NCBI RefSeq assembly: GCF_036345915.1
Contig: NZ_CP107785.1
Span: forward strand, 9,238,001-9,302,000
Length of the DNA: 64,000 nt
Reading direction: 5' to 3'
DNA from: Nocardia sp. NBC_00565
Lineage (GTDB): Bacteria; Actinomycetota; Actinomycetes; Mycobacteriales; Mycobacteriaceae
Part shown: positions 1 to 64,000 of the stretch, piece by piece
Numbering within the stretch: position 1 is the stretch's first letter
How the letters are laid out: each line of letters begins with the position of its first letter
Notes under the pieces: generated by a model
The model's database searches: none
What the model was told of the DNA's origin: nothing
The model's input: the letters and a program-made list of their open reading frames with translations, nothing else
Program-made: the position numbers and the translations under genes

Positions 1-450
1 CGTCGCGGCCACGCCGCCCTCCTGCACACCGGTGACGTAGGCCGCGCCGATCTCCCCGGTCAGCAGCGGATCCTCCGAATAGCACTCGAAGTGCCTACCG
101 CCCAACGGACTTCGGTGCAGATTGAGTGTCGGTGCCAGCAGCATGTGTACACCCTTGCGCCGCGCCTCCTGCGCGAGCAGCCGCCCGGCCCGCCGCGCTA
201 GCGCCGGGTCCCACGTCGCGGCCAGCGCCGTCGGGCTCGGCAGGGCGATCGAGGGATCCTCCGGACTCCAGTGCACGCCGCGCACGCCGATCGGGCCGTC
301 GGACATCACCAGCGAATCCAGGCCGATTTCGGCGATCGCGGGCAACGTCCACATGTCCTGCCCCGCGAGCAGACGGCATCGGGCATCCAGATCCAGTGCG
401 GCCAAAGCCTTTTCGACCGTTGCCTCGCGGTCGGCATGGTGGTTCACCAT
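1..450 (-). CDS. Glycoside hydrolase family 3 beta-glucosidase, N-terminal part (runs off the window start)
   Basis: The first 150 residues of a GH3 enzyme are visible; the C-terminus lies beyond base 1. The protein reads through the family landmarks LLAGQDMWTLP, SDGPIGVRG and LAPTLNLHRSPLGGRHFE followed by CYSEDPLLTG, which build the (beta/alpha)8 barrel and part of the sugar-binding -1 subsite. No signal peptide precedes the domain, so a cytoplasmic glucosidase acting on imported oligosaccharides or glycosides is likely. The ATG at 450 gives a start right at the usual cytoplasmic GH3 N-terminus. It lies 93 bp downstream of a TetR gene on the same strand, which probably regulates it. The family is certain; the substrate cannot be told. 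Confidence 0.9.
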   Translation of the reverse strand, partial: MVNHHADREATVEKALAALDLDARCRLLAGQDMWTLPAIAEIGLDSLVMSDGPIGVRGVHWSPEDPSIALPSPTALAATWDPALARRAGRLLAQEARRKGVHMLLAPTLNLHRSPLGGRHFECYSEDPLLTGEIGAAYVTGVQEGGVAAT

Positions 451-510
451 GATGGTCGACTCCCTTGTCTCGTATGACGCGCGGCATCTACCTCGAAGTA
501 TGCTGGAATG

Positions 511-528
511 ACCTAATGCTCGGTAGGT
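511..528. promoter_or_regulatory. Candidate TetR operator upstream of the GH3 gene
   Basis: ACCTA (511-515) and TAGGT (524-528) form an inverted repeat with an 8-bp spacer in the 93-bp gap between the TetR gene and the GH3 gene. Its position suggests an operator for the neighbouring repressor. The half-sites are short, so this is tentative. Confidence 0.35.
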
Positions 529-543
529 AATGTTATCAATGCG

Positions 544-1203
544 TTATTTGAGGTTCTCTGGGCGAATCAATCGCAGGAAGGTGCGCAGTAGTGCCGGCAT
601 GTCTACCTCGTCCGGCGACAGCAACCATTGCTGCTGCAATCCGTCCAGGACGGCGATGAGCAGCGTGGCAGCCTCTTGATGGGAGACGCCGCGCGGCGGG
701 TCACCATCCAGATCGCGTTCGAGCATGGTGGTCAGCATCCGTCGGGTCTGCGCGTAGCGATCGATGAAGTAGTCGCGCGCGGGATGGTCCTGGGTGACGC
801 TCTCGGCCGCCAGCACGGTGAACGACTGCACGATGCCGGGGCGCTCGGCATTGCGCTCCACCAGGTCGGCGAGGAAATCCAGGGTCGTCGCGCTGCCCTG
901 TGCGGTGGCCAGCAGGACGTCGAGATCGTTCTGGTCACGCAGCGCCAGCACATTCGCCAGCAGGTCCTGTTTATTGGGGAAGTAGTGCAGCACGCCCTGC
1001 TGGCTGAGTCCGACCCGCTCGGCGACGATCGCGATGGTCGCCCCCTGGTAGCCGCGTTCGGCGAAGACCTCGAGGGCCGCCTGCAGGATCGCCGCGCGCC
1101 GATCCTCATGACCGGCACGACCCTGCGGGCGACCGGCGGCCCGTGTCATGCGCTGCGCTCTTCTACGTCCATCATTTGCAGGGTAGCGAACCGCCGTTGA
1201 CAT
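544..1203 (-). CDS. TetR/AcrR family transcriptional regulator
   Basis: A 219-residue repressor with an N-terminal TetR helix-turn-helix at about residues 37-83 (ILQAALEVFAERGYQGATI, then GLSQQGVLHYFPNKQDLL) and a helical ligand/dimer domain behind it. An internal ATG at 1149 would drop 18 N-terminal residues and still leave the DNA-binding domain intact; the longer start has no strong ribosome-binding site, so either is possible. It is transcribed toward the GH3 glucosidase 93 bp downstream, which suggests control of glycoside use. The HTH assignment is secure; the inducer and regulon are inferred from context only. Confidence 0.88.
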   Translation of the reverse strand: MSTAVRYPANDGRRRAQRMTRAAGRPQGRAGHEDRRAAILQAALEVFAERGYQGATIAIVAERVGLSQQGVLHYFPNKQDLLANVLALRDQNDLDVLLATAQGSATTLDFLADLVERNAERPGIVQSFTVLAAESVTQDHPARDYFIDRYAQTRRMLTTMLERDLDGDPPRGVSHQEAATLLIAVLDGLQQQWLLSPDEVDMPALLRTFLRLIRPENLK

Positions 1204-1256
1204 CAGTGTGAAGCGCCGACGCGCGTGCCGTGCCGACGGTGACCGGACGCGCCGCG

Positions 1257-2159
1257 TTATCGCAGTGCGGCGACAACCTGTTTCGCGATGTTCTCCTCAC
1301 CAAAGGTGTTGGGGTGCAAGGGAACGAACGATGGAGTCGATAGCGACGGGATCAGGCCGTTGATCCACTGCTCCTCGGGTGCCGCGCACATATCGTGGCC
1401 GATGCTGGAGGTCGCGGTATCGACGAAAATCGCGCCGTGCTCGGCGGATACCTTGCGCAACAGTGCATTGAGGTTGACCAGCACGGCCTGGAGGTAGTCG
1501 GCGTCGCGCGGCCAGGCGGGCTGTTGTGCGGGGCAGGCGCCCGGCTGCGAGGCGGTGGGGTATCCGACGATCACCACGGTTGCTTGCGGTGCGCGCGAAC
1601 GGATTTCGTCGATGGCGGTGCCGTATACGGGTGCCAGCGCGGTGGTCCGTTCCGCGAAGGTGTCGACGCCGTCCGCGGTGAAGGCGTCCGCGCAGGATGT
1701 GCCGTTGGGCTCCGGCAGGAGATTGCCGCACAGCAGCGCCTGCTTCGCCAGGCCGATGTCGTTGCCACCCATCGTCATGGTGACCAGCGTGGTGTCGGGC
1801 GTGAGGGCATCGAACTGCGGCGCTGCGGCTCCGCTGACAATGCCGCGCTGTGGTTCGGTGAGTTCATCCAGTGTGGCCCCGCCGCAGGTCACGTCCTTGA
1901 AGGTCGCGACGCCCAGCTCCTTCGCGACCAGCGACGGATAGTTGACCGCCGAGCGTAAACATGTGGTGATGTCGGCTTGTGGAAACACCCCCGCGCCCGC
2001 GGCGAAGGAATCACCCAGGGCGACATAGTGGACGCCCTCGGCCGGATCGGCGGTGGCTTGCCCGGCAATTGCCACGCTCGCCCCGAGCGTCATCGTGGTG
2101 GCGATGACCGCCGGTCCCACCTTTACGAGCAGGTGCTTCCAGCTGTCAAGAACTTGCAT
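1257..2159 (-). CDS. Secreted SGNH/GDSL-type hydrolase (lipase/esterase)
   Basis: About 300 residues. A Sec signal peptide (hydrophobic stretch AVIATTMTLGASVAIAG, cleavage near ATA-DP) precedes an SGNH hydrolase: block I GDSFAAGAG with the nucleophile serine, block III GGNDIG with the oxyanion Asn, and block V with the catalytic His in PLHPNTFGEENIA. Cysteines spaced along the chain fit an exported, disulfide-stabilised enzyme. I chose the ATG at 2159 because GAGGAG sits 5-10 bases upstream; an in-frame ATG at 2180 would place that Shine-Dalgarno inside the gene. It probably hydrolyses lipid or acetyl esters outside the cell. The neighbouring genes give no hint of substrate. Confidence 0.9.
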   Translation of the reverse strand: MQVLDSWKHLLVKVGPAVIATTMTLGASVAIAGQATADPAEGVHYVALGDSFAAGAGVFPQADITTCLRSAVNYPSLVAKELGVATFKDVTCGGATLDELTEPQRGIVSGAAAPQFDALTPDTTLVTMTMGGNDIGLAKQALLCGNLLPEPNGTSCADAFTADGVDTFAERTTALAPVYGTAIDEIRSRAPQATVVIVGYPTASQPGACPAQQPAWPRDADYLQAVLVNLNALLRKVSAEHGAIFVDTATSSIGHDMCAAPEEQWINGLIPSLSTPSFVPLHPNTFGEENIAKQVVAALR

Positions 2160-2768
2160 TGTGTCTCCTCGTGAACCCATGACCGGATGAATTCGGGGCG
2201 AAGCCCGGGAAGTAACTCACCCCGAGGTTCGGACCCGGTATCACGTCCGGCCTATGCGGGCAGAGTCTAGCCATGATCCGGTAATTGTGAATAACTTCTC
2301 GCGAACTTCTTGGACGGCCGCCCAGGTTGTCTGCGTGCCGTGGGCCCCGGAACCTCGGGGCATGTTGGGAGGTGGGGGATTTCGCCGCCCAGGGGGCGAG
2401 CGCCTCGCGTTCAGTGGCCATACGTCTAGATGGGGCACTGTTGAGTTCCTCACTATTCGGCCGCTACCTGCGAAAAGCCCGGCGGCGCCGGGCATTCGGG
2501 TTGACACCACCCGGTCCCGTTGTCTACCGTCGCTATTGTTCGCGCTGAGTCATCGCCCGCCTCGGCATTCGTGGTGGACCGCCGTTCATGCGGCTTCGCC
2601 ATATGTTTCGACTGCGGGGAGGCTGTCGTTATTGCCGCACATTCGTCGACGTTCGTCGCATTCACGGAGAAATACGGCGCACCGTTCTTCGCGCCTCGGG
2701 AATAAGACCCCTGCGCCCTTTCGTGAACGCCAAGACTCCACCAGTTCATTTCGACGTTAGGCGCCAGG
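2160..2768. other. Intergenic stretch without a supported gene
   Basis: About 600 bases between the divergently oriented SGNH hydrolase and the P450 chimera. Open frames exist on both strands but none has a recognisable domain, a good ribosome-binding site or consistent GC-rich third positions. It presumably holds both promoters. Confidence 0.5.
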
Positions 2769-4178
2769 TTGTCCGTCTCGATCTCACCCGCCAAGTCCGT
2801 GGACGAGCTCCCGGGTCCGAGCCGATGGCCGTTGCTGGGGAATCTCCCGCAGATGCGCCCATCGCTGCTGCACCACCAGTTCGACGAGTGGTGCGATGAA
2901 TACGGCCCGCTCTACCAGCTGCGGATGCCGGGGCGACGGATCGTTGTCGTCAGCGATCCCGACCTGAATCGGGAGATCCTGCGCGACCGCCCCGGTGGGT
3001 TCCGGCGGCAGTCGGCGATCGAATCGGTCATGGACGAGATGGGATCCAACGGATTGTTCTCGCTGGAGGGTGACGCGTGGCGGCTACGCCGTCGGCTGGC
3101 CATGCCCGCCTTCAACGCCGCGCATCTGCGCAGCTTCCATCCCACCCTGGAGACGATCACCGGACGGCTGCGCCGACGCTGGGAACAGCACTCGCCCAAG
3201 GACATTCGCGGCGATCTGACGCGATACACGGTAGATGTCACCGCCAAGCTGACCTTCGACTACGACATCAACACCATCGAGCAGTCCGGCGACATCATCC
3301 AGCGGCACCTGGAACTGATCTTCCCGCTCATCAACCGGCGGATCAACAGCCCGGTCCCGTACTGGCGCTACGTCAAGCTCCCCGGCGACCGGGCACTGGA
3401 GCGCGCGTTGGCCGCACTGCGCACCGACCTGGCCGCCGTCATCGGTCGAGCGCGCGCGAATTCGCCGCAGCAGCCGACCAATTTCATCGAGGCATTCCTG
3501 CTGGCGCAGGACGACAGTGCCTCCTTCACCGATGACGAGCTGTTCGCCGAGGCGCTCACCATCCTCATCGCCGGTCAGGACACCACCAGCAATGCGATGG
3601 CCTGGCTGCTCTACCACCTTGCGGGCAATCCCGCTGTGCAGGAACGGATTCGGGATGAGGTCACCGAGATTCCCTCGGCGCTGGGCCGTCAGCCCTACCT
3701 GGAAGCCGTAGTCGTGGAGTCGATGCGGCTGCGCCCGACAACCCCCATCGTCGGCCTGGAGGCCGTCAAGTACTACATCCGGGCCGCGAAGCAGCATATG
3801 GGGGAGATGGCCCCGAACGAGGTCATCGGCTACGGACTCGCGGTCACCCTGCCATGGATCCTGGGCCTCAGCTTCGGCCGCACCAACACCGCCGCATCCC
3901 ACCCCATGGGCATCTCCAATGTGCCGGGACCCCGAAACCCGCTGTACTGGAACGGTGCTCGGCTCGAGACGATCTACCCGATCTCGCTCCTGATGCACGG
4001 CAACCCGCTGAACTTCACTTGCATCGGCTATCAGGGCGGGCTGCATTTCGGCGTCCTCGGCGTCCAGGACAAGCTGCCCCCGATGGCGTACCTCACCGCC
4101 GCCATGGATGTCGCAGTCGATGAACTCGCCGATCTGCTCCTGCCGGACGAGGTTCGCACACCGCTCGCTGCGGGGTGA
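2769..4178 (+). CDS. Chimeric protein: heme-less cytochrome P450 N-part fused to WS/DGAT acyltransferase C-terminal domain
   Basis: 469 residues, uninterrupted. Residues 1-332 are a bacterial cytochrome P450: ELPGPSRWPLLGN at the N-terminus, I-helix AGQDTTS (268-274) and the ExxR pair E317/R320 in ESMRLRP. The sequence then switches, at about residues 329-335 (nt 3753-3775), to the C-terminal (DUF1298) domain of a wax ester synthase/diacylglycerol acyltransferase, recognised by ISNVPGPRNPLYWNG and IYPISLLMHGNPLNF. The P450 heme-thiolate Cys loop (FxxGxRxC) is missing, and so is the acyltransferase HHxxxDG motif, so neither activity should survive. This looks like the product of an in-frame deletion between neighbouring P450 and WS/DGAT genes. 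The start is TTG at 2769; GTG at 2799 is an alternative. Confidence 0.85.
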   Translation: MSVSISPAKSVDELPGPSRWPLLGNLPQMRPSLLHHQFDEWCDEYGPLYQLRMPGRRIVVVSDPDLNREILRDRPGGFRRQSAIESVMDEMGSNGLFSLEGDAWRLRRRLAMPAFNAAHLRSFHPTLETITGRLRRRWEQHSPKDIRGDLTRYTVDVTAKLTFDYDINTIEQSGDIIQRHLELIFPLINRRINSPVPYWRYVKLPGDRALERALAALRTDLAAVIGRARANSPQQPTNFIEAFLLAQDDSASFTDDELFAEALTILIAGQDTTSNAMAWLLYHLAGNPAVQERIRDEVTEIPSALGRQPYLEAVVVESMRLRPTTPIVGLEAVKYYIRAAKQHMGEMAPNEVIGYGLAVTLPWILGLSFGRTNTAASHPMGISNVPGPRNPLYWNGARLETIYPISLLMHGNPLNFTCIGYQGGLHFGVLGVQDKLPPMAYLTAAMDVAVDELADLLLPDEVRTPLAAG

Positions 4179-4226
4179 GGTGATGTCGAACTACGCCGTG
4201 GCGATCATCGGCTCAGAATTCAGCTG

Positions 4227-4258
4227 GGCCCCAGTCGATTACGCACCGGACTGAGGCC
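4227..4258. terminator. Hairpin, probable terminator after the chimeric gene
   Basis: GGCCCCAGTC (4227-4236) pairs with GACTGAGGCC (4249-4258) with one mismatch, leaving a 12-base loop. It is a diverged copy of the hairpin at 9970-10005 and lies 49 bp past the chimeric gene. No T-run follows, as is common in high-GC genomes. Confidence 0.5.
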
Positions 4259-4285
4259 GTTGACCGTGGTCAGTCGGGCAGACGG

Positions 4286-4372
4286 TTACTCGGTGGGCCG
4301 GGTGAACTCGCCGTCTTGCATGCCTGCTGTGAAGGCATCCCGCTCGCCGTGTACGAACACCAGTGCAGCGCC
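4286..4372 (-). pseudogene. Relic of a DUF397 gene (C-terminal 28 codons)
   Basis: On the minus strand the frame ends in DAFTAGMQDGEFTRPTE and a stop, almost identical to the end of the intact DUF397 protein at 10030-10245 (DAFTAGMQDGEFTRPTT). DNA similarity covers about 4224-4366 against about 9970-10110 and includes the terminator hairpin, so gene tail and terminator were duplicated or left behind together. Similarity stops abruptly upstream, where the N-terminal WFKSSHS part should be. It is too short to function. Confidence 0.75.
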
Positions 4373-4480
4373 AGGTATCCGGTGCGAGTTCGGGGCTGGC
4401 CTGCCCAACTATGGACTGCTGCAACACTTTCCGGGAACAGGTGCCGATCACGGTGCAGTCCCCGATGGCGTCGAGGCAGA

Positions 4481-5008
4481 ATGGGCGCGGTGGACCTGGA
4501 TATCCTGAGATTGCTCGCCCGGCATCGAACGCCGGTGTTGACCACGATCGCGCAGTGGGCAATGGACATCGGGACCAACGACTTGATTCTACTGCTCGCG
4601 GGACTGGCGATGCTCGGTGTGGTGATCGCCGGACGCTGGTGGCAGCAGGGGATCGCGATCGGCGCCTCGGTATTGGTGGCGCAGGCGTTGGCCAGAGGAT
4701 TGAAGGGCATAATCGCGCGGGCGCGGCCTCCTGCGGACCTCGCGGTGGTCCAGGTCGGGGCGTTTTCGATGCCGTCGACAGTAGCTGCGATGACCGCAGC
4801 CCTCGCGGTGGCCCTGTACTCCATCGTGCCCTGGCGAGTAGGTCATCGGCGCCCGGCAGCGGGACTGCTCGTGACGTTTGTCGTGCTGATCGGATTCGCG
4901 ATGGTCTATCTCGGGGCGCATTGGCCGACCGACGTGCTGGCCGGATGGAGCGTGGGGATGGTCGTCGGCGTCGCCGTCGTCCGGCTGACGCGAACGATGA
5001 GTCGCTAG
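4481..5008 (+). CDS. PAP2-family membrane phosphatase, atypical active site
   Basis: 175 residues with about five membrane segments. It carries the PAP2 superfamily motifs C1 (K-G-I-I-A-R-A-R-P, consensus KxxxxxxRP) and C3 (YLGAHWPTDVLAGW, consensus with the catalytic His and Asp). Motif C2, normally PSGH, reads PSTV, so the acid/base His is missing. Members dephosphorylate lipid phosphates such as phosphatidate or isoprenyl pyrophosphates at the membrane; the missing His makes full activity doubtful. Start ATG 4481 was preferred because upstream codons show no domain and run through the DUF397 relic. It is followed by a convergent GH43-like gene. Confidence 0.8.
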   Translation: MGAVDLDILRLLARHRTPVLTTIAQWAMDIGTNDLILLLAGLAMLGVVIAGRWWQQGIAIGASVLVAQALARGLKGIIARARPPADLAVVQVGAFSMPSTVAAMTAALAVALYSIVPWRVGHRRPAAGLLVTFVVLIGFAMVYLGAHWPTDVLAGWSVGMVVGVAVVRLTRTMSR

Positions 5009-5030
5009 GACGTCGGGGGCGATGTCGATT

Positions 5031-5960
5031 TCAGGGGGCGGATTGTGGGTCGTGTTCGCTGAAGATGGTGGCGTGACGGAGAGTTCCCGACAGGCCGGGT
5101 AGTTCGCGAGGTGTGGTCCAGGTGCGGAAGGTGTCGCGGCTGTCGCTGTAGAAGTACTTGCCTTCGGTGTAGGCGTCGAAAAAGATGCGCCAGCCACCAT
5201 CGGGGAGTTGTATCAGCGACTGCCCTTCCCTCGGCGCGCCCCACCCGGCCCAATCACCTATTCCGACAAACACATACGGCCCCAGCGGGTTGTCGGCGAC
5301 CGCCAATTCGATGTATTTGGTGGTTTCGTTCTTCGTGAACGCGAAGTAGCGGCCGTCCACGACCACCACGGTTGTGTCGATATAGCCGATCGCGGTCGTA
5401 TCGAGCGGGTTCGGCGCCAGACCTGCCATCCGGGCCGGCGCACCCCACGACCGCAACGACACATCGGTGGCCGTCATCAGGAATGGGGTGAAACGCAGCC
5501 CGTTGGACATGGACACGATCACGTTGACGCGCCCATAGACGTCGACGAACCACTCCGGAGCCCAGCACGCTTCCACACCGAGCATCGGAATCGTGTAGTC
5601 GTACAAGTACGTCCAGGTGACACGGTCAGTACTGCGGGCGAATCCGATAGTGTGGCCGTCCCCGGACGCGGTGTAGGTCAGGTAGTAGTCGTCATCGACA
5701 TTGCGGAAGATGCTCGGGTCACGCATGATCCCCGACGGCGGTCGGTAGGCGGGACCGCGTAACAGCCGGAATTTCGTCGCATCAGTCGATTCGTAGACAT
5801 ACAGGTCGGTTTCGCTACCGTTGGTGAAACCGGTCATCGTGTACCGCACCGCCGACGACGACGGCGCGGCGGCCGCGTTGCGACTCGCCCACCCTAGGCT
5901 CAGAGGCAGATTCGCCGACAGCACCAGCAAGGACCGGCGGCACATCTTCGGCGTCGTCAT
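5031..5960 (-). CDS. Exported GH43-like five-bladed beta-propeller glycosidase
   Basis: About 310 residues. An N-terminal export signal with CRRSLLVLSANLPLSL (a twin-arginine-like start) ends near NAAAAP. The mature part repeats propeller-type patterns: MRDPSIFRNVDDDYYLTYTA with an Asp in the position of the GH43 general base, FARSTDRVTWT, CWAPEWF (the usual family E in APE), and late YFYSDSRDTFRTWT. This suggests an arabinanase/xylosidase-like enzyme or lectin-like relative. Start at ATG 5960 begins just before the signal; an ATG at 5945 is possible. Its 5' end lies head-to-head with a hydrolase relic. The fold is well supported, the substrate is not. Confidence 0.75.
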   Translation of the reverse strand: MTTPKMCRRSLLVLSANLPLSLGWASRNAAAAPSSSAVRYTMTGFTNGSETDLYVYESTDATKFRLLRGPAYRPPSGIMRDPSIFRNVDDDYYLTYTASGDGHTIGFARSTDRVTWTYLYDYTIPMLGVEACWAPEWFVDVYGRVNVIVSMSNGLRFTPFLMTATDVSLRSWGAPARMAGLAPNPLDTTAIGYIDTTVVVVDGRYFAFTKNETTKYIELAVADNPLGPYVFVGIGDWAGWGAPREGQSLIQLPDGGWRIFFDAYTEGKYFYSDSRDTFRTWTTPRELPGLSGTLRHATIFSEHDPQSAP

Positions 5961-5978
5961 CGCAGCGATTATCCCTGC

Positions 5979-6167
5979 TTGTTCGCTCTCGATTCGATGA
6001 CACGCCACAAAGCGGCCCTGCACTTCCCCGGCCACACCGATCTGCTCACCAGCCTGGCCGACACGGCAGCCACCTTCCGCGGCGTCGAAATCCCCGACAC
6101 CGGCCACTATCTGGCCGAGGAACAACCCGGCCGAGTCGCCACCGCCCTGCTGGACTTTTTCGATTGA
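5979..6167 (+). pseudogene. Relic of an alpha/beta hydrolase (C-terminal ~55 residues)
   Basis: The frame reads through GVEIPDTGHYLAEEQP and RVATALLDFF, the final strand, catalytic-His loop and last helix of epoxide-hydrolase-like alpha/beta hydrolases. The nucleophile elbow and the first 200-plus residues are missing, because the GH43-like gene begins immediately upstream on the other strand. The apparent start at 5979 is accidental. An intact alpha/beta hydrolase follows 150 bp downstream but is not a close copy. Confidence 0.65.
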
Positions 6168-6315
6168 CCCGCAGGCCCGACAATCGACGCGCTCTAGTGG
6201 TCGTCACTAGGCCGCGCAGCGCCCTGGCCTGGCGCGACCAGGTGGAACACCGTGTCAGTGGCCGTGTCAGACCGGCGTCAGGGTGGTGTCAGGTCAGGCG
6301 CTGATAGTTGCTGCC

Positions 6316-7140
6316 ATGACGAAGAACAGCACTTCCTCGAACAGTTCGAAGTGGACCGGCATGGTGGCGGTCGACGATACGGCCCTGGCCGTCACCGACA
6401 CCGGCGGTCCCGGTATCCCCGTGGTCTACCTCAATGGCCAGTTCGCCACTCAGGGGTACTGGCGCAAGGTCATCGCCGACCTCGGTCCCGGTTTTCGGCA
6501 CATCACCTTCGACGAGCGGGCCCGCGGCAAATCGGAGAAGTCGGCCGACTATTCCTTCGCCACGTGCGTGCGCGACGTCGATGCCGTGCTGGCGGCCAGG
6601 GGGGTGGACCGGGCGCTGGTGGTGGGCTGGTCCTACGGGGCGTACGTCGCGGCGCACTGGGCCAGCCGGAATCCGGACCGTGCCTTGGCTGCGGTCTTGG
6701 TCGACGGCGCGTGCCCGTACGACTGGCTCGACGAGGCCATGGAACAGCGGATCCGCAAGCTGTTCAAGCGGTTGAGCTGGATCCTGCCGCTGCTGCGCCC
6801 GACAGGCCTGACCCCGCGGCTGACCGCCGAACAGCAGGCGAACAGCAACATCGAGCTCGGCAGGATCTCCCGCGAGCGCGAGCTGGGCCCCGTGCTGGAC
6901 AACATCACCGTCCCGGTGCGGTACGTGGTTGCTTCGGGGACGTCCTTCGGAAGCCGCGGTGATGAGCAAGAACGGATACGCACCAGCCTCGATGCGGTGA
7001 CCGCCCGCAACTCGAACATCCAGATCAGCGCGAAGGTCGCCAGCAACCACGGTGCCATCCTGCGCAAGGACTTCCGCGCCGTCGCCGAGGCCGTACGTGA
7101 GACGGCAGCGGCCCATGACCAGGAGGTTTCGCCGAGCTGA
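6316..7140 (+). CDS. Alpha/beta hydrolase
   Basis: 274 residues. The sequence shows the oxyanion region VVYLNGQFATQGYW (the usual HG replaced by NG), the nucleophile elbow GWSYGAYVA, the acid segment near RYVVASGTSF and a catalytic His in SNHGAILRKDF. It is an esterase/lipase-like serine hydrolase, probably cytoplasmic as no signal peptide is seen. ATG 6316 was chosen over 6283 because the family begins with a short polar tail. It is followed after 87 bp by a small conserved gene with a strong ribosome-binding site, possibly one transcription unit. Confidence 0.85.
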   Translation: MTKNSTSSNSSKWTGMVAVDDTALAVTDTGGPGIPVVYLNGQFATQGYWRKVIADLGPGFRHITFDERARGKSEKSADYSFATCVRDVDAVLAARGVDRALVVGWSYGAYVAAHWASRNPDRALAAVLVDGACPYDWLDEAMEQRIRKLFKRLSWILPLLRPTGLTPRLTAEQQANSNIELGRISRERELGPVLDNITVPVRYVVASGTSFGSRGDEQERIRTSLDAVTARNSNIQISAKVASNHGAILRKDFRAVAEAVRETAAAHDQEVSPS

Positions 7141-7227
7141 GCAATCTAGATACCACCCCCGACCGTATTTCACCATCCGTCCGTTCAATTGAATTGCACC
7201 ACAACAGATTTGAAGGAGCACACCACC

Positions 7228-7635
7228 ATGTCCAGCACCCTTACCGACCAGGACAAGAGCACCCTGCGGACCGCCGCGTACGGTGCCGTGTCGCTGATGG
7301 CCGCCGCTGATGCCACCGGCAAGCCCCACAAGGTCGCCACGAACGGTTCCATCGCCCTGTACTCCGCGACCGGCCCGATCGGGCACGTGCTCGCCGCGAA
7401 GTCGAAGGACATCAAACTGAAGGGCAAGTCCGTCGCCGAACTCGCCGATCACGTACTGCCGGCCCTGACCGCCGCCATGAGCCTGCTCGAAAAGCAGGAC
7501 CCGGCAGAAGCCGACAACTTCCGCAGCACCGTCCTCGTCGCCATCGAAGCAGCCACCCGGACCCACCACGGCCAGCCCAGCCCCACCCTGGCCGAGATGT
7601 CCCGCAAAATCACCGAAGCCCTCAACGCCGCCTGA
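7228..7635 (+). CDS. Small conserved actinobacterial protein of unknown function
   Basis: 135 residues, mostly helical, without membrane segments or a known catalytic motif. AAGGAG lies 10 bases before the ATG at 7228, which fixes the start. The N-terminus (TLTDQDKSTLRTAAYGAVSLMAAAD) resembles small proteins seen beside regulators and hydrolases in other actinomycetes, but I can name no function. Its last 14 bases overlap the end of the convergent peptide-deformylase relic. Codon use is typical for the window. Confidence 0.75.
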   Translation: MSSTLTDQDKSTLRTAAYGAVSLMAAADATGKPHKVATNGSIALYSATGPIGHVLAAKSKDIKLKGKSVAELADHVLPALTAAMSLLEKQDPAEADNFRSTVLVAIEAATRTHHGQPSPTLAEMSRKITEALNAA

Positions 7636-8044
7636 TCGGACGCCCGGTAAGTCCGGAGACGTCGAGCCCATACCGTTCAGCTCCAACGGGACCGAGACGG
7701 ACGAACCGCCGTCGGAATTCATGGGCAACTCGGCATCGCAAACCGCCCAAGTGCTCTCGAAACTCACGAACATAGCTCCAGGTTTGGCCGGTCTGTCGGT
7801 ATTGCTCGACTGGGATGGGTTTGATACCGGCGCGCATTCGCGAGGTGTACAGGATGTCGTCGAGGTGGTCGATCTCGTGTTGGATCAGCCTCGCGATCGC
7901 GTCTCGGTATTCACGGGTAATCAGTTCCCCTGTGAGAGTGGTTGATTCGACGACTATGCGCAGTGGTCGTGGTACCAGACCACGGACGTCGAAAAAGCTC
8001 AGGCAGCCCTCGTACCGCTCGTCCTGTTCATCGGAGCGGGCCAC
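7622..8044 (-). pseudogene. Truncated peptide deformylase
   Basis: The frame contains deformylase motif 2 (EGCLSF, metal-ligand Cys) and motif 3 (QHEIDHLDDIL, two His ligands and the catalytic Glu), and a C-terminus with PIPVEQYRQTG typical of actinobacterial homologues. Motif 1 (GxGLAAxQ), which carries the catalytic Gln, is missing. Reading upstream in frame gives QVLLNPQIVARSD, then a TGA about 26 codons before the Cys motif, and further deformylase-like words appear in another frame. The gene has therefore lost its 5' half and probably suffered frameshifts. The GTG at 8044 is only the first start codon in the surviving part. An inactive relic is most likely. Confidence 0.7.
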
Positions 8045-8429
8045 GATCTGCGGGTTCAGCAGAACCTGACCCGGAAGTTCCCTGTGACCGACAGACCGGT
8101 CTCATGGCCGCCCTGGCACGCAGCTTGCTGATCACCTCCTGATTCGTCGGGTCGTTCGACGAGCTGGCCAGTTGGCGGACAGCTCGGGGTCGATCACATT
8201 CCGGAAACCGTTGCGTCGCTTCTCACTTTGCGGCTCGGGTGAGAAGATCTTCGCTGCGTCCCCCACCATCGTGAACTGCGACCGATAAGAATCACTATGG
8301 GTCTGCCGAGCGCATCAAGTGGTAGCGGTGTGTGGTCAGTTGGAGACGGCATCATCATCCGCGGTGGCCCAGACCCACTCGCGCCCCTCCGCCTGGTGAA
8401 CACTCAGGCCGGAGCAGGGCCGGCACTGA

Positions 8430-8643
8430 CCACAACTCATCGAACAATGGGAAGAACACCACACCGATCGCGGCAAAGCTCCCGCCAACATCAAGGGCTG
8501 GCTGAAGACGAAGAATATTCTTCCGCAAGACAACTCGGCACTGGATGAACGTATTCGAGATGCTTCGGTGAAGGCAGGCGAGAGCGACGACGTCTCGCTG
8601 CACGAGGATCTGCGGAAACTCGCATCGGTACTCGGGAGGCCGA
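8430..8643 (+). pseudogene. Protein-coding relic of unknown family
   Basis: After a TGA at 8427-8429 the plus strand reads LIEQWEEHHTDRGKAPANIK, then GWLKTKNILPQDN and ERIRDASVKAGESDDVSLHE, which looks like genuine soluble helical protein but has no start codon of its own with a ribosome-binding site. The upstream sequence in this frame is closed. It ends against the convergent DUF6188 gene. Together with the deformylase relic it makes 7.7-8.6 kb a graveyard region. The rest of 8045-8430 shows nothing recognisable. Confidence 0.4.
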
Positions 8644-9015
8644 TCAGTCGGCCGTCCAAATTGCCAGCTCACCATTCGGCATACATACGACCCGATAACC
8701 GTTCGGACCTACGAGTGTCCATGCCTCGTATTCCTTATCTGCCGGGACCACGAGCCGGTTCCCGGAGTCCAAGTCGATGGTCAGAGTTCCTGAAGAATTC
8801 ACGACAGCGGAAGTGATCGCGCCGCGAAGGATGGGTTCGAGATCGCTCTGCGAACCGCCCCCGTTCGCGAGCGCAACAGACCATCGGTCGCCTCGGCTGG
8901 ATTCGATCTCCATATCTCCCTCGATCTGGAGTTCGAATCCGCCGCCGGTCGAGACCTCGACCATGTACTCGCTGGCAGCGACCGAGACGCGCTGTCCGGT
9001 TATCGGCAATTCCAT
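8644..9015 (-). CDS. DUF6188 family protein
   Basis: 123 residues, beta-rich. The C-terminal half (GTLTIDLDSGNRLVVPADKE, then YEAWTLVGPNG and MPNGELAIW) matches the small actinobacterial DUF6188 family, often found near contact-dependent toxin or immunity-type genes, though no function is established. ATG 9015 is preceded by AAGG six bases upstream; an ATG two codons earlier (9021) is an alternative. It lies next to the unidentified relic at 8430 and head-to-head with an alpha/beta hydrolase. Confidence 0.75.
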   Translation of the reverse strand: MELPITGQRVSVAASEYMVEVSTGGGFELQIEGDMEIESSRGDRWSVALANGGGSQSDLEPILRGAITSAVVNSSGTLTIDLDSGNRLVVPADKEYEAWTLVGPNGYRVVCMPNGELAIWTAD

Positions 9016-9104
9016 TACCATCCTTGTGGCTTGGGGAAAATGTCGCACGAGACGATGGACAGCCTGTGGTCGACGCCAGGGGCTGGGTGAAGGGGAGCTG
9101 ACCG

Positions 9105-9890
9105 GTGCAACGCCTCGAATTGAGTTCTGTGGACGGTATCCGGCTGGACTTCGCGGTCCACCACTCCACGGTCGAGCCCCCACTAGGAGTGGTGCTGTTA
9201 GTGCATGGCATCACGGTGGACATGGACGAGGGCGGGGGCATGTTCGTCCGGTTGGCGCAGCAGTTGGTGTCGCAGGGGTTCGATGTCGTGCGGTTCTCCT
9301 TCCGAGGGCACGGTGCGAGCGGTGGAACTCAGCAGGGTGTGACGATCGCCGGTGAATGCCTGGATCTGCAGGCCGCAGTGACCGCGGTCCGCGAGCGATT
9401 CGCTCGGCAGCAAATGTCGATTGTGGCGGCGAGCTTCGGTGCCGTGTCGACGGCACTGTCGCTGTCGTGGCTCGACGATCTCTATCGGTTGGTGCTGTGG
9501 AATCCGGTGCTGGATCTGCGGCGCACGTTTCTGGTTCCGGAGTTGGCGTGGGGCGAGGAGAATTTCGGCGCTGTTGGGCGGAAATATCTGGCCGACAATG
9601 GTTTTCTGCTTGTCGACGGTGAGTTCCAGCTCGGCCGTGTCCTGTTCACTGAGTTCGCGCTTTACCAGCCGCTGGACGACTTCCTCGCAGCAGACGTGTC
9701 GACGCTGATCGTGCACGGCGACCACGACACGGCAGTGTCGTATGACGTCGCTGCCCAGGCCGCGCGATCACGATCACATACCACGCTGTGCACGATTGCC
9801 GGGTCGGACCACGGATTCGACTCGCGGGCGCGCGAAGACCAAGCGATCAGCACGACCGTCGACTGGCTGCTCGAACAGTCGATGTCGTGA
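9105..9890 (+). CDS. Alpha/beta hydrolase (serine aminopeptidase/monoacylglycerol-lipase-like)
   Basis: 261 residues starting at GTG 9105 with GGGGAG upstream. Family features are LLVHGITVDMDEGGG (oxyanion HG), VVRFSFRGHGASGG, the nucleophile elbow AASFGAVS (small residue-X-Ser-X-Gly), the acid IVHGDHDTAVSY and the His SDHGFDSRARE. This is the Hydrolase_4/S33-like branch acting on small esters or acyl substrates in the cytoplasm. It stands alone and is followed by a strong hairpin shared with the convergent DUF397 gene. Confidence 0.87.
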   Translation: MQRLELSSVDGIRLDFAVHHSTVEPPLGVVLLVHGITVDMDEGGGMFVRLAQQLVSQGFDVVRFSFRGHGASGGTQQGVTIAGECLDLQAAVTAVRERFARQQMSIVAASFGAVSTALSLSWLDDLYRLVLWNPVLDLRRTFLVPELAWGEENFGAVGRKYLADNGFLLVDGEFQLGRVLFTEFALYQPLDDFLAADVSTLIVHGDHDTAVSYDVAAQAARSRSHTTLCTIAGSDHGFDSRAREDQAISTTVDWLLEQSMS

Positions 9891-9969
9891 CGAGCGTGAA
9901 GCTCTCGCAACTGTATGCGCCGATCCGAGCCATGGGGCAAGAACGCGGCGCGCACTCTATGTAATGGAC

Positions 9970-10005
9970 ACGGCCCCAGTCCATTACGTATTGGACTGAG
10001 GCCGT
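9970..10005. terminator. Bidirectional hairpin terminator
   Basis: A 13-base arm (9970-9982) pairs with 9993-10005 with a single mismatch around a 10-base loop. It lies between the convergent hydrolase and DUF397 genes. An alternative arm, GTAATGGAC (9961-9969) with GTCCATTAC (9980-9988), would compete with it. A diverged copy lies at 4227-4258. Confidence 0.65.
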
Positions 10006-10029
10006 TGGCCGTGGTCAGTCTGGAAACTG

Positions 10030-10245
10030 CTACGTGGTGGGCCGGGTGAATTCACCGTCTTGCATGCCTGCTGTGAAGGCATCCCACTCGCCGGGGGTGA
10101 ACACCAATGCCGGGCCGTTGGGGTTCTTCGAGTCTCGGATGCCGACGTGCCCGGCTTGAAGCCAAGCTACCTCGACGCATTCGTTTCCCCCGCCGCCGCT
10201 GTGCGACGACTTGAACCACTGCTTGCCGGATAGGTCGATGGTCAT
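10030..10245 (-). CDS. DUF397 domain protein
   Basis: 71 residues covering the whole DUF397 domain: WFKSSHSGGGGNECVEVAW at the N-terminus, VGIRDSKNPNGPALVFTPGEW in the middle. In actinomycetes these small proteins are paired with a Scr1-type XRE regulator, and the pair behaves like a regulator with a small partner or antagonist. Here the ATG overlaps the stop of the upstream Scr1 gene by four bases (ATGA), indicating translational coupling. A 3'-end copy of this gene survives as a relic at 4286-4372. Confidence 0.9.
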   Translation of the reverse strand: MTIDLSGKQWFKSSHSGGGGNECVEVAWLQAGHVGIRDSKNPNGPALVFTPGEWDAFTAGMQDGEFTRPTT

Positions 10246-11117
10246 TGTTCGTGTCTCCTTGCTATCTTTCTCATTCGATCCCTGGACTGTTGCTCGTCCA
10301 GCGCCGCGTGCCGGAGGGTTTCGTGGAGTGCGCGAAAGTGCTTCACATCGTCGCCGTCTTCGAAGAACATCGAAGTCACAACAGCTTCGGTGTAGACCAC
10401 GGATGGCTCGTTGTCCGGGAAATTGAGGATGATATGGGGCGTTACCACACTCCCGGTTGGGATACCGGCCGTGAACGGCACGACACGCACCGACACGTTG
10501 TCGCGGGTACTCAGATCGGCTATGTGCCGCAGCTGAGCACCCATTATCTGGCCAGAGCCGACGAGGGAATACAGAACATTCTCGTGCAACAAGAATTCGG
10601 CACGAACCGCCAGGTGCGGACGAGTGAGTATCCTCGCCCGCTGTATTCGGAGATCCACCCGGTTGTTGATCTCGTCCATTGAGTCATCCGGCTGGTGAAG
10701 CCGTTCCACGGTCCGGGCATAGTCTTCTGTTTGCAGCAAACCAGGTACGATAATCGGTTGATAGAACCAGGATTCCGACGCGAATGACTCCAGCTCGAGG
10801 TACGTCTTGAACACTGGCAACATCAAATCTCGATAGTCCTGATACCACACCTTCGTATTGAATTGGCCCGCAAGAGCTTTCAAGTACTGGGTCCGAGCGT
10901 CGGGCAGGCAGTAGTACCGGCACAGGTAATCGACTTCCATATCCCTGACCTTCGTATACTGCCCCAGTTCGATCCGACTCAGCGTGGCGCGGCTGATCCC
11001 AGTCGCCGCCGCTACCTGGTCGAGCGTCAAACCTCGCGCCTGGCGCGCGTCTCGCAGCGCCCGCCCCAACTGACGACGCGGCAGTGTCGTGCCGCGGAGG
11101 TCTGCTTTGCTCGGCAT
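10242..11117 (-). CDS. Scr1-family XRE regulator (HTH plus DUF5753)
   Basis: 291 residues. Residues 17-75 form a Cro/C1-type helix-turn-helix (LGRALRDARQARGLTLDQVA, ATGISRATLSRIE). The remainder is the DUF5753 domain: WFYQPIIVPGLLQTEDYAR and LLHENVLYSLVGSGQIMGAQLRHI. This architecture always accompanies DUF397 proteins, as here. ATG 11117 has a G-rich ribosome-binding site; an in-frame start ten codons upstream is less likely. The pair is divergent from a four-gene cassette starting at 11370 and probably shares its 250-bp promoter region. Confidence 0.9.
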   Translation of the reverse strand: MPSKADLRGTTLPRRQLGRALRDARQARGLTLDQVAAATGISRATLSRIELGQYTKVRDMEVDYLCRYYCLPDARTQYLKALAGQFNTKVWYQDYRDLMLPVFKTYLELESFASESWFYQPIIVPGLLQTEDYARTVERLHQPDDSMDEINNRVDLRIQRARILTRPHLAVRAEFLLHENVLYSLVGSGQIMGAQLRHIADLSTRDNVSVRVVPFTAGIPTGSVVTPHIILNFPDNEPSVVYTEAVVTSMFFEDGDDVKHFRALHETLRHAALDEQQSRDRMRKIARRHEQ

Positions 11118-11369
11118 AGTTGCCCCCTGCTTTCTCAACCAATGCACCTGTTGTTTCTCAGTCTGAGAATCAGCCTTGATGGCCCTCGAGAATCATGCTG
11201 GGCGTTTGCGCCTCTTCTCTGAACGTCTCACACAGAGTCTCCACGCACCGACCGACGCGCGCAACCATATCGGCACAGCCAAGCAACGCGGAAGCCAACA
11301 GCCCGAACGGGTTCGGGCAGGCGGCGTTGGACTGCGAGGTTATTCCCGACGAGCGAAGGCATCAGAACG

Positions 11370-11741
11370 ATGACTAACAAGCAAGTGGCAGAACCAATTA
11401 CAGGGCAATCCCAGAGGCCGAAGGCAATCGGATTCGTGCGTGGTGACGTGTCCGGACTGGCGGCACCCAGGCACGCGAGCGCCGTCACGAAGCATGCCCG
11501 GCTGCTGGGCTATGAGTACGTTTACACGGTGCGGCCTTCCCGGGGCACCCCCGATCCGATCGGTTACGCGCTCGGTATTGCGGCGGGGCCGGATGTGGTG
11601 GCGATCGTGGTCTTCGACTTGGCCCACGTCGACAACCAACCGGCGCGAGTCTGCGAGGACTTCGACCTCGAAACCGTTTGCCCCGCAACCACATGGCCAC
11701 GCGCCACGCGCCCGGTCGCAGTCGAGGCGGGGGCGGCGTGA
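11370..11741 (+). CDS. Small conserved protein with resolvase-like N-terminal pattern
   Basis: 123 residues. The order IGFVRGDVSG..ASAVTKHARLLGYEYVYTV..VVAIVVFDLAHVD resembles the start, helix A and second strand of serine-recombinase catalytic domains (IGYARVS, then a helix and VVVxxLDRL), but the catalytic serine and the arginines of real recombinases are absent. I recognise the sequence type as a recurrent Nocardia protein without known role. It is the first gene of a tight cassette: its TGA overlaps the next ATG by one base. The resolvase relation is an inference from pattern only. Confidence 0.7.
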   Translation: MTNKQVAEPITGQSQRPKAIGFVRGDVSGLAAPRHASAVTKHARLLGYEYVYTVRPSRGTPDPIGYALGIAAGPDVVAIVVFDLAHVDNQPARVCEDFDLETVCPATTWPRATRPVAVEAGAA

Positions 11742-12079
11742 TGCGCGAGGAGAGCACGATCGTGACGCCGCCCGGGGTGTGCGGGCACGCCGATATCGAG
11801 TTGGCGCATGAGCAGATGCGCAAGCACCGCGCCTGCCGCCTCGGGCGGTGCGTGTGGAAGGCGGCGGCTTATTACACGCTGGTGGATGCGGGTCGACTCG
11901 CGCCGCAGTCGCTGACTCCGCGTGAGCGGGCGGCTGCGCGGGGGATCGAGTTCCCGCCGTTGGGCGGCGAGCCGCTCGCACTCGGCGGGCCGACGCAGCG
12001 AACTCTGCGCGAGGTGCTGGACCGGCTCTCGGAGTTGGCGTTACCGGTTCCCGGTGCGAATGTCGGCGGCCACGGGTAG
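11741..12079 (+). CDS. Cassette gene 2, cysteine-containing small protein
   Basis: 112 residues from ATG 11741, which overlaps the preceding stop (TGATG), so translation is coupled. The segment CGHADIELAHEQMRKHRACR, then LGRCVWKAAAYYTLV, has three Cys and two His that could bind a metal, but no known zinc-finger spacing is matched. The C-terminal half is a polar helix. No function is known; it belongs with the genes on either side. Confidence 0.65.
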   Translation: MREESTIVTPPGVCGHADIELAHEQMRKHRACRLGRCVWKAAAYYTLVDAGRLAPQSLTPRERAAARGIEFPPLGGEPLALGGPTQRTLREVLDRLSELALPVPGANVGGHG

Positions 12080-12084
12080 CGCCG

Positions 12085-12351
12085 GTGTCCGGGACGGGCG
12101 AGCGTCATACGGAGGTGGACGGCTGGCTGGCGACCTGGCGGCTCGAGCGCCACTGCATTCGAATAATGCTGGTACGCAATGCATCCGAACTGCTGATATC
12201 GGTCACCACCCCGGCCACCGCGCCGGACCTGGTGCAGATGCGCGAGCAGTTCCCGAAGCTGTCGCGATTGTGGGATGCGATACGACACGAGTATTGGCTG
12301 GAATCGCTTGCACCCCAAGAGCATTCACAGGGCGGAAAGGCAGTCTGGTGA
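12085..12351 (+). CDS. Cassette gene 3, small hypothetical protein
   Basis: 88 residues from GTG 12085, five bases after the preceding stop. It has a W/H/R-rich start (VDGWLATWRLERHCIRIMLV) and a polar helix. No domain is recognised. Tight spacing and the GTGA overlap with the next gene support reality as part of an operon. Confidence 0.6.
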   Translation: MSGTGERHTEVDGWLATWRLERHCIRIMLVRNASELLISVTTPATAPDLVQMREQFPKLSRLWDAIRHEYWLESLAPQEHSQGGKAVW

Positions 12352-12530
12352 CATCGGATCCGGTCTCGCCCCGGGCGCGGCTGCTCACGAAGCGGGCCGC
12401 GCGAGCGGGCTACTGCTTGATGCGCGATCCCCGGTCACCGTATGCGTGGACCTTGCTGGACGCCGAGGACGGTACCTGCGTCCACTCGGCGGCGACGCTC
12501 GACCTGATCGAACAATGGCTCTCCGAGTAA
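12348..12530 (+). CDS. Cassette gene 4, 60-residue protein
   Basis: 60 residues from GTG 12348, overlapping the previous stop by four bases (GTGA). The sequence includes RAGYCLMRDPRSPYAWTLLD and ends DLIEQWLSE, a pattern seen in tiny actinobacterial proteins that repeat a short beta-hairpin plus helix. No function is known. It closes the cassette that is divergent from the Scr1-DUF397 pair. Confidence 0.6.
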   Translation: MTSDPVSPRARLLTKRAARAGYCLMRDPRSPYAWTLLDAEDGTCVHSAATLDLIEQWLSE

Positions 12531-12759
12531 GGAACCTGCTCGACAGCCTTGATCTGAAATCGGGTCCGCATGCCGCGCAGTCTGTTCGGCAGTACGCGGG
12601 GAGAATGCCTGGCAACTTATCTGCGGTTGACCGGCCTTGGTCTGCTGCACAGCGCGTTGTGATGTGTCACGGTTGCACACCAACAGTGATGCACGTTACT
12701 GTACCGACTCGTTGATGGGAACGAAGTAGTTCCTCATTGCCGGGAGGGTTTGGGCAAGC

Positions 12760-14790
12760 ATGATCCGACGTCGACGTCCGATTAAGGCAGTCGCTGCCGC
12801 GATAGCCACGTTCACCGTGTTTGCCGGGGCCGTGGTCGCGGCGGCGCCGACGCAGGCGACGCAGGGGCTCGACGCCCAGTTCACCGCCACTCATGCAGGG
12901 CCGCAACAGTATCCGAATGTCTACATCGATTGGGACGTCCCGATCACGATGAGCGACGGCACGGTGCTGAAGGCGAATGTCTACCACCCGGCGGACGCGG
13001 CCGGACGCCCGATCGCCGAGCCGACGCCGACCATAGTGAACCTGACGCCCTACACCAAGCTGATGGCGAATATCGCCGACTCCGTACTGGCCATCCCGGG
13101 ACTGGCGGATCCGCTGATGCAGGCGCTGCACGGCTTCGATCTCTCGGCCTACGGTCTGAGCGGAATCAGTGATGTGGCACAGGCATTGGCGGGCGGCACC
13201 GCGCGCACCTTCGCGGTGGATCGCAAGCTGGTGCAGAGCGGCTACACCCAGGTGGTCGTCGATGTTCGCGGCACGGGTTTCTCGCAGGGCACCTGGCAGG
13301 TGTTCGGCGAGCGCGAGCAGGAGGACGGCGTCGAGGTCGTCGACTGGGCGGCGGCGCAGCCCTGGTCCAACGGCAGGATCGGGATGAGCGGCATCTCCTA
13401 CTCGGCGATCAACCAGTTGCATACCGCCGAGCGCAAACCAGCTGCGCTGCAGGCGATCTTCCCGATCGTGCCGGGCAGCGATCTGATCCGCGACGTGGCC
13501 GCGCCGGGTGGCGCGCTCGGCATCGGATTCATCCCCGAATGGCTGCTCGCGGTCGACGGCACGAAGTTGATTCCCGATGTGGTGTCGATGCTGGCCGGAA
13601 AATTCGACTGGACCTGGCTGGCCGATCGCGTCCGTGACCCGTTCACCTTCTTCAACATGATCATCATGGCGCTCGGCACACAGAGCGTGGATCAGATTCC
13701 GGCGGAGCTGAACTCGGTGCTCGACGACCAGAGTCCGTTGCGCACGGCGTGGATCGGACATCCCGAGCGCATCGATGTGCCGACCTTCGTCTACGGCGGC
13801 TGGCAGGATATCTTCGCCTACTCCTCGCCCCGGGTCTACAACGCGATCAAGGTCCCGGACAGCCAGAAGAAGCTGGTGATGGACAACAACTATCACGTCA
13901 CCACCGGTTCGGGCATGGGTGACGACGGTGGGCCCGCCGCGCTGGACGTGCTGCAGCGCGCGTGGTTCGACAAGTGGCTCAAGGGCATCGACAACGGCAT
14001 CGATGGCTACGACCAGGTGACCCTGTGGCAGCAGGGCGGCGGATGGACCCACAGCTCGGCGTTCCCGCGACCCGATTCGGATTACCACCGTATGTATTTG
14101 AACGCGGCGGCCTCGGGTACCGCACCGGGCAGCGCCTACGACGGCAGCCTCACCACGGAACCGGGCAACCCGGCACGGATTTCGATCGCACCCGGCTTGA
14201 CCACACTCTGCTCGCGCGACGGTGCGCAGGGCACGGCGGGCATCCTGCCGCTACCCGATATCTGCACGAAGGATTCGCGGATCGCCGAGTCCAACGGGCT
14301 GACCTTCACCAGCGCACCGGTGAACGTCGCGACACCGATCTCCGGTCCGATCGCCATCCACCTGAACACGGTCCTGGACGCGACCGACGGCTACTGGACG
14401 GTGACGCTGAACGATGTTGCGCCGGACGGACGTTCGACCCAATGGACGCACGGCCAGCGCACAGCGTCGCTGCGCGCGGTGGACGAGAGCAAGGCCACCC
14501 GCTCGGCCAACGGCGACTACACCGATCCGTATCCGTATCTGACGCTGGACACCCGCGAGCCGATCGTGCCGGGCCAGCCGACGGTCATCGATATCGGGCT
14601 GGTCGCCACCGACGGTGTGCTGCAACCGGGACACCGGCTGCGCGTCGATGTCTACGCGGGGAACTTCCCGAGCAGTCTGCCGTTGCGGCCCTTGCTGAAC
14701 GAGAGCGGGCTGCAGCCCCAGCACATCGAGCTGGATCCGAATCAGCCGAGCTGGGTGAATATTCCGGTAGACGGCGATCCGGGCTGGTGA
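12760..14790 (+). CDS. Secreted CocE/NonD-type hydrolase (X-Pro dipeptidyl-peptidase S15-like)
   Basis: 676 residues. A Sec signal (RRRRPIKAVAAAIATFTVFAG, cleavage around TQAT) is followed by the S15/CocE alpha/beta domain: the substrate strand DGTVLKANVYHPAD, VVVDVRGTGFSQG, the nucleophile elbow GMSGISYSA with Ser213, and the His in NNYHVTTGSG. From about residue 450 a jelly-roll C-terminal domain (SGPIAIHLNTVLDATDGYW, GHRLRVDVYAGNFPS) completes the family. Typical substrates are acyl esters, acylated peptides or cocaine-like esters; the real one here is unknown. Start ATG 12760 has GGGAGGG upstream. It ends one base before the convergent TetR gene. Confidence 0.88.
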   Translation: MIRRRRPIKAVAAAIATFTVFAGAVVAAAPTQATQGLDAQFTATHAGPQQYPNVYIDWDVPITMSDGTVLKANVYHPADAAGRPIAEPTPTIVNLTPYTKLMANIADSVLAIPGLADPLMQALHGFDLSAYGLSGISDVAQALAGGTARTFAVDRKLVQSGYTQVVVDVRGTGFSQGTWQVFGEREQEDGVEVVDWAAAQPWSNGRIGMSGISYSAINQLHTAERKPAALQAIFPIVPGSDLIRDVAAPGGALGIGFIPEWLLAVDGTKLIPDVVSMLAGKFDWTWLADRVRDPFTFFNMIIMALGTQSVDQIPAELNSVLDDQSPLRTAWIGHPERIDVPTFVYGGWQDIFAYSSPRVYNAIKVPDSQKKLVMDNNYHVTTGSGMGDDGGPAALDVLQRAWFDKWLKGIDNGIDGYDQVTLWQQGGGWTHSSAFPRPDSDYHRMYLNAAASGTAPGSAYDGSLTTEPGNPARISIAPGLTTLCSRDGAQGTAGILPLPDICTKDSRIAESNGLTFTSAPVNVATPISGPIAIHLNTVLDATDGYWTVTLNDVAPDGRSTQWTHGQRTASLRAVDESKATRSANGDYTDPYPYLTLDTREPIVPGQPTVIDIGLVATDGVLQPGHRLRVDVYAGNFPSSLPLRPLLNESGLQPQHIELDPNQPSWVNIPVDGDPGW

Positions 14791-14791
14791 G

Positions 14792-15439
14792 TCAGGAGCC
14801 GAGCAGTACGAGCGCGGCGCGAGTCAGGGTGGGAGCCAAGGCCGGTAGATCCTGCGGGCCCGATTCGATCAGGGTGGCCCGGACCCGATCGTCGATACCG
14901 CCGAGCAGCACGTCGAGCAGTCCGGGATCGGGTTCGGCGTGAACTTCGCCCGCGCGCATGCCGATTCGCGCGGCGGCGATCATCCGGTAGCCGAACATGC
15001 GATGGGTGCGGGCCCGGCGCGCGATGAGTCCCGGTCCGGCGGCGAGGGTTTCGATGTGCAGTGCGCGCGCCGCCGCAGGTTCGGCCGCCAGGAATTCCAG
15101 ATAGGTCTCCAGCGTCGTGCGCACCAGTTCGACGAAGGTGTCCGCGCCCGACTCGGTGACCACGCGGTCGAGCTCACGGGTGATGACCTCCACCGCGAAA
15201 TCGAATGCGGCGGTGAAGCATTCCTCTTTGCTCTCGAACAGCACGTAGAAGGTTCGCCGGGCGACCCTGGCCCGGCCGACGATATCGGTGATGGTGGTGG
15301 GGCCGTAGCCCAGCTCCGCGACCGCTTCCAGCGCGGCGATGTAGAGCCGCTCGCGCTGTGACGTCACGACCTCGTCCCGGCTCAATCGGTGCGGCCCTCG
15401 AGGAAGGCGGCCGGGAGAAGCGCTGGTCAAGACGGTCAT
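14792..15439 (-). CDS. TetR/AcrR family transcriptional regulator
   Basis: 215 residues with the HTH at about residues 31-75 (LYIAALEAVAELGYGPTTI, RARVARRTFYVLFESKEECF) and a helical C-terminal ligand domain. It is convergent with the CocE-type hydrolase, the stops being a base apart, so it need not regulate that gene. The upstream gap to the transpeptidase gene is 132 bp and contains no obvious long palindrome. Target unknown. Confidence 0.85.
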   Translation of the reverse strand: MTVLTSASPGRLPRGPHRLSRDEVVTSQRERLYIAALEAVAELGYGPTTITDIVGRARVARRTFYVLFESKEECFTAAFDFAVEVITRELDRVVTESGADTFVELVRTTLETYLEFLAAEPAAARALHIETLAAGPGLIARRARTHRMFGYRMIAAARIGMRAGEVHAEPDPGLLDVLLGGIDDRVRATLIESGPQDLPALAPTLTRAALVLLGS

Positions 15440-15571
15440 AGTGTCGATGATTCTGCCACACGGGGCACTTTCGCCCGGAAATTCCGGTGAGACGCAGAAG
15501 GTGAACCGCTGCTACCACCCGCGGCTGCACGAAACCATGGTCGTCGCACCGTAACTCAGGCGCTGGGTTGC

Positions 15572-16789
15572 TCAGTGCAGCGCGCTGCCCTGCAGCCACT
15601 CGTCCCACGGCACGCCCCAGTCGCCGTTCTGCCAGACCTGGAGTGGCGCGCCGCCGGTGTTGCGGACTTCCACGACGTCGCCGGGGACCGCGAAATTGAA
15701 GAACCACTGGGCATTGGCCGGACTGAGATTGAGGCAGCCGTGCGAGGTATTCGTATTGCCCTGGGCCCAGACGCTGGAGGCCAGCTCGTGCAGGTAGATG
15801 CCATCGGTGCTGATCTTGGTCGCCCAGTTGATGGACTCCTTGTAGCCGAGCCGGGAGTTGACCGGCAGACCGAAGGTCGAGGAGTCCATGATCACCGGGT
15901 TGGCCTTGTCCATCACCGTGTAGATGCCGGGCTGGGTCCAGAAGGTGATCGTTTTACCCCCCACGACCTCGCTGCCGCCCATGCCCATCGAGGTGGGCAT
16001 GGTGCGGATCAGGTTGCCGTTCTCGAAGACCTGCACCTGTTTGGTGTTGTCGTCGGAGATCGAGACGTGCGACGGGCCGATGGTGAAGGTGGTCTTGCTG
16101 TCCTCCTGGCCATAGAGGCCGCCGCCGAGGTCGGCGCCGTAGATATTGGCCGCGACGGTCACCTTGGTGCCCGGCGCGTAGTACTGCTGCGGCCGCCAGT
16201 GCGCGTTGCGCTTGTCGAGCCAGTACCACGAACCCTCGACCGGTGGGTTGGTCGTCACCGAAAGACGCTTCTCGGCGATCGCCTTATCCGGAACGTCCTC
16301 GTCGAAGTGCGCGACGACCACGGTGCCGACGCCGAAGGTGCCACCGTCGATCAGGGGGTTGCCCGCGGTGGTGGTCAGATACGCCTTGGTCTGGTTGTGC
16401 GGCGCCAGTGTGGTGAAGGTCGAGGTGATCGGGCCGACGCGGCCGGTGATCGTGAGGGCTTGCGCGGTGATCGTGTAGGTGTGTCCGTAGCCGAGCGAGT
16501 CGGTGGGCTTCCACGCCGTCTTGTCGGGGGTGTAGATGCCCTCGATCGACTTGCCCGTCTCGTTCGTCAGGCTCACCGCGGTCAGCACGCCGTCGCCTGC
16601 GGTCACATCAACAGGCGAGAGCGGATCGACATCGTCGCCGCCGGTCGTCGGTGTGATGGAGATCGCAGGGGGCAGTGGCCCGGCTGGGCTGGTGGCGGGT
16701 TCCGACTTGGACGAACACCCGGCCGCAACGAGCGCCGTAACCAACATAAAACCCGCAGCGGCTCTCAACCGGAAGCGGCGACTCGACAT
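15572..16789 (-). CDS. L,D-transpeptidase lipoprotein
   Basis: 405 residues. The lipobox VAAGC places lipidated Cys25 after a short signal, anchoring the enzyme on the outer face of the membrane. Two immunoglobulin-like domains follow, then the YkuD catalytic domain with the active-site motif SHGCLNL (Cys352) and its His in YLHELASS. This is the layout of mycobacterial LdtMt2, which makes 3-3 peptidoglycan crosslinks and is inhibited by carbapenems. Start ATG 16789 directly precedes the signal. The next gene upstream on the same strand is a cell-wall LCP protein, so both serve envelope assembly. Confidence 0.92.
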   Translation of the reverse strand: MSSRRFRLRAAAGFMLVTALVAAGCSSKSEPATSPAGPLPPAISITPTTGGDDVDPLSPVDVTAGDGVLTAVSLTNETGKSIEGIYTPDKTAWKPTDSLGYGHTYTITAQALTITGRVGPITSTFTTLAPHNQTKAYLTTTAGNPLIDGGTFGVGTVVVAHFDEDVPDKAIAEKRLSVTTNPPVEGSWYWLDKRNAHWRPQQYYAPGTKVTVAANIYGADLGGGLYGQEDSKTTFTIGPSHVSISDDNTKQVQVFENGNLIRTMPTSMGMGGSEVVGGKTITFWTQPGIYTVMDKANPVIMDSSTFGLPVNSRLGYKESINWATKISTDGIYLHELASSVWAQGNTNTSHGCLNLSPANAQWFFNFAVPGDVVEVRNTGGAPLQVWQNGDWGVPWDEWLQGSALH

Positions 16790-16920
16790 GATTCTCCTGC
16801 TGTTTCGCCGTGCGTTCCCTGCGGCGCATCTAACGACGTACTGGCCCGTGCCGTAGTTTACCGGCCATTTCGCGGGTATTTCGCCGCTGACCGTGTGACC
16901 TGCGCCGATCCCGCCCGCAC

Positions 16921-18468
16921 TCAGTTGACGCAGGGCACAGTGCTGCCGATGGTGGTCGCGACCGGCTTGCCGGAGTCCGGCACTGGCTCGGCCGAGGTCG
17001 TCGTCGCGGTCGATGACGTGGTCGGGGTGAGTCCGGCGGGCATAGTGAAGTCGCTGCCGATGACCACGGTGATGTGACCGGGTTGAATATTCGGCGATGC
17101 CGTGGCGGTGAGGCCGAGGGTGTCGGCCAGCTGCGCGGCGTCGGCGTCCGCGCCGGAACCATAGGTGATCGCGGAGGTCGCGCCCTCGGTGTAGGTGCCG
17201 GTGCCCACGGTGCCCTTCGGATAGCCGCGCTTGGTGAGTGCGGTGGAGAGCTGGGCGGCCCGGCCGCCATAACCGCTCGCGTTCTGGACATCGACGATGC
17301 TGGTCGGGGTGTGGACCGGGGTGGTCGGCGGTGCCTCGACGCCGAATGCGGCGCGGACTTCCTTCTTGATGGCGGCCGGATCGACGATATTGACGTCCTG
17401 ACCGTCGATAGTGTCGTAGCGCAGCACCGGCAGGGTCCGGAACTCGACCGAGATCGAGCCCGCCGAGCCGAGGTCGCGGGCGAAGTCGAGCAGATTCCAG
17501 CCGTCGGACAGCACGATATCGCGGTGCGCCACATCCATCAGGCCCGAGAGCGTGCCGATATTGGTCAGGGTGCCGGTGTCCTTCAACGATTTGGCGACCG
17601 AGGTGAGGAAGGCCTGCTGGCGGTGGGTTCGGTCGAGGTCGCCGTTCTCCAGGCCGTGGCGCTGGCGTACGAACGACAGCGCGTTGGCGGCATCGAGGTG
17701 CTGTGGACCCGCCGGGAAGACCGCGCCGGAGTAGAAGCTGTCGTTGACGGCGTGGTTGAGGCAGACATCGACGCCGCCCAGCTTGTCCGCCAGGTCATAG
17801 AAGCCGACGAGCGATATCTCGGCGAAGCGGTCGATGGGAACGCCGACCAGGTTGCGCACCGTCTGCACGATCGACGCGCGGCCGGCCTCGCGGCCCGCGC
17901 GTTCCAGGGCGACCTTGTCCTTTTGGCCCGCGTTCTCCAACTTGGTCTCGGTGGCGGCCTTCTTCAGGCCGTAGGCCTCCTTGATCTTGGCGTGGTCGTA
18001 GCCGGGGATGCCGGAGACCGCGACGTAGTCGTCGCGCGGAATGGAGAAGGCGACGATTTTGTGCATATCCGCCGGAATGTGCAGCAGGATGAGCGAGTTC
18101 GCGTTGTATCCGCCGTTGTCGCCGTCGCCCGCGTGCAACTGGTCCAGGATGTCCTTCGGCAGGTCCTTGCCGTCGAGATCCTTTCGGGTGTCCAGGCCGA
18201 TCAGCAGGATATTCAGGTCGCCACCGAGGGAGTGTGGCGCGTCCTTGCCGATCGCATCGGTGTGGGTGAAGCCGTTGTCGAATTCGTTCTTGGCCGACCA
18301 GGCGAATCCGGTGCCGGATAGGACGGCGAGCGCGGATATCGAGGCGAGGACGCGGACCGCGATCTTCGCCGCTCGGCGGCCGCGATGGGGTGCCGGAGCC
18401 GCGCGCCGATGCTTGACAGGACGGGCCTGGGCCGTGATCTTGGGGAGTTCGACGGTGTCGTCATCCAT
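16921..18468 (-). CDS. LytR-CpsA-Psr (LCP) family phosphotransferase with LytR_C domain
   Basis: 515 residues: a basic cytoplasmic head, one membrane anchor (about 36-56), an LCP domain beginning NILLIGLDTR and including SIPRDDYV, KIKEAYG and FVRQRHGLENGDLDRTHRQQ, and a C-terminal LytR_C domain (TSIVDVQNASGYGGRAAQLS). LCP enzymes attach glycopolymers such as arabinogalactan to peptidoglycan using polyprenyl-phosphate donors; the conserved Arg and Asp residues of the active site are present. It lies 131 bp upstream of the L,D-transpeptidase on the same strand, consistent with a cell-wall group. Confidence 0.92.
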   Translation of the reverse strand: MDDDTVELPKITAQARPVKHRRAAPAPHRGRRAAKIAVRVLASISALAVLSGTGFAWSAKNEFDNGFTHTDAIGKDAPHSLGGDLNILLIGLDTRKDLDGKDLPKDILDQLHAGDGDNGGYNANSLILLHIPADMHKIVAFSIPRDDYVAVSGIPGYDHAKIKEAYGLKKAATETKLENAGQKDKVALERAGREAGRASIVQTVRNLVGVPIDRFAEISLVGFYDLADKLGGVDVCLNHAVNDSFYSGAVFPAGPQHLDAANALSFVRQRHGLENGDLDRTHRQQAFLTSVAKSLKDTGTLTNIGTLSGLMDVAHRDIVLSDGWNLLDFARDLGSAGSISVEFRTLPVLRYDTIDGQDVNIVDPAAIKKEVRAAFGVEAPPTTPVHTPTSIVDVQNASGYGGRAAQLSTALTKRGYPKGTVGTGTYTEGATSAITYGSGADADAAQLADTLGLTATASPNIQPGHITVVIGSDFTMPAGLTPTTSSTATTTSAEPVPDSGKPVATTIGSTVPCVN

Positions 18469-18656
18469 GGCGACGGCCCTCGTCCCGGATCATTTTCGCC
18501 GCCTCAACATTCGTCTCGACTAGTTCGGTACCGCGCACGTCCGGGTCCTAACCGCTAACCGGCTGGTTGCCACGTCAGCTGATCCAGTGTTACCGGCTCG
18601 GCGTGGGTGAGGCAAGAATCGGACATTGTGACCTGCGCTGATTCACCTCTAGGGTC

Positions 18657-19319
18657 ATGATCATGACTGCTCCCGTACTTCTCGTTCTCGGTGCCGGCCC
18701 CGGTGTCGGGCTATCGGTCGGCCGTCTTTTCGCGCATGATGGATACGTGGTTGTGCTGGCCTGCCGACTGCTCGAGGAGGCCGAGCCGTTGGCGGAGCAA
18801 CTCAGGACGGAAGGCTTCGATGCCCATGGTGTCGATGTCGATTTGGCAGATCCCGCTGATGTCAATCGTATTGTGACCGAGGCGGGGGAGCGGCACGGTC
18901 GGATCGACGTGCTGCACTTCAATCCGAGCATCTTCCGGCAGTCGGATCCGTTGCGGTTGACCGTCGCGGAGTTGATCGAGGACTTCACCATCGGTGCCGC
19001 GGCCCTGCTGCCGGCGGTACAGGCCGCCCGGCCGTTCTTCGCCGCTGGCGCCCGTGTGCTCGTCACCGGAAGCGCTGCGGCCGACAAGCCGTGGAATCAG
19101 GCCGCGTCGCTCGGTGTCCAGAAGGCGGCGGTGCGCAATCTCGTCACCAGCCTGGACACCACCCTGGCGCCCGAGGGTTTTCGCGCGGTCGCGGTGCAGA
19201 TCAACGGCGTCCTCGCCGAGGAGGGCGCGTTCACTCGGGGCCGTGTTGCGGAGGCTTTGCACGCCGCCGCCGTACGTCCCCTTGACGAATGGACACCACA
19301 CGTGACCTATGACGGCTGA
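18657..19319 (+). CDS. SDR-family oxidoreductase, atypical (no catalytic Tyr)
   Basis: 220 residues with a Rossmann fold: the cofactor loop GAGPGVGLSVG, strand-5 region VLVTGSAA and the dinucleotide-specificity region ACRLLEEAE. Classical SDRs have Ser-X12-Tyr-XXX-Lys; here the Ser is present but the YxxxK position reads LGVQK, so the Tyr is missing. The Asn normally in NNAG is in HFNPS. Catalysis by the usual mechanism is doubtful; the protein may bind NAD(P) for another purpose. Its stop overlaps the next start by one base (TGATG), coupling it to a serine hydrolase. Confidence 0.82.
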   Translation: MIMTAPVLLVLGAGPGVGLSVGRLFAHDGYVVVLACRLLEEAEPLAEQLRTEGFDAHGVDVDLADPADVNRIVTEAGERHGRIDVLHFNPSIFRQSDPLRLTVAELIEDFTIGAAALLPAVQAARPFFAAGARVLVTGSAAADKPWNQAASLGVQKAAVRNLVTSLDTTLAPEGFRAVAVQINGVLAEEGAFTRGRVAEALHAAAVRPLDEWTPHVTYDG

Positions 19320-20566
19320 TGCCGCGAAACGCGCCGATCGGCAACGACACGCCGGTTCCGAATTCCCTTCGAGCCGAACGGGTTGCGCACGGGTATCTCC
19401 GTGCGCACCGAAGGGGCGGCCGAGCGGGCCGTGGCGATGCAGGATTGCTGCGGTGGCTCGCGGTAGCGATGGCATTGGTTGCGGCACTGGCGATTTCGCT
19501 GTTGCCGAATTTCGCGACGTGCTCCGCGGCCCCCGTCGAGGTGTTGCAGACCCGGCTGGATGATCTGGTCCGATCGACCGCCGTTCCCGGTGCGCAGCTG
19601 GTGCTGACCGCCGATGGCAGTGATACCCAGATCGACAGCGGCGTCGGCGATCTCGGGACGGGTACTGCCTTTCCGGATAATGCGCAGGTCAGGATCGCCA
19701 GTAATACCAAGACATTCGTCGCGACGGTGGTGCTGCAGCTGGTGGGGGAGGGCCGAGTGCAGCTCGACGCCCCGATCGAGCGTTATCTGCCCGGCGTGGT
19801 GCGCGGTCCCGGTGGGGATGGGAATCTGATAACCGTCCGAAATCTGTTGCAGCACACCAGCGGTATTCCCAACTACCTCCCCCGGTTGGACATGGATTCC
19901 GTTGCGGCGTTGCGGCAGTACCAGACCGCGGATCAGCTGATCCGGCTCGGCTTGGATGCGCCCGCGGAGTTCGCGCCCGGTTCGCACTTCAAATACTCCA
20001 ATACCAACTATCTGCTGGTCGGGAAGCTGATCGAGCAGGTGACCGGCAGGCCGGTGGGTGTCGAGGTGACCAAGCGCATCCTGGTGCCGCTGGATCTGCG
20101 CAACACGTACTGGCCCGCGTTCCCAGTGGAGAACGTCATTCGGGGCCCGCACCCGCGTGGATATCAGTACTTCGACGGAAACCGGGTCGATATCACCGAT
20201 ATCGACCCGGGCTGGGGCCTATCCGACGGCGCACTGGTCTCCACGGGCGCGGACCTGAACCACTTCTTCGCGGCCCTGCTGGCAGGAAGGCTGCTGCCCC
20301 CGGCGGAACTCGCCGAGATGCAAGGAACCATCCCGACCGACAACCCGGCCCTCGGCGACGGTGTCGGCCTCGGCCTGTTCCATCGCACCAACCCCTGCGG
20401 CATCGCTATCTGGAGCCACGGCGGTGTGATGGACGGCTTCTTCGTCTTCGGCGGCTACACCCCCGACCGCGCGATCACGGTCAGCCTCAACCAAGTTCCG
20501 CCGCTGTTCGGGTTGGTCCACAAGGCGCAAATGGACGACTTGGTGGACGCCGCGTTCTGTGGGTAG
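19319..20566 (+). CDS. Membrane-anchored or secreted serine hydrolase (class C beta-lactamase/DD-peptidase-like)
   Basis: 415 residues. A basic N-terminus and one hydrophobic segment (WLAVAMALVAALAISLLP, about 46-63) precede a beta-lactamase-fold domain: SNTK (Ser128, Lys131) as the SxxK motif, YSN (Tyr226) as the YxN motif and a late GVMDGF in the KTG position region. Such proteins include DD-carboxypeptidases, D-aminopeptidases and esterases acting outside the cell. The start ATG 19319 overlaps the SDR stop; a later start closer to the membrane segment is possible. Convergent with the YceI gene six bases away. Confidence 0.88.
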   Translation: MPRNAPIGNDTPVPNSLRAERVAHGYLRAHRRGGRAGRGDAGLLRWLAVAMALVAALAISLLPNFATCSAAPVEVLQTRLDDLVRSTAVPGAQLVLTADGSDTQIDSGVGDLGTGTAFPDNAQVRIASNTKTFVATVVLQLVGEGRVQLDAPIERYLPGVVRGPGGDGNLITVRNLLQHTSGIPNYLPRLDMDSVAALRQYQTADQLIRLGLDAPAEFAPGSHFKYSNTNYLLVGKLIEQVTGRPVGVEVTKRILVPLDLRNTYWPAFPVENVIRGPHPRGYQYFDGNRVDITDIDPGWGLSDGALVSTGADLNHFFAALLAGRLLPPAELAEMQGTIPTDNPALGDGVGLGLFHRTNPCGIAIWSHGGVMDGFFVFGGYTPDRAITVSLNQVPPLFGLVHKAQMDDLVDAAFCG

Positions 20567-20572
20567 TGCCGA

Positions 20573-21121
20573 TCAGGCCTGCAGGCCGACCTCGATCTCC
20601 AGGGTGAGGGTGATCTTGTCGCCGATGACCGCGCCGCCGTCGGGGAGCGGCATATCGATGGTGATACCGAAGTCGCGGCGATTGATGACGGTCTTGACCT
20701 CGAAACCGGCGACCGGGCCCTGGCCCATGCCGGGGTTGACGCCGAGGAACTCCACGTCGAGGGAGACCGGGCGGGTGGTGCCGCGGATGGTGAACTCACC
20801 GTCGACGACGAAATCCTGGCCGTTGACCCGGAATCCGGTCGACTTGAAGGTGGCGATCGGGAAGTCGGCCGCGTGGAAGAAGTCGGCGGTGCGCAGGTGC
20901 GCGTCGCGCTGCTCGTTGTCGGTGGTCACCGAGTCGACCAGGATCTCGGCTTCGGCCGAGGCGCTGCCGTCCTCGTTGATGACCAGCTTGCCGGAGAAGT
21001 CGGCGAAGCGGCCGCGAACCTTGCTGACCATCAGGTGACGCACGGTGAACCCGAGGTTGGAGTGGGCGGGATCGATGGCCCAGGTGCCGGCGGTCAGAGC
21101 CTTTGCGGTGGTGGTCGACAT
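20573..21121 (-). CDS. YceI family lipid-binding protein
   Basis: 182 residues spanning one full YceI lipocalin-like beta-barrel: GTWAIDPAHSNLGFTVRHLM at the start, HLRTADFFHAADFPIATF in the middle and INRRDFGITIDMPLPDGG before the end. The family binds isoprenoid chains such as polyprenyl derivatives. No signal peptide is present, so this copy is cytoplasmic, as is common in actinobacteria. A strong pyrimidine/AGGAG-type site lies before the ATG at 21121. Confidence 0.93.
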   Translation of the reverse strand: MSTTTAKALTAGTWAIDPAHSNLGFTVRHLMVSKVRGRFADFSGKLVINEDGSASAEAEILVDSVTTDNEQRDAHLRTADFFHAADFPIATFKSTGFRVNGQDFVVDGEFTIRGTTRPVSLDVEFLGVNPGMGQGPVAGFEVKTVINRRDFGITIDMPLPDGGAVIGDKITLTLEIEVGLQA

Positions 21122-21218
21122 TGTCGGTCTCCTCAGATAGTTGATATTTCAATTACTTGGATGTGAGCGGGTATTCAGTTCTGGCACTACATGATCGGTG
21201 CGCCATTGCACCGAATGA

Positions 21219-22355
21219 TCAGCCTCCGAGCGATTGCGCGAAAGGCGCGGGATCGTCGCGATCCGACGGATGGTCGCGCCGGCTTGTCTTATCAGCGACC
21301 AGCGACGCGTGCGTCGGAGCATCCGGGACATGGGCCGGTCGCAATGCGTCGAACTCCTTGCGCAGCACCGGAACTACCTCTGCGCCGAGCAGATCGAGTT
21401 GCTCCAGCACCGTCTGCAACGGTAGACCCGCGTGGTCCATCAGGAACAGCTGTCGCTGATAGTCGCCGAAGGTTTCGCGGAAGGTCATGGTCTTCTCGAT
21501 GACCTCTTGCGGACTGCCGACGGTCAGCGGTGTCTGCTCGGTGAACTCCTCGAGTGACGGGCCGTGGCCGTAGACCGGTGCGTTGTCGAAGTAGGGGCGG
21601 AACTCACGCACCGCGTCCTGAGAGTTCTTGCGCATGAACACCTGTCCGCCCAGTCCGACGATCGCCTGGTCCGCGGTGCCGTGGCCGTAGTGTTCGAAGC
21701 GCCGCCGGTACAGCTCGATGAGCCGCTGGAAGTGCTGCTTGGGCCAGAAGATGTTGTTGGCGAAGAAGCCGTCGCCGTAATACGCGGCCTGCTCGGCGAT
21801 TTCGGGGCTGCGGATCGATCCGTGCCATACGAACGGCGGTACGCCGTCGAGCGGACGCGGCGTTGCGGTGAACGACTGCAACGGAGTTCGGTACTGTCCC
21901 TCCCAGTCGAGGACATCCTCGCGCCAAAGCCGGTGCAGCAGATGGTAGTTCTCGATGGCCAACGGGATGCCGTCGCGAATGTCCTTGCCGAACCAGGGGT
22001 AGACCGGACCGGTATTGCCGCGGCCGAGCATCAGATCGACCCGGCCGTCGGCCAGGTGCTGCAACATCGCGAAGTCCTCGGCGATCTTCACCGGGTCGTT
22101 CGTGGTGATGAGCGTGGTCGCGGTGGACAGTTGCAGCCGCTCGGTCTGCGCGGCGATGAAGCCGAGCATCGTGGTCGGGGACGACGGCACGAACGGCGGA
22201 TTGTGGTGCTCACCGGTGGCGAAGACATCGAGGCCGACTTCCTCGGCCTTGCGTGCGATCGTCACCATCGCCTTGATGCGCTCGTGCTCGGTCGGGGCAC
22301 GACCGGTCGTCGGGTCGACCGTCACATCGCCGACGGTGAAGATTCCGAACTGCAC
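21219..22355 (-). CDS. LLM-class (luciferase-like) flavin/F420-dependent oxidoreductase
   Basis: About 378 residues with the bacterial-luciferase TIM barrel: IFTVGDVTVDPTTG at the N-terminus, ATGEHHNPPF, TTLITTNDPVKIAEDF, DLMLGRGNTGPVYPW, and a C-terminal QLFLMDHAGLPLQ. Members use FMN or F420 to oxidise varied substrates. GTG 22355 is fixed by GAGGAGG four bases upstream; longer in-frame starts are not supported. The last 30 residues after the family end are charged and low in structure. A TetR gene lies upstream on the same strand, 100 bp away. Confidence 0.9.
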   Translation of the reverse strand: MQFGIFTVGDVTVDPTTGRAPTEHERIKAMVTIARKAEEVGLDVFATGEHHNPPFVPSSPTTMLGFIAAQTERLQLSTATTLITTNDPVKIAEDFAMLQHLADGRVDLMLGRGNTGPVYPWFGKDIRDGIPLAIENYHLLHRLWREDVLDWEGQYRTPLQSFTATPRPLDGVPPFVWHGSIRSPEIAEQAAYYGDGFFANNIFWPKQHFQRLIELYRRRFEHYGHGTADQAIVGLGGQVFMRKNSQDAVREFRPYFDNAPVYGHGPSLEEFTEQTPLTVGSPQEVIEKTMTFRETFGDYQRQLFLMDHAGLPLQTVLEQLDLLGAEVVPVLRKEFDALRPAHVPDAPTHASLVADKTSRRDHPSDRDDPAPFAQSLGG

Positions 22356-22454
22356 GACGCCTCCTCTCGGGAAAGTCTGACACCTATTTGGTGGATATGG
22401 CAACCAACAGGGCCGTGTAGTCATCTATTCCCGAGGCCGCGCATATGACGGTGA

Positions 22455-23165
22455 TCACTTGTGCGGCTGGTGTAGCCGCGACTCCAGGCCATCCAGCACG
22501 CACAGCAAACCGAAATCGAAGGCCAACGCGCGGGCGGTCTGCTGGTCGGCGGGGATGGTTTCGCGATAGTCCGCGAGCATTTCGGGGTAGTCGGCGCCCA
22601 ATTCGTCCATGGCCTCGATCACGATCTCGGGGTCGATACCCTTCTCGCCGAATGCCTTCGTGGCCGTGATCTCCGGAATGACCTGGCCGAGTACGTAACT
22701 CGTCAGAGTGCTGCTGGCGAGGTAGACGTCGACGCCGGTGAACCCGGCTCCGATGAACGTGCGGCGCAGTTGGTCACTGAGCGCGAAGGCCTTCGGGCCG
22801 ACGCTCGGCATGGTGCCGATCAAGCTGGTGACCCACGGGTGGTCGAGCATGGTGGCGCGGAAGTTGTAGGCGAAGGTGGTTGCCACCTCGCGCCACGAGG
22901 TCTGTTCCGGATCCGGGATTCCCATCAGCCCCCAGATCTCGTCGAGGGCGAGTTCCAGCAGTTCATCCTTGTTTCGGACGTGCCAGTAGAGACTGGTCGC
23001 GCCCGCGTCGAGTTTCGCGCCGAGCTTGCGCATGCTCAGCGCGCCCATGCCCTCGCTGTCCAGTAGCTCCAAGGCGGCGGCGACGATCTGGTCGCGGCGC
23101 AGTCCGGCCGCCTTGGGCTGGCGCGGCTCGCGGATCCACACCGAGGAGAACTGCTGCTGTGTCAC
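22455..23165 (-). CDS. TetR-family repressor, divergent from an MFS drug exporter
   Basis: About 236 residues. The HTH covers IVAAALELLDSEGMGALSMR and AGATSLYWHVRNKDELL, followed by the TetR_C_1-type ligand domain (class related to tetracycline repressor). GTG 23165 is given; a GTG at 23189 is an alternative that would start inside the palindrome at 23184-23198 as a leaderless message. The gene is divergent from an MFS exporter, the classic arrangement for a repressor that senses the exported drug. Confidence 0.88.
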   Translation of the reverse strand: MTQQQFSSVWIREPRQPKAAGLRRDQIVAAALELLDSEGMGALSMRKLGAKLDAGATSLYWHVRNKDELLELALDEIWGLMGIPDPEQTSWREVATTFAYNFRATMLDHPWVTSLIGTMPSVGPKAFALSDQLRRTFIGAGFTGVDVYLASSTLTSYVLGQVIPEITATKAFGEKGIDPEIVIEAMDELGADYPEMLADYRETIPADQQTARALAFDFGLLCVLDGLESRLHQPHK

Positions 23166-23183
23166 GGGCTCAGCATAATTCTC

Positions 23184-23198
23184 TCGCACACTGTGCGA
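23184..23198. promoter_or_regulatory. Perfect palindrome, TetR operator between repressor and exporter
   Basis: TCGCACA-C-TGTGCGA is a perfect 15-base palindrome in the 54-bp gap between the divergent TetR and MFS genes, overlapping where both promoters must lie. It is the best candidate operator for this pair. Confidence 0.65.
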
Positions 23199-23218
23199 TT
23201 CTATCGTACGGTGTTCTA

Positions 23219-24676
23219 GTGGAATCGAACGTTGTGCGAGACCCTCGCCGCTGGTGGATCCTGGGGGTCCTCTGTCTGTCCCTGCTGGTGCTGATGATCG
23301 ACGGCACCGTGCTCAATATCGCTATCCCGTCGCTGATCCGCGAACTCGACGCGACGCCGTCGGACGTCCAGTGGATCCTCGACGCCTACGTGCTCGTCTT
23401 CGCTGGACTGTTGCTCACCGCGGGCAGCCTCTCCGACCGGTTCGGGCGGCGGCGCATGCTGATCCTTGGCCTCGCGCTGTTCGGCGCGGCCTCGCTGGCG
23501 GCCGTGCTGGCCACCGAACCGTGGCAGGTGGTCGCGGCCCGCGCGGCGATGGGTGTCGGCGGTTCGCTGCTGATGCCCTCGACCCTGTCCATCCTGATGA
23601 CCACCTTCGCCGAGGACGAGCGGCGCAAGGCGATGGCGGGCTGGTCCACCGTGGCCATGGTCGGCATCGTCCTCGGACCGACGCTGGGTGGCTTTCTGCT
23701 GCAACACTTTTGGTGGGGCTCGGTGTTCCTGCTCAATATTCCGGTCGCGGTCCTCGCAATTGTCGCCGCACTGGTGTTGATGCCGGAATCCACCGGTGAG
23801 CAGCGGCCGGTCGACCTCGTCGGGGTGGTGCTGTCCATCGTCGCGCTCGGCTCGACGGTCTACGTGATCATCGAACGTGAGTGGAATATCCCGATGATCG
23901 GGCTCGCCGTTGTCGCGGCGCTGGCGTTCGTGGTCTGGGAGAGCCGGTCCGCGCATCCGATGCTGCCGCTGGCGGTATTCCGCAATCGCGACTTCACCGG
24001 AACCTGCTTGACGTTGTTGCTGATGGTGTTCGGCATGGGCGCGATCATGCTGATGCTCACCCAATACCTGCAGTTCGTGCTCGGCTACGGGCCGATGAAG
24101 GCGGGTCTGGCGCTGCTGCCGTACGCCGTGGCCGCCGCGGTGTGCAACGGTCTCGGCGCGACCCTGGGCAAGAAGTTGAGCAATAAGACGCTCATTGTCT
24201 CGGGTCTGCTCGTCATGGGCGTCTCCTTCGCCATCCTCGCGGTCGGCTCCGGCTACGGGGTGGTCCTGATCAGCATGCTGGTCATGGGAATCGGCGGTGG
24301 TCTCGCGGGTCCGGCTGCCTACGCCGCGATCATGAGCGCGATTCCGCTCGAGCACGCGGGCGTCGGCTCGGCCATGAACGACACCCTGCAGCAAGTCGGC
24401 ATGGCGATCAGCATCGCGATCCTGGGCAGCGTCCTGGCCGGTGTCTTCACCTCGCACATGCCCGACGACGCGCCGACCGCCGCACGCGAATCCATCGGCG
24501 CTGCTTTCCAACTGGGTTACGCCGAACCGGCCAAGGAGGCGTTCACCGCCGCCATGTCCACCGGTGCCTGGATCAGTGCGGGATTCAGCATCGCCGCGGC
24601 GTTGCTGGGACTGGCGCTGCTGCGGACGCGCCCCGCGCCGCAGGTCGACACGCCGGAGGAGGTAACCGTGTCGTAG
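23219..24676 (+). CDS. MFS multidrug exporter, DHA2 (14-TM) family
   Basis: 485 residues, about 14 membrane helices. Family markers are the motif D region LDAYVLVFAGLLLTAGSLSD, the loop-2/3 motif A SDRFGRRRM, and motif C-like GIVLGPTLGGF in helix 5. DHA2 pumps are proton-driven exporters of drugs and dyes. Start GTG 23219 was chosen because upstream codons are antisense to the TetR gene; GTG 23234 is possible. Regulation by the divergent TetR via the palindrome at 23184 is very likely. Confidence 0.92.
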   Translation: MESNVVRDPRRWWILGVLCLSLLVLMIDGTVLNIAIPSLIRELDATPSDVQWILDAYVLVFAGLLLTAGSLSDRFGRRRMLILGLALFGAASLAAVLATEPWQVVAARAAMGVGGSLLMPSTLSILMTTFAEDERRKAMAGWSTVAMVGIVLGPTLGGFLLQHFWWGSVFLLNIPVAVLAIVAALVLMPESTGEQRPVDLVGVVLSIVALGSTVYVIIEREWNIPMIGLAVVAALAFVVWESRSAHPMLPLAVFRNRDFTGTCLTLLLMVFGMGAIMLMLTQYLQFVLGYGPMKAGLALLPYAVAAAVCNGLGATLGKKLSNKTLIVSGLLVMGVSFAILAVGSGYGVVLISMLVMGIGGGLAGPAAYAAIMSAIPLEHAGVGSAMNDTLQQVGMAISIAILGSVLAGVFTSHMPDDAPTAARESIGAAFQLGYAEPAKEAFTAAMSTGAWISAGFSIAAALLGLALLRTRPAPQVDTPEEVTVS

Positions 24677-24847
24677 CTCGTTCTCGATTTCCGTCTCGAA
24701 TCCACTCGCCTGAGGCCGTCGGCTCGGCTAGGCTCCCCTCGATCTCCTTGCCGCGCATATGAGTAGATTGCACAGGGAGCATCTCGAGCGCGGGGAGAGT
24801 CGAGCCTCGGCGCGGGTGGCGCGGAGGGCGAAAACCCTGATGACGGA

Positions 24848-25660
24848 ATGGAATACCGAATGAAGCTTTGCGATAGCACTGCGGCGGCGATCCTTGTCAT
24901 CGGTGCCGTGACCCTGGGCGCCGGAGTCTCGCATGCCGAGCCGGTCGACACACCCGCGCGGCAGGACATCACCTACTCGGTCAAGCTGGTCGACAAGACG
25001 GTCGTCGCCAGCTTGCGCGGCGGCACCTTCACCCTGTCCAAGGCGGTGGGCAGTGAGCTGACGGCAGGCGGCGACGGTCGACTGGTCGACAAGGACGGCA
25101 CGCTGGTCGACAAAGACGGCAAGGCCGCCGATATCGCCGACGTGGTCGACGTGGTCGACCTCGCCGATAGCGACGGCCACGTCGTCGTGACGCTGCCGCT
25201 GCAGTTCCGGGTGGCCGATACCGAAATCCCGGTCACGCCGGTGCTGCAGAAGGACGGCACGGTGCTGGAACTGGCGCCGCAGAAGCCCGCGGGGCTCGAC
25301 ATCTCCCAACCGCTGGCCGTCAAGCCGGTGGCCTCGGTGGTCGAAAACCAGCGCGCCCGTGACGAATTCGCCACTCAGTTCGGTCTGGCCACGGCGGTCG
25401 GTACTTTCGTCGGCACCGCCATCGGCGCGGTTGTCGGCTGCGTCATCACCATTGTCGCCGGGTGCATCGGCGGGTTCACTGTCGGCGCGGCCATCGGCGG
25501 GATCATCGGCACGGTGATCGGCGGTAGTCCCATCCTGGTCACCTCCGGTGTGGATTACGTCAACACGATGTTCGCGCCGGACGGCACCACCCGGTTCGCG
25601 GACAAGCCGACGACGACCAAGCCCGCGCCGACTCCGACCCTGACGCCCGCGCCGAAGTAG
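24848..25660 (+). CDS. Secreted protein of unknown function with glycine-zipper region
   Basis: 270 residues. A Sec signal (AAAILVIGAVTLGAGVSHA) is followed by a beta-rich domain with repeated LVDKDG words, and from about residue 180 by a Gly/Ala/Ile-rich segment (GTFVGTAIGAVVGCVIT, GAAIGGIIGTVIGGS) able to insert into or span a membrane as a glycine zipper, ending in a Pro/Thr-rich tail. The pattern recalls small actinobacterial exported proteins without assigned role. The start may be ATG 24848 or 24860. It is convergent with the TetR gene, stops adjoining. Confidence 0.75.
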   Translation: MEYRMKLCDSTAAAILVIGAVTLGAGVSHAEPVDTPARQDITYSVKLVDKTVVASLRGGTFTLSKAVGSELTAGGDGRLVDKDGTLVDKDGKAADIADVVDVVDLADSDGHVVVTLPLQFRVADTEIPVTPVLQKDGTVLELAPQKPAGLDISQPLAVKPVASVVENQRARDEFATQFGLATAVGTFVGTAIGAVVGCVITIVAGCIGGFTVGAAIGGIIGTVIGGSPILVTSGVDYVNTMFAPDGTTRFADKPTTTKPAPTPTLTPAPK

Positions 25661-26239
25661 TCACACCTTGTCGCTGGCCAGTTGGCAGGTCAGCGTCTGG
25701 CCCACGGCGTGCAGCGGTGCGGTCGAGCGGAGGGTGCGGCTGAGGATGAACGCGCCCTCGAGTGCACTCAACAGCGCGAGGGTGAATCGGTGTGCCTCGG
25801 CCGCATCCAGTCCGCGGCGGGTGAAGTAGTCGGTGCACTCGCGCACCCATGAGTCGATGACCTCGGCCGCGACCGCGCGCAGCGCGGGTTCGCTATCAGC
25901 GATCTCGCCCGCGATCGTGACGACCGGGCACATATTGATCCACCCGGCCTGCTCCATCTGCTCGGCCGCCGCGACGAACGCGGCAGGCACCGCCGCGCGC
26001 AGATCCTCGTGCGGATCCATCAGCAGCGGCAGCAACTGGATATACGCCGCGCCCGCGGCGCGCAGGGCCTCGGCCGCGATCTGCTGTTTGCCTTCCGGAA
26101 AGTGGTGATACAGCGAGCCCATCGGCGCGCGCGCCAGTTCGCTCACTTGCTTCACCGTCGTCGCGCCGTAACCCTGTCGGCGCATCAACTCGGCCATCGC
26201 GGTGCGAATCCGGTCCCTGGTTGACAGCTCTGCGTCCAC
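25661..26239 (-). CDS. TetR-family repressor (LmrA/YxaF-like)
   Basis: 192 residues starting GTG 26239. The HTH (RIRTAMAELMRRQGYGATTV, ARAPMGSLYHHFPEGKQQI) and the C-terminal domain with GWINMCPVVTIAGEIADSEP are typical of the LmrA/YxaF subgroup, which controls efflux or detoxification genes. The gene is divergent from an alpha/beta hydrolase 54 bp away, with an inverted-repeat operator between them, so it likely represses both. Confidence 0.9.
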   Translation of the reverse strand: MDAELSTRDRIRTAMAELMRRQGYGATTVKQVSELARAPMGSLYHHFPEGKQQIAAEALRAAGAAYIQLLPLLMDPHEDLRAAVPAAFVAAAEQMEQAGWINMCPVVTIAGEIADSEPALRAVAAEVIDSWVRECTDYFTRRGLDAAEAHRFTLALLSALEGAFILSRTLRSTAPLHAVGQTLTCQLASDKV

Positions 26240-26248
26240 AACGTAAGA

Positions 26249-26280
26249 CTAGAGCACACGCTCTAGAGCGACTACTCTAG
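26249..26280. promoter_or_regulatory. Operator cluster between TetR and hydrolase
   Basis: CTAGAGC (26249-26255) and GCTCTAG (26260-26266) form a perfect 7-bp inverted repeat with a 4-base spacer. A second CTCTAGAG palindrome overlaps it (26261-26268) and a further CTCTAG half-site ends at 26280, so two dimers might bind side by side. Confidence 0.6.
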
Positions 26281-26293
26281 TGGAGGTTCGCTG

Positions 26294-27166
26294 ATGCCAA
26301 CTGTCGATATCGCCACCGGTCGAATCCATTACGTCGAACGCGGCGACGGGCCCGCGGTGGTGCTGCTGCATGGGCTGTTGATGAACCACACACAGTGGGA
26401 TCAGGTGATCGACCTGCTGCCCAGTGGTTTTCGCTACGTCCTGCCGGACCTGCCACTCGGCGCGCATCCGATACCGATGCATCCCGACGCTGACCTCTCG
26501 CTGCGCGGACTGAACCAGATCATCGCGGATTTCCTTACCGCGCTCGACCTGCGCGAGGTCACCCTGGTGCACAGCGACTGGGGTGGCGGATTGTTCCTCA
26601 CCGCATATGGCTTGGATGAACGTGTCGGCAGGATCATCGCGTTGCCGTGCGAAGCGTTCGGCAACTTTCCACCCGGGTTACCGGGGAAGATGGTTGCCGT
26701 CGCGGTGGCATTGCCGGGCGGGATCCCACTTGCCCTGCGGCAGTTGCGAATTCGCTGGTTGCGTAACTCGCCGCTGATGATGGGTTGGATGGCGCGGCGG
26801 CCGCTAGCGGATGAGGTTATGCACGGCTGGACCGAACCGGCGTTGCGCGACAAGGCGATTCGACGTGACCTGCTGAAGTACGCGAAGTCGGGGTTCCCGA
26901 AGTCCGAGCTGATCGCGAACACCGAAGCACTGCAACGCTTCTCCGGTGACGCGTTGATCCTGTGGTCGTCCGCGGGCAAGGTCATGCCGCGCGAACACGG
27001 ACGTAGGCTCGCGGAACTGCTCCCCAAGGGCAAGCTGGTCGAGATCGACGACGCCTATGTGCTGTCCATGCTCGACCGTCCGGACGCGGTCGCCGCCGCG
27101 ATGTCGTCATTCCTGACCGGCGCCGATTCCTCACCCGACCCGCGCCACCGCGTCGTCGAAAGCTGA
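26294..27166 (+). CDS. Alpha/beta hydrolase (haloalkane-dehalogenase/epoxide-hydrolase-like)
   Basis: 290 residues. HG in VVLLHGLLMNHTQW supplies the oxyanion site; the nucleophile position is an Asp (Asp95 in HSDWGGG), the hallmark of dehalogenases and epoxide hydrolases rather than esterases. The catalytic His position near the C-terminus reads DDAYVLSMLDRP where GHF(x)xxExP is usual, so the His appears to be replaced by Tyr. Related actinobacterial proteins share a DSYTL-like word there, so this may be a subfamily with different chemistry. Regulated by the divergent TetR. Confidence 0.85.
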   Translation: MPTVDIATGRIHYVERGDGPAVVLLHGLLMNHTQWDQVIDLLPSGFRYVLPDLPLGAHPIPMHPDADLSLRGLNQIIADFLTALDLREVTLVHSDWGGGLFLTAYGLDERVGRIIALPCEAFGNFPPGLPGKMVAVAVALPGGIPLALRQLRIRWLRNSPLMMGWMARRPLADEVMHGWTEPALRDKAIRRDLLKYAKSGFPKSELIANTEALQRFSGDALILWSSAGKVMPREHGRRLAELLPKGKLVEIDDAYVLSMLDRPDAVAAAMSSFLTGADSSPDPRHRVVES

Positions 27167-27444
27167 ATCGAATCCTGGCCTCCCAACGGGCTACCGGTCC
27201 CGCGAAGGGCGCGAGACCGACCGCCTGACCGGTGGCCGCCTGGCGTCATTCCTGATCCGCCGATTCCTCGGCTGGTCACGAAGTCGGTGAGGTCCGATAG
27301 CGCCACACGGTTCCGGTGCTGCACCGAGGCGAGTCAGATGGTGGCTGTTCGGCGGGGTGGTGACTGGTTCCTCGAAGGGGTGGGTGGGCGACTGACGGGT
27401 GGTGGGCGGGGTGTCGGTTGGGGAGTGCGCTTAGTCTGAATCGC

Positions 27445-28314
27445 ATGTCCGTTTCGAATCTCGGCCCGTCTGCCGCGGGCGCAAGTGATGAGCGGCTGCG
27501 TGACTTGGTCGGTGGGCGGCGGGTGGCGGTTTTGACCGGGGCCGGGGTATCGACTGATAGTGGGATTCCGGATTATCGGGGGCCGGATTCGCCGCAGCGG
27601 ACGCCGATGACTTACCAGCAGTTCGTGGGGGATGCGGGGTTCCGGCAGCGGTATTGGGCGCGTAACCATATCGGGTGGCGGGCCATGGACGGGTCTCGGC
27701 CGAATGCCGCGCATCGGGCGTTGGCGCGGCTGGAGCGGGCGGGTGTCGTCAGCGGGTTGATCACGCAGAACGTTGATTTGCTGCATACCAAGGCGGGTCA
27801 TCGGCGAGTCATCGATCTGCATGGGACCTATGCGCGAGTGCGGTGTCTCGGCTGTGCAGCGCTCATCTCGCGGATGACCTTGGCCGAGCGGTTGGAGGCC
27901 GCGAATCCCGGGTTCGCGGCGTCGGCAACGGCGACCGGGGTGGAGGTGGCGCCGGATGCCGACGCGGTGGTCGCCGATACCGCGAGCTTCCGGATGGTGG
28001 ACTGTGCGCGTTGCGGCGGCATGCTCAAACCGGACATCGTGTACTTCGGGGAGAACGTGCCCAAGGAGCGCGTCGCCGCATCGTTCGACGTGGTCGACGC
28101 GGCGGACGCGCTGTTGGTCGCGGGGTCGTCGCTGACAGTGATGTCCGGGCTGCGGTTCGTGCGGCACGCGGCGAAACAGGGCAAGCCGGTGGCTATCGTG
28201 AACCGCGGCCGCACCCGAGGCGACGAACTCGCCACGCTCACCGTCGACGCTGGATGCGCGGGCACGCTGACCACGCTGGCGGACGCCCTCGGCGCGATGC
28301 GCATTCCCGCCTGA
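27445..28314 (+). CDS. Sirtuin (Sir2-type NAD-dependent protein deacylase)
   Basis: 289 residues. The NAD-binding GAGVSTDSGIPDYRG, the TQNVDLLHTKAG segment with ribose-binding residues, the catalytic His in DLHG, and the zinc-binding cysteine pairs CLGC and CARC are all present, followed by KPDIVYFGE. The enzyme removes acetyl or longer acyl groups from lysines such as those of acyl-CoA synthetases. ATG 27445 is the start nearest to the domain. It is followed 68 bp on by a DUF72 gene in the same direction. Confidence 0.93.
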   Translation: MSVSNLGPSAAGASDERLRDLVGGRRVAVLTGAGVSTDSGIPDYRGPDSPQRTPMTYQQFVGDAGFRQRYWARNHIGWRAMDGSRPNAAHRALARLERAGVVSGLITQNVDLLHTKAGHRRVIDLHGTYARVRCLGCAALISRMTLAERLEAANPGFAASATATGVEVAPDADAVVADTASFRMVDCARCGGMLKPDIVYFGENVPKERVAASFDVVDAADALLVAGSSLTVMSGLRFVRHAAKQGKPVAIVNRGRTRGDELATLTVDAGCAGTLTTLADALGAMRIPA

Positions 28315-28382
28315 TCAGCTCACCCGAAGTGGCGGGTCCACTGCCGGGACGCCCGGGCGGCGGGTGCGTTAGCGTCGCTGGC

Positions 28383-29222
28383 ATGCGGCTTCACGTGGGA
28401 TGTGCGATGTGGACGCACGCGGCATGGCAGGAACAGCAACCGGCGCCGGGGGAGCGGCTGCGACATTACGCCTCGTGGTGCACTGCGGTAGAAGGCAATA
28501 CGACGTTCTACGCGACACCGACGCGCGGCACTGTCGAATCGTGGGCGAAGCAGACCGGCACGGAATTCCGGTTCGTCATCAAGCTGCCCAAGCCGATCAC
28601 GCATGAACGCAGGCTGCACGGCGCCGAGGCCGAGCTGCGGACCTTCCTGGACGCGATGGAGCCGCTCGGCCCGCGAATCCATGCGCTGTGGGTGCAATTG
28701 CCCGGCTCGTTCGGCCCGACCGACCTCGGGACGCTCGCCGGATTCCTGCGCGCGCTGCCCGAGTCGTACCGATCCGCCGTCGAGGTCCGGCATCCCGCAT
28801 TCTTCGAGAATGAAAGCGCCGCACGGCAATTGGAGCATGTGCTCGCCCGCGTCGGCGCCGAATGGGTGCCCTTCGACACCACCACGCTCTTCGACGGACC
28901 GGCCGAGAGCGCCGCCGAGGCCGAGGCGCGCGCGAAGAAGCCGCGAGTGCCGCGCCGGACCGGAGCCCTGACCGAGTTCCCGATCGTGCGCTATCACGGC
29001 CGCGACTCGACCGAGCGCACCGTCGCGGGCTGGCAGCCCTGGCTCGGCATCGTCACCGAGTGGCTGCGCGAAGGCCGCTCGCCGACGGTGTTCCTCCACA
29101 CCCCGGACAACGCCGCCGCCCTGCATCTTGCCCGTCGCTTCCACGATGAGGTCAGGGCGCGGCTGCCGGAACTCGAGCCGCTACCCGAGCCGATTCCGAC
29201 GGAGCCGATGACTTTATTCTGA
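28383..29222 (+). CDS. DUF72 (YecE-like) family protein
   Basis: 279 residues of a TIM-barrel-like DUF72 protein: HVGCAMWTHAAW at the start, the NTTFYATP and FVIKLPKPITH signatures, and a later VEVRHPAFF. The family is widespread, but its reaction is unknown. The ATG at 28383 begins right at the conserved strand. The sirtuin lies just upstream, and the two may be cotranscribed. Confidence 0.92.
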   Translation: MRLHVGCAMWTHAAWQEQQPAPGERLRHYASWCTAVEGNTTFYATPTRGTVESWAKQTGTEFRFVIKLPKPITHERRLHGAEAELRTFLDAMEPLGPRIHALWVQLPGSFGPTDLGTLAGFLRALPESYRSAVEVRHPAFFENESAARQLEHVLARVGAEWVPFDTTTLFDGPAESAAEAEARAKKPRVPRRTGALTEFPIVRYHGRDSTERTVAGWQPWLGIVTEWLREGRSPTVFLHTPDNAAALHLARRFHDEVRARLPELEPLPEPIPTEPMTLF

Positions 29223-29305
29223 ATATCTCAGATAGGTAACAACGCCTAGCTTCCACTCGGTTACCCTGGAGGGTGTTGCCCCACTCGTACCGAGGAAGGA
29301 AACCG

Positions 29306-30145
29306 ATGAAGCAGGCCACCGAGTACGCCACTGACATCGTTACCCTGCGCGGTGGGGCGGGCAAGCTGGCCGCCTGGGAATCCACTCCGCCGGACGGTGT
29401 CGACACCCGCGACACAGTGCTCTTGGTCCCCGGCTTCACCGGCTCCAAAGAGGACTTCGAGGCCATGCTGCCGATTCTGGCGGCGGCTGGATTCCGTTGC
29501 GTCGCTTACGATCAGCGCGGTCAATGGCAGTCCGACGGTCCCGATGATGTGTCGGGATACACGATGGACAGCTTCGCCGAGGACCTGATCGCCGTCGTCG
29601 ACCAGATCTCACACGGCACGCCAATTCACTTGCTGGGCCACTCATTCGGCGGCTACGTCGCGCGCGCCGCCGTGGCCGCCCAGCCCGATCGTTTCCGGAG
29701 TCTCACCCTACTAGCCTCCGGTCCCTCCTCGACGTCCGATATCAATTTCGCCCCACCGCAATTGGTCGCCCAACTCATCGAAAGCGGTGGCCAGCAAGCA
29801 CTCTGGGAGCAGATGAGCCAGAGCATGGCGGCCTTGGTGCCACCGGCCGAACTCGAATTCCTGCGGAACCGGATCTTCGCCACCAGGAAGGCGAATATGG
29901 TCGGCATCATGCGCGTCATGGAAGGCTGGACCGACTACACCGCCGCGCTGCGCGCCACCGGCCTCCCGATCCTGATCGCCTACGGTAGCTCCGGCGATCT
30001 CTGGCCCCCGAGCGTGCACGAACGCTACGCCGAGGAACTCGGCGCTCGCACAGCGGTTTACGACGGTGTCGGCCATCTCCCGAACGAGGAACGCCCGGCC
30101 CGAGTGTGCGCGGATCTGGTCGCTTTCTGGACCGATTCCCACTGA
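29306..30145 (+). CDS. Alpha/beta hydrolase
   Basis: 279 residues with AGGAAGG upstream of ATG 29306. Motifs: VLLVPGFTGSKEDF, VAYDQRGQWQSDGP, the nucleophile elbow GHSFGGYVA, an acid in AYGSSGDLWPP and the His in GVGHLPNEERP. This is a standard serine hydrolase of the esterase/peroxidase-like branch, cytoplasmic. No operon partner is evident. Confidence 0.9.
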   Translation: MKQATEYATDIVTLRGGAGKLAAWESTPPDGVDTRDTVLLVPGFTGSKEDFEAMLPILAAAGFRCVAYDQRGQWQSDGPDDVSGYTMDSFAEDLIAVVDQISHGTPIHLLGHSFGGYVARAAVAAQPDRFRSLTLLASGPSSTSDINFAPPQLVAQLIESGGQQALWEQMSQSMAALVPPAELEFLRNRIFATRKANMVGIMRVMEGWTDYTAALRATGLPILIAYGSSGDLWPPSVHERYAEELGARTAVYDGVGHLPNEERPARVCADLVAFWTDSH

Positions 30146-30528
30146 TTCTCAGCCGCCTGCGCGGCCCGCGCCGGCCAGGATCGGATCGGCTGGTTGCTCG
30201 GCGGTGCTGTCACCATCGGCGGCACCGGAGTGTCGGCCAGCGCAGTTGTTGCGCGGTCGGCAGGGTTGGTTCTGGCGATGTGGTCAGTAGGAAGCTCACG
30301 TCGTCGGCGGTTCGGTGATGTCGGCGATAGTGCGCGCCGGGCGAGTGTCAGCCAGCTCTGGTCTTCGCCCCGGAGAACGGGGTGCCTTCGTCTGTGGCGC
30401 TCGGGATGGCGAATTCGACAGCTCGCTAGCTTGATTGGGTTGTCGCACACCTAGTGGGCTTCGCGCACTGGGTACAGCCTGTGTCCTGGGACGTGCCTGT
30501 CTCAGAAGGCGCCTGCTAGCGTGCAGGC
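30146..30528. other. Intergenic stretch without a supported gene
   Basis: 383 bases between the hydrolase and SRPBCC genes. Several open frames exist on both strands, without domains, ribosome-binding sites or typical codon bias. Confidence 0.5.
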
Positions 30529-30987
30529 ATGCAAGATAGCGTGACGGTTCGAATGGCGGCGCCTGCGGATGAGATCTGGGGGCTGATCAGCGATATCACG
30601 AATACCGGGAAGTTCTCGCCGGAGACCTTCGACACCGAATGGCTCGGCGGGGCAACGGCTCCCGCTGTCGGGGTCAAGTTCCGCGGGCACGTCAACCGCA
30701 ATGGCTGGGGGCTGAAGTATTGGACGGTCTGCCGGATCGTCGCCTGTGAAGCGGGCCGCGAGTTCGCGTTCACCGTGCTCGGACCCGGCGGGGTGGATGT
30801 GAACACCTGGCGCTACCGGCTCGAACCGGTCGAGGGTGGCACCGACGTCACCGAATCGTTCCACCTGAACCCCAAACTCCTGCCGCTGCGGCTGTACTGG
30901 CTGGTCGCCGGCCGAGCCCGCGGCAAGACGAACCGCAACGGCATGCGCGAAACCCTCGACCGCATCAAGGCCCACGTCGAGCAGTAG
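30529..30987 (+). CDS. SRPBCC (START-like) domain protein
   Basis: 152 residues of the polyketide-cyclase/dehydrase-like SRPBCC fold: VRMAAPADEIWGLISDITN opens the barrel, GRAGREF-type word CEAGREFAFTVLGPGG and YRLEPVEGGTDVTESF follow. Such proteins bind hydrophobic ligands or act as cyclases. Start ATG 30529. Monocistronic as far as can be seen. Confidence 0.88.
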   Translation: MQDSVTVRMAAPADEIWGLISDITNTGKFSPETFDTEWLGGATAPAVGVKFRGHVNRNGWGLKYWTVCRIVACEAGREFAFTVLGPGGVDVNTWRYRLEPVEGGTDVTESFHLNPKLLPLRLYWLVAGRARGKTNRNGMRETLDRIKAHVEQ

Positions 30988-31274
30988 CCCACATACAGCC
31001 GCACCCTCTCTCTCGACCTTCGCATGCCTTTGGCTCATACAAGGGGCGCGAAGCCCGACACTGAGTGCGAACCTTGCTCGGTGCTGCCCTGGTCGGCCGC
31101 CGCCCGTGTCCGCCCTCCAGCTGACGGCTGAGGCATCCCGAAGCGAACAGGCCCGTCTCTATCGAGGGTGGTGGGTCCGCCGGAACCGACAGACCACCCC
31201 CATTGGCGTGCGGCGTTCCGCAGCGGCAAGGGTTGGGTTCGGGGCCAGCGGCGGCGGGGCTGGGTGCGGGGGAG

Positions 31275-31901
31275 TCAGTGGCCGCGGGCGATCCAATCGG
31301 CCAGGGATGGCTTTTCGGTGCCGATGGTGGTGCCGTCGCCGTGGCCGGTGTGGACTGTTGTTTCCTCGGGGAGGGTCAGTAGGCGGTTTCGGATGGAATC
31401 GATGATGGTGTCGAAGTCGGAGTAGGAGCGGCCGGTGGCGCCGGGGCCGCCGGAGAACAGGGTGTCGCCGGTGAACAGGGCCTTGGCTTCGGGTAGGTGC
31501 AGGGAGACCGAGCCAGGGGAGTGGCCCGGGGTGTGCAGGATATCGATGTCGGTGCCCGCCACCGTGATTCGTTCGGCATCGGCCAGGGACGTGTAGTCGA
31601 CGTTCGGGTGGGTCATGCGCCAGAGGGGGTCGTCGCCGGGGTGCAGCAGGATGGGGGCGTCGAGTCGCTCGGCGAGTTCGGGTGCGACGGTGACGTGGTC
31701 GTTGTGACCGTGGGTGCAGACGACCGCGAGCACATTGCGGCCGCCGACCGCATCGATGATGGCGTCGGCGTCATGTGCCGCGTCGACGACGACCACATCG
31801 GTGTCGTCGCCGATCAGCCAGACGTTGTTGTCGACGTCCCAGGTGCCGCCGTCGAGGGAGAAGGTGCCGGAGGTGACGACTCGATCGATGCGCAGGCTCA
31901 C
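31275..31901 (-). CDS. Metallo-beta-lactamase-fold hydrolase, coupled to mycothiol dehydrogenase
   Basis: 208 residues with the zinc signature THGHNDHV, then [13 protein letters not shown] and [16 protein letters not shown], glyoxalase-II-like. The GTG start overlaps the stop of the upstream dehydrogenase by four bases (GTGA). The same gene pair occurs in mycobacteria (Rv2259/Rv2260 arrangement). Since the dehydrogenase turns hydroxymethyl-mycothiol into formyl-mycothiol, a thioesterase step releasing formate is the attractive role, but that is inference. Confidence 0.88.
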
Positions 31902-32983
31902 CAGACCACCACCGAGCGCAGCACTTCGCCCGCATGCATCGCGCTGAAGGCCTTTTCGACCTGATCCAGGGCGATGCGTTCGGTTACGAAGCGTTCCAAC
32001 GGAAGTCGGCCCTGCAGGTACAGGTCGATCAGCATCGGGAAGTCGCGCTCGGGCAGACTGTCGCCGTACCAGGAGGATTTCAGTGCGCCGCCGCGGGAGA
32101 ACAGGTCGATCAGCGGCATGTCGATGGTCATATCCGGCGTCGGGACGCCCACCAGCACCACCGTGCCGGCGAGGTCGCGGCCGTAGAAGGCCTGCTTCCA
32201 GGTTTCCGGGCGGCCGACCGCGTCGATGACGACGTCGGCGCCGAAACCTTCGGTGAATTCCTGGATCTGCTCGACGACATCGGTGCTGGTCGCGTCGATG
32301 GTGTGGGTCGCGCCGAATTCCGTTGCCCAGCTGAGCTTCTGGGGATCGCGGTCGATGGCGATGATGGTCCGTGCACCGGCCAGCCGCGCACCCGCGATGG
32401 CGGCATCGCCCACACCGCCGCAGCCGATCACCGCGACGGTGTCGCCGCGCGAGATATTGCCGGTGTTCATCGCCGCGCCGATGCCCGCCATCACACCGCA
32501 GCCGAGCAGTCCGGCGACGGCCGGATCGGCGTTCGGATCGACCTTGGTGCACTGTCCTTCGTGCACCAGCGTTTTGTCCACGAACGCCCCGATGCCGAGT
32601 GCCGGACTGAGTTCGGTGCCGTCGGTGAGGGTCATCTTCTTGCTCGCATTGTGGCTGGCGAAGCAGTACCACGGGCGGCCGCGCTTACACGCGCGACATT
32701 CACCGCAGACCGCGCGCCAGTTCAGGATAACGAAATCGCCTGCGACGACATGGGTTACGGCATCGCCCACGGTCTCCACGATGCCCGCGGCCTCGTGTCC
32801 GAGCAGGAACGGGAACTCATCGTTGATGCCGCCCTCGCGATAGTGCAGATCGGTGTGGCACACCCCGCAGGACTGGATGCGCACGACAACATCGTGCGGC
32901 CCGGGGTCCGGGATGACGATATCGACGATCTCGACCGGTGCGCCCTTGCTACGGGCGATGACGCCACGCACGGTTTCGGACAC
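31898..32983 (-). CDS. mscR: S-(hydroxymethyl)mycothiol dehydrogenase (mycothiol-dependent formaldehyde dehydrogenase)
   Basis: 361 residues of a class III-like zinc alcohol dehydrogenase: catalytic zinc ligands in CGVCHTD and GHEAAG, structural zinc Cys cluster [15 protein letters not shown], and the NAD loop [10 protein letters not shown]. The overall sequence, including [13 protein letters not shown], is that of the mycothiol-linked formaldehyde/S-nitrosomycothiol reductase. The start GTG 32983 follows a strong AAGGAGG. The downstream MBL gene is translationally coupled. The enzyme oxidises the adduct of formaldehyde and mycothiol in the cytoplasm. Confidence 0.92.
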
Positions 32984-32988
32984 GAATC

Positions 32989-33230
32989 CTCCTTGGAGAT
33001 GGTGCTCGGGGTGAGCCGCTCGATGCGGTGCCGGGTGAACAGGCGGGGGTTATCGATGGCGAACACCGGTGCGCGCTCGTAACCGACGGTGAACGACTCG
33101 ATGGACGGGTCGTCGTCGAGGAAGCGCACCGCGTCGGTCGCTCGGCTGTGGCCTGCGAAATGCGGCATTCGTCGCCATCGGTCAATTGAACCGCGCGGAC
33201 CCGCTCCGCGCCTACGAATCGACGGGGACG
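32989..33230 (-). pseudogene. Frameshifted small gene upstream of mscR
   Basis: On the minus strand GAERVRAVQLTDGDE in one frame is followed at once, in another frame, by MPHFAGHSRATDAVRFLDDD, then [20 protein letters not shown] and [10 protein letters not shown]. Both pieces look like one real protein of about 75 residues broken by a frameshift near 33175-33180. The second piece has an ATG at 33168, so a shortened product ending inside mscR is also conceivable. No family is recognised. A sequencing error cannot be excluded. Confidence 0.4.
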
Positions 33231-33279
33231 CCGGTCATCAGCCGGACGTCTTACCGCCACGCGTGGCACGATCGTCAGC

Positions 33280-34968
33280 ATGACCGTGGACTATTACGAC
33301 CTCGGCAAATACACACGTCCAGTGACCGCCACACCCGCCGCGCAGGTGTGGTTCGATCGCGGGCTGATCTGGACATATGCCTTCAACCACGAGGAGGCCG
33401 TGCGCTGTTTCGCGCGGGCGCTGGAACAGGATCCGGGGTGCGCGATGGCCAGTTGGGGGCTGGCGTACGCGCTGGGCCCGAATTACAACAAGCCGTGGGA
33501 ATTCTTCGACGAGACGGAGTTGGCCGATACCGTCGCGCGCGCGCATGTCGCGGCGCGGCGGGCGGTCGAATTCGCGGATGCGGCGGCGCCGGTCGAGCGC
33601 GCCCTGTCCGACGCGCTGACCGCCAGGTATCCGCGCAACGCGCCCGAGGGCGACGGTTCGGTATGGAATGCCGACTATGCCGCGGCGATGCGCGGAGTCT
33701 ACGAACGTTTTCCGGATGATCTCGACGTGGCGACGCTGTTCGCCGACGCGCTGATGAATCTGACACCGTGGGCACTGTGGGATCAGCGCACCGGTGCGCC
33801 CGCCGTAGGGGCGAGCACGATCGAAGCCGAGGCCGTGCTGGAGCGGGCGTTGGCGAGTCCGCGGGGCCGGACGCATCCGGGTGTACTGCACCTGTACATC
33901 CATCTGATGGAGATGTCACCGACACCGGAAGCCGCGCTGACGGTGGCCGACCGACTGCGCGGCCTGGTGCCCGATGCGGGCCATCTCGAGCACATGCCAT
34001 CGCATCTCGACGTGCTGTGCGGCGACTATCGCGCGGTCGTCGCGGCCAATTCGGCCGCGATCGCCGCGGACGAGAAGTACGTGCGCGAAGCAGGGGAGAT
34101 CAACTTCTACACCATTTACCGCGCGCACAATTATCACTTCAAGATCTACGGCGCGATGTTCCTCGGTCAGTCGGCGACGGCATTGGAAACCGTTGCACAG
34201 CTGGAGAATTCCATTTCCGAGGAGCTGCTGCGGGTCGAGTCGCCGCCGATGGCGGACTGGCTGGAGAGTTTTCTGTCCATGCGCGTGCATGCCCTGATCC
34301 GTTTCGGAAGATGGGCTCAGATCATCGACCTGCCGGTGCCGAAAGACCAAGCGCTGTACTGCGTTACCACCGCGATGCTGCACTACGCCAGGGGTGTCGC
34401 ATACTCCGCCACCGGAAATCTGGAGCGCGCGGTCGAGCAACAACAGCTGTTCCGCGCGGCACTCGACCGAGTCCCGGAATCGCGGACCCTGTTCAACAAC
34501 ACCTGCCGCGATATCCTCGCCGTCGCCGCGGCCATGCTGGACGGCGAACTCGAATACCGAAAAGGCAACTACGACAACGCCTTCGAAGCCTTCCGTCGCT
34601 CCATCGACCTCGACGACAACCTACCCTACGACGAACCATGGGGCTGGATGCAGCCGACCCGCCACGCCTACGGCGCCCTGCTCCTCGAACAAGGCCATAT
34701 CGCCGAGGCGGAGGCCGTCTACCGCGCCGACCTCGGACTCGACGACACCCTGCCCCGCGCCTCCCAACACCCCGGCAATGTCTGGAGTCTGCACGGATAC
34801 CACGAATGCCTGGTGCGCCTCGGCAAGACCGGCGAGGCCCGCATCATCGCCCAGCAACTGAAACTGGCCGCCGCCGTAGCGGATGTGCCGATCGAGGCAT
34901 CCTGCTTCTGCCGTTTGTCGGCGGTGGCGAGCGATCATTGCTGCGCGGTTCCCACTCAGGAAAGTTGA
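33280..34968 (+). CDS. Tetratricopeptide-repeat protein
   Basis: 562 residues, alpha-helical throughout. TPR-like helical pairs begin with FNHEEAVRCFARALEQDPGCAMA and end with EAVYRADLGLDDTLPRASQHP. The centre carries the His-rich segment HLYIHLMEMSPTP and AGHLEHMPSHLDVLCGDY, characteristic of a soluble family with conserved His/Glu residues in the repeat groove, perhaps metal binding. Its partner is unknown. The start ATG 33280 is at the family start; divergent from mscR. Confidence 0.88.
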   Translation: MTVDYYDLGKYTRPVTATPAAQVWFDRGLIWTYAFNHEEAVRCFARALEQDPGCAMASWGLAYALGPNYNKPWEFFDETELADTVARAHVAARRAVEFADAAAPVERALSDALTARYPRNAPEGDGSVWNADYAAAMRGVYERFPDDLDVATLFADALMNLTPWALWDQRTGAPAVGASTIEAEAVLERALASPRGRTHPGVLHLYIHLMEMSPTPEAALTVADRLRGLVPDAGHLEHMPSHLDVLCGDYRAVVAANSAAIAADEKYVREAGEINFYTIYRAHNYHFKIYGAMFLGQSATALETVAQLENSISEELLRVESPPMADWLESFLSMRVHALIRFGRWAQIIDLPVPKDQALYCVTTAMLHYARGVAYSATGNLERAVEQQQLFRAALDRVPESRTLFNNTCRDILAVAAAMLDGELEYRKGNYDNAFEAFRRSIDLDDNLPYDEPWGWMQPTRHAYGALLLEQGHIAEAEAVYRADLGLDDTLPRASQHPGNVWSLHGYHECLVRLGKTGEARIIAQQLKLAAAVADVPIEASCFCRLSAVASDHCCAVPTQES

Positions 34969-35090
34969 TTCCCGAAAGGGTCGAATGGCTACGCTCGATC
35001 GGATGATCCTTTGCCACGTGACCCGTTGATTGCGCCGATCCGCACGCGCTCGCGACCTTCTGCGTCGAGCGCGAACGCGGAATCTGACGG

Positions 35091-36419
35091 TCAGCGAGTA
35101 GCTTCAGTCACTGAATCCATTGGCGCCGTGCGGATCCGGGACCGCAAGGCCAACACGCCGAGCGCCGAGCCGATCATGGCGAGACCGACGACCCACAGTC
35201 CGGCACGCTGCGTGCCGGTGAGGTCTTTCAGCCCGCCGGTGACGTACGGCGCGACGAACCCGCTGATATTGCCGATCGAGTTGATCAGCGCGATACCGCC
35301 CGCGGCCGCCGCACCGGTGAGAAATGTGCTCGGCAGCGCCCAGAACGTCGGCAGCGCGGCGAGCACTCCGACCGCGCACACGGTGACGGCGACCATGGCG
35401 GCCAACGGGTTACCTAGATACAGCGCCACTGGAATCGCGAGCCCACCGATCAGCGCGGGCAGCGCCACATGCCAGACCCGCTCGCCGGTCCGATCACCAT
35501 GTCTGCTCCACACCACCATCACGACGGCGCCGATCGCATAGGGCACCGCGTTGATCAGACCGCGCTGCACCACCGAATAGTGTGTGCCGTACTGCTGTTG
35601 GAATCCGTTGATAATGGTCGGCAGGAAGAATCCGAGCGCGTACAGACCGTAGACGATGCCGCCGTAGATCAGGGCCAACCCGAGTATCCGCCGATGAGTC
35701 AGCGCTTTGCGCACCGTCCAATGTTCCACCTGCGCCGCCTGCTCGGCTTCGAGTTCCGTGGTCAGCCAATCGCTTTCCGCAGGCGTCAGCCACTTCGCCT
35801 GCGCCGGACGGTCGGTGAGAAAGAACCAGGTGACAACCGCGAGCACGATCGCGGGCAGCCCCTCGACCAGGAACATGAATCGCCAACCGCTGAGCCCGAA
35901 TACGCCGTGGCCGTACTGGATGATCAGACTCGATACCGTCGAGCCCAACGCGGTCGAAATCGGCACCGCCGTCATGAACAACGCGACGATCTTCGCGCGC
36001 TGAGTCTGCGGAAACCAATACGTCAGATACAGCAGGATGCCGGGAAAGAATCCGGCCTCGACCACGCCGAGAGTGAATCGCAAGACATAGAGCCACGTTT
36101 CATTGGGCACGAACGCCATCGCGGTGGCGACCACACCCCAGCTCACCATGATCCTGGCGATCCACCGGCGCGCCCCGAACCGGTGCAGGGCCAGATTGCT
36201 CGGCACCTCGAGCACGAGATAGCCGATGAAGAAGATGCCGGAGGCGAAGCCGAACGCCGTCTCGGTCAGTCCCAGATCCGTCTTCATACCGCTGGGCCCG
36301 GCGAACCCGATATTGACCCGGTCCAGGTAGTTGATGAAATACAACAGCCCGAGAAACGGCACAAGTCGAATCGTGACCTTGCGCAACGTCGCGCGGGACA
36401 CCTCGGTCGTTCCAGCCAT
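35091..36419 (-). CDS. MFS carboxylate transporter (ACS/anion-cation symporter family)
   Basis: 442 residues, 12 membrane helices. The family word LYFINYLDRVNIGFAG in helix 1, then GYLVLEVPSNLALHRFGARRWI and GVVEAGFFPGILLYLTYWFP, identify the ACS branch used for hexuronates, tartrate, phthalate and other organic anions. ATG 36419 begins the conserved part; the in-frame upstream codons are Ala/Pro-rich and unlikely to be protein. No catabolic neighbours are nearby, so the substrate is open. Confidence 0.92.
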   Translation of the reverse strand: MAGTTEVSRATLRKVTIRLVPFLGLLYFINYLDRVNIGFAGPSGMKTDLGLTETAFGFASGIFFIGYLVLEVPSNLALHRFGARRWIARIMVSWGVVATAMAFVPNETWLYVLRFTLGVVEAGFFPGILLYLTYWFPQTQRAKIVALFMTAVPISTALGSTVSSLIIQYGHGVFGLSGWRFMFLVEGLPAIVLAVVTWFFLTDRPAQAKWLTPAESDWLTTELEAEQAAQVEHWTVRKALTHRRILGLALIYGGIVYGLYALGFFLPTIINGFQQQYGTHYSVVQRGLINAVPYAIGAVVMVVWSRHGDRTGERVWHVALPALIGGLAIPVALYLGNPLAAMVAVTVCAVGVLAALPTFWALPSTFLTGAAAAGGIALINSIGNISGFVAPYVTGGLKDLTGTQRAGLWVVGLAMIGSALGVLALRSRIRTAPMDSVTEATR

Positions 36420-36474
36420 TCGCGAACTCTCGACCCCCACCCGCCCCGGAGTCAAATTCCGCTGCTGGGAATGC

Positions 36475-37908
36475 CTAGCCGAGTTCGCGCTCGGCGGCGG
36501 TGGTCCGAGATGCGCAAAGGCCGGAGAAGTCGCGAAGCACAACGTGATTGCGGTCCGCGCAGCTGCCGAGAGCATGATCGGGGTGCAGTCCGAGATACTG
36601 ACGCCGGGTGCGAGTGCTCCAGCGTCGGGCGGATTCGGAGCGGGTCTTGTAGAAGTTCACCGTGTAACCGCCCTCGTAGATGCGCAGCAGCATATAGCCG
36701 CCCGGATACTCCTTGGTCGCGGCGACTTCGAGGAATTCCACATCGATGCCGAGATCGGGACGGCCGCGCCGATTTCGGTGGGTATGGCCGCTGTGTTGCA
36801 GAAATACGCCAGGGGCGTCGCGATAGAGGGCGTGCAGCGCGGCCGCGTTCGCGCGATCGAGGACGAAACCCGGTCCGCCCGGATTGCTCACCGCCGCATA
36901 CGAAGTCACCGGATGATGCCCGAAGATCAGGGTGGGGCGGTCCGGATCCGCGGCCAGGAGTTCACGCAGATGCGCCAGCTGTGGGGCCACGATGGTGCCG
37001 CCCGAGCCGCGCAATCGGGTGGTGTCGAGGCCGATCAATCGCAGGCCGCCGGCGTAGTACTCGACCAGCCGCTGGCGGGCGTGGAATACCGCACCCCAAT
37101 GGTCGAGCCGCTGCCCGTCCCGCTCGTGCGGTTGATCGTGGTTGCCGCGGCAGACGAAGTAGTCCCGGCCCAGGTCACCCCAGGTATCCAGATGCGCACG
37201 CACCGCTAGTGACTGCTCGCGTGTGCCGGTATCGGTGAGGTCGCCCGCGACGATCAGCTGATCGGCCGCGCGATCGGGGCTGCGCAGGTCGTCCAAGAGC
37301 GCGCCGAGCATCAGCTCCGGATAATGCGCGGTGTCGTGGCGCAGCCCGGTGGGCAGCCCGGCCAGCACCAACCCGCTGATGTGCTCGCCGTAGTGCACGT
37401 CGTTGGCCAGCGCGATGGTGCGTAACAGCCGACCCGGCGGCGGTGTCGCGGTGGTGAATTGGCCGGTGGATTCCGGTGTGCCGGATCGCCTCGTGACCAG
37501 CGTGCGAGCCGTGACCGCACGGCAGCCGTTCGAGTAGGCCTCGAACCGGTAGGTGCGCCCGGGCTCGAGCCCATCGACCTCCGCGTAGTGGTACGCGGTG
37601 GGGCGGGAGTCCAGGTAGCGGGGCCTGGGCGTCGCGCGGCTGTCGGCCGCGGCGATGCGCACCTCGGTATCGGTTTCGATGGGCCGCAACCGCCCGTGGC
37701 GATCGCGTATCCGCGTGGTCCAGGTCATGATCACCGACCGATCGGTCACGGTGACCACCTCGAGATCGGTCGCCAGCACCGAATCGCGCTGCGGGCGTGG
37801 AATATCGGCGCCGCGCGGTCGGGCATACCGCGGCGTCAGCACGGCCGCCGCCGCGGCCCCGGCCGTCACATTGGCCAGCCATACGGTTCGAAGTCGTGGT
37901 TCCAGCAT
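36475..37908 (-). CDS. Metallophosphoesterase with an N-terminal fibronectin-like domain
   Basis: 477 residues from ATG 37908 with GGAGG five bases upstream. A short hydrophobic N-terminus, possibly an export signal, precedes a purple-acid-phosphatase-like N-domain (VTVTDRSVIMTWTTRI, YAEVDGLEPGRTYRFEA), then calcineurin-like motifs: LANDVHYG, VAGDLTDTG, CRGNHDQPHE, GHHPVTS and HSGHTH, giving a complete two-metal site. It resembles secreted phosphodiesterases/phosphatases. Convergent-side neighbour is the MFS gene 55 bp away, same strand. Confidence 0.9.
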   Translation of the reverse strand: MLEPRLRTVWLANVTAGAAAAAVLTPRYARPRGADIPRPQRDSVLATDLEVVTVTDRSVIMTWTTRIRDRHGRLRPIETDTEVRIAAADSRATPRPRYLDSRPTAYHYAEVDGLEPGRTYRFEAYSNGCRAVTARTLVTRRSGTPESTGQFTTATPPPGRLLRTIALANDVHYGEHISGLVLAGLPTGLRHDTAHYPELMLGALLDDLRSPDRAADQLIVAGDLTDTGTREQSLAVRAHLDTWGDLGRDYFVCRGNHDQPHERDGQRLDHWGAVFHARQRLVEYYAGGLRLIGLDTTRLRGSGGTIVAPQLAHLRELLAADPDRPTLIFGHHPVTSYAAVSNPGGPGFVLDRANAAALHALYRDAPGVFLQHSGHTHRNRRGRPDLGIDVEFLEVAATKEYPGGYMLLRIYEGGYTVNFYKTRSESARRWSTRTRRQYLGLHPDHALGSCADRNHVVLRDFSGLCASRTTAAERELG

Positions 37909-38041
37909 GGCGACCTCCGTCCACCGGTACAGCCGAACAGTACGGTCGCCAGCTGAACGCCCAGGTCCACCGACATGACGAGTCAGCCTCCGATAGCCGG
38001 ACATTGGACAAATGGCGGCGGATTCGGAGGATCATGACGCC

Positions 38042-38212
38042 ATGTCATCGGATCTCACCGCGTTCGTTCGCGGGCTGCCCAAGGCCGAGTTACATCTGCA
38101 TCTGGAGGGGACACTGGAGCCGGCGTTGAAGTTCCGGTTGGCCCAGCGCAATGGGATAGAGCTGGCCGAGAAGACGGTCGAGGAAGTCAAGCAGACCTAC
38201 AAGTTCCACGAT
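38042..38212 (+). pseudogene. Truncated adenosine deaminase (N-terminal 57 codons)
   Basis: The N-terminus is textbook adenosine deaminase: GLPKAELHLHLEGTLEPALK with the first zinc-binding HxH, then AQRNGIELAEKTVEEVKQTY and KFHD. Homology stops abruptly after KFHD (about nt 38212); the frame continues to 38473 as unrelated sequence with no deaminase motifs (the later His, SLNTDDP region is missing). The remaining 80% of the gene is gone, so it cannot deaminate adenosine. The break coincides with a LacI-like scrap on the opposite strand. Confidence 0.85.
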
Positions 38213-38322
38213 CGACCAGTTGGCCGACGCGGACACATCTGTCGACGCCCCTTGAGCGAACCGACTGGTCGCCTGTTTGCTGACATCGACTCGTCGCGCC
38301 ACAGCAACCTCGACGGCCGAAC
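38213..38322 (-). pseudogene. Scrap of a LacI-type helix-turn-helix
   Basis: The minus strand reads VEVAVARRVDVSKQATSR, then FAQGASTDVSA, closely matching the LacI-family N-terminal pattern (DVARxAGVSKQTVSR, then a short turn and DVSA). It has no good start codon and runs straight into the antisense of the deaminase fragment, so only about 35 codons remain. It shows that the deaminase break is a junction with foreign or rearranged DNA. Confidence 0.4.
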
Positions 38323-38473
38323 AGGGTGGTCACCGCGTCACGCGGCCGCGTTGGCGGGTTACTACATCGTCGTTAAATCGAAACCACATTGCGTGTGTCG
38401 CGAGCGGCGCGCCGGGTGTATACCCTCCAATGGCAAATTGAGAGTTTCGCTGGCAACGGTCTATCGACTATGA

Positions 38474-40171
38474 ATGTCTGGTGCCGTTCCCACGCGTGAT
38501 CACTTGTCTGCCGTCGAATCTCTCCCGTGGGGAGTCGATTTGACCATCCAACATCCTATTGAGGACGAGGTCGGGCAGCTCGCGAGACGGGTCGAAAAAG
38601 CCCGAGGACGACTGGCCTACCAGTTCGATCCCGCGCTGACCGAAGCTCTCTCCGAGGACGAACTGGTCGCCGAACGTGAGCTTGCCGAAAAGATTCGCGG
38701 TGAGGATCGCGCGCAGCGGTGGAAACAGGTTCAGGCCGCGGCCTCCGCGGCCGACCGCGCCAGGCAGACCACGGAAGCGATCGAGAAGGCCGACATCAGA
38801 GATCTATTGGTAGCCCGCAAGGCAATTGCGGCGCAGCGACGGGAGTCCAGCCCACACGCCAAGCTGGCGTCGCTGTACCGGCACCGAGGATGGTCACTGC
38901 GCGCGCTGGCGGGCGTGGTAGCGGCGGGCATGCTGTGGTCCGCGGTCAACGTACAGCACAACATCGCGCCGGGCGGGCCGGGCGATCCGCTGTACTGGTT
39001 CAGCTACCTCATCGAGGCGATGATCAGCGTCTGCCTGATCATCATCATGGTCGGCACCAACAAGGTGGCCGAGTGGGGTGTCATCGATAACCGCAGGCAG
39101 GTCGCCTCGGCCGAAATCGCCCTGCTGACGCTGACCGTCACGCTCAACACCTACCCGTACCTGCGCGCCGGCGAATGGTACGACACCGGTGTGCACGCCG
39201 TCGCCCCGGTGATGATCGGCGTCGCCCTGCTCATCCACGACGCCGCGAGCGCACGCTACGGCCTGGCCATCTACCGGGCCACCGAGCAGGTTCGCGAGCT
39301 GCCCGATCCGGCCGAGCAGATCCGGAGCAAGCTGCCCACGATCACGACCTATCGCGCGAACGCGCTTGCCGCCCTGGTGTCCTCGGAGTCGGACCGGGAG
39401 TCCGCGGAGCCGGGCGACGAGGCCGCGGCGGCCGCGGCTGATGCGGAACACGACGCCGAGGTCGAAGGAATCGTCGAGGCCGAAGAGGTCGAGGTCGAGG
39501 AGTCGACGGACGGTGTCGCGGCGGGGGACGCTGTCACGCAGGAATATTCCAACGAACCCCGCCCCGAGAAGCCGAGTAATACCAATGGCCGTCCCGTGGC
39601 CGAAAGCGGTCGCGCGCCGGGCAATCCGGGCGCGGCACCGGAGCCGCGGCCGGCCCCGGCCAAGGCCGTCCCCCGTCCCGTGGTCGCCAAGGAACCGGCC
39701 GCGCCAGTGGTCGCGAAGAACAACCCTTTCGCACCGGCGGTTACCGATAAGCCGGTCGCACCCGCCGCGGAGACCAAACCGGTGGCCAAGATCGAGAATC
39801 GACCCGCGAGCCCGCAGGCGGCCAAGCCGCCCGCCCGCAAGGCGGCTCCGGCGCCCGCCGAGAAGCCAGCGCCGCCCGCCGAGAGCAAGCCGGCCGCGGT
39901 GTCGCCGCTACGCCGGTCCGCCGGGTCCAGCGCGCCGGTCACCGCGGTGACGCGCAAGCCGAGCCCGCTCGACGGCAAGAAGGACAGCAGGACGACCGAG
40001 AACGCTCGGGGTAAGGTCAACCCGCCGTCCGAACCGGATTCGCACCTGCAGGTCGTTCGCACGCCGGATATCCACGACACCGGTCAGTTCCGAATCGCCG
40101 AGATGCTCGAACAAGAACTTGCCGAACTGCAGGCCGAGCGCAGGCGGGCCAGGGCGAGCAGACAACGCTGA
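38474..40171 (+). CDS. Membrane protein resembling conjugative-element spread (Spd-type) proteins
   Basis: 565 residues. A charged, helical N-terminus (about 1-135, rich in Glu/Arg/Ala), four membrane segments between about 140 and 260 (ALAGVVAAGMLWSAVNV, YWFSYLIEAMISVCLIIIMV, AEIALLTLTVTLNTYP, VAPVMIGVALLIHDA), then a 250-residue Pro/Ala/Lys/Glu-rich disordered tail. The order FSYLIEAMIS..IALLTLTVTLNTYPYL recalls Spd-like membrane proteins of actinomycete integrative conjugative elements, but no Tra, integrase or att site is near. The start may be ATG 38474 or TTG 38538. It could be a leftover of a lost element. Confidence 0.6.
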   Translation: MSGAVPTRDHLSAVESLPWGVDLTIQHPIEDEVGQLARRVEKARGRLAYQFDPALTEALSEDELVAERELAEKIRGEDRAQRWKQVQAAASAADRARQTTEAIEKADIRDLLVARKAIAAQRRESSPHAKLASLYRHRGWSLRALAGVVAAGMLWSAVNVQHNIAPGGPGDPLYWFSYLIEAMISVCLIIIMVGTNKVAEWGVIDNRRQVASAEIALLTLTVTLNTYPYLRAGEWYDTGVHAVAPVMIGVALLIHDAASARYGLAIYRATEQVRELPDPAEQIRSKLPTITTYRANALAALVSSESDRESAEPGDEAAAAAADAEHDAEVEGIVEAEEVEVEESTDGVAAGDAVTQEYSNEPRPEKPSNTNGRPVAESGRAPGNPGAAPEPRPAPAKAVPRPVVAKEPAAPVVAKNNPFAPAVTDKPVAPAAETKPVAKIENRPASPQAAKPPARKAAPAPAEKPAPPAESKPAAVSPLRRSAGSSAPVTAVTRKPSPLDGKKDSRTTENARGKVNPPSEPDSHLQVVRTPDIHDTGQFRIAEMLEQELAELQAERRRARASRQR

Positions 40172-40367
40172 TGTCCGCGCTTGCCTGCCCCGAAACTTCG
40201 GGGCATGATGCAGGCTCGGTCATTAGATACGGTAATAATTGGCGATCGCTGTGTTGCGTCAGGTGTGGGAACGAAGGGATGAATCGGTCCAGTGATGAGG
40301 TCTTACCGCCCAGCAGGATCCGGCACCACATGTTGGGCCACGGCGCTGACCCGTTCGTAGCGCGTCG

Positions 40368-41666
40368 GTGCGAGACACCCGGAAGCTGGAGTTTCCGCGT
40401 ACGGGCCCAGCACTAGTCATCCTCGCCGGAAGCGCCCTGCTGTCGGTGATCCTGTTGTTCACCACGATCGACCCCTTCCTCGACAAGGGCGGTTTCCTGG
40501 CCGGTGGGCTCGACGTGCACATCTATCGCGACGGCGCGTTTCGCATCGTGCACCACATCCCGCTGTACACCGAACCGACGATGCGTGGGCTGCTCTATAC
40601 GTACACGCCGTTTTCCACCATCGCGTTCGTACCCATCTACCTGGTTCCCTGGGGGGCCGTCACGAACACCTGGCTGGTGTTCAACCTCTGCGTGCTCATT
40701 GCCAACGTGCTGGTCAGCTGGCGGTTGCTGGGTTATCGGATCAACGCTCGGCTGGCGCTGATCAGCGTTCTGCTGGCGACCACCTGCGTCTTCATCGAGC
40801 CGGTCCGTCAGACGCTGTACTTCGGGCAGATCAACCTGGTGCTGATGCTGCTGGTGCTGTTGGACGCGTCCCGGGAGGACGGCGGCAAGCTGCGCGGCCT
40901 CGGCGTCGGCATCTCGGCGGGCATCAAACTCACGCCGATCTACTTCGTCGCGTATTTCGTGGCGCTGCGGCAGTGGCGTTCGGCGATCACCGCGTGCGTC
41001 ACCTTCCTCGGCTCGGTCCTCTTCGCCGGGATCATCCTGCCCGTCGATTCCCGCGAGTATTGGACCGCGACGTTCTTTCAATCCAACCGGATCGCGGTGG
41101 ACAACCACCCGGCCAACCAATCCATCCGCGGCTTCATCGCGCACGTGCTGGGCGGGCCGGCGCCGATGTGGTTGTGGCTGCTCATCGCGGGCTCGATCGC
41201 GATCGCGAGCCTGATCGTCACCACGGCGCTATATCAACGCGGTGAGCGGCTGCTGTCGATCACGATCGCCGGTCTCACCGCCTGCGCGGTATCGCCGTTC
41301 TCCTGGGGACACCACTGGGTGTGGTTCGTGCCGCTGCTGGTCTTCCTGGTGCACAAGGCGCAGGACCGGCGACGCTGGTGGGTCGCCGCGGCGATTCTGT
41401 TCACCGCGACCGCCGCGTGGACCTACCACTGGAGCGCCAGCTGGGTGTCGATCGGAGTGTTCCTGCTGCCGCCCTGGTGGCCGATCACCAAGGTGATGAT
41501 CAATGGCTACGTCATCGCCTATCTCGCGGTGCTGATCGGCGCGTGGATTCACCTGCGCCGAGACGGCTGGTCCATCGGCGAGCGTACGGCCGAGCGCTCG
41601 ATCCGGTTCCCGCTGCTGCGACGGCGCACCCCCGAGACACCCTCCTGCCCGACGCCTTGTCCATGA
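40368..41666 (+). CDS. GT87-family polyprenyl-phosphate mannosyltransferase-like integral membrane protein
   Basis: 432 residues starting GTG 40368, about ten membrane helices. The loop-1 acid GGLDVHIYRDGAF, then RQTLYFGQINLVLMLLVLLD and GISAGIKLTPIYF, define the GT87 (DUF2029) family of alpha-(1,2)-mannosyltransferases that build PIM, LM and LAM from decaprenyl-phosphomannose on the outer membrane face in mycolata. It stands alone here. Which linkage it makes cannot be told. Confidence 0.9.
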   Translation: MRDTRKLEFPRTGPALVILAGSALLSVILLFTTIDPFLDKGGFLAGGLDVHIYRDGAFRIVHHIPLYTEPTMRGLLYTYTPFSTIAFVPIYLVPWGAVTNTWLVFNLCVLIANVLVSWRLLGYRINARLALISVLLATTCVFIEPVRQTLYFGQINLVLMLLVLLDASREDGGKLRGLGVGISAGIKLTPIYFVAYFVALRQWRSAITACVTFLGSVLFAGIILPVDSREYWTATFFQSNRIAVDNHPANQSIRGFIAHVLGGPAPMWLWLLIAGSIAIASLIVTTALYQRGERLLSITIAGLTACAVSPFSWGHHWVWFVPLLVFLVHKAQDRRRWWVAAAILFTATAAWTYHWSASWVSIGVFLLPPWWPITKVMINGYVIAYLAVLIGAWIHLRRDGWSIGERTAERSIRFPLLRRRTPETPSCPTPCP

Positions 41667-41887
41667 CCAATATCAGAACCCGGCTTTACCAGCGCTTTAG
41701 CTGCCACGACCCGCGGAAATAAGACGCTTGCCGGGCCGGTCGGCCGGAGTTACGGTTGGCTCTTGCGAAACGAAGCAATATCGGTCACCAGAAAGTTGCC
41801 GCACCTACCCTTCGAGTCATTCGACGGAGCGGCGCCACTTCGATGTCGCAGGCATATTTCGTTCGCTCGGGCCGGAGGTTTCCCATC

Positions 41888-42217
41888 ATGACGAAGAAGA
41901 GGTCCCAGACCGCGCCCATGTTCACGGTGACCATGGTCAACGCTATCCATCAGGACATCGACGGCTATGGCGACAGATGGGTCGCCACTATCGACCACGG
42001 AAATATGCGCGCCGACTGGATCGCCGCGGCGGTTGCCAAGGATGCGCGGACCGTCCGGATCTGGTGCGACGACTGCGGAGCCAGCGTGCATCTGTGCCCG
42101 GAGATCCGCGACCACCTCCCCGACGACGTGCGCAAGGCACTCGCCGCGGCCTGGGAGCACTACCACCCGACGCACCACGCGTGGTCGGCATCGGATCAGG
42201 CGAACTCGAGGACCTGA
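41888..42217 (+). CDS. Small conserved hypothetical protein
   Basis: 109 residues from ATG 41888 with GGAGG nine bases upstream. The chain has a beta-rich start (MFTVTMVNAIHQDIDGYGD), WIAAAVAKDARTVRIW and CDDCGASVHLCPEIRDHL, where a CxxC plus HxC might hold a metal. No family is named. A longer start at 41843 is possible. The next gene on the same strand begins about 100 bp downstream. Confidence 0.65.
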   Translation: MTKKRSQTAPMFTVTMVNAIHQDIDGYGDRWVATIDHGNMRADWIAAAVAKDARTVRIWCDDCGASVHLCPEIRDHLPDDVRKALAAAWEHYHPTHHAWSASDQANSRT

Positions 42218-42318
42218 CACAACGGGCGGGCGCAGTGCGCGCACCGTCGCTCGCCCGGCGTACCCGAGCCGGAACAAGCAGCACTTCGGCATGGTCCGGC
42301 TCGGTCTCGAATATCGAC

Positions 42319-42618
42319 GTGAACCGGGCTCATACCGGCGCGGTGGCCCCCACCGCCGCCCCCGGCTACCTCGACCAGAACTTCGCCACCATCACCCCCA
42401 ATCACTACCTCAGCGAGGTCGCCCCCCTGGTCCGCGGCGAACACGTCGTCGAGGCAGTACAGGGCACCCGCGACGACTGCAAACTGCTCCATATCCGCCG
42501 TACCGAACCCTGCCTACAAATCCGCCGCCGCACCTGGTCCGCCCACGCGCTGGTAAGCGTCGCGCGCCTCGTACACCCCGGCTCCCGCAGCCGCCTCGAA
42601 GGCGCGTTCGGGGCTTAA
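42319..42618 (+). CDS. Small hypothetical protein
   Basis: About 99 residues starting GTG 42319 (another in-frame GTG at 42235 would add 28). Third codon positions are almost all G or C, supporting real coding. It reads YLDQNFATITPNHYLSEVAP and CKLLHIRRTEPCLQIRRRTW. No domain is recognised. Its TAA overlaps, as TTAA, the end of the minus-strand Mut7-C relic. Confidence 0.5.
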   Translation: MNRAHTGAVAPTAAPGYLDQNFATITPNHYLSEVAPLVRGEHVVEAVQGTRDDCKLLHIRRTEPCLQIRRRTWSAHALVSVARLVHPGSRSRLEGAFGA

Positions 42619-42798
42619 TCCAGCTGGGCGAGAAAGGTTTCGGCGTCGTTGGATGACCCGCTGCGCCTGGGACTCCACGACGTGCCCGAGCGTCGAGACG
42701 CTGTCGATCCGCACGGCCGATCGACCGTCGCGGTGCGCGGCGGTGACGAACAGCCGTAGTTCGGGGGCGAACTCGACCGTGATCTGTGCAGTGGTCAC
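42615..42798 (-). pseudogene. Relic of a Mut7-C ubiquitin-domain protein
   Basis: From GTG 42798 the minus strand reads VTTAQITVEFAPELRLFVTA and VSTLGHVVES, the ubiquitin-like N-terminal domain (PF14451 type) that precedes the Mut7-C nuclease domain in actinobacteria. After VVES the frame is lost; a neighbouring frame gives SSNDAETFLAQLD and a stop at 42615. The Mut7-C nuclease part is absent. It lies between the truncated b-delta atp gene and a plus-strand small gene. Confidence 0.6.
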
Positions 42799-42823
42799 AC
42801 CCTCAGCATGGCAGTGCTCGAGG

Positions 42824-42861
42824 TTTGACCACCGAGATTCACTTTGACCACCGAGATTCAC
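42824..42861. repeat. Perfect 19-bp tandem duplication at the truncated end of the atp operon
   Basis: TTTGACCACCGAGATTCAC occurs twice with no spacer (42824-42842 and 42843-42861). The second copy contains the stop codon of the shortened b-delta gene. Such short tandem duplications mark slipped repair or end-joining at a deletion junction. Confidence 0.9.
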
Positions 42862-43448
42862 AGAGCCCAGGGTTGGGCGCGGCGTCGGACCGGCGGCTCC
42901 GCGTTCGCCATCGCCTCGAGGTCTTCGAGGAATTTATCGATGCTGTCGGCGGCGACGTGGGTGGAGCCGATCTCGAGGCGGACCTTTTCCTCGGTGCTGT
43001 CGAGGACGGAGGCGGTGAGATCAGCCTTCAGGTCGCGGATCAGTTGGGTGCGCATCTGCGCGATCTGATCGCGGCCCTGGCTGCGGACCCTGGCGACTTC
43101 GGAGTCGGCGAATTCACGCATTTTCGCGATGATGCGTTCGGCGTCGGTGCGCGCGTCCTCGCGGATGTGCTCGAGTTCGGCCTGGGCATCGGAGACCGCG
43201 TTGTCGTAGGCGCGCTTGGCCTCGACCAGTCGCGTCGCCGCCGCTTCGTTGTCGTCGATCTGTTTCTGAATGTTGTTCTGCGCCTTGGCCATCAGCCGCC
43301 CGACCGGCGGCGCGACATATTTGACGATGACGAAGACGATAACGGCGAAACCGAAGAGCTGGCTGAAGAAGATCGGCCAATCGAAGCTGATGTGAAAGAT
43401 GCCGGAGTCTTCGGTCCCCGCGGCGACGATGCCGGTGGTGAGGTTCAT
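42858..43448 (-). CDS. atpH: ATP synthase b-delta subunit, truncated to the b part
   Basis: 196 residues. The N-terminus is a b-subunit: membrane helix SQLFGFAVIVFVIVKYVAPPV, then a long charged coiled coil. In mycolata this gene encodes a b-delta fusion of about 440 residues; here the sequence follows the fusion up to the linker (DSIDKFLEDLEAMANAE) and then ends with a Pro/Arg-rich tail RRRAQPWAL and a stop. The whole delta (OSCP) domain that grips F1 is missing. The start ATG 43448 lies four bases after the atpF stop. It is the last atp gene in the cluster. Confidence 0.85.
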   Translation of the reverse strand: MNLTTGIVAAGTEDSGIFHISFDWPIFFSQLFGFAVIVFVIVKYVAPPVGRLMAKAQNNIQKQIDDNEAAATRLVEAKRAYDNAVSDAQAELEHIREDARTDAERIIAKMREFADSEVARVRSQGRDQIAQMRTQLIRDLKADLTASVLDSTEEKVRLEIGSTHVAADSIDKFLEDLEAMANAEPPVRRRAQPWAL

Positions 43449-43452
43449 ATGT

Positions 43453-43956
43453 CTACGCTCGCTCTGAATGGTGGCCCGCGCTGGAACCGGCGCGTCGATC
43501 CTTGATGCCGAGCACTCGACCGGCCAATGTTTCGGCGAGTGGTTCGACGGCCTCGCGCAGCTCCGCGGCAACCTGATCCGCCTGCGCCCGCAGTTCCGTC
43601 GCGGACTCCGCGACGATCCTGTCGGCCTCTTCCTGTGCCTCGCTTCGCAACTGATCGAGGATCACTCGACCCTCGGCCCGTGCCTGATTCCTGATCACGA
43701 CCGCTTCACCGCGCGCCTGCGCGACGGCCGCTTGATATTTGGCTTCGGCATCGGCGAACAAGGCTTTTGCTTCCTTGTTGTCGACCACGGTCTCCGCGAC
43801 TCTCGCCTCGCGTTCCGCCAATACCTTGCGTATCGGCGGAACGACGAACAGCCACATGACTCCGAGCACGATCAGGAAGATCAGCAGCTCGGCGAAGAAT
43901 GTGCCGTTGGGAATGAGGAAATTCCCCTCGGCAACAACATCCTCATCCGGAGTCAT
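43453..43956 (-). CDS. atpF: ATP synthase Fo subunit b
   Basis: 167 residues: one membrane helix (AELLIFLIVLGVMWLFVVPPI) and a long coiled coil (KVLAEREARVAETVVDNKEA onward). It forms the peripheral stalk that holds the stator against rotation. The N-terminal GNFLIPNGTFFAE is typical of actinobacterial AtpF. The start ATG 43956 follows the atpE stop by six bases, so the operon is tightly packed. Confidence 0.93.
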   Translation of the reverse strand: MTPDEDVVAEGNFLIPNGTFFAELLIFLIVLGVMWLFVVPPIRKVLAEREARVAETVVDNKEAKALFADAEAKYQAAVAQARGEAVVIRNQARAEGRVILDQLRSEAQEEADRIVAESATELRAQADQVAAELREAVEPLAETLAGRVLGIKDRRAGSSAGHHSERA

Positions 43957-43962
43957 GCTGTA

Positions 43963-44223
<261 letters not shown>

Positions 44224-44274
44224 TCACTTCCTGTTCTCTTACCTGAATACCTGAGGTCGATCGGCGGCGCCGAT

Positions 44275-45063
44275 CTAGTGGTGTTCGTTCTCCAGCGACA
44301 TCGACTGGCTGAAGTAGAGGACGGTCAGCAGCGAGAAGATGAATGCCTGGATCGCTCCGACGAAGAGGTCGAAGAGTTTCCAGACGGCATTCGGACCCCA
44401 GCTGATCCAAAATGGGAACAACGCGATCACCGAGACCATCACGCCGCCCGCGAACATGTTGCCGAACAATCGCAACGACAGCGAGAGCGGTTTGGCGACT
44501 TCCTCGATGACATTGATGAAGACCATCGGGCCCCAGCCGGTGTGGCCCTTCAGCAGTGCCTTCGCGTGACCACCGGGACCGCGCCGATATACACCGGCGC
44601 CCTGGTACATGATGAACACGAACAAGGCGAGCGCGTAGACGAAATTGACATCCGATGCGGGCGGCGCGATCAATTCGCCGTGCCCGTACTGCACCGGCAG
44701 GATCGACAGCCAGTTCGACAGCAGGATGTAGATGAACAGCGTGACGGCCAACGGCAGCGCGAACGGCGCGACCTTCATGCCGATGGCGGTTTCCACCTGG
44801 TTGCGCATCTGGATGGTGACGGTCTCGAAGAACAGCTGCACACCGTTGGGGACGCCCGCGGTCAGCTTGGCCCGCAGGTAGAACGCCAGGGCGAGCACGA
44901 TCGCGGCCGCGATGGCGGTCGAGATGATCGTGTCGACATTGAAGTCCATTCCCCACAGATGTGCGACCGCATGTTCGCCGACCTTGATTTTCGGCTCTTC
45001 GGGCTGTTCCTGTGCGAGGACGGGAACGGTCAGTTGCGCTAGGGCAGCAAGTTGATTCGTCAT
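44275..45063 (-). CDS. atpB: ATP synthase Fo subunit a
   Basis: 262 residues, six membrane helices. The essential Arg lies in [14 protein letters not shown], and the last helix [13 protein letters not shown] is conserved, so the proton half-channels look intact. The start ATG 45063 overlaps the atpI stop by four bases (ATGA). Confidence 0.96.
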
Positions 45064-45464
45064 GACTGCTGGCGAAGCTCCTTCACTTCGGGCAGGACCG
45101 TAACCAGCACCAGAATCACTTGAAAGACGGCCAAGCCGAAGAAGATTCCGATGCCATTGGGTCGCGCCAGGAAAGCCAATAACAGCGAACCTGCCGTTAT
45201 GCCGATCAACCGGACGGCGGAGGACAGGAACAGCCCTTGCTTCTTCGGTTTTTCCGCATCGGCGACCAGGTTGACAGTTACTCTGGTGAGTTGGGCATTG
45301 ATCCAGCCGAGCGCCAGCCCGATGCCGATGAACATGCCGAGCAGCAGTCGATCGAGCATCCCGGTGGCCGCCAGTGTCAGCACCGCGACGCCGATTGCGA
45401 AGACAGCCGCACGGCGCGTTCGGAGTGCATTGACATCCACTGCGACACCGCCTTCGCCGGTCAT
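45060..45464 (-). CDS. atpI: ATP synthase assembly protein I-like
   Basis: 134 residues with four membrane helices, the position and topology of AtpI, which assists c-ring assembly. The sequence ([39 protein letters not shown]) is actinobacterial. It opens the operon, and its start ATG 45464 sits at a GAGGTGG site. Confidence 0.88.
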
Positions 45465-45883
45465 CCCACCTCGGTGTGGGGTCTTAATTGATCGATAGCA
45501 TACACATTAACAACCCTTTTGGAAGGCAACGTTTTTGATCTTTCTCCGGCGAGATTTCGAACGATGTCCATCGGACGACAGTGTCACATCGGAGACCACA
45601 AGATCAACCAACGGCCCTGGCTCGTGTCGAGATAAATCGGACAAAACGGTCACTCCAACCGCTTTCCGCTATTCCTCGGCTTATTCAAGCTTGATACCTA
45701 ATTTCGGTCATGTTTTCGTAAAGGAATACCAAAGCGACGGCCATTTCGCCGAGTTGGAGTCGGCTCGCGACATCGAAGCGTGCGATCGCCGCGATATCTG
45801 CATACCGCATCCGGGTCGGACCTGTTGATAGCTGGCGCGCTGCCCCTCGGGCGGCGTTGTGCGGGTACCGGGCCAGCCGCAGG
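45465..45883. promoter_or_regulatory. AT-rich upstream region of the atp operon
   Basis: Between 45484 and 45545 the DNA is unusually AT-rich for this genome and should hold the atp promoter. Further upstream, to 45883, no gene is supported; short frames such as one on the minus strand at 45685-45813 lack recognisable features. Confidence 0.4.
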
Positions 45884-45918
45884 ACGAGGGCGCCGGGCCG
45901 TTGGCTCGGCGCCCTCGT
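45884..45918. terminator. Hairpin terminator after the monooxygenase gene
   Basis: ACGAGGGCGCC (45884-45894) and GGCGCCCTCGT (45908-45918) are perfect complements around a 13-base loop, about 80 bp past the end of the minus-strand monooxygenase. No T-run follows. Confidence 0.65.
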
Positions 45919-46000
45919 GGCGGTGGTTCGGGTGACGTCGAGGCCGGTGGTGGTGGGGGATGCGTGGTAGGTCGAGTTGGTGGGGCAGGGGCCGGGGTGA

Positions 46001-47503
46001 TTATCGAACAGTTGGTTGACCTGTGGATTCGGTGGCGCCGACCCAGGTGGTGAGTGCTTCGGCCAAGCCTGCGGTGGTGGGTTCATCGGTTGCCCATGCG
46101 ATGTAGCCGTCGGGGCGCAGCAGGACGGCGCCGGGCGCTGGGATCGCACCGAAACCGGGGATGGTCCAATGCTCGGCGCGGCCGACGGCGCTGATGATCT
46201 CGACCCGGTCGTGCCATTCCGGGAGCGCCGCAACGTCGTTTCCATCCAGCACCAGCAGGACCGGGCGGCCCGCGCGCAGCAGCTCGTGGACCCGAGTGTC
46301 GCCGTCCGCGGTGGTGAGGTCGGCATCGGGGACGCGGCGGCCGATGAGCGGGTGCTCGCCCTTGATGTCATAGCGGATGTCGAGGGCGGTGATCATGAGG
46401 CCGAGGCGCTGGCGCACCTGGTCCATATCGATCAGGTCGCTCATGATGTCGCGCAGCGCGTCGGTGTGCGGGCCGGAGCGCGACAGCGCGGTCTGGGCGC
46501 GGGTGTTGTTCAGGACGCGCGCCGCGATGGGGTGGCGTTCGGTCTCATAGGTGTCCAGCAGTTCGTCGGATGCGTTGCCGTGCAAGGTGGCGGCGAGCTT
46601 CCAGCCGAGATTCATGGCGTCCTGCAGGCCCATATTCTGGCCCTGGCCGCCTGCCGGGTAGTGGATGTGCGCGGCGTCCCCGGCCAGGAAGACCCGGCCG
46701 ACGCGGTAGCGGTCGGCTTGGCGGGCGGCGTCGCCGTAGTGTGTGACCCAGCGTGGGCTGTGCATGCCGAAGTCGGTGCCCGCGATCTCCGTGAAGTTGG
46801 CGCGGAAGTCCTCGAAGGTGAGTTCGGTGCCGCGTTCGAGGACGAGGTCGTGCCGCTGCACGACGAGTCGGAACCAGCCGGGTTCGAATTGCACCGCGGA
46901 GAAATCGCCCGCACCACGGCGGTGTCCGAAGAAGGGCTGTGCGGGCGGATCGCTCAGCTCGACATCGGCGATCATGCCGGTCATGGTCGTATCGGTGCCG
47001 ACGAAGTCGATGCCGGCGAGCTTGCGCACCGCGCTGCGGCCGCCATCACAGCCGACCAGGTAGGCGGCCCGGATACGGCGGGGATTCGGGCCGCCGATCT
47101 CCACCTCGACACCCGACGCGTCCTGCCGGAAGCCGACGACCGGCGAGGCCCACTGCACGGGCGCGCCGAGTTCGGTTGCGTGCCCTTCGAGTTCGCGCTC
47201 GACCACCGACTGCAGGACGGCGAGCGTGTACGGGTAGCGGGTATCGAAGTCGGCGAAATCCAGTGGCAGCCCACCGAAGTGCCCGGCCTGCATGGGGCGG
47301 CCCTGCAGGAGCAAGCCGTCGAGCAGGCCGCGCTGGTCGAGGACCTCCATGGTGCGGGCGTGGATGCCGCCCGCGCGGGATTCACCGGTGCGCGCCGGAA
47401 GTCCATCGACCAGCGCGACGTCCACCCCGGCCAGGCGCAGTTCGTAGGCCAGCATCAGTCCGGTCGGTCCGCCACCGGCGATCACCACATCGGTCGTTTC
47501 CAT
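46001..47503 (-). CDS. FAD-dependent class A monooxygenase (rifampicin monooxygenase-like)
   Basis: 500 residues: N-terminal FAD motif GGGPTGLMLAYELRLAG, the CDGGRSAVRK motif (DG), the second FAD motif GRVFLAGDAAHIHYPAGGQG and NMGLQDAMNLGWKLA, and a C-terminal thioredoxin-like domain (GRPVLLVLDGND). This is the aromatic hydroxylase group that includes RIFMO/Rox, which inactivates rifampicin in Nocardia, and polyketide tailoring enzymes. The divergent TetR and double operator suggest drug-inducible expression. The exact substrate remains open. Confidence 0.9.
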   Translation of the reverse strand: METTDVVIAGGGPTGLMLAYELRLAGVDVALVDGLPARTGESRAGGIHARTMEVLDQRGLLDGLLLQGRPMQAGHFGGLPLDFADFDTRYPYTLAVLQSVVERELEGHATELGAPVQWASPVVGFRQDASGVEVEIGGPNPRRIRAAYLVGCDGGRSAVRKLAGIDFVGTDTTMTGMIADVELSDPPAQPFFGHRRGAGDFSAVQFEPGWFRLVVQRHDLVLERGTELTFEDFRANFTEIAGTDFGMHSPRWVTHYGDAARQADRYRVGRVFLAGDAAHIHYPAGGQGQNMGLQDAMNLGWKLAATLHGNASDELLDTYETERHPIAARVLNNTRAQTALSRSGPHTDALRDIMSDLIDMDQVRQRLGLMITALDIRYDIKGEHPLIGRRVPDADLTTADGDTRVHELLRAGRPVLLVLDGNDVAALPEWHDRVEIISAVGRAEHWTIPGFGAIPAPGAVLLRPDGYIAWATDEPTTAGLAEALTTWVGATESTGQPTVR

Positions 47504-47512
47504 ATCCGTCTC

Positions 47513-47545
47513 CTTAACAGCGTTAAGCGGCTTAACGTTGTTAAG
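47513..47545. promoter_or_regulatory. Double palindromic operator between monooxygenase and TetR
   Basis: CTTAACAGCGTTAAG (47513-47527) and CTTAACGTTGTTAAG (47531-47545) are each near-palindromes and are also inverted repeats of each other with one mismatch, three bases apart. A further TGTTAAG half-site follows near 47560. This is a strong candidate for binding two TetR dimers. Confidence 0.7.
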
Positions 47546-47595
47546 GAGACCAGAACATTGTTAAGCTGTCAAGGAGTCGAACGAAGGAGGTGGAA

Positions 47596-48249
47596 GTGAA
47601 GATCGATGCCAAGGTGATCGCCGAGGCCGCGTTGGGGTTGCTCGACGAGGTCGGTCTCGACGGACTGACCATGCGCAAGGTGGCCGCGGCCCTGGATGTG
47701 CAGGCGCCCGCGTTGTATTGGCACGTCAAGAACAAGCGCGAACTGCTCGATGTGATGGCTCAGCGTGTGTTCGTCACCGCGGTCGACGGAGTCGAAGCGC
47801 CACGGCGCGGGGAAGACTGGCAGGACTGGGTCATGGCGCTGGCCGGGCGGTTACGCCGATCGATGCTGCGTTATCGGGACGGCGCCAAGGTACTGGCCGG
47901 GACCTACGTCAGCGACGAAGCCATGTGGCGGACGGTGGAATTGACATTGCGCACGCTGGAAGATGTGGGTTTCGCGCTGGTCGACGCCCAGCGCGTCTTC
48001 CCGATCCTGCTGCATTACACGGTCGGGTTCGTGATAGAGGAGCAGGCCCAGTCCGGCGCGGAGTACGCCGACGGTAATCCCTACGATCGCGCGCGACTCG
48101 AGCAGGCTGTCGATGCCGAGCGTTACCCGCGAACCGCTCGCATGGTGGCCGAACTCTTCGACGCCGATGCCGACGCGGAGTTCGAGCACGGCCTGCGCGT
48201 CATCCTCGCCGGAATCCTCGCCACCCGAACGGTTTCCGAGCCTTCGTGA
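47596..48249 (+). CDS. TetR-family repressor with TetR_C domain
   Basis: 217 residues from GTG 47596 with GAAGGAGG just upstream. The HTH is IAEAALGLLDEVGLDGLTMR with PALYWHVKNKRELL, and the C-terminal domain (YTVGFVIEEQAQSG) is of the tetracycline-repressor class that binds drugs directly. Divergent from the flavin monooxygenase with the double operator between, so it very likely controls that gene in response to the enzyme's substrate. Confidence 0.92.
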   Translation: MKIDAKVIAEAALGLLDEVGLDGLTMRKVAAALDVQAPALYWHVKNKRELLDVMAQRVFVTAVDGVEAPRRGEDWQDWVMALAGRLRRSMLRYRDGAKVLAGTYVSDEAMWRTVELTLRTLEDVGFALVDAQRVFPILLHYTVGFVIEEQAQSGAEYADGNPYDRARLEQAVDAERYPRTARMVAELFDADADAEFEHGLRVILAGILATRTVSEPS

Positions 48250-48258
48250 CGCGGTCGC

Positions 48259-48472
48259 TCAATGGCCGAAGCGGGCAAGGCCGTCGGCGAGGTTGGTGAT
48301 ATCCATGCGTCGAGGACCTGCTGGCGGACATCAGGGCATTCAGTGGTGGTGATGCGGTCGACGATCGCGCGGTCTTTGAGGACGGTGTCGTTGAGCCCGC
48401 CGTTGCGCGCGGCCCAGTCGTGCACGGTGGCGTTGAAGCCGACCTCGGCGCGCGTGGGTTCCTGCGCGGCGA
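48259..48472 (-). pseudogene. Frameshifted C-terminal relic of an unidentified gene
   Basis: The minus strand reads TVHDWAARNGGLNDTVLKDR, then AIVDRITTTECPDVRQQVLDAW, and after a one-base slip at about 48310 continues DITNLADGLARFGH to a stop at 48259. Restoring one G gives a continuous C-terminus. Only about 70 codons remain; upstream it runs into the end of the serine-hydrolase gene. I do not recognise the parent family. Confidence 0.5.
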
Positions 48473-49726
48473 CTACGGGCGGAACAGTTGGTCGGTGGGG
48501 GCGAGGGGGTCGATGGTGTTGGAGATCTGGGCTACCAAGTTCCATGGGCGGTTGGTGTCGGTGGTGGCCTTGCCGTTGGTCAGGATGGCTCCGGAGAGTC
48601 CGCGTGCGGGGTCGGCCCAGCCGTATTGCGTGGTCAAACCGCTTCGACCGAAATGGGATCGGGTGTTTCGGCCGAATTTCGATCTGCGGGCGCCGAGTTC
48701 GAAGCCCGCTCGGCTTACCCGGCCCGCCAGGCCGGGGAGCCGGTTCGCGGGCTGGATGGCTGCGCGCAGGGTGTCGGGTTCGATGATCCGGATGCCGTTC
48801 GATTCGCCACCGCGGGTGAGGATTTCGTAGAAGCGGGACAGTTCGCAGGCGGTGGTGACCAGGTTGCCCGAGGGGAGTTCGGCGGTCAGGAAGGCCTGGT
48901 TGGAGGATTGCGAGGCAGCTCCGCCTATCCGGCTGCCGAGTGCCTTGCGGGCCAAGAAGGTCGACATGCGCGATGGCGCGGGGCCGGTCTGCACGCTGGG
49001 GACGACCTTGTCGACATCCTCGGGTCGGACCCCGAAGTTGGTCCAGCGGAAGTCCAAGGGTTCGAGTACCTGCTCGGCGAGGTGGTCGCGCATCCGCTTG
49101 CCGGTCGCCCGCTGCACCAGCAGGCGTTGAATCAGCCCGCCGGTCAACGCGTGGTAGACGCGGAACCGGTCCGGCGGCCAACTCGGCGCCAGGTCCGCCA
49201 GCGCTCGAACTGCCGACTCTTCGTCGACGATCGCCTTGAATCCCTTGTGCGGCGCGGTAATAAACGGCACACCGGCCGAATGCGAGAGCACCTGGCCGAT
49301 CGTAATCGTCGCCTTACCGTTCGCCGCGAACTCCGGAATGTAGTCGCACACCGGATCATTCAGCGCGAACGCACCCTGCTCGACGAGCATGAACATCAGC
49401 GTCGCGGCGACGCCCTTCGCGGTGGAGAACCCGCAGAACGGCGTCTCCGGGGTGGCAGGCACCTTCACCGCATCCGGATCGTCGCCCGGCGCATTGCCCC
49501 AACCGTGCCCGATGGTCCGGTTCAACACGATCTTCCCGTTGCGTCGCACACAGGTCTGAATCGCCGGAGTCGTCCCCAGCCGATACCACGCCTGCACCGA
49601 GGCCCACAGCGACTCGACGTCCCCGCGGGTCAACCCGGCATCGCCCGGATCGTCCTCATGTCCGACCGTCGTCACCGCGTCCAGATCCGCGGCGACCGTC
49701 ACCAACGTGCCAGGGGGTACCTTCAC
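48473..49726 (-). CDS. Cytoplasmic serine hydrolase (beta-lactamase/esterase EstB-like)
   Basis: 417 residues from GTG 49726. SxxK is STAK (Ser101, Lys104) and the Tyr position is YHALTGG, followed by HSAGVPF earlier in the fold and RSHFGRSGLTTQYGW late. No signal peptide, so it fits the family of actinobacterial beta-lactamase-fold esterases (LipE/EstB type) rather than a true lactamase. The long in-frame upstream extension is Pro/Arg-rich and not expected to be translated. Confidence 0.87.
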   Translation of the reverse strand: MKVPPGTLVTVAADLDAVTTVGHEDDPGDAGLTRGDVESLWASVQAWYRLGTTPAIQTCVRRNGKIVLNRTIGHGWGNAPGDDPDAVKVPATPETPFCGFSTAKGVAATLMFMLVEQGAFALNDPVCDYIPEFAANGKATITIGQVLSHSAGVPFITAPHKGFKAIVDEESAVRALADLAPSWPPDRFRVYHALTGGLIQRLLVQRATGKRMRDHLAEQVLEPLDFRWTNFGVRPEDVDKVVPSVQTGPAPSRMSTFLARKALGSRIGGAASQSSNQAFLTAELPSGNLVTTACELSRFYEILTRGGESNGIRIIEPDTLRAAIQPANRLPGLAGRVSRAGFELGARRSKFGRNTRSHFGRSGLTTQYGWADPARGLSGAILTNGKATTDTNRPWNLVAQISNTIDPLAPTDQLFRP

Positions 49727-49836
49727 TCGGCCAGCATATCGACGCGGAATTTTCGCCGGCCGGCCTGCGGACCCGGGTGGCATTCCTGGACCTCAGACGA
49801 GGTGGCCATCGGCGGTAGCCGCGCTAGCCTCGGAAT

Positions 49837-50112
49837 ATGTGCCGAAATATCACCGCTCTACGCGGGCTGGAGCCCGCGGCAACGCCGGAAGAAGTGCATG
49901 CGGCGGCCCTGCAGTACGTCCGCAAGGTTGGCGGGCTGTCGAGCATCTCCGAGGCCACCCGCCCGGCCATCGATGCCGCCGTCGCTGACATCGCGGCCGC
50001 GACGATGCGCCTGCTCGACCAGTTGCCGGACCGCAAGGTTCCGCCCAAGACCATCCCGCCGCTGCGCCGCCCCGAGGTCCAGGCCCGGATCCACGCCCAC
50101 ACGCACGACTGA
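49837..50112 (+). CDS. DUF2277 family protein
   Basis: 91 residues matching DUF2277 throughout: MCRNITALRGLEPAATPEE, AALQYVRKVGGLSSISEAT and the tail PPKTIPPLRRPEVQARI. The family is small, soluble and uncharacterised. Start ATG 49837. Divergent from the serine hydrolase. Confidence 0.93.
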   Translation: MCRNITALRGLEPAATPEEVHAAALQYVRKVGGLSSISEATRPAIDAAVADIAAATMRLLDQLPDRKVPPKTIPPLRRPEVQARIHAHTHD

Positions 50113-50194
50113 GGCTGGTTCGCGCACACCGATCGGGCACCTCGCAGGTTGCGCCGTGTGCGCGGCGGCCAATAGGTCTGCGCTCGGCTGCTGT

Positions 50195-50208
50195 CAGCAG
50201 ATCTGCTG
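50195..50208. promoter_or_regulatory. Palindrome upstream of the clpP pair
   Basis: CAGCAGATCTGCTG is a perfect 14-base palindrome 50 bp before the first clpP start, nested in a looser repeat (CTG..CAG) from 50188 to 50217. Given the PopR/ClgR-like gene next door it is a reasonable operator candidate, though it does not match the published PopR site exactly. Confidence 0.5.
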
Positions 50209-50257
50209 AGGGCAGCGTGGGGGGATTTCGCGGGGGTGTGCGGTGCACGGTGGAGTC

Positions 50258-50863
50258 ATGGCTCACGATGACAAGACACCGATGTTCAGTTGGCGCGCCA
50301 GGGAGCAGCTGCTCAGCAGGCGGATCCTGGTGCTGGACGGCGCCCTCGACGACGACAACGGGACGCTGCTGATGACGCAGCTGCTCACGCTGGCGGCCGA
50401 GGACGCCGATGCCGGGATCTCGTTGTGGATCCATTCCCCCGGTGGTTCGGTGCCCGCGATGCTCGCCATTCGCGATGTGATGCGGCTGGTGCCGTGCGAG
50501 GTGTCTACCCTGGCGCTCGGATTAGCGTGCAGCGCAGGGCAATTCCTTTTATCCGCGGGTACTCCGGGGCGGCGGTTCGCGCTGCCGCACGCCAGGGTGC
50601 TGATGCATCAGGGATCGGCCGGAATCGGCGGCAGCGCGGTCGATGTCGAAGTGCAGGCCGATGACCTGCGCTACACCGTGGCGACGGTACTCGGCATCAT
50701 CGCCGGCGATACCGGGCAGCCCTACGACCGGATCTATGAGGATTCGCTGCACGACCGCTGGTTCAGCGCGACGCAGGCCAAGGAGTACGGCTTCATCGAC
50801 CACATTGTCGACTCGTTCGGGCAGATCGTGCCCCAGCGCCAGCGGATAGGGATCTCGGCATGA
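50258..50863 (+). CDS. clpP: ClpP-type serine protease subunit (catalytically complete)
   Basis: 201 residues with the full Clp triad: Ser92 in [13 protein letters not shown], His117 in VLMHQG and Asp162 in YEDSLHDRW, plus the handle helix. This paralogue differs from housekeeping ClpP1/ClpP2 in the loop before Ser92. It forms a barrel with another ClpP and works with ClpX or ClpC. Its stop overlaps the start of the next clpP-like gene (ATGA), so the two subunits are made together. Confidence 0.92.
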
Positions 50864-51453
50864 CCTACACCATTCCCAATGTGATCGCCCAGCATCCGCG
50901 CGGCGGCGAGCGGATCACCGATATCTACTCGCATCTGCTCGCCGAGCGGATCGTCTACCTGGGCACTCCGATCGACGCGGGCGTGGCCAACGCGCTCATC
51001 GCGCAATTGCTGCATCTGGAGTCGGAGAGCCCGGAGCAGGAGATCAATCTGTACATCAACTGCGAGGGTGGCGATCTGTCCGCGATGCTCGCGGTGTACG
51101 ACACCATGCAGTTCATCAAAGCGCCGGTGCTGACGACCTGCGTCGGCCAGGCCATCGCGGTCGGTGCGGTCTTGCTGGCCGGCGGCGCACCCGGTCGGCG
51201 AGCCTTGCTGCCGCACGCCAGGGTGGTGTTGCATCAGCCGGCCGCGCGCGGTCAGGGTGCGATTCCCGACCTGATCCTGCAGGCCGATGAGCTGGTGCGG
51301 ATGCGCGCGGAGATCGAGTCGATCCTGGCGCGGCACACCGGACAGTCGGCGCAGCGACTGCGCCACGACACCGACCGGGATCGGGTCTTCACCGCGCAGG
51401 CGGCGGTCGACTACGGTCTCGTCGACCACGTGCTCGGATCGCGCGCGATCTAG
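50860..51453 (+). CDS. ClpP-like subunit lacking the catalytic serine (ClpR-like)
   Basis: 197 residues with the ClpP fold, His125 in VVLHQP and Asp170 in RHDTDRDR. The nucleophile motif, normally GQAASMGA, reads GQAIAVGA, so the catalytic Ser is replaced by Ala100. The axial and handle regions are otherwise well conserved. Like cyanobacterial ClpR, it would be a structural partner that pairs with the active upstream subunit. Start ATG 50860 overlaps the previous stop; its TAG overlaps the convergent regulator's stop as CTAG. Confidence 0.9.
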
Positions 51454-51836
51454 GCCGCCACTGCCATGAGCGTGGGCGTGGCACCGGCCCGCGGCGCGGA
51501 CGGCCGAGCGAACAGGGGGCGAGGATGGGCGCGCAATTCGTCGGCCACCTGTTCGGTCAGGCCGAACAGTGTGGTGCCGAGGGCTCCGGCCAATGCGGCG
51601 ATCATCTCGCTGGACGGCTCCTTGCGGCCGCGCTCCACCTCTGAGAGGTACTGCGGCGAAATGCCCGCTCGCCCAGCGGTTTCGACGAGCGTCTCGCGTT
51701 GTTCCCGGCGCAGCGTGCGCAACCGTTCGCCGAGTACCTCACGCCACAGCGGCTCCGGTTGAGCCGCCGGCTCGGTGTGCCGAGGCCGGTCGTCGCGTCC
51801 GCCGGGGATCGAGTGCAGTCTCGGATGCTCGGTCAT
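51450..51836 (-). CDS. PopR/ClgR-like XRE activator of clp genes
   Basis: 128 residues. A Cro/C1 HTH lies at about residues 34-93 ([40 protein letters not shown]), the sequence type of ClgR and PopR, which activate clpP operons in actinomycetes. The protein ends in LMAVAA; terminal Ala-Ala of PopR/ClgR marks them for degradation by ClpP, closing a feedback loop. It is convergent with the adjacent clpP pair. ATG 51836 is chosen because upstream codons have no homology. Confidence 0.88.
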
Positions 51837-51909
51837 ATCCAGAGCGTACGACCGCGGCCACCGATCCTGCCGATCATTACGCTCTGGGCGGACAAGCGCC
51901 GCGCATGGC

Positions 51910-51942
51910 AAAGGCCCTATGTCCGGTGGACATAGGGCCTTT
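51910..51942. terminator. Strong hairpin terminator
   Basis: AAAGGCCCTATGTCC (51910-51924) and GGACATAGGGCCTTT (51928-51942) are perfect complements around a 3-base loop. The T/A-rich outer ends give a terminator on either strand; it serves the secreted-peptide gene ending at 51958. Confidence 0.85.
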
Positions 51943-51957
51943 CGCGTCAAGTGTAGA

Positions 51958-52194
51958 TCAGGGCAGCGGGATCCACTGGCCGAACAGCCAGAATCCGTGT
52001 CCGGCGGGCTGCTGATCACGCTGATCCTGATGCTGGTCGGAGCGCTGATCATGGCCGTTCTGCTGTTGCTGGGGCACCGGGCGCTGCTGATCCTGGCCCG
52101 GGTCGGCGCTCGCCACACCGGCGCCCACACCCAGCAACCCGACCAGAACGCCGCCCGCGATCGCACCCTTGGCCAGCTTCGACTTGATCTTCAT
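51958..52194 (-). CDS. Small secreted Gln/Asp/His-rich protein
   Basis: 78 residues from ATG 52194 with AGGAGG. A signal peptide (LAKGAIAGGVLVGLLGVGAGVASA, cleavage before DPGQ) leaves about 50 residues: a Gln/Asp/Arg/His-rich stretch and a conserved-looking tail GFWLFGQWIPLP. Small exported proteins with such aromatic ends recur in Nocardia as far as I can judge. Its role is unknown; it might be a peptide signal, a bacteriocin-like factor or a cell-wall component. A strong terminator follows. Confidence 0.75.
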   Translation of the reverse strand: MKIKSKLAKGAIAGGVLVGLLGVGAGVASADPGQDQQRPVPQQQQNGHDQRSDQHQDQRDQQPAGHGFWLFGQWIPLP

Positions 52195-52544
52195 CCACGT
52201 TCCTCCTGTTGTCGGGCCTCGATCCGAGACCATCGACCCGTTCGAACCGGACCGACAGGACCCATCCTCTAAGCCGAACATTTGCCTACCCTCGATCGTC
52301 GCTGTGAGTTAGCTATGTTCGACCACGCGGGGTATCCATGGCTGGGCGGCAGCCATGCGACGATGCAGGCCATCGAGATTCGCGCCCTCGGCAACCCGCG
52401 CAAGGCGGTGCCGGGCAGCCTGCCCGGTGAGGTCCTGCGCCAACGCCATCCGGAGTTCCCGTATATATGACCGTGGACGTGATGCTCGACGCCAGCGGCT
52501 GGTACGACTAGGACCGTGTTGCGGGATCGACAGGAAGGAAAGCA
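52195..52544. other. Intergenic stretch, possible small relic
   Basis: 350 bases. On the plus strand 52282-52470 reads MFDHAGYPWLGGSHATMQAI and ends LRQRHPEFPYI, which may be a gene scrap, followed by a 14-codon frame ending ASGWYD. Neither is well supported. The promoter of the dehydrogenase must lie here. Confidence 0.35.
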
Positions 52545-53405
52545 ATGACCATCGAGATCCGCCGGGTGATGGTCCTCGGGACCGGGGTGCTCGGTTCGCA
52601 GATCGCATTCCAGAGCGCGTTTCACGGGTTCGACGTCACGGCATACGACATCAGCGACGAGGCCCTCGCCGGTGCCCGCGACCGTATCGCCAAGCTCGCG
52701 GCGACCTATCGCGACGAGGTGCCCGGTGCGGGTGACGGCAAGGCCGAGCAGACCGAGGCGGGCATCGTGCTGACCGCCGATCTCGCCGCCGCGGTGCAGG
52801 ATGCCGACCTGGTGATCGAGGCGGTGCCGGAGGTCCTCGCCATCAAGGAGCAGACCTACCGGCAACTGGGCAAACTCGCGCCGGAGCGGACCATCTTCGC
52901 CACGAATTCATCGACGCTGCTGCCCAGCGATATCAAGGACTTCACCGGCCGCCCGGACAAATTCCTGGCCCTGCACTTCGCGAACCTGGTGTGGAAGTTC
53001 AACACCGCCGAGGTGATGGGCACGCCCGACACCGATCCCCAGGTGTATCAGGCGGTCGTCGATTTCGCCGCCGCGATCGGCATGGTGCCGATCGAATTGC
53101 ACAGGGAGAAGGCGGGCTACGTACTCAACTCACTGCTCGTGCCGCTGCTCAACGCCGCGATGGCGCTGAGCGCGGGCGGCTACGCCGAACCCGAGGCGGT
53201 CGACAAGACCTGGCGGATCGGCACCGGCGCACCGGTCGGCCCGTTCCAGATGCTCGACATCATCGGACTCACCACCCCGTACAACATCCTCGCCAACGGC
53301 GACGAGGACGCACAGCGCCTGGCCGCCTGGCTCAAGACGACCTACCTCGACAAGGGCAAGCTGGGCATCGCCACCGGCGAGGGCTTCTATCGCTACTCCG
53401 CCTAG
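52545..53405 (+). CDS. 3-hydroxyacyl-CoA dehydrogenase family protein
   Basis: 286 residues from ATG 52545 with AGGAAGGAAA. NAD motif GTGVLGSQIAFQSAFHG, then DADLVIEAVPEVLAIKEQTY, FATNSSTLLPSDI (catalytic Ser region), the His in LALHFANLVW and the C-terminal GTGAPVGPFQMLD. It oxidises a 3-hydroxyacyl-CoA such as 3-hydroxybutyryl-CoA. Standing alone, its pathway cannot be assigned. The family is certain. Confidence 0.92.
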   Translation: MTIEIRRVMVLGTGVLGSQIAFQSAFHGFDVTAYDISDEALAGARDRIAKLAATYRDEVPGAGDGKAEQTEAGIVLTADLAAAVQDADLVIEAVPEVLAIKEQTYRQLGKLAPERTIFATNSSTLLPSDIKDFTGRPDKFLALHFANLVWKFNTAEVMGTPDTDPQVYQAVVDFAAAIGMVPIELHREKAGYVLNSLLVPLLNAAMALSAGGYAEPEAVDKTWRIGTGAPVGPFQMLDIIGLTTPYNILANGDEDAQRLAAWLKTTYLDKGKLGIATGEGFYRYSA

Positions 53406-53449
53406 ATCAGCGGGGCACGACCACGGAATGCGTACCGCCGCCCCGGGGA

Positions 53450-54598
53450 CTACTCCGGGGCGGGTTCGGCCTTGTCGGAAACCTTGGGCGGCGCGGTGAT
53501 CACGTCGATCTGCTCGCCGATGTAGCGCAGCACCACCGCGGCGACGGCGGCCACCGGGACCGCGAGGAAGGCGCCGACGATGCCGTAGAGCGCGCTGCCC
53601 GCGGTGACCGCCACCAGCACCACCACGGCATGCAGCTGCATGCTGCGACTCTGCAGAACCGGTTGCAGCACATTGCCTTCCAGCTGCTGTACCGCGATGA
53701 TGATGCCGAGCACGATCAGTGCCGTGGTGAGGCCATTGGCGACCAGTGCGACCAGCACCGCGAGCGCCCCGGCGACGAACGCGCCGACGATCGGCACGAA
53801 TCCGCCGATGAAGGTCAGCACTGCGAGCACGAATGCCAGTGGGACATCGAGGATTACCAGTCCGGTGCCGATGCACACCGCATCGATCAGACTCACCAGC
53901 GCCTGAGTGCGGATGAAGCCGCCGAGGGTGGCCCAGATCCGATTCAGCACCTGCTCGAGGTGCCGGCCGCTGCGGCTGCCGAGCACGGCATGCATCCAGG
54001 GCAGCAGCCGCGGGCCGTCCTTGACGAAGAAGAACACCAGCACCAGCACCAGGAACAACGTCACCAGTGTCGAGGTCGCGGTGCTCACGCCGCTGAAGAC
54101 GCCGGAGGCGATCTGCTCCGAACTGGACTTGAGCCGCTGCACGATCGCGTCCACCGCGGATTCGAGCTGCTCGTCGCGCACCCGCAGCGGCGGGCCCTGC
54201 AGCCAGTCGCGCACCCGGTTGACACCCGCGGTCGACTTGTCGGCCAGCTCCGGTGCCTGGTCCACGACCGAGGGGACGATCACGGCGATGACACCGGCGA
54301 GTAGTCCGAGGAATCCGAGCACGGTGACCGACGCCGCCGCGCCCGGCGGGAAGCGATGCTCGGTGAGCCAGCGGGTCGGCGGCCACAGTACGGTCGCGAT
54401 GATCAGTGCCAGCGCGACCGGCAGCAGCACCACCCAGAGTTTGGCGATCAGGAGTCCGAGTACCCAGGCCCCGGCCGCGATCGCCACGATGCACAGCGAC
54501 CACTTGGCCAGCCACATGACCCCGGCGCCGATCACGTCGCCGCGGTCGCGGGCCTTCTTGCCGGAGTGGATCTTCTCGATGTCGTCCTGCTCGCTCAC
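53450..54598 (-). CDS. AI-2E family (UPF0118) membrane protein
   Basis: 382 residues with about eight membrane helices. The family signature PVVGAFVAGALAVLVAL-like stretch (PIVGAFVAGALAVLVALVAN), VQQLEGNVLQPVLQSRSMQL and the last helix GAFLAVPVAAVAAVVLRYI identify the AI-2E transporter family, members of which include Na+/H+ antiporters and auxin-like carriers; the AI-2 link is historical. A charged cytoplasmic head precedes helix 1. Substrate unknown. Confidence 0.92.
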   Translation of the reverse strand: MSEQDDIEKIHSGKKARDRGDVIGAGVMWLAKWSLCIVAIAAGAWVLGLLIAKLWVVLLPVALALIIATVLWPPTRWLTEHRFPPGAAASVTVLGFLGLLAGVIAVIVPSVVDQAPELADKSTAGVNRVRDWLQGPPLRVRDEQLESAVDAIVQRLKSSSEQIASGVFSGVSTATSTLVTLFLVLVLVFFFVKDGPRLLPWMHAVLGSRSGRHLEQVLNRIWATLGGFIRTQALVSLIDAVCIGTGLVILDVPLAFVLAVLTFIGGFVPIVGAFVAGALAVLVALVANGLTTALIVLGIIIAVQQLEGNVLQPVLQSRSMQLHAVVVLVAVTAGSALYGIVGAFLAVPVAAVAAVVLRYIGEQIDVITAPPKVSDKAEPAPE

Positions 54599-54748
54599 GC
54601 CGCAAGTCTGGCACGGGAGCCGCCCTCGAGCGGGGATTGTGCGGCCGCTTTCCCGAATCAGGCATCAACGCGGTGGTTCGCGGACCGGGTTCATCGTCAC
54701 TGGGGCACAACGGGTTTCGGCACCGGTGCGCGGCTTCGAAAGCGATGG

Positions 54749-56074
54749 CTAGCGGCTCAACACCTTTTCGGGCACATCCTGGTCGGCGAACCAAGTCCGG
54801 TAGAACGTGAACGCCAGTGCGCCGAAGACGCCGAGCAGCGCGACGCCGAACGGAAACGGGTAATTCGCCATCGGCACTGCGAGATAGCGCACGCACAGCA
54901 GCACACCCGCGAACGTGGCGATACCGAAGGCCACCACCTGCGCGCGGCCGCGGTCCCAGCCCCGGTCCGGATCGCGCAGAACGGACTCGACGGTCAGGCA
55001 CAGCGTCGCGCCCGCAACGAGATCGACGCCGTAGTGCGCGCCGAGGCCCAGCGTCGCGATGAGAGTGCAGACCAGCCAGAACGCGCCGCCCCAGCGCAAC
55101 CACAGCGGACCGCGCCGGGAATGGATGAATAGCGACAACGCCCACGCGGTATGCAGTGACGGCATGCAGTTACGCGGTGTGATGCCGTCGAACGGCATCG
55201 ACTCGACCGAGAATGGCAGTGCCGGAACGATATTCGGCCAGACCTCCGCCAGTTCGAAGCCCTGCCCCTCCGGCCCGAATGCGAGCACCGGCCCCACCAC
55301 CGGGAAGACCACATAGCACAGTGGGCCGACAACGCCGAGCGTCAGGAACGTGCGCACCAGGTAGTGCCGCGGCCACAAACCCGCGGTCACCCCACGCAAT
55401 TGCCATGCGGCGACCACGATCGCCGCGACCGGCAGCTCGAAATACACCCACCGCACCACACCCAACGGCACCGGCCCCGCCGCGTCCAGCGCCTGTCCGA
55501 CCAGCCACGACGGATTGCCGAGCGCCCGATCCGCCAGTTCCGCATACGGATCCAGCACCATCGGGCAGGCCCACGCGGTGATGTCCAACCAGATCTCGCC
55601 GACCTTCGTCGCCAGGATCAGCAGCGCACCGAGTGCTATTGTCCGCAAGGCCGTTTCGCGTCGCTCGCCGCTCCACCGCACCGCAGCGATCACCGCCAGC
55701 GCGGTCAGCACGATGGTCGGACCATTGCCGACGGTGAACGGCCGCCCCTCGATCGCCCGAATGACCACAAAGATCAGATCGATGCCGATCGCCGCCGCGA
55801 GAGCGTTCACCCGCACCTGCGCCGAGACCCCGATCAACGCGAGCAGAAATCCGGCCCACGGCGTGGTCGCCGACTTGGGCCGCCCGAAATAATCCCAGGC
55901 AAGACTGGTCAGCGGCCCCAACGCGTCGATGTGCACGGACATGAGCTGCCCAGCGATCAGCACGGTCACCGCAACGGCGATGCTGCCCCAAATCAACAAC
56001 GATCGATCCCGGCGCGCGCCCCCCATTTGATCCGGAGGTGAGACCGAACTTTCCTGCGCGTCGTGAATCAACAT
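54749..56074 (-). CDS. PAP2-type membrane phosphatase/phosphotransferase (Aur1/Ipt1-like)
   Basis: 441 residues, about twelve membrane helices. Motif C2 reads RNCMPSLHTAW (His acid/base) and C3 GLGAHYGVDLV (nucleophile His and Asp), so the active site is complete, unlike the small PAP2 protein at 4481. The large N-terminal membrane part is typical of inositol-phospholipid or ceramide phosphotransferases and of bacterial homologues acting on lipid phosphates. The product may modify an envelope lipid. Confidence 0.88.
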   Translation of the reverse strand: MLIHDAQESSVSPPDQMGGARRDRSLLIWGSIAVAVTVLIAGQLMSVHIDALGPLTSLAWDYFGRPKSATTPWAGFLLALIGVSAQVRVNALAAAIGIDLIFVVIRAIEGRPFTVGNGPTIVLTALAVIAAVRWSGERRETALRTIALGALLILATKVGEIWLDITAWACPMVLDPYAELADRALGNPSWLVGQALDAAGPVPLGVVRWVYFELPVAAIVVAAWQLRGVTAGLWPRHYLVRTFLTLGVVGPLCYVVFPVVGPVLAFGPEGQGFELAEVWPNIVPALPFSVESMPFDGITPRNCMPSLHTAWALSLFIHSRRGPLWLRWGGAFWLVCTLIATLGLGAHYGVDLVAGATLCLTVESVLRDPDRGWDRGRAQVVAFGIATFAGVLLCVRYLAVPMANYPFPFGVALLGVFGALAFTFYRTWFADQDVPEKVLSR

Positions 56075-56139
56075 TCAGACATCGTAAACACCATGTGAAC
56101 ACAACCGTGCGGGCCGATTAACGGATGCCTACGGCGGTA

Positions 56140-59056
<2,917 letters not shown>

Positions 59057-59059
<3 letters not shown>

Positions 59060-59194
59060 AACGAGGTCCATCGACCCCGAGGACAGGTGCAGCCGGACGC
59101 CGTCGAACACCCAGTGCCACGGCTGGATGTCGCGCACCAACGGCGCCCGGCTGTCCCGGCGCACGACCGCCGACACCGTCGCATGGTTCGGCAC
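59057..59194 (-). pseudogene. Relic of a second Acg-type nitroreductase (N-terminal ~45 codons)
   Basis: From GTG 59194 the minus strand reads PNHATVSAVVRRDSRAPLVR, DIQPWHWVFDGVRLHLSSG, the same N-terminal pattern as the intact gene at 58187 (LAVRAPSVRNSQPW..). Past MDLVSVD the frame becomes antisense to the intact gene's end, so the rest is lost. A duplicated or neighbouring acg gene was deleted down to its start. Confidence 0.65.
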
Positions 59195-59339
59195 GGAACC
59201 TATGGAGGTGGGCTGTTGCCGGTCACGTCGTCGAGTGTCGTCCGGCGATGCGCCGATCGATATGGGCCTTACGCCTGTCTTCGAAGGTCCATCGTCGCGA
59301 ACCAGACTCGGGCACCGGACCATCGGCGACGCGGAGCGG

Positions 59340-60170
59340 CTATTGCGGGCGCAGGACGGTGATGCCGGGGGTGGAGCGGACGTAGTCGGTGAAGGGGGAG
59401 TCGACGACCTTGTTGTTGGTGGCGAGGGAGGAGGCGTTGCGGAAGACCGGGCCGTTGGGGGTCATGACGAAGATGCCGACGTGGGTTACGTCCAGGCCGG
59501 GCTGGTCGGTGTATGCGCCGATGTAGTCGCCGGTGCGCAGTTGGGCGATGACGGTGTCGTCGACCGCGGCACTCGGGAGGTAGGTGATATCGCGATCGAC
59601 CACCGGTAGGCCGGGAAGATACTGTCCGCCATCGGCTTTCGCGTTGAGGTGTTTGGTGACGGTTACGGCGGCGGGGCTCAGTAGCGCGGTGATGTCGGTG
59701 GCGGCGATGCGCCCGGTATGTGACCAATCGCTGAAGAAGTGTTTGCGCTGGCGGAAATCGACGCGGCCGTCGGTGTAGCGCGTCTCGATCAGGTTCGCCA
59801 CGAACTGGTCACGATCGGTGGACCTGCTGAGCGCTTCGACATAGTCGAGGTAGGTGAAGCAATCCACCCGCCGCAGATCGATGACCAGCTGTTCGGGCTG
59901 GTTCGCCGAGCCGACGAGCATATCGGCCCCATACGGTGTCCCGAGGAAACGCCCCGACAGCAGTTCGATCAACTCGCCCTTGCTCCGCGCGCCCGGTGTC
60001 GCGGCCCGCAACGCCAGCAGCTCATCGATCTTCGCCACGCTGACGTCATCGATATTCGCACTCGGCGCACCGAGCGCCGCGGGCAGCGTAGGCGCGGCGA
60101 CGCCGATGAGCGCCGACAGGACGAGCAGCACGCGAGCGATGATGCGCAAGAAACCTCCAGCGGGGTGCAT
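59340..60170 (-). CDS. Exported DUF1460 protein (muramoyl-L-alanine-amidase-like cysteine peptidase)
   Basis: 276 residues. A signal peptide (IIARVLLVLSALIGVAAPTLPAA) precedes a DUF1460 (NlpC/P60-like) domain: GRFLGTPYGADMLVG, LRRVDCFTYLDYVEAL with the catalytic Cys, and VTHVGIFVMTPNGPVFRNAS with the catalytic His. The family cleaves peptide cross-links or stem peptides in peptidoglycan. Start ATG 60170 is taken; a GTG four codons upstream is possible. Confidence 0.9.
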   Translation of the reverse strand: MHPAGGFLRIIARVLLVLSALIGVAAPTLPAALGAPSANIDDVSVAKIDELLALRAATPGARSKGELIELLSGRFLGTPYGADMLVGSANQPEQLVIDLRRVDCFTYLDYVEALSRSTDRDQFVANLIETRYTDGRVDFRQRKHFFSDWSHTGRIAATDITALLSPAAVTVTKHLNAKADGGQYLPGLPVVDRDITYLPSAAVDDTVIAQLRTGDYIGAYTDQPGLDVTHVGIFVMTPNGPVFRNASSLATNNKVVDSPFTDYVRSTPGITVLRPQ

Positions 60171-60241
60171 GGTCACTGCCACCGTAGTCCCAGCCCGGCG
60201 CTCCCGGTACCGAACCGGTGCGGTGTCGGGCCGACTCGAAG

Positions 60242-61534
60242 TCAGTCCCAGGTCTGCACGGCGTCGTACCGACGGCGCATCTTACGTCGGCGGTAGAACA
60301 CCTCGTCGATCGATAGCGATGCCGTGTGGGGCGTGACGACCCGCAGGCGGATGTCCAGTCCGAGATCCTTGATGCGGTGCTCCAGATCGATGCGACGCTC
60401 CATGGGCAAGGTGGACCACATGGTTTCGAAGCGCACGCGGACGTCGGTGTCGCCGGCCGCGACCAGCCGCAGCATTACGGGCCAGAAGTGGGTGTCGGTG
60501 GCGATACCGGGCAATGCGGCGACCATCGCGTCACTCAGCTGGGCGAGCATTGATACGGCTCGTTGCTGGATTCCGGCGTCGGCATGCTCGACCAGGTTGA
60601 ACAGTCCGCGCCACAACTCGGATTCGATGCGGCCGTTGACGCTGCCGACGAGCCCGGCGATCGCCGCATCGTTCGCGATGATCGGATTCGCGGCCAAAGT
60701 GTCCAGGGCCCAGGGGCTCAGGTGCCCGACGAAGGTCAGCAACTCCGGCGCCGCGCCGGCCCGGAGATAGGTCGCGACGAGATTGCCGATCAATTCAGTG
60801 GATCCGACGCTGAACAGAATGTCGCCGATCGCGGCGATCAAATCCGGTTCACAGCGCGCGAACACCGACAGCGCCGCCAGTTGCAGGGCGGTCGAACCGA
60901 CGAGTACGGAGTGCAGCATCCGGGGCGCCCGTTGCTGCTGGCCGACCAGCAGGTGGCGCAGGATGGCGCTCACGCCCGTGACGGAATAGGCATAGGCGGA
61001 GGAGAAGATCAGGCCCTCGTCATCGAGTACGCCCTGCTCGATGGCCGCGACGATTTCTGGGGTGGCGAAGGCCGCGAGGAACGGCCCGGCGGTGATGTAG
61101 TCCTTGCGGCGCAACATCTCGTTGAGGATGCGCACGATGGGTTCCGGCGGCGCCACCGCGGCGAGCTGGCCGACGGTGCGCGGATCCATGTACTGCGCGC
61201 AGTTCGCCACGTAGGCGGGCGCGAGCATGACGACCGTCTCGGCCGCCTTCTTCGGGTGGTCGACGCCGACCGCGCCCGCGGCGCGGCCGGTCATCATCGG
61301 CGGCACGAGGCGCTGCACCAGCGGCATCGAGATGCGCAGCGGAATGAGCGGCACCAGTTTGCTGATCCGCTGAAAGGTCTCGTTGTGCTGATCGAAGATC
61401 AGGCCGGCCATCCGGTCCTGCAATTCGTGCAGGTTCTCACCCCCCAGCCGCTCCAGGTGGGCCAGGCGTTCCAGTGGGGCGTGCAATGTCCGGGACAGCA
61501 GGACGATCTGGGCGCCGGTTACCAGGTCCGTCAT
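60242..61534 (-). CDS. Helical repeat-like protein of unknown function
   Basis: 430 residues, almost entirely alpha-helical, with repeated Leu/Ala-rich helical pairs such as LGGENLHELQDRMAGLIF and LVEHADAGIQQRAVSMLAQL that suggest a HEAT/ARM-like superhelix. No catalytic or membrane motif is seen. Its ATG overlaps the stop of the small gene upstream by one base, so they are coupled. It resembles proteins often annotated as hypothetical in mycolata, with no known role. Confidence 0.8.
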   Translation of the reverse strand: MTDLVTGAQIVLLSRTLHAPLERLAHLERLGGENLHELQDRMAGLIFDQHNETFQRISKLVPLIPLRISMPLVQRLVPPMMTGRAAGAVGVDHPKKAAETVVMLAPAYVANCAQYMDPRTVGQLAAVAPPEPIVRILNEMLRRKDYITAGPFLAAFATPEIVAAIEQGVLDDEGLIFSSAYAYSVTGVSAILRHLLVGQQQRAPRMLHSVLVGSTALQLAALSVFARCEPDLIAAIGDILFSVGSTELIGNLVATYLRAGAAPELLTFVGHLSPWALDTLAANPIIANDAAIAGLVGSVNGRIESELWRGLFNLVEHADAGIQQRAVSMLAQLSDAMVAALPGIATDTHFWPVMLRLVAAGDTDVRVRFETMWSTLPMERRIDLEHRIKDLGLDIRLRVVTPHTASLSIDEVFYRRRKMRRRYDAVQTWD

Positions 61535-61755
61535 CAGCTGAGCCGACTACCGAACATGATCCGCTTCGTCACCGCGCGAAACGGCCGGGGCAGGGCACCG
61601 ACCATCTCATCGATGGCCTCGGTGAGCGCGGCCGTCTCGAGCTGCTTGGCCGCGTGGAACATCGCGAGCAGCTCGGCGGCCTCTGGCTCGGTGATCAGGG
61701 CCAGCGCCGCCAGCGGCCCGTGTAGTTCGCGTTCTAGATCGGATCTGGCGGTCAT
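61534..61755 (-). CDS. Small helical protein coupled to the helical repeat gene
   Basis: 73 residues from ATG 61755. SDLERELHGPLAALALITEP and EAAELLAMFHAAKQLETAA form two helices. Its stop overlaps the start of the 430-residue gene (TGATG/ATGA type), so the two probably act together. No family known. Confidence 0.7.
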   Translation of the reverse strand: MTARSDLERELHGPLAALALITEPEAAELLAMFHAAKQLETAALTEAIDEMVGALPRPFRAVTKRIMFGSRLS

Positions 61756-61849
61756 ACAACTACTCGATTCTTCATCTGTCGCAGCGTCGATCACATAGGA
61801 AAGCCACGAGCTTAGGTGCGGCGGTCGCACGACTTGCCAACCGTAAAGA

Positions 61850-61905
61850 ATTCGTTATCCAAAGATCTTTACAATATTTTTCAGAGGGGTGAATTCCTTT
61901 TTATT
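61850..61905. promoter_or_regulatory. AT-rich promoter region of the ABC importer
   Basis: ATCTTTACAATATTTTTCAG and flanks form one of the most AT-rich stretches of the window, about 125 bp upstream of the substrate-binding gene and divergent from the helical-repeat pair. It likely carries the promoter; no clear operator is visible. Confidence 0.35.
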
Positions 61906-62030
61906 TGTGGCACAAGACAACTCGCGCACTTCCCGGTGTCGGGAAGCGTGCGTTCGATCTGCTTCCCGGTGAGGGCATGATGGACCAGGTGTCGGCGTAT
62001 CCACACCTGTTCCCACGCAGGGAATCTCGC

Positions 62031-63338
62031 ATGCCGACATCCGGCCTGACGCGCAGGTCCTTCCTCGGCGCGGCGGGCCTCGGCGCGGTCGCGCTCACCG
62101 CGGCATGCACCGGCTTCGCCACCACCGGAAGTGGCGGCATGCTCTTCCTGTCCACGCAATTCCGGCCCGCCGACGAGGCCGAACGGTTCCGCGATCTGCT
62201 CGGCAGAACGGCGCCCGGCGTCAGCTACGTGACCATCGAGGAAAGCCCATTCGCGAGCCAGGTGCGCAGCCAGGTCGGGGCGGGCTCGACGCAGGTCGGC
62301 CTGCTCGGCGGTCTGCACGGCGATATCGCGCCGCTGGCCGACGGCTACCTGCAAGATCTCACCGGATTGCTCGCCGACCTCGGCAACCGCGGCTGGCCCG
62401 CCGCCTACCTGCAACTCGCGCGGGCCGGTACCGACCGGACGTGGTACATCCCTTGGGCCACAGCAAGTTACGTGCTCGCCGCGCACGCCGATGCGCTACA
62501 GCACCTGCCCTCCGGCGCGGACGCCGCGGCACTGACCTATGACCAGTTCCTCGACTGGGCGATCGCCGCGCGCCGCGCCAACGGCAACCGGCCGATGCTC
62601 GGCCTGCCCGCTGGTCCGAAAGGCCTGCTGCACCGTTTCACCCAGGGCTATCTGCTGCCCTCGTTCACCGGCGGTCAGATCACCACGTTCCGGTCGGACG
62701 CGGCAGTGACGGCATGGCAGTACTTCCGTGAACTGTGGGCCAATTGCGCGCAGGCGAGTACGAACTACGACTTCATGCAGGAGCCGCTCGGTAGCGGCGA
62801 GGTGCGCATGGCGTGGGACCACGTCGTGCGCCTCGTGCACGCGCCCGAGCGTGACCCGCAGGACTGGCGCATGCTGCCCGCACCGCGCGGCGGGCACGGC
62901 CTCGGCTATATGGCCGTGGTCGCCGGGCTCGCGATTCCCAAGGGCGGCACCGATCCCGAGCTCGCGCAGCGCACGATCAGCGCGCTCACCAAGCCGCAGA
63001 CCCAGATCGAGCTGCTGCGCTCCAACGGGTTCTTCCCATCCGTCGATACCGTCATCCCGGACGATCTGCCACCGGCGACCAAGCTCGAGGCCGACGCCGT
63101 ACACCGGCAGCAGCAGGCGCCGGGCGCGATCCTGTCGCTGCCGCCGGTCGGGCTCGGCCAGCGCGAAGGTGAGGTGAGCAAGGTGTTCAAGGACAGTTTC
63201 CGCTCGATCGTGCTCGACGGAGCCGATATTCGAGCCACCCTCGACCAGCAGGCTCGGGTGCTGCAGGGCATCCTCGACGAGTTGAAGGTGCCGTGCTGGG
63301 CGCCCGATCCCGTCGCCGACTTCTGCCGAGTGGGGTAG
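62031..63338 (+). CDS. ABC transporter sugar-binding lipoprotein (family 1 extracellular solute-binding)
   Basis: 435 residues. The N-terminus SGLTRRSFLGAAGLGAVALT has a twin-arginine motif and ends in the lipobox LTAAC, so the protein is Tat-exported and lipid-anchored. The solute-binding fold follows (FLSTQFRPADEAERFRDLL, LAIPKGGTDPELAQRTI). It delivers a carbohydrate to the permease encoded three bases downstream. Start ATG 62031 was taken from the signal; longer frames lack homology. The family is clear, the sugar is not; trehalose or a disaccharide would fit mycolata. Confidence 0.9.
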   Translation: MPTSGLTRRSFLGAAGLGAVALTAACTGFATTGSGGMLFLSTQFRPADEAERFRDLLGRTAPGVSYVTIEESPFASQVRSQVGAGSTQVGLLGGLHGDIAPLADGYLQDLTGLLADLGNRGWPAAYLQLARAGTDRTWYIPWATASYVLAAHADALQHLPSGADAAALTYDQFLDWAIAARRANGNRPMLGLPAGPKGLLHRFTQGYLLPSFTGGQITTFRSDAAVTAWQYFRELWANCAQASTNYDFMQEPLGSGEVRMAWDHVVRLVHAPERDPQDWRMLPAPRGGHGLGYMAVVAGLAIPKGGTDPELAQRTISALTKPQTQIELLRSNGFFPSVDTVIPDDLPPATKLEADAVHRQQQAPGAILSLPPVGLGQREGEVSKVFKDSFRSIVLDGADIRATLDQQARVLQGILDELKVPCWAPDPVADFCRVG

Positions 63339-63340
63339 GT

Positions 63341-64000
63341 ATGCGCGCGCGATTCGGTTCCCCCTGGCTGTTGCTGCTGCCTTCGATCGTGCTGCTGGCG
63401 GCGCTGTTCGGCTGGCCGCTGGTGCGGGCGGTCGTCGACGCGTTCAGTAACGATCAAGGCTTCACCCTCGACCACTGGCGGCGCTTGTTCGATGACCCGT
63501 ATTTCCTTACGGCGCTGCGCAATACGCTGCTGCTGATCGTCATCGTGGTGCCGATCCAGTTGGTGCTCGCGGTCGGGATGGCACTGTTGATGCAGGCGCG
63601 GCCGCGATTCGCGAGCGGGCATTTCTATCTGTGGTGTGTGCCGCTGGCGATCTCCGAACTGGCCGCGGGTCTGGTGTGGCTGTCGATCTTCGGCAATCGC
63701 GGGTATCTGAATTCGCTGCTGGTCTGGCTCGGACTGTCGCAGGACGGTGTGCAGTGGCTCAACTACCAGCACACCGGCACGATGCTGCTCGCCGTGGCGA
63801 TCGCCGAGATCTGGCGGGCGACCTCGCTGGTCTTCGTCATCGTGGTGGCGGGCGTGCAGATGATTCCGCGGGACTATGACGAGGCCGCGCAGGTGTTCGG
63901 CGCCAACTTCTGGCAGCGGCTGCGGCATGTGACGCTGCCGCAGCTCGGGCCGAGCCTGCAGGTGGCGCTGATCCTGCGCACCATCCTCGCGCTGCAGGCC
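63341..64000 (+). CDS. ABC sugar transporter permease, MalF-like (runs off the window end)
   Basis: The first 220 residues of a permease with membrane helices WLLLLPSIVLLAALFGWPL, LLLIVIVVPIQLVLAVGMAL and others, and the EAA loop DYDEAAQVFGANFWQRLRHV followed by TLPQLGPSL that contacts the ATPase. It belongs to the MalF/UgpA branch of carbohydrate importers. It starts two bases after the substrate-binding gene, so the genes form an operon; a second permease and ATPase are expected downstream. Confidence 0.92.
   Translation, partial: MRARFGSPWLLLLPSIVLLAALFGWPLVRAVVDAFSNDQGFTLDHWRRLFDDPYFLTALRNTLLLIVIVVPIQLVLAVGMALLMQARPRFASGHFYLWCVPLAISELAAGLVWLSIFGNRGYLNSLLVWLGLSQDGVQWLNYQHTGTMLLAVAIAEIWRATSLVFVIVVAGVQMIPRDYDEAAQVFGANFWQRLRHVTLPQLGPSLQVALILRTILALQA

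Follow-up and report, generated by a model that had tools for sequence, protein, structure and literature searches.

The principal result of the analysis of a 64,000-nt stretch of the Nocardia sp. NBC_00565 genome (hereafter the window; positions 9,238,001-9,302,000 of the 9.71 Mb genome) is that its open reading frame (ORF) 2769-4178 on the forward strand, which joins the beginning of a cytochrome P450 to the end of a wax ester synthase/DGAT (WS/DGAT), is very probably a recent, lineage-specific chimeric pseudogene made by a deletion in a P450-WS/DGAT gene pair. In this explanation, a deletion of about 1.37-1.39 kb inside the pair would have taken the last ~119 P450 codons, a short gap and the first ~331 WS/DGAT codons, and would have left the remaining ends of both genes in one frame by chance; one in three random deletions preserves the frame. 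Judging from their family names, the parents presumably act in lipid metabolism. The coordinates of the relevant features are collected in Table 1.

Table 1. Features of the window at and around the fused ORF (positions counted from the first nucleotide of the window).
Feature	Position	Strand	Basis and remarks
GDSL-type lipase, upstream flank	1257..2180	-	Collinear with four relatives; control gene
P450, 5' part	2769..3764	+	Codons 1-332, TTG start; PF00067 match
Deletion junction GAGGCC/GTCAAG	3764..3765		Blastn breaks and letters on both sides
WS/DGAT O-acyltransferase, 3' part	3765..4178	+	137 codons and stop; PF06974 match
FAD monooxygenase (FMO) stub	4183..4227	+	Alignment to the start of the relatives' FMO; blastn end at 4227
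Stretch without counterpart in the four closest relatives	4228..12545		8.3 kb, blastn collinearity; homology resumes at 12546-12601
S15-type hydrolase, downstream flank	12760..14790	+	PF02129/PF08530, collinear with four relatives; control gene

The fused ORF begins with TTG and comprises 469 codons with zero internal stops. Its two Pfam matches, to PF00067 (residues 15-326; profile positions 2-339 of 462; 166 bits) and to PF06974, WS_DGAT_C (residues 319-453; profile positions 12-144 of 145; 67 bits), clear their curated cutoffs (22.8 and 20.7 bits, respectively) by a wide margin. The whole-protein NCBIfam model TIGR02946 aligned over its positions 319-451 of 453 with 83 bits, below its cutoff of 309.95. 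Among the best 60 of 276 matches to solved structures, the top ones were P450s of the P450-reductase type, extending from residue 13 to about 333, while the acyltransferase 7nxg matched residues 317-449. The P450 part shares 91-92% amino-acid identity with the complete 451-aa P450s of the four closest relatives (G009, G045, G117 and G121), and the WS/DGAT part, equivalent to 135 codons at the end of the relatives' gene plus a two-residue insertion, shares 91-93% with the WS/DGATs (466 aa) of three close relatives; 451 and 466 aa are the lengths of the two proteins in all four closest relatives. The protein P0077 is 94% identical in the WS/DGAT part. The motifs AGQDTT and ESMR, which we take to be the I-helix-type and ExxR motifs of P450s, are retained in the P450 part, and ISNVPGPR and IYPISLLMHG occur in the WS/DGAT part. 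An in-frame chimera with its boundary at residues 332/333, an open frame and these same motifs had been described in a first-pass annotation, and this description is borne out by the two Pfam matches, by a blastn break at 3764 and by a reading of the ORF itself.

The heme-ligand Cys loop of P450s follows the pattern FxxGxRxCxG; no such loop exists in the fused ORF, from which the C-terminal quarter of the P450 is gone. Overall, about 110-120 P450 profile positions and all of PF03007, the catalytic domain of the acyltransferase, are missing, and in terms of topology the P450 part has lost the stretch with the thiolate ligand together with the remainder of the fold after the K helix. Neither does the fused ORF contain HHxxxDG, a motif of WS/DGATs reported to take part in catalysis (PMC5407786). 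If made, the fused product would thus be expected to ligate no heme via thiolate and to transfer no acyl group; it probably does not fold, and either parental activity is unlikely.

Searches of other Nocardia genomes recovered the two parents as separate genes. The P450 was matched (E<=1e-60) in 17 of 150 Nocardia genomes including its own, that is, in 16 of 149 others, and a search of 148 genomes gave the same 17. A match continuous over residues 1-469 was obtained in its own genome alone, whereas in the 16 others the P450 match stops at residues 333-348. A WS/DGAT gene lies 3' of the P450 on the same strand in 15 of these 16 genomes, the sole exception being G006, with no WS/DGAT in the stretch examined. 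All 15 pairs are complete, with no inner stop in either gene, and the two genes are separated by -4 to 45 nt, depending on the assigned starts. The Cys loop, as FGAGPRFCPG or FGSGPRFCPG, is present in the P450s of all 15 relatives with the pair, as is HHxxxDG, in the form HHSL[LFV]DG, in their WS/DGATs. These complete adjacent parents, continuing past the junction, substantiate the earlier proposals that a deletion fused two neighbouring genes and that each parent lost the part holding its active-site residues. In particular, the pairs of N. vinacea NBRC 16497, N. anaemiae NBRC 100462, N. pseudovaccinii NBRC 100343 and others have the same order and strand as in the window, and the four closest ones also share its start codon, are collinear with it in the flanks and are 91-93% identical to it over the retained parts; they differ in being two complete genes with both the Cys loop and HHxxxDG, whereas the window carries one fused gene with neither.

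The first-pass annotation had considered that a continuous family of the same architecture would make the chimera an established domain fusion. No such family was found: the architecture occurs in one of the 150 Nocardia genomes, and among the protein matches listed (best 120 of 420 and best 120 of 207) the only fusion proteins were those of the window's own cluster. An established fusion, from which the separate genes of the relatives would have arisen by splitting, is accordingly extremely improbable; no support for it was found, and against it stand the separate complete genes in 15 of 15 genomes with the pair and the fact that in G121 each parent matches its own Pfam family or families over nearly the full length.

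Codons 332 and 333 (nt 3764/3765) flank the deletion junction. On the P450 side, the four closest relatives align in blastn up to 3763-3765; on the WS/DGAT side, the alignment restarts at 3762, and the missing piece amounts to 1386 (G121), 1385 (G009), 1386 (G117) and 1374 nt (G045), lengths measured in the relatives, from which that in the window's own ancestor may differ. Comparison of the junction letters in seven relatives (both sides in six) showed a single base certainly common to the two parental sites, or the pattern GCNG at the very most. Since no repeat is visible at the parental sites and a Ku gene was found in the same genome, end joining is a reasonable route, and the deletion may have been an event of this type, with almost no shared end sequence. 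The missing piece has zero matches elsewhere in its own genome, while the same query matched three of three relatives searched alongside; its translocation within the genome was therefore rejected on the basis of this whole-assembly search. The possibility that the junction is an error in the deposited assembly, which draws on its being a single observation, is highly unlikely: parental sites sharing at most a 4-nt pattern leave no repeat to collapse, the assembly is a single 9.7 Mb contig with 100% estimated completeness, and the deleted piece is unmatched across the whole assembly.

The damage extends beyond the fused ORF. The FMO gene that follows it is reduced to about its first 14 codons, the end of FMO homology in the window being approximate, and its frame then crosses unrelated sequence until the stop codon at 4252-4254. 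The stub reads GSEFSW versus GSGFSG in the relatives, where the last letter may fall at the break. The FMO (FMO-like, PF00743) is complete in G009, G045, G117 and G121, where it either abuts the WS/DGAT gene or overlaps its end, with matches covering 488-489 of 489 residues. No FMO match was found at E<=1e-15 in positions 1-20000 of the window, and the gene is absent from the examined stretches of the other 12 P450-bearing genomes. The best-scoring FMO elsewhere in the window's own genome is 43% identical and the best-scoring other P450 30%. With the FMO cut to a stub besides the fusion deletion, the P450/WS/DGAT/FMO cluster has thus been damaged twice, and the whole cluster seems to have been lost in this lineage. 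The 8.3 kb stretch beyond the stub, pieces of which match scattered places in the genomes of the four closest relatives, marks a second rearrangement. The downstream flank gene was found at 79% identity in five genomes (G008, G041, G048, G059 and G066), none of them a P450 carrier, and with the P450 in only 16 of the 149 other genomes the cluster is therefore patchy in its distribution.

Two further observations concern the content of the 8.3 kb stretch. A 3' fragment of a polypeptide deformylase gene (7622-8044, reverse strand; profile positions 84-151 of 156) looks like another gene remnant. An alpha/beta hydrolase region (9041-9928) matches G121 in two places with 94% identity and G045 in one with 93%. 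It is more alike between these species than the P450 locus, and is possibly a mobile or recently spread segment.

Selection on the fused ORF was assessed with a branch codon model in which the window branch was left free (467 codons, five taxa; also eight taxa). For the whole ORF, omega was 0.073 on the window branch versus 0.045 elsewhere with five taxa (p=0.11), and 0.084 versus 0.068 with eight (p=0.56). The P450 part gave 0.062 versus 0.047 (p=0.46), and the WS/DGAT part leaned upwards with five taxa (0.104 versus 0.041, p=0.08) and gave 0.119 versus 0.074 with eight (p=0.55), omega=1 not being rejected in the latter case (p=0.18). Over the whole window branch, omega=1 was rejected with p=8e-40 (five taxa) and p=4e-5 (eight taxa). 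The control genes behaved similarly in that none changed significantly: the lipase gave 0.124 versus 0.088 (p=0.24), the S15-type hydrolase 0.052 versus 0.044 (p=0.59; 493 of 676 codons, because the sequence stretch from one relative ends early) and a tetR gene 0.082 on both (p=1.0). Neither positive selection nor a marked relaxation was seen on the window branch, the rise in omega not being significant. At columns otherwise invariant, the window alone differed three times in the P450 part and never in the WS/DGAT part; the 13 other taxa compared had 0-8 and 0-7 such changes of their own, respectively.

In two-phase models, the best neutral share of the branch was near 0.02 with five taxa (log-likelihood lower than the best by 1.34 at 0.05 and 4.18 at 0.08) and near 0.01 with eight (lower by 1.49 at 0.08 and 2.55 at 0.12). 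If the ORF is now neutral, the neutral phase would span 0 to about 6% of the branch (five taxa) or 10% (eight taxa), which leaves room for some 0.02-0.03 neutral substitutions per site, at most, after the fusion event. Given the low omega and the short neutral phase permitted, the fusion is either recent or selected, and the codon models agree in this with the same proposal in the first-pass annotation. A low omega is compatible with a pseudogene only in the case of a young deletion. The lack of any stop or frameshift and of a significant rise in omega was counted against the pseudogene, as a kept protein would show the same.

The competing explanation is that the fusion has been kept: a P450-derived fold that no longer ligates heme through a thiolate would, together with the WS/DGAT C-terminal domain attached to it, serve to bind lipids or a partner, or as a dimerisation module. 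The open frame, the low omega of 0.073 on the window branch, the number of window-unique changes (three and none, inside the range of the 13 other taxa) and a TTG start common to the P450 genes of the four closest relatives, preceded by bases much alike in the window and the relatives, are all consistent with it. This explanation is nevertheless unlikely, since the fusion is found in its own genome only (among the 150 Nocardia genomes and the protein clusters of the matches listed), each part lacks whole core stretches rather than one residue, the low omega may predate the fusion and the neighbouring FMO has been lost. Structure prediction gave no more than a hint in either direction: AlphaFold2 gave the fused ORF (30-row alignment) a mean pLDDT of 35.1 and a pTM of 0.23, with zero residues at pLDDT 70 or more, although the intact G121 P450 used as a control (15-row alignment) was also poorly modelled (mean pLDDT 44.9, pTM 0.44, 50 residues at 70 or more), both alignments being shallow. 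Confidence in the control was higher around the strands at 48-61 and 327-352. The former are missing from the chimera model, and the sequence after 332 has been removed by the deletion, a contrast that is no more than suggestive with alignments this shallow. With its start codon and a good deal of the preceding sequence matching those of the relatives, the fused ORF may be transcribed; a promoter and terminator scan returned one site each, both on the opposite strand and not clearly above shuffles. It is quite improbable that the ORF is also translated and has been retained as a two-part scaffold without catalytic activity, made of a P450 N-terminal part and an acyltransferase C-terminal domain; if true, this protein architecture would be the only one of its kind among the matches listed.

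Read as a recent chimeric pseudogene, the fused ORF is a deletion-made chimera of a known kind, in a pairing absent from the literature searches and from the protein matches listed. A deletion-made chimera of neighbouring genes is described for CDR1B.1/CDR1B.2 of Candida parapsilosis (PMC11620501). Both cases involve a deletion between two neighbours that yields a single chimeric gene, although CDR1B.1 and CDR1B.2 belong to one gene family, whereas the parents in the window are unrelated and both lack the part with the catalytic residues. Natural P450 fusions, such as P450-reductase (many PDB entries) and P450 with a Rieske domain (PF00355+PF00067), likewise combine a P450 and a second domain in a single chain. 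These are known as complete P450s with a redox partner, unlike the P450 of the window, which ends before the Cys loop. Judged from search results alone, the literature held nothing on point for the P450-WS/DGAT pair or such a fusion. The locus is a clear case, and one that can be dated relatively, of an in-frame deletion between neighbours creating an ORF; annotation accepts this ORF as a two-domain protein although both parent enzymes are lost. Such an architecture should not be taken as a new enzyme, nor should this genome be counted as having this P450.

The intact pair is itself of interest. Represented by positions 5001-7790 of the G121 locus L034 and by counterparts in 14 other genomes, it shows a conserved adjacency that may merit separate study. 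In some genomes, an FMO-type monooxygenase or an Asn-synthase-like gene adjoins it. The Asn-synthase-like gene of G121 (L034 9258-10286) covers positions 2-141 of 354 in PF00733 only and is matched in two pieces in five other genomes (G117, G083, G084, G113 and G138), and it therefore looks truncated or rearranged in G121.
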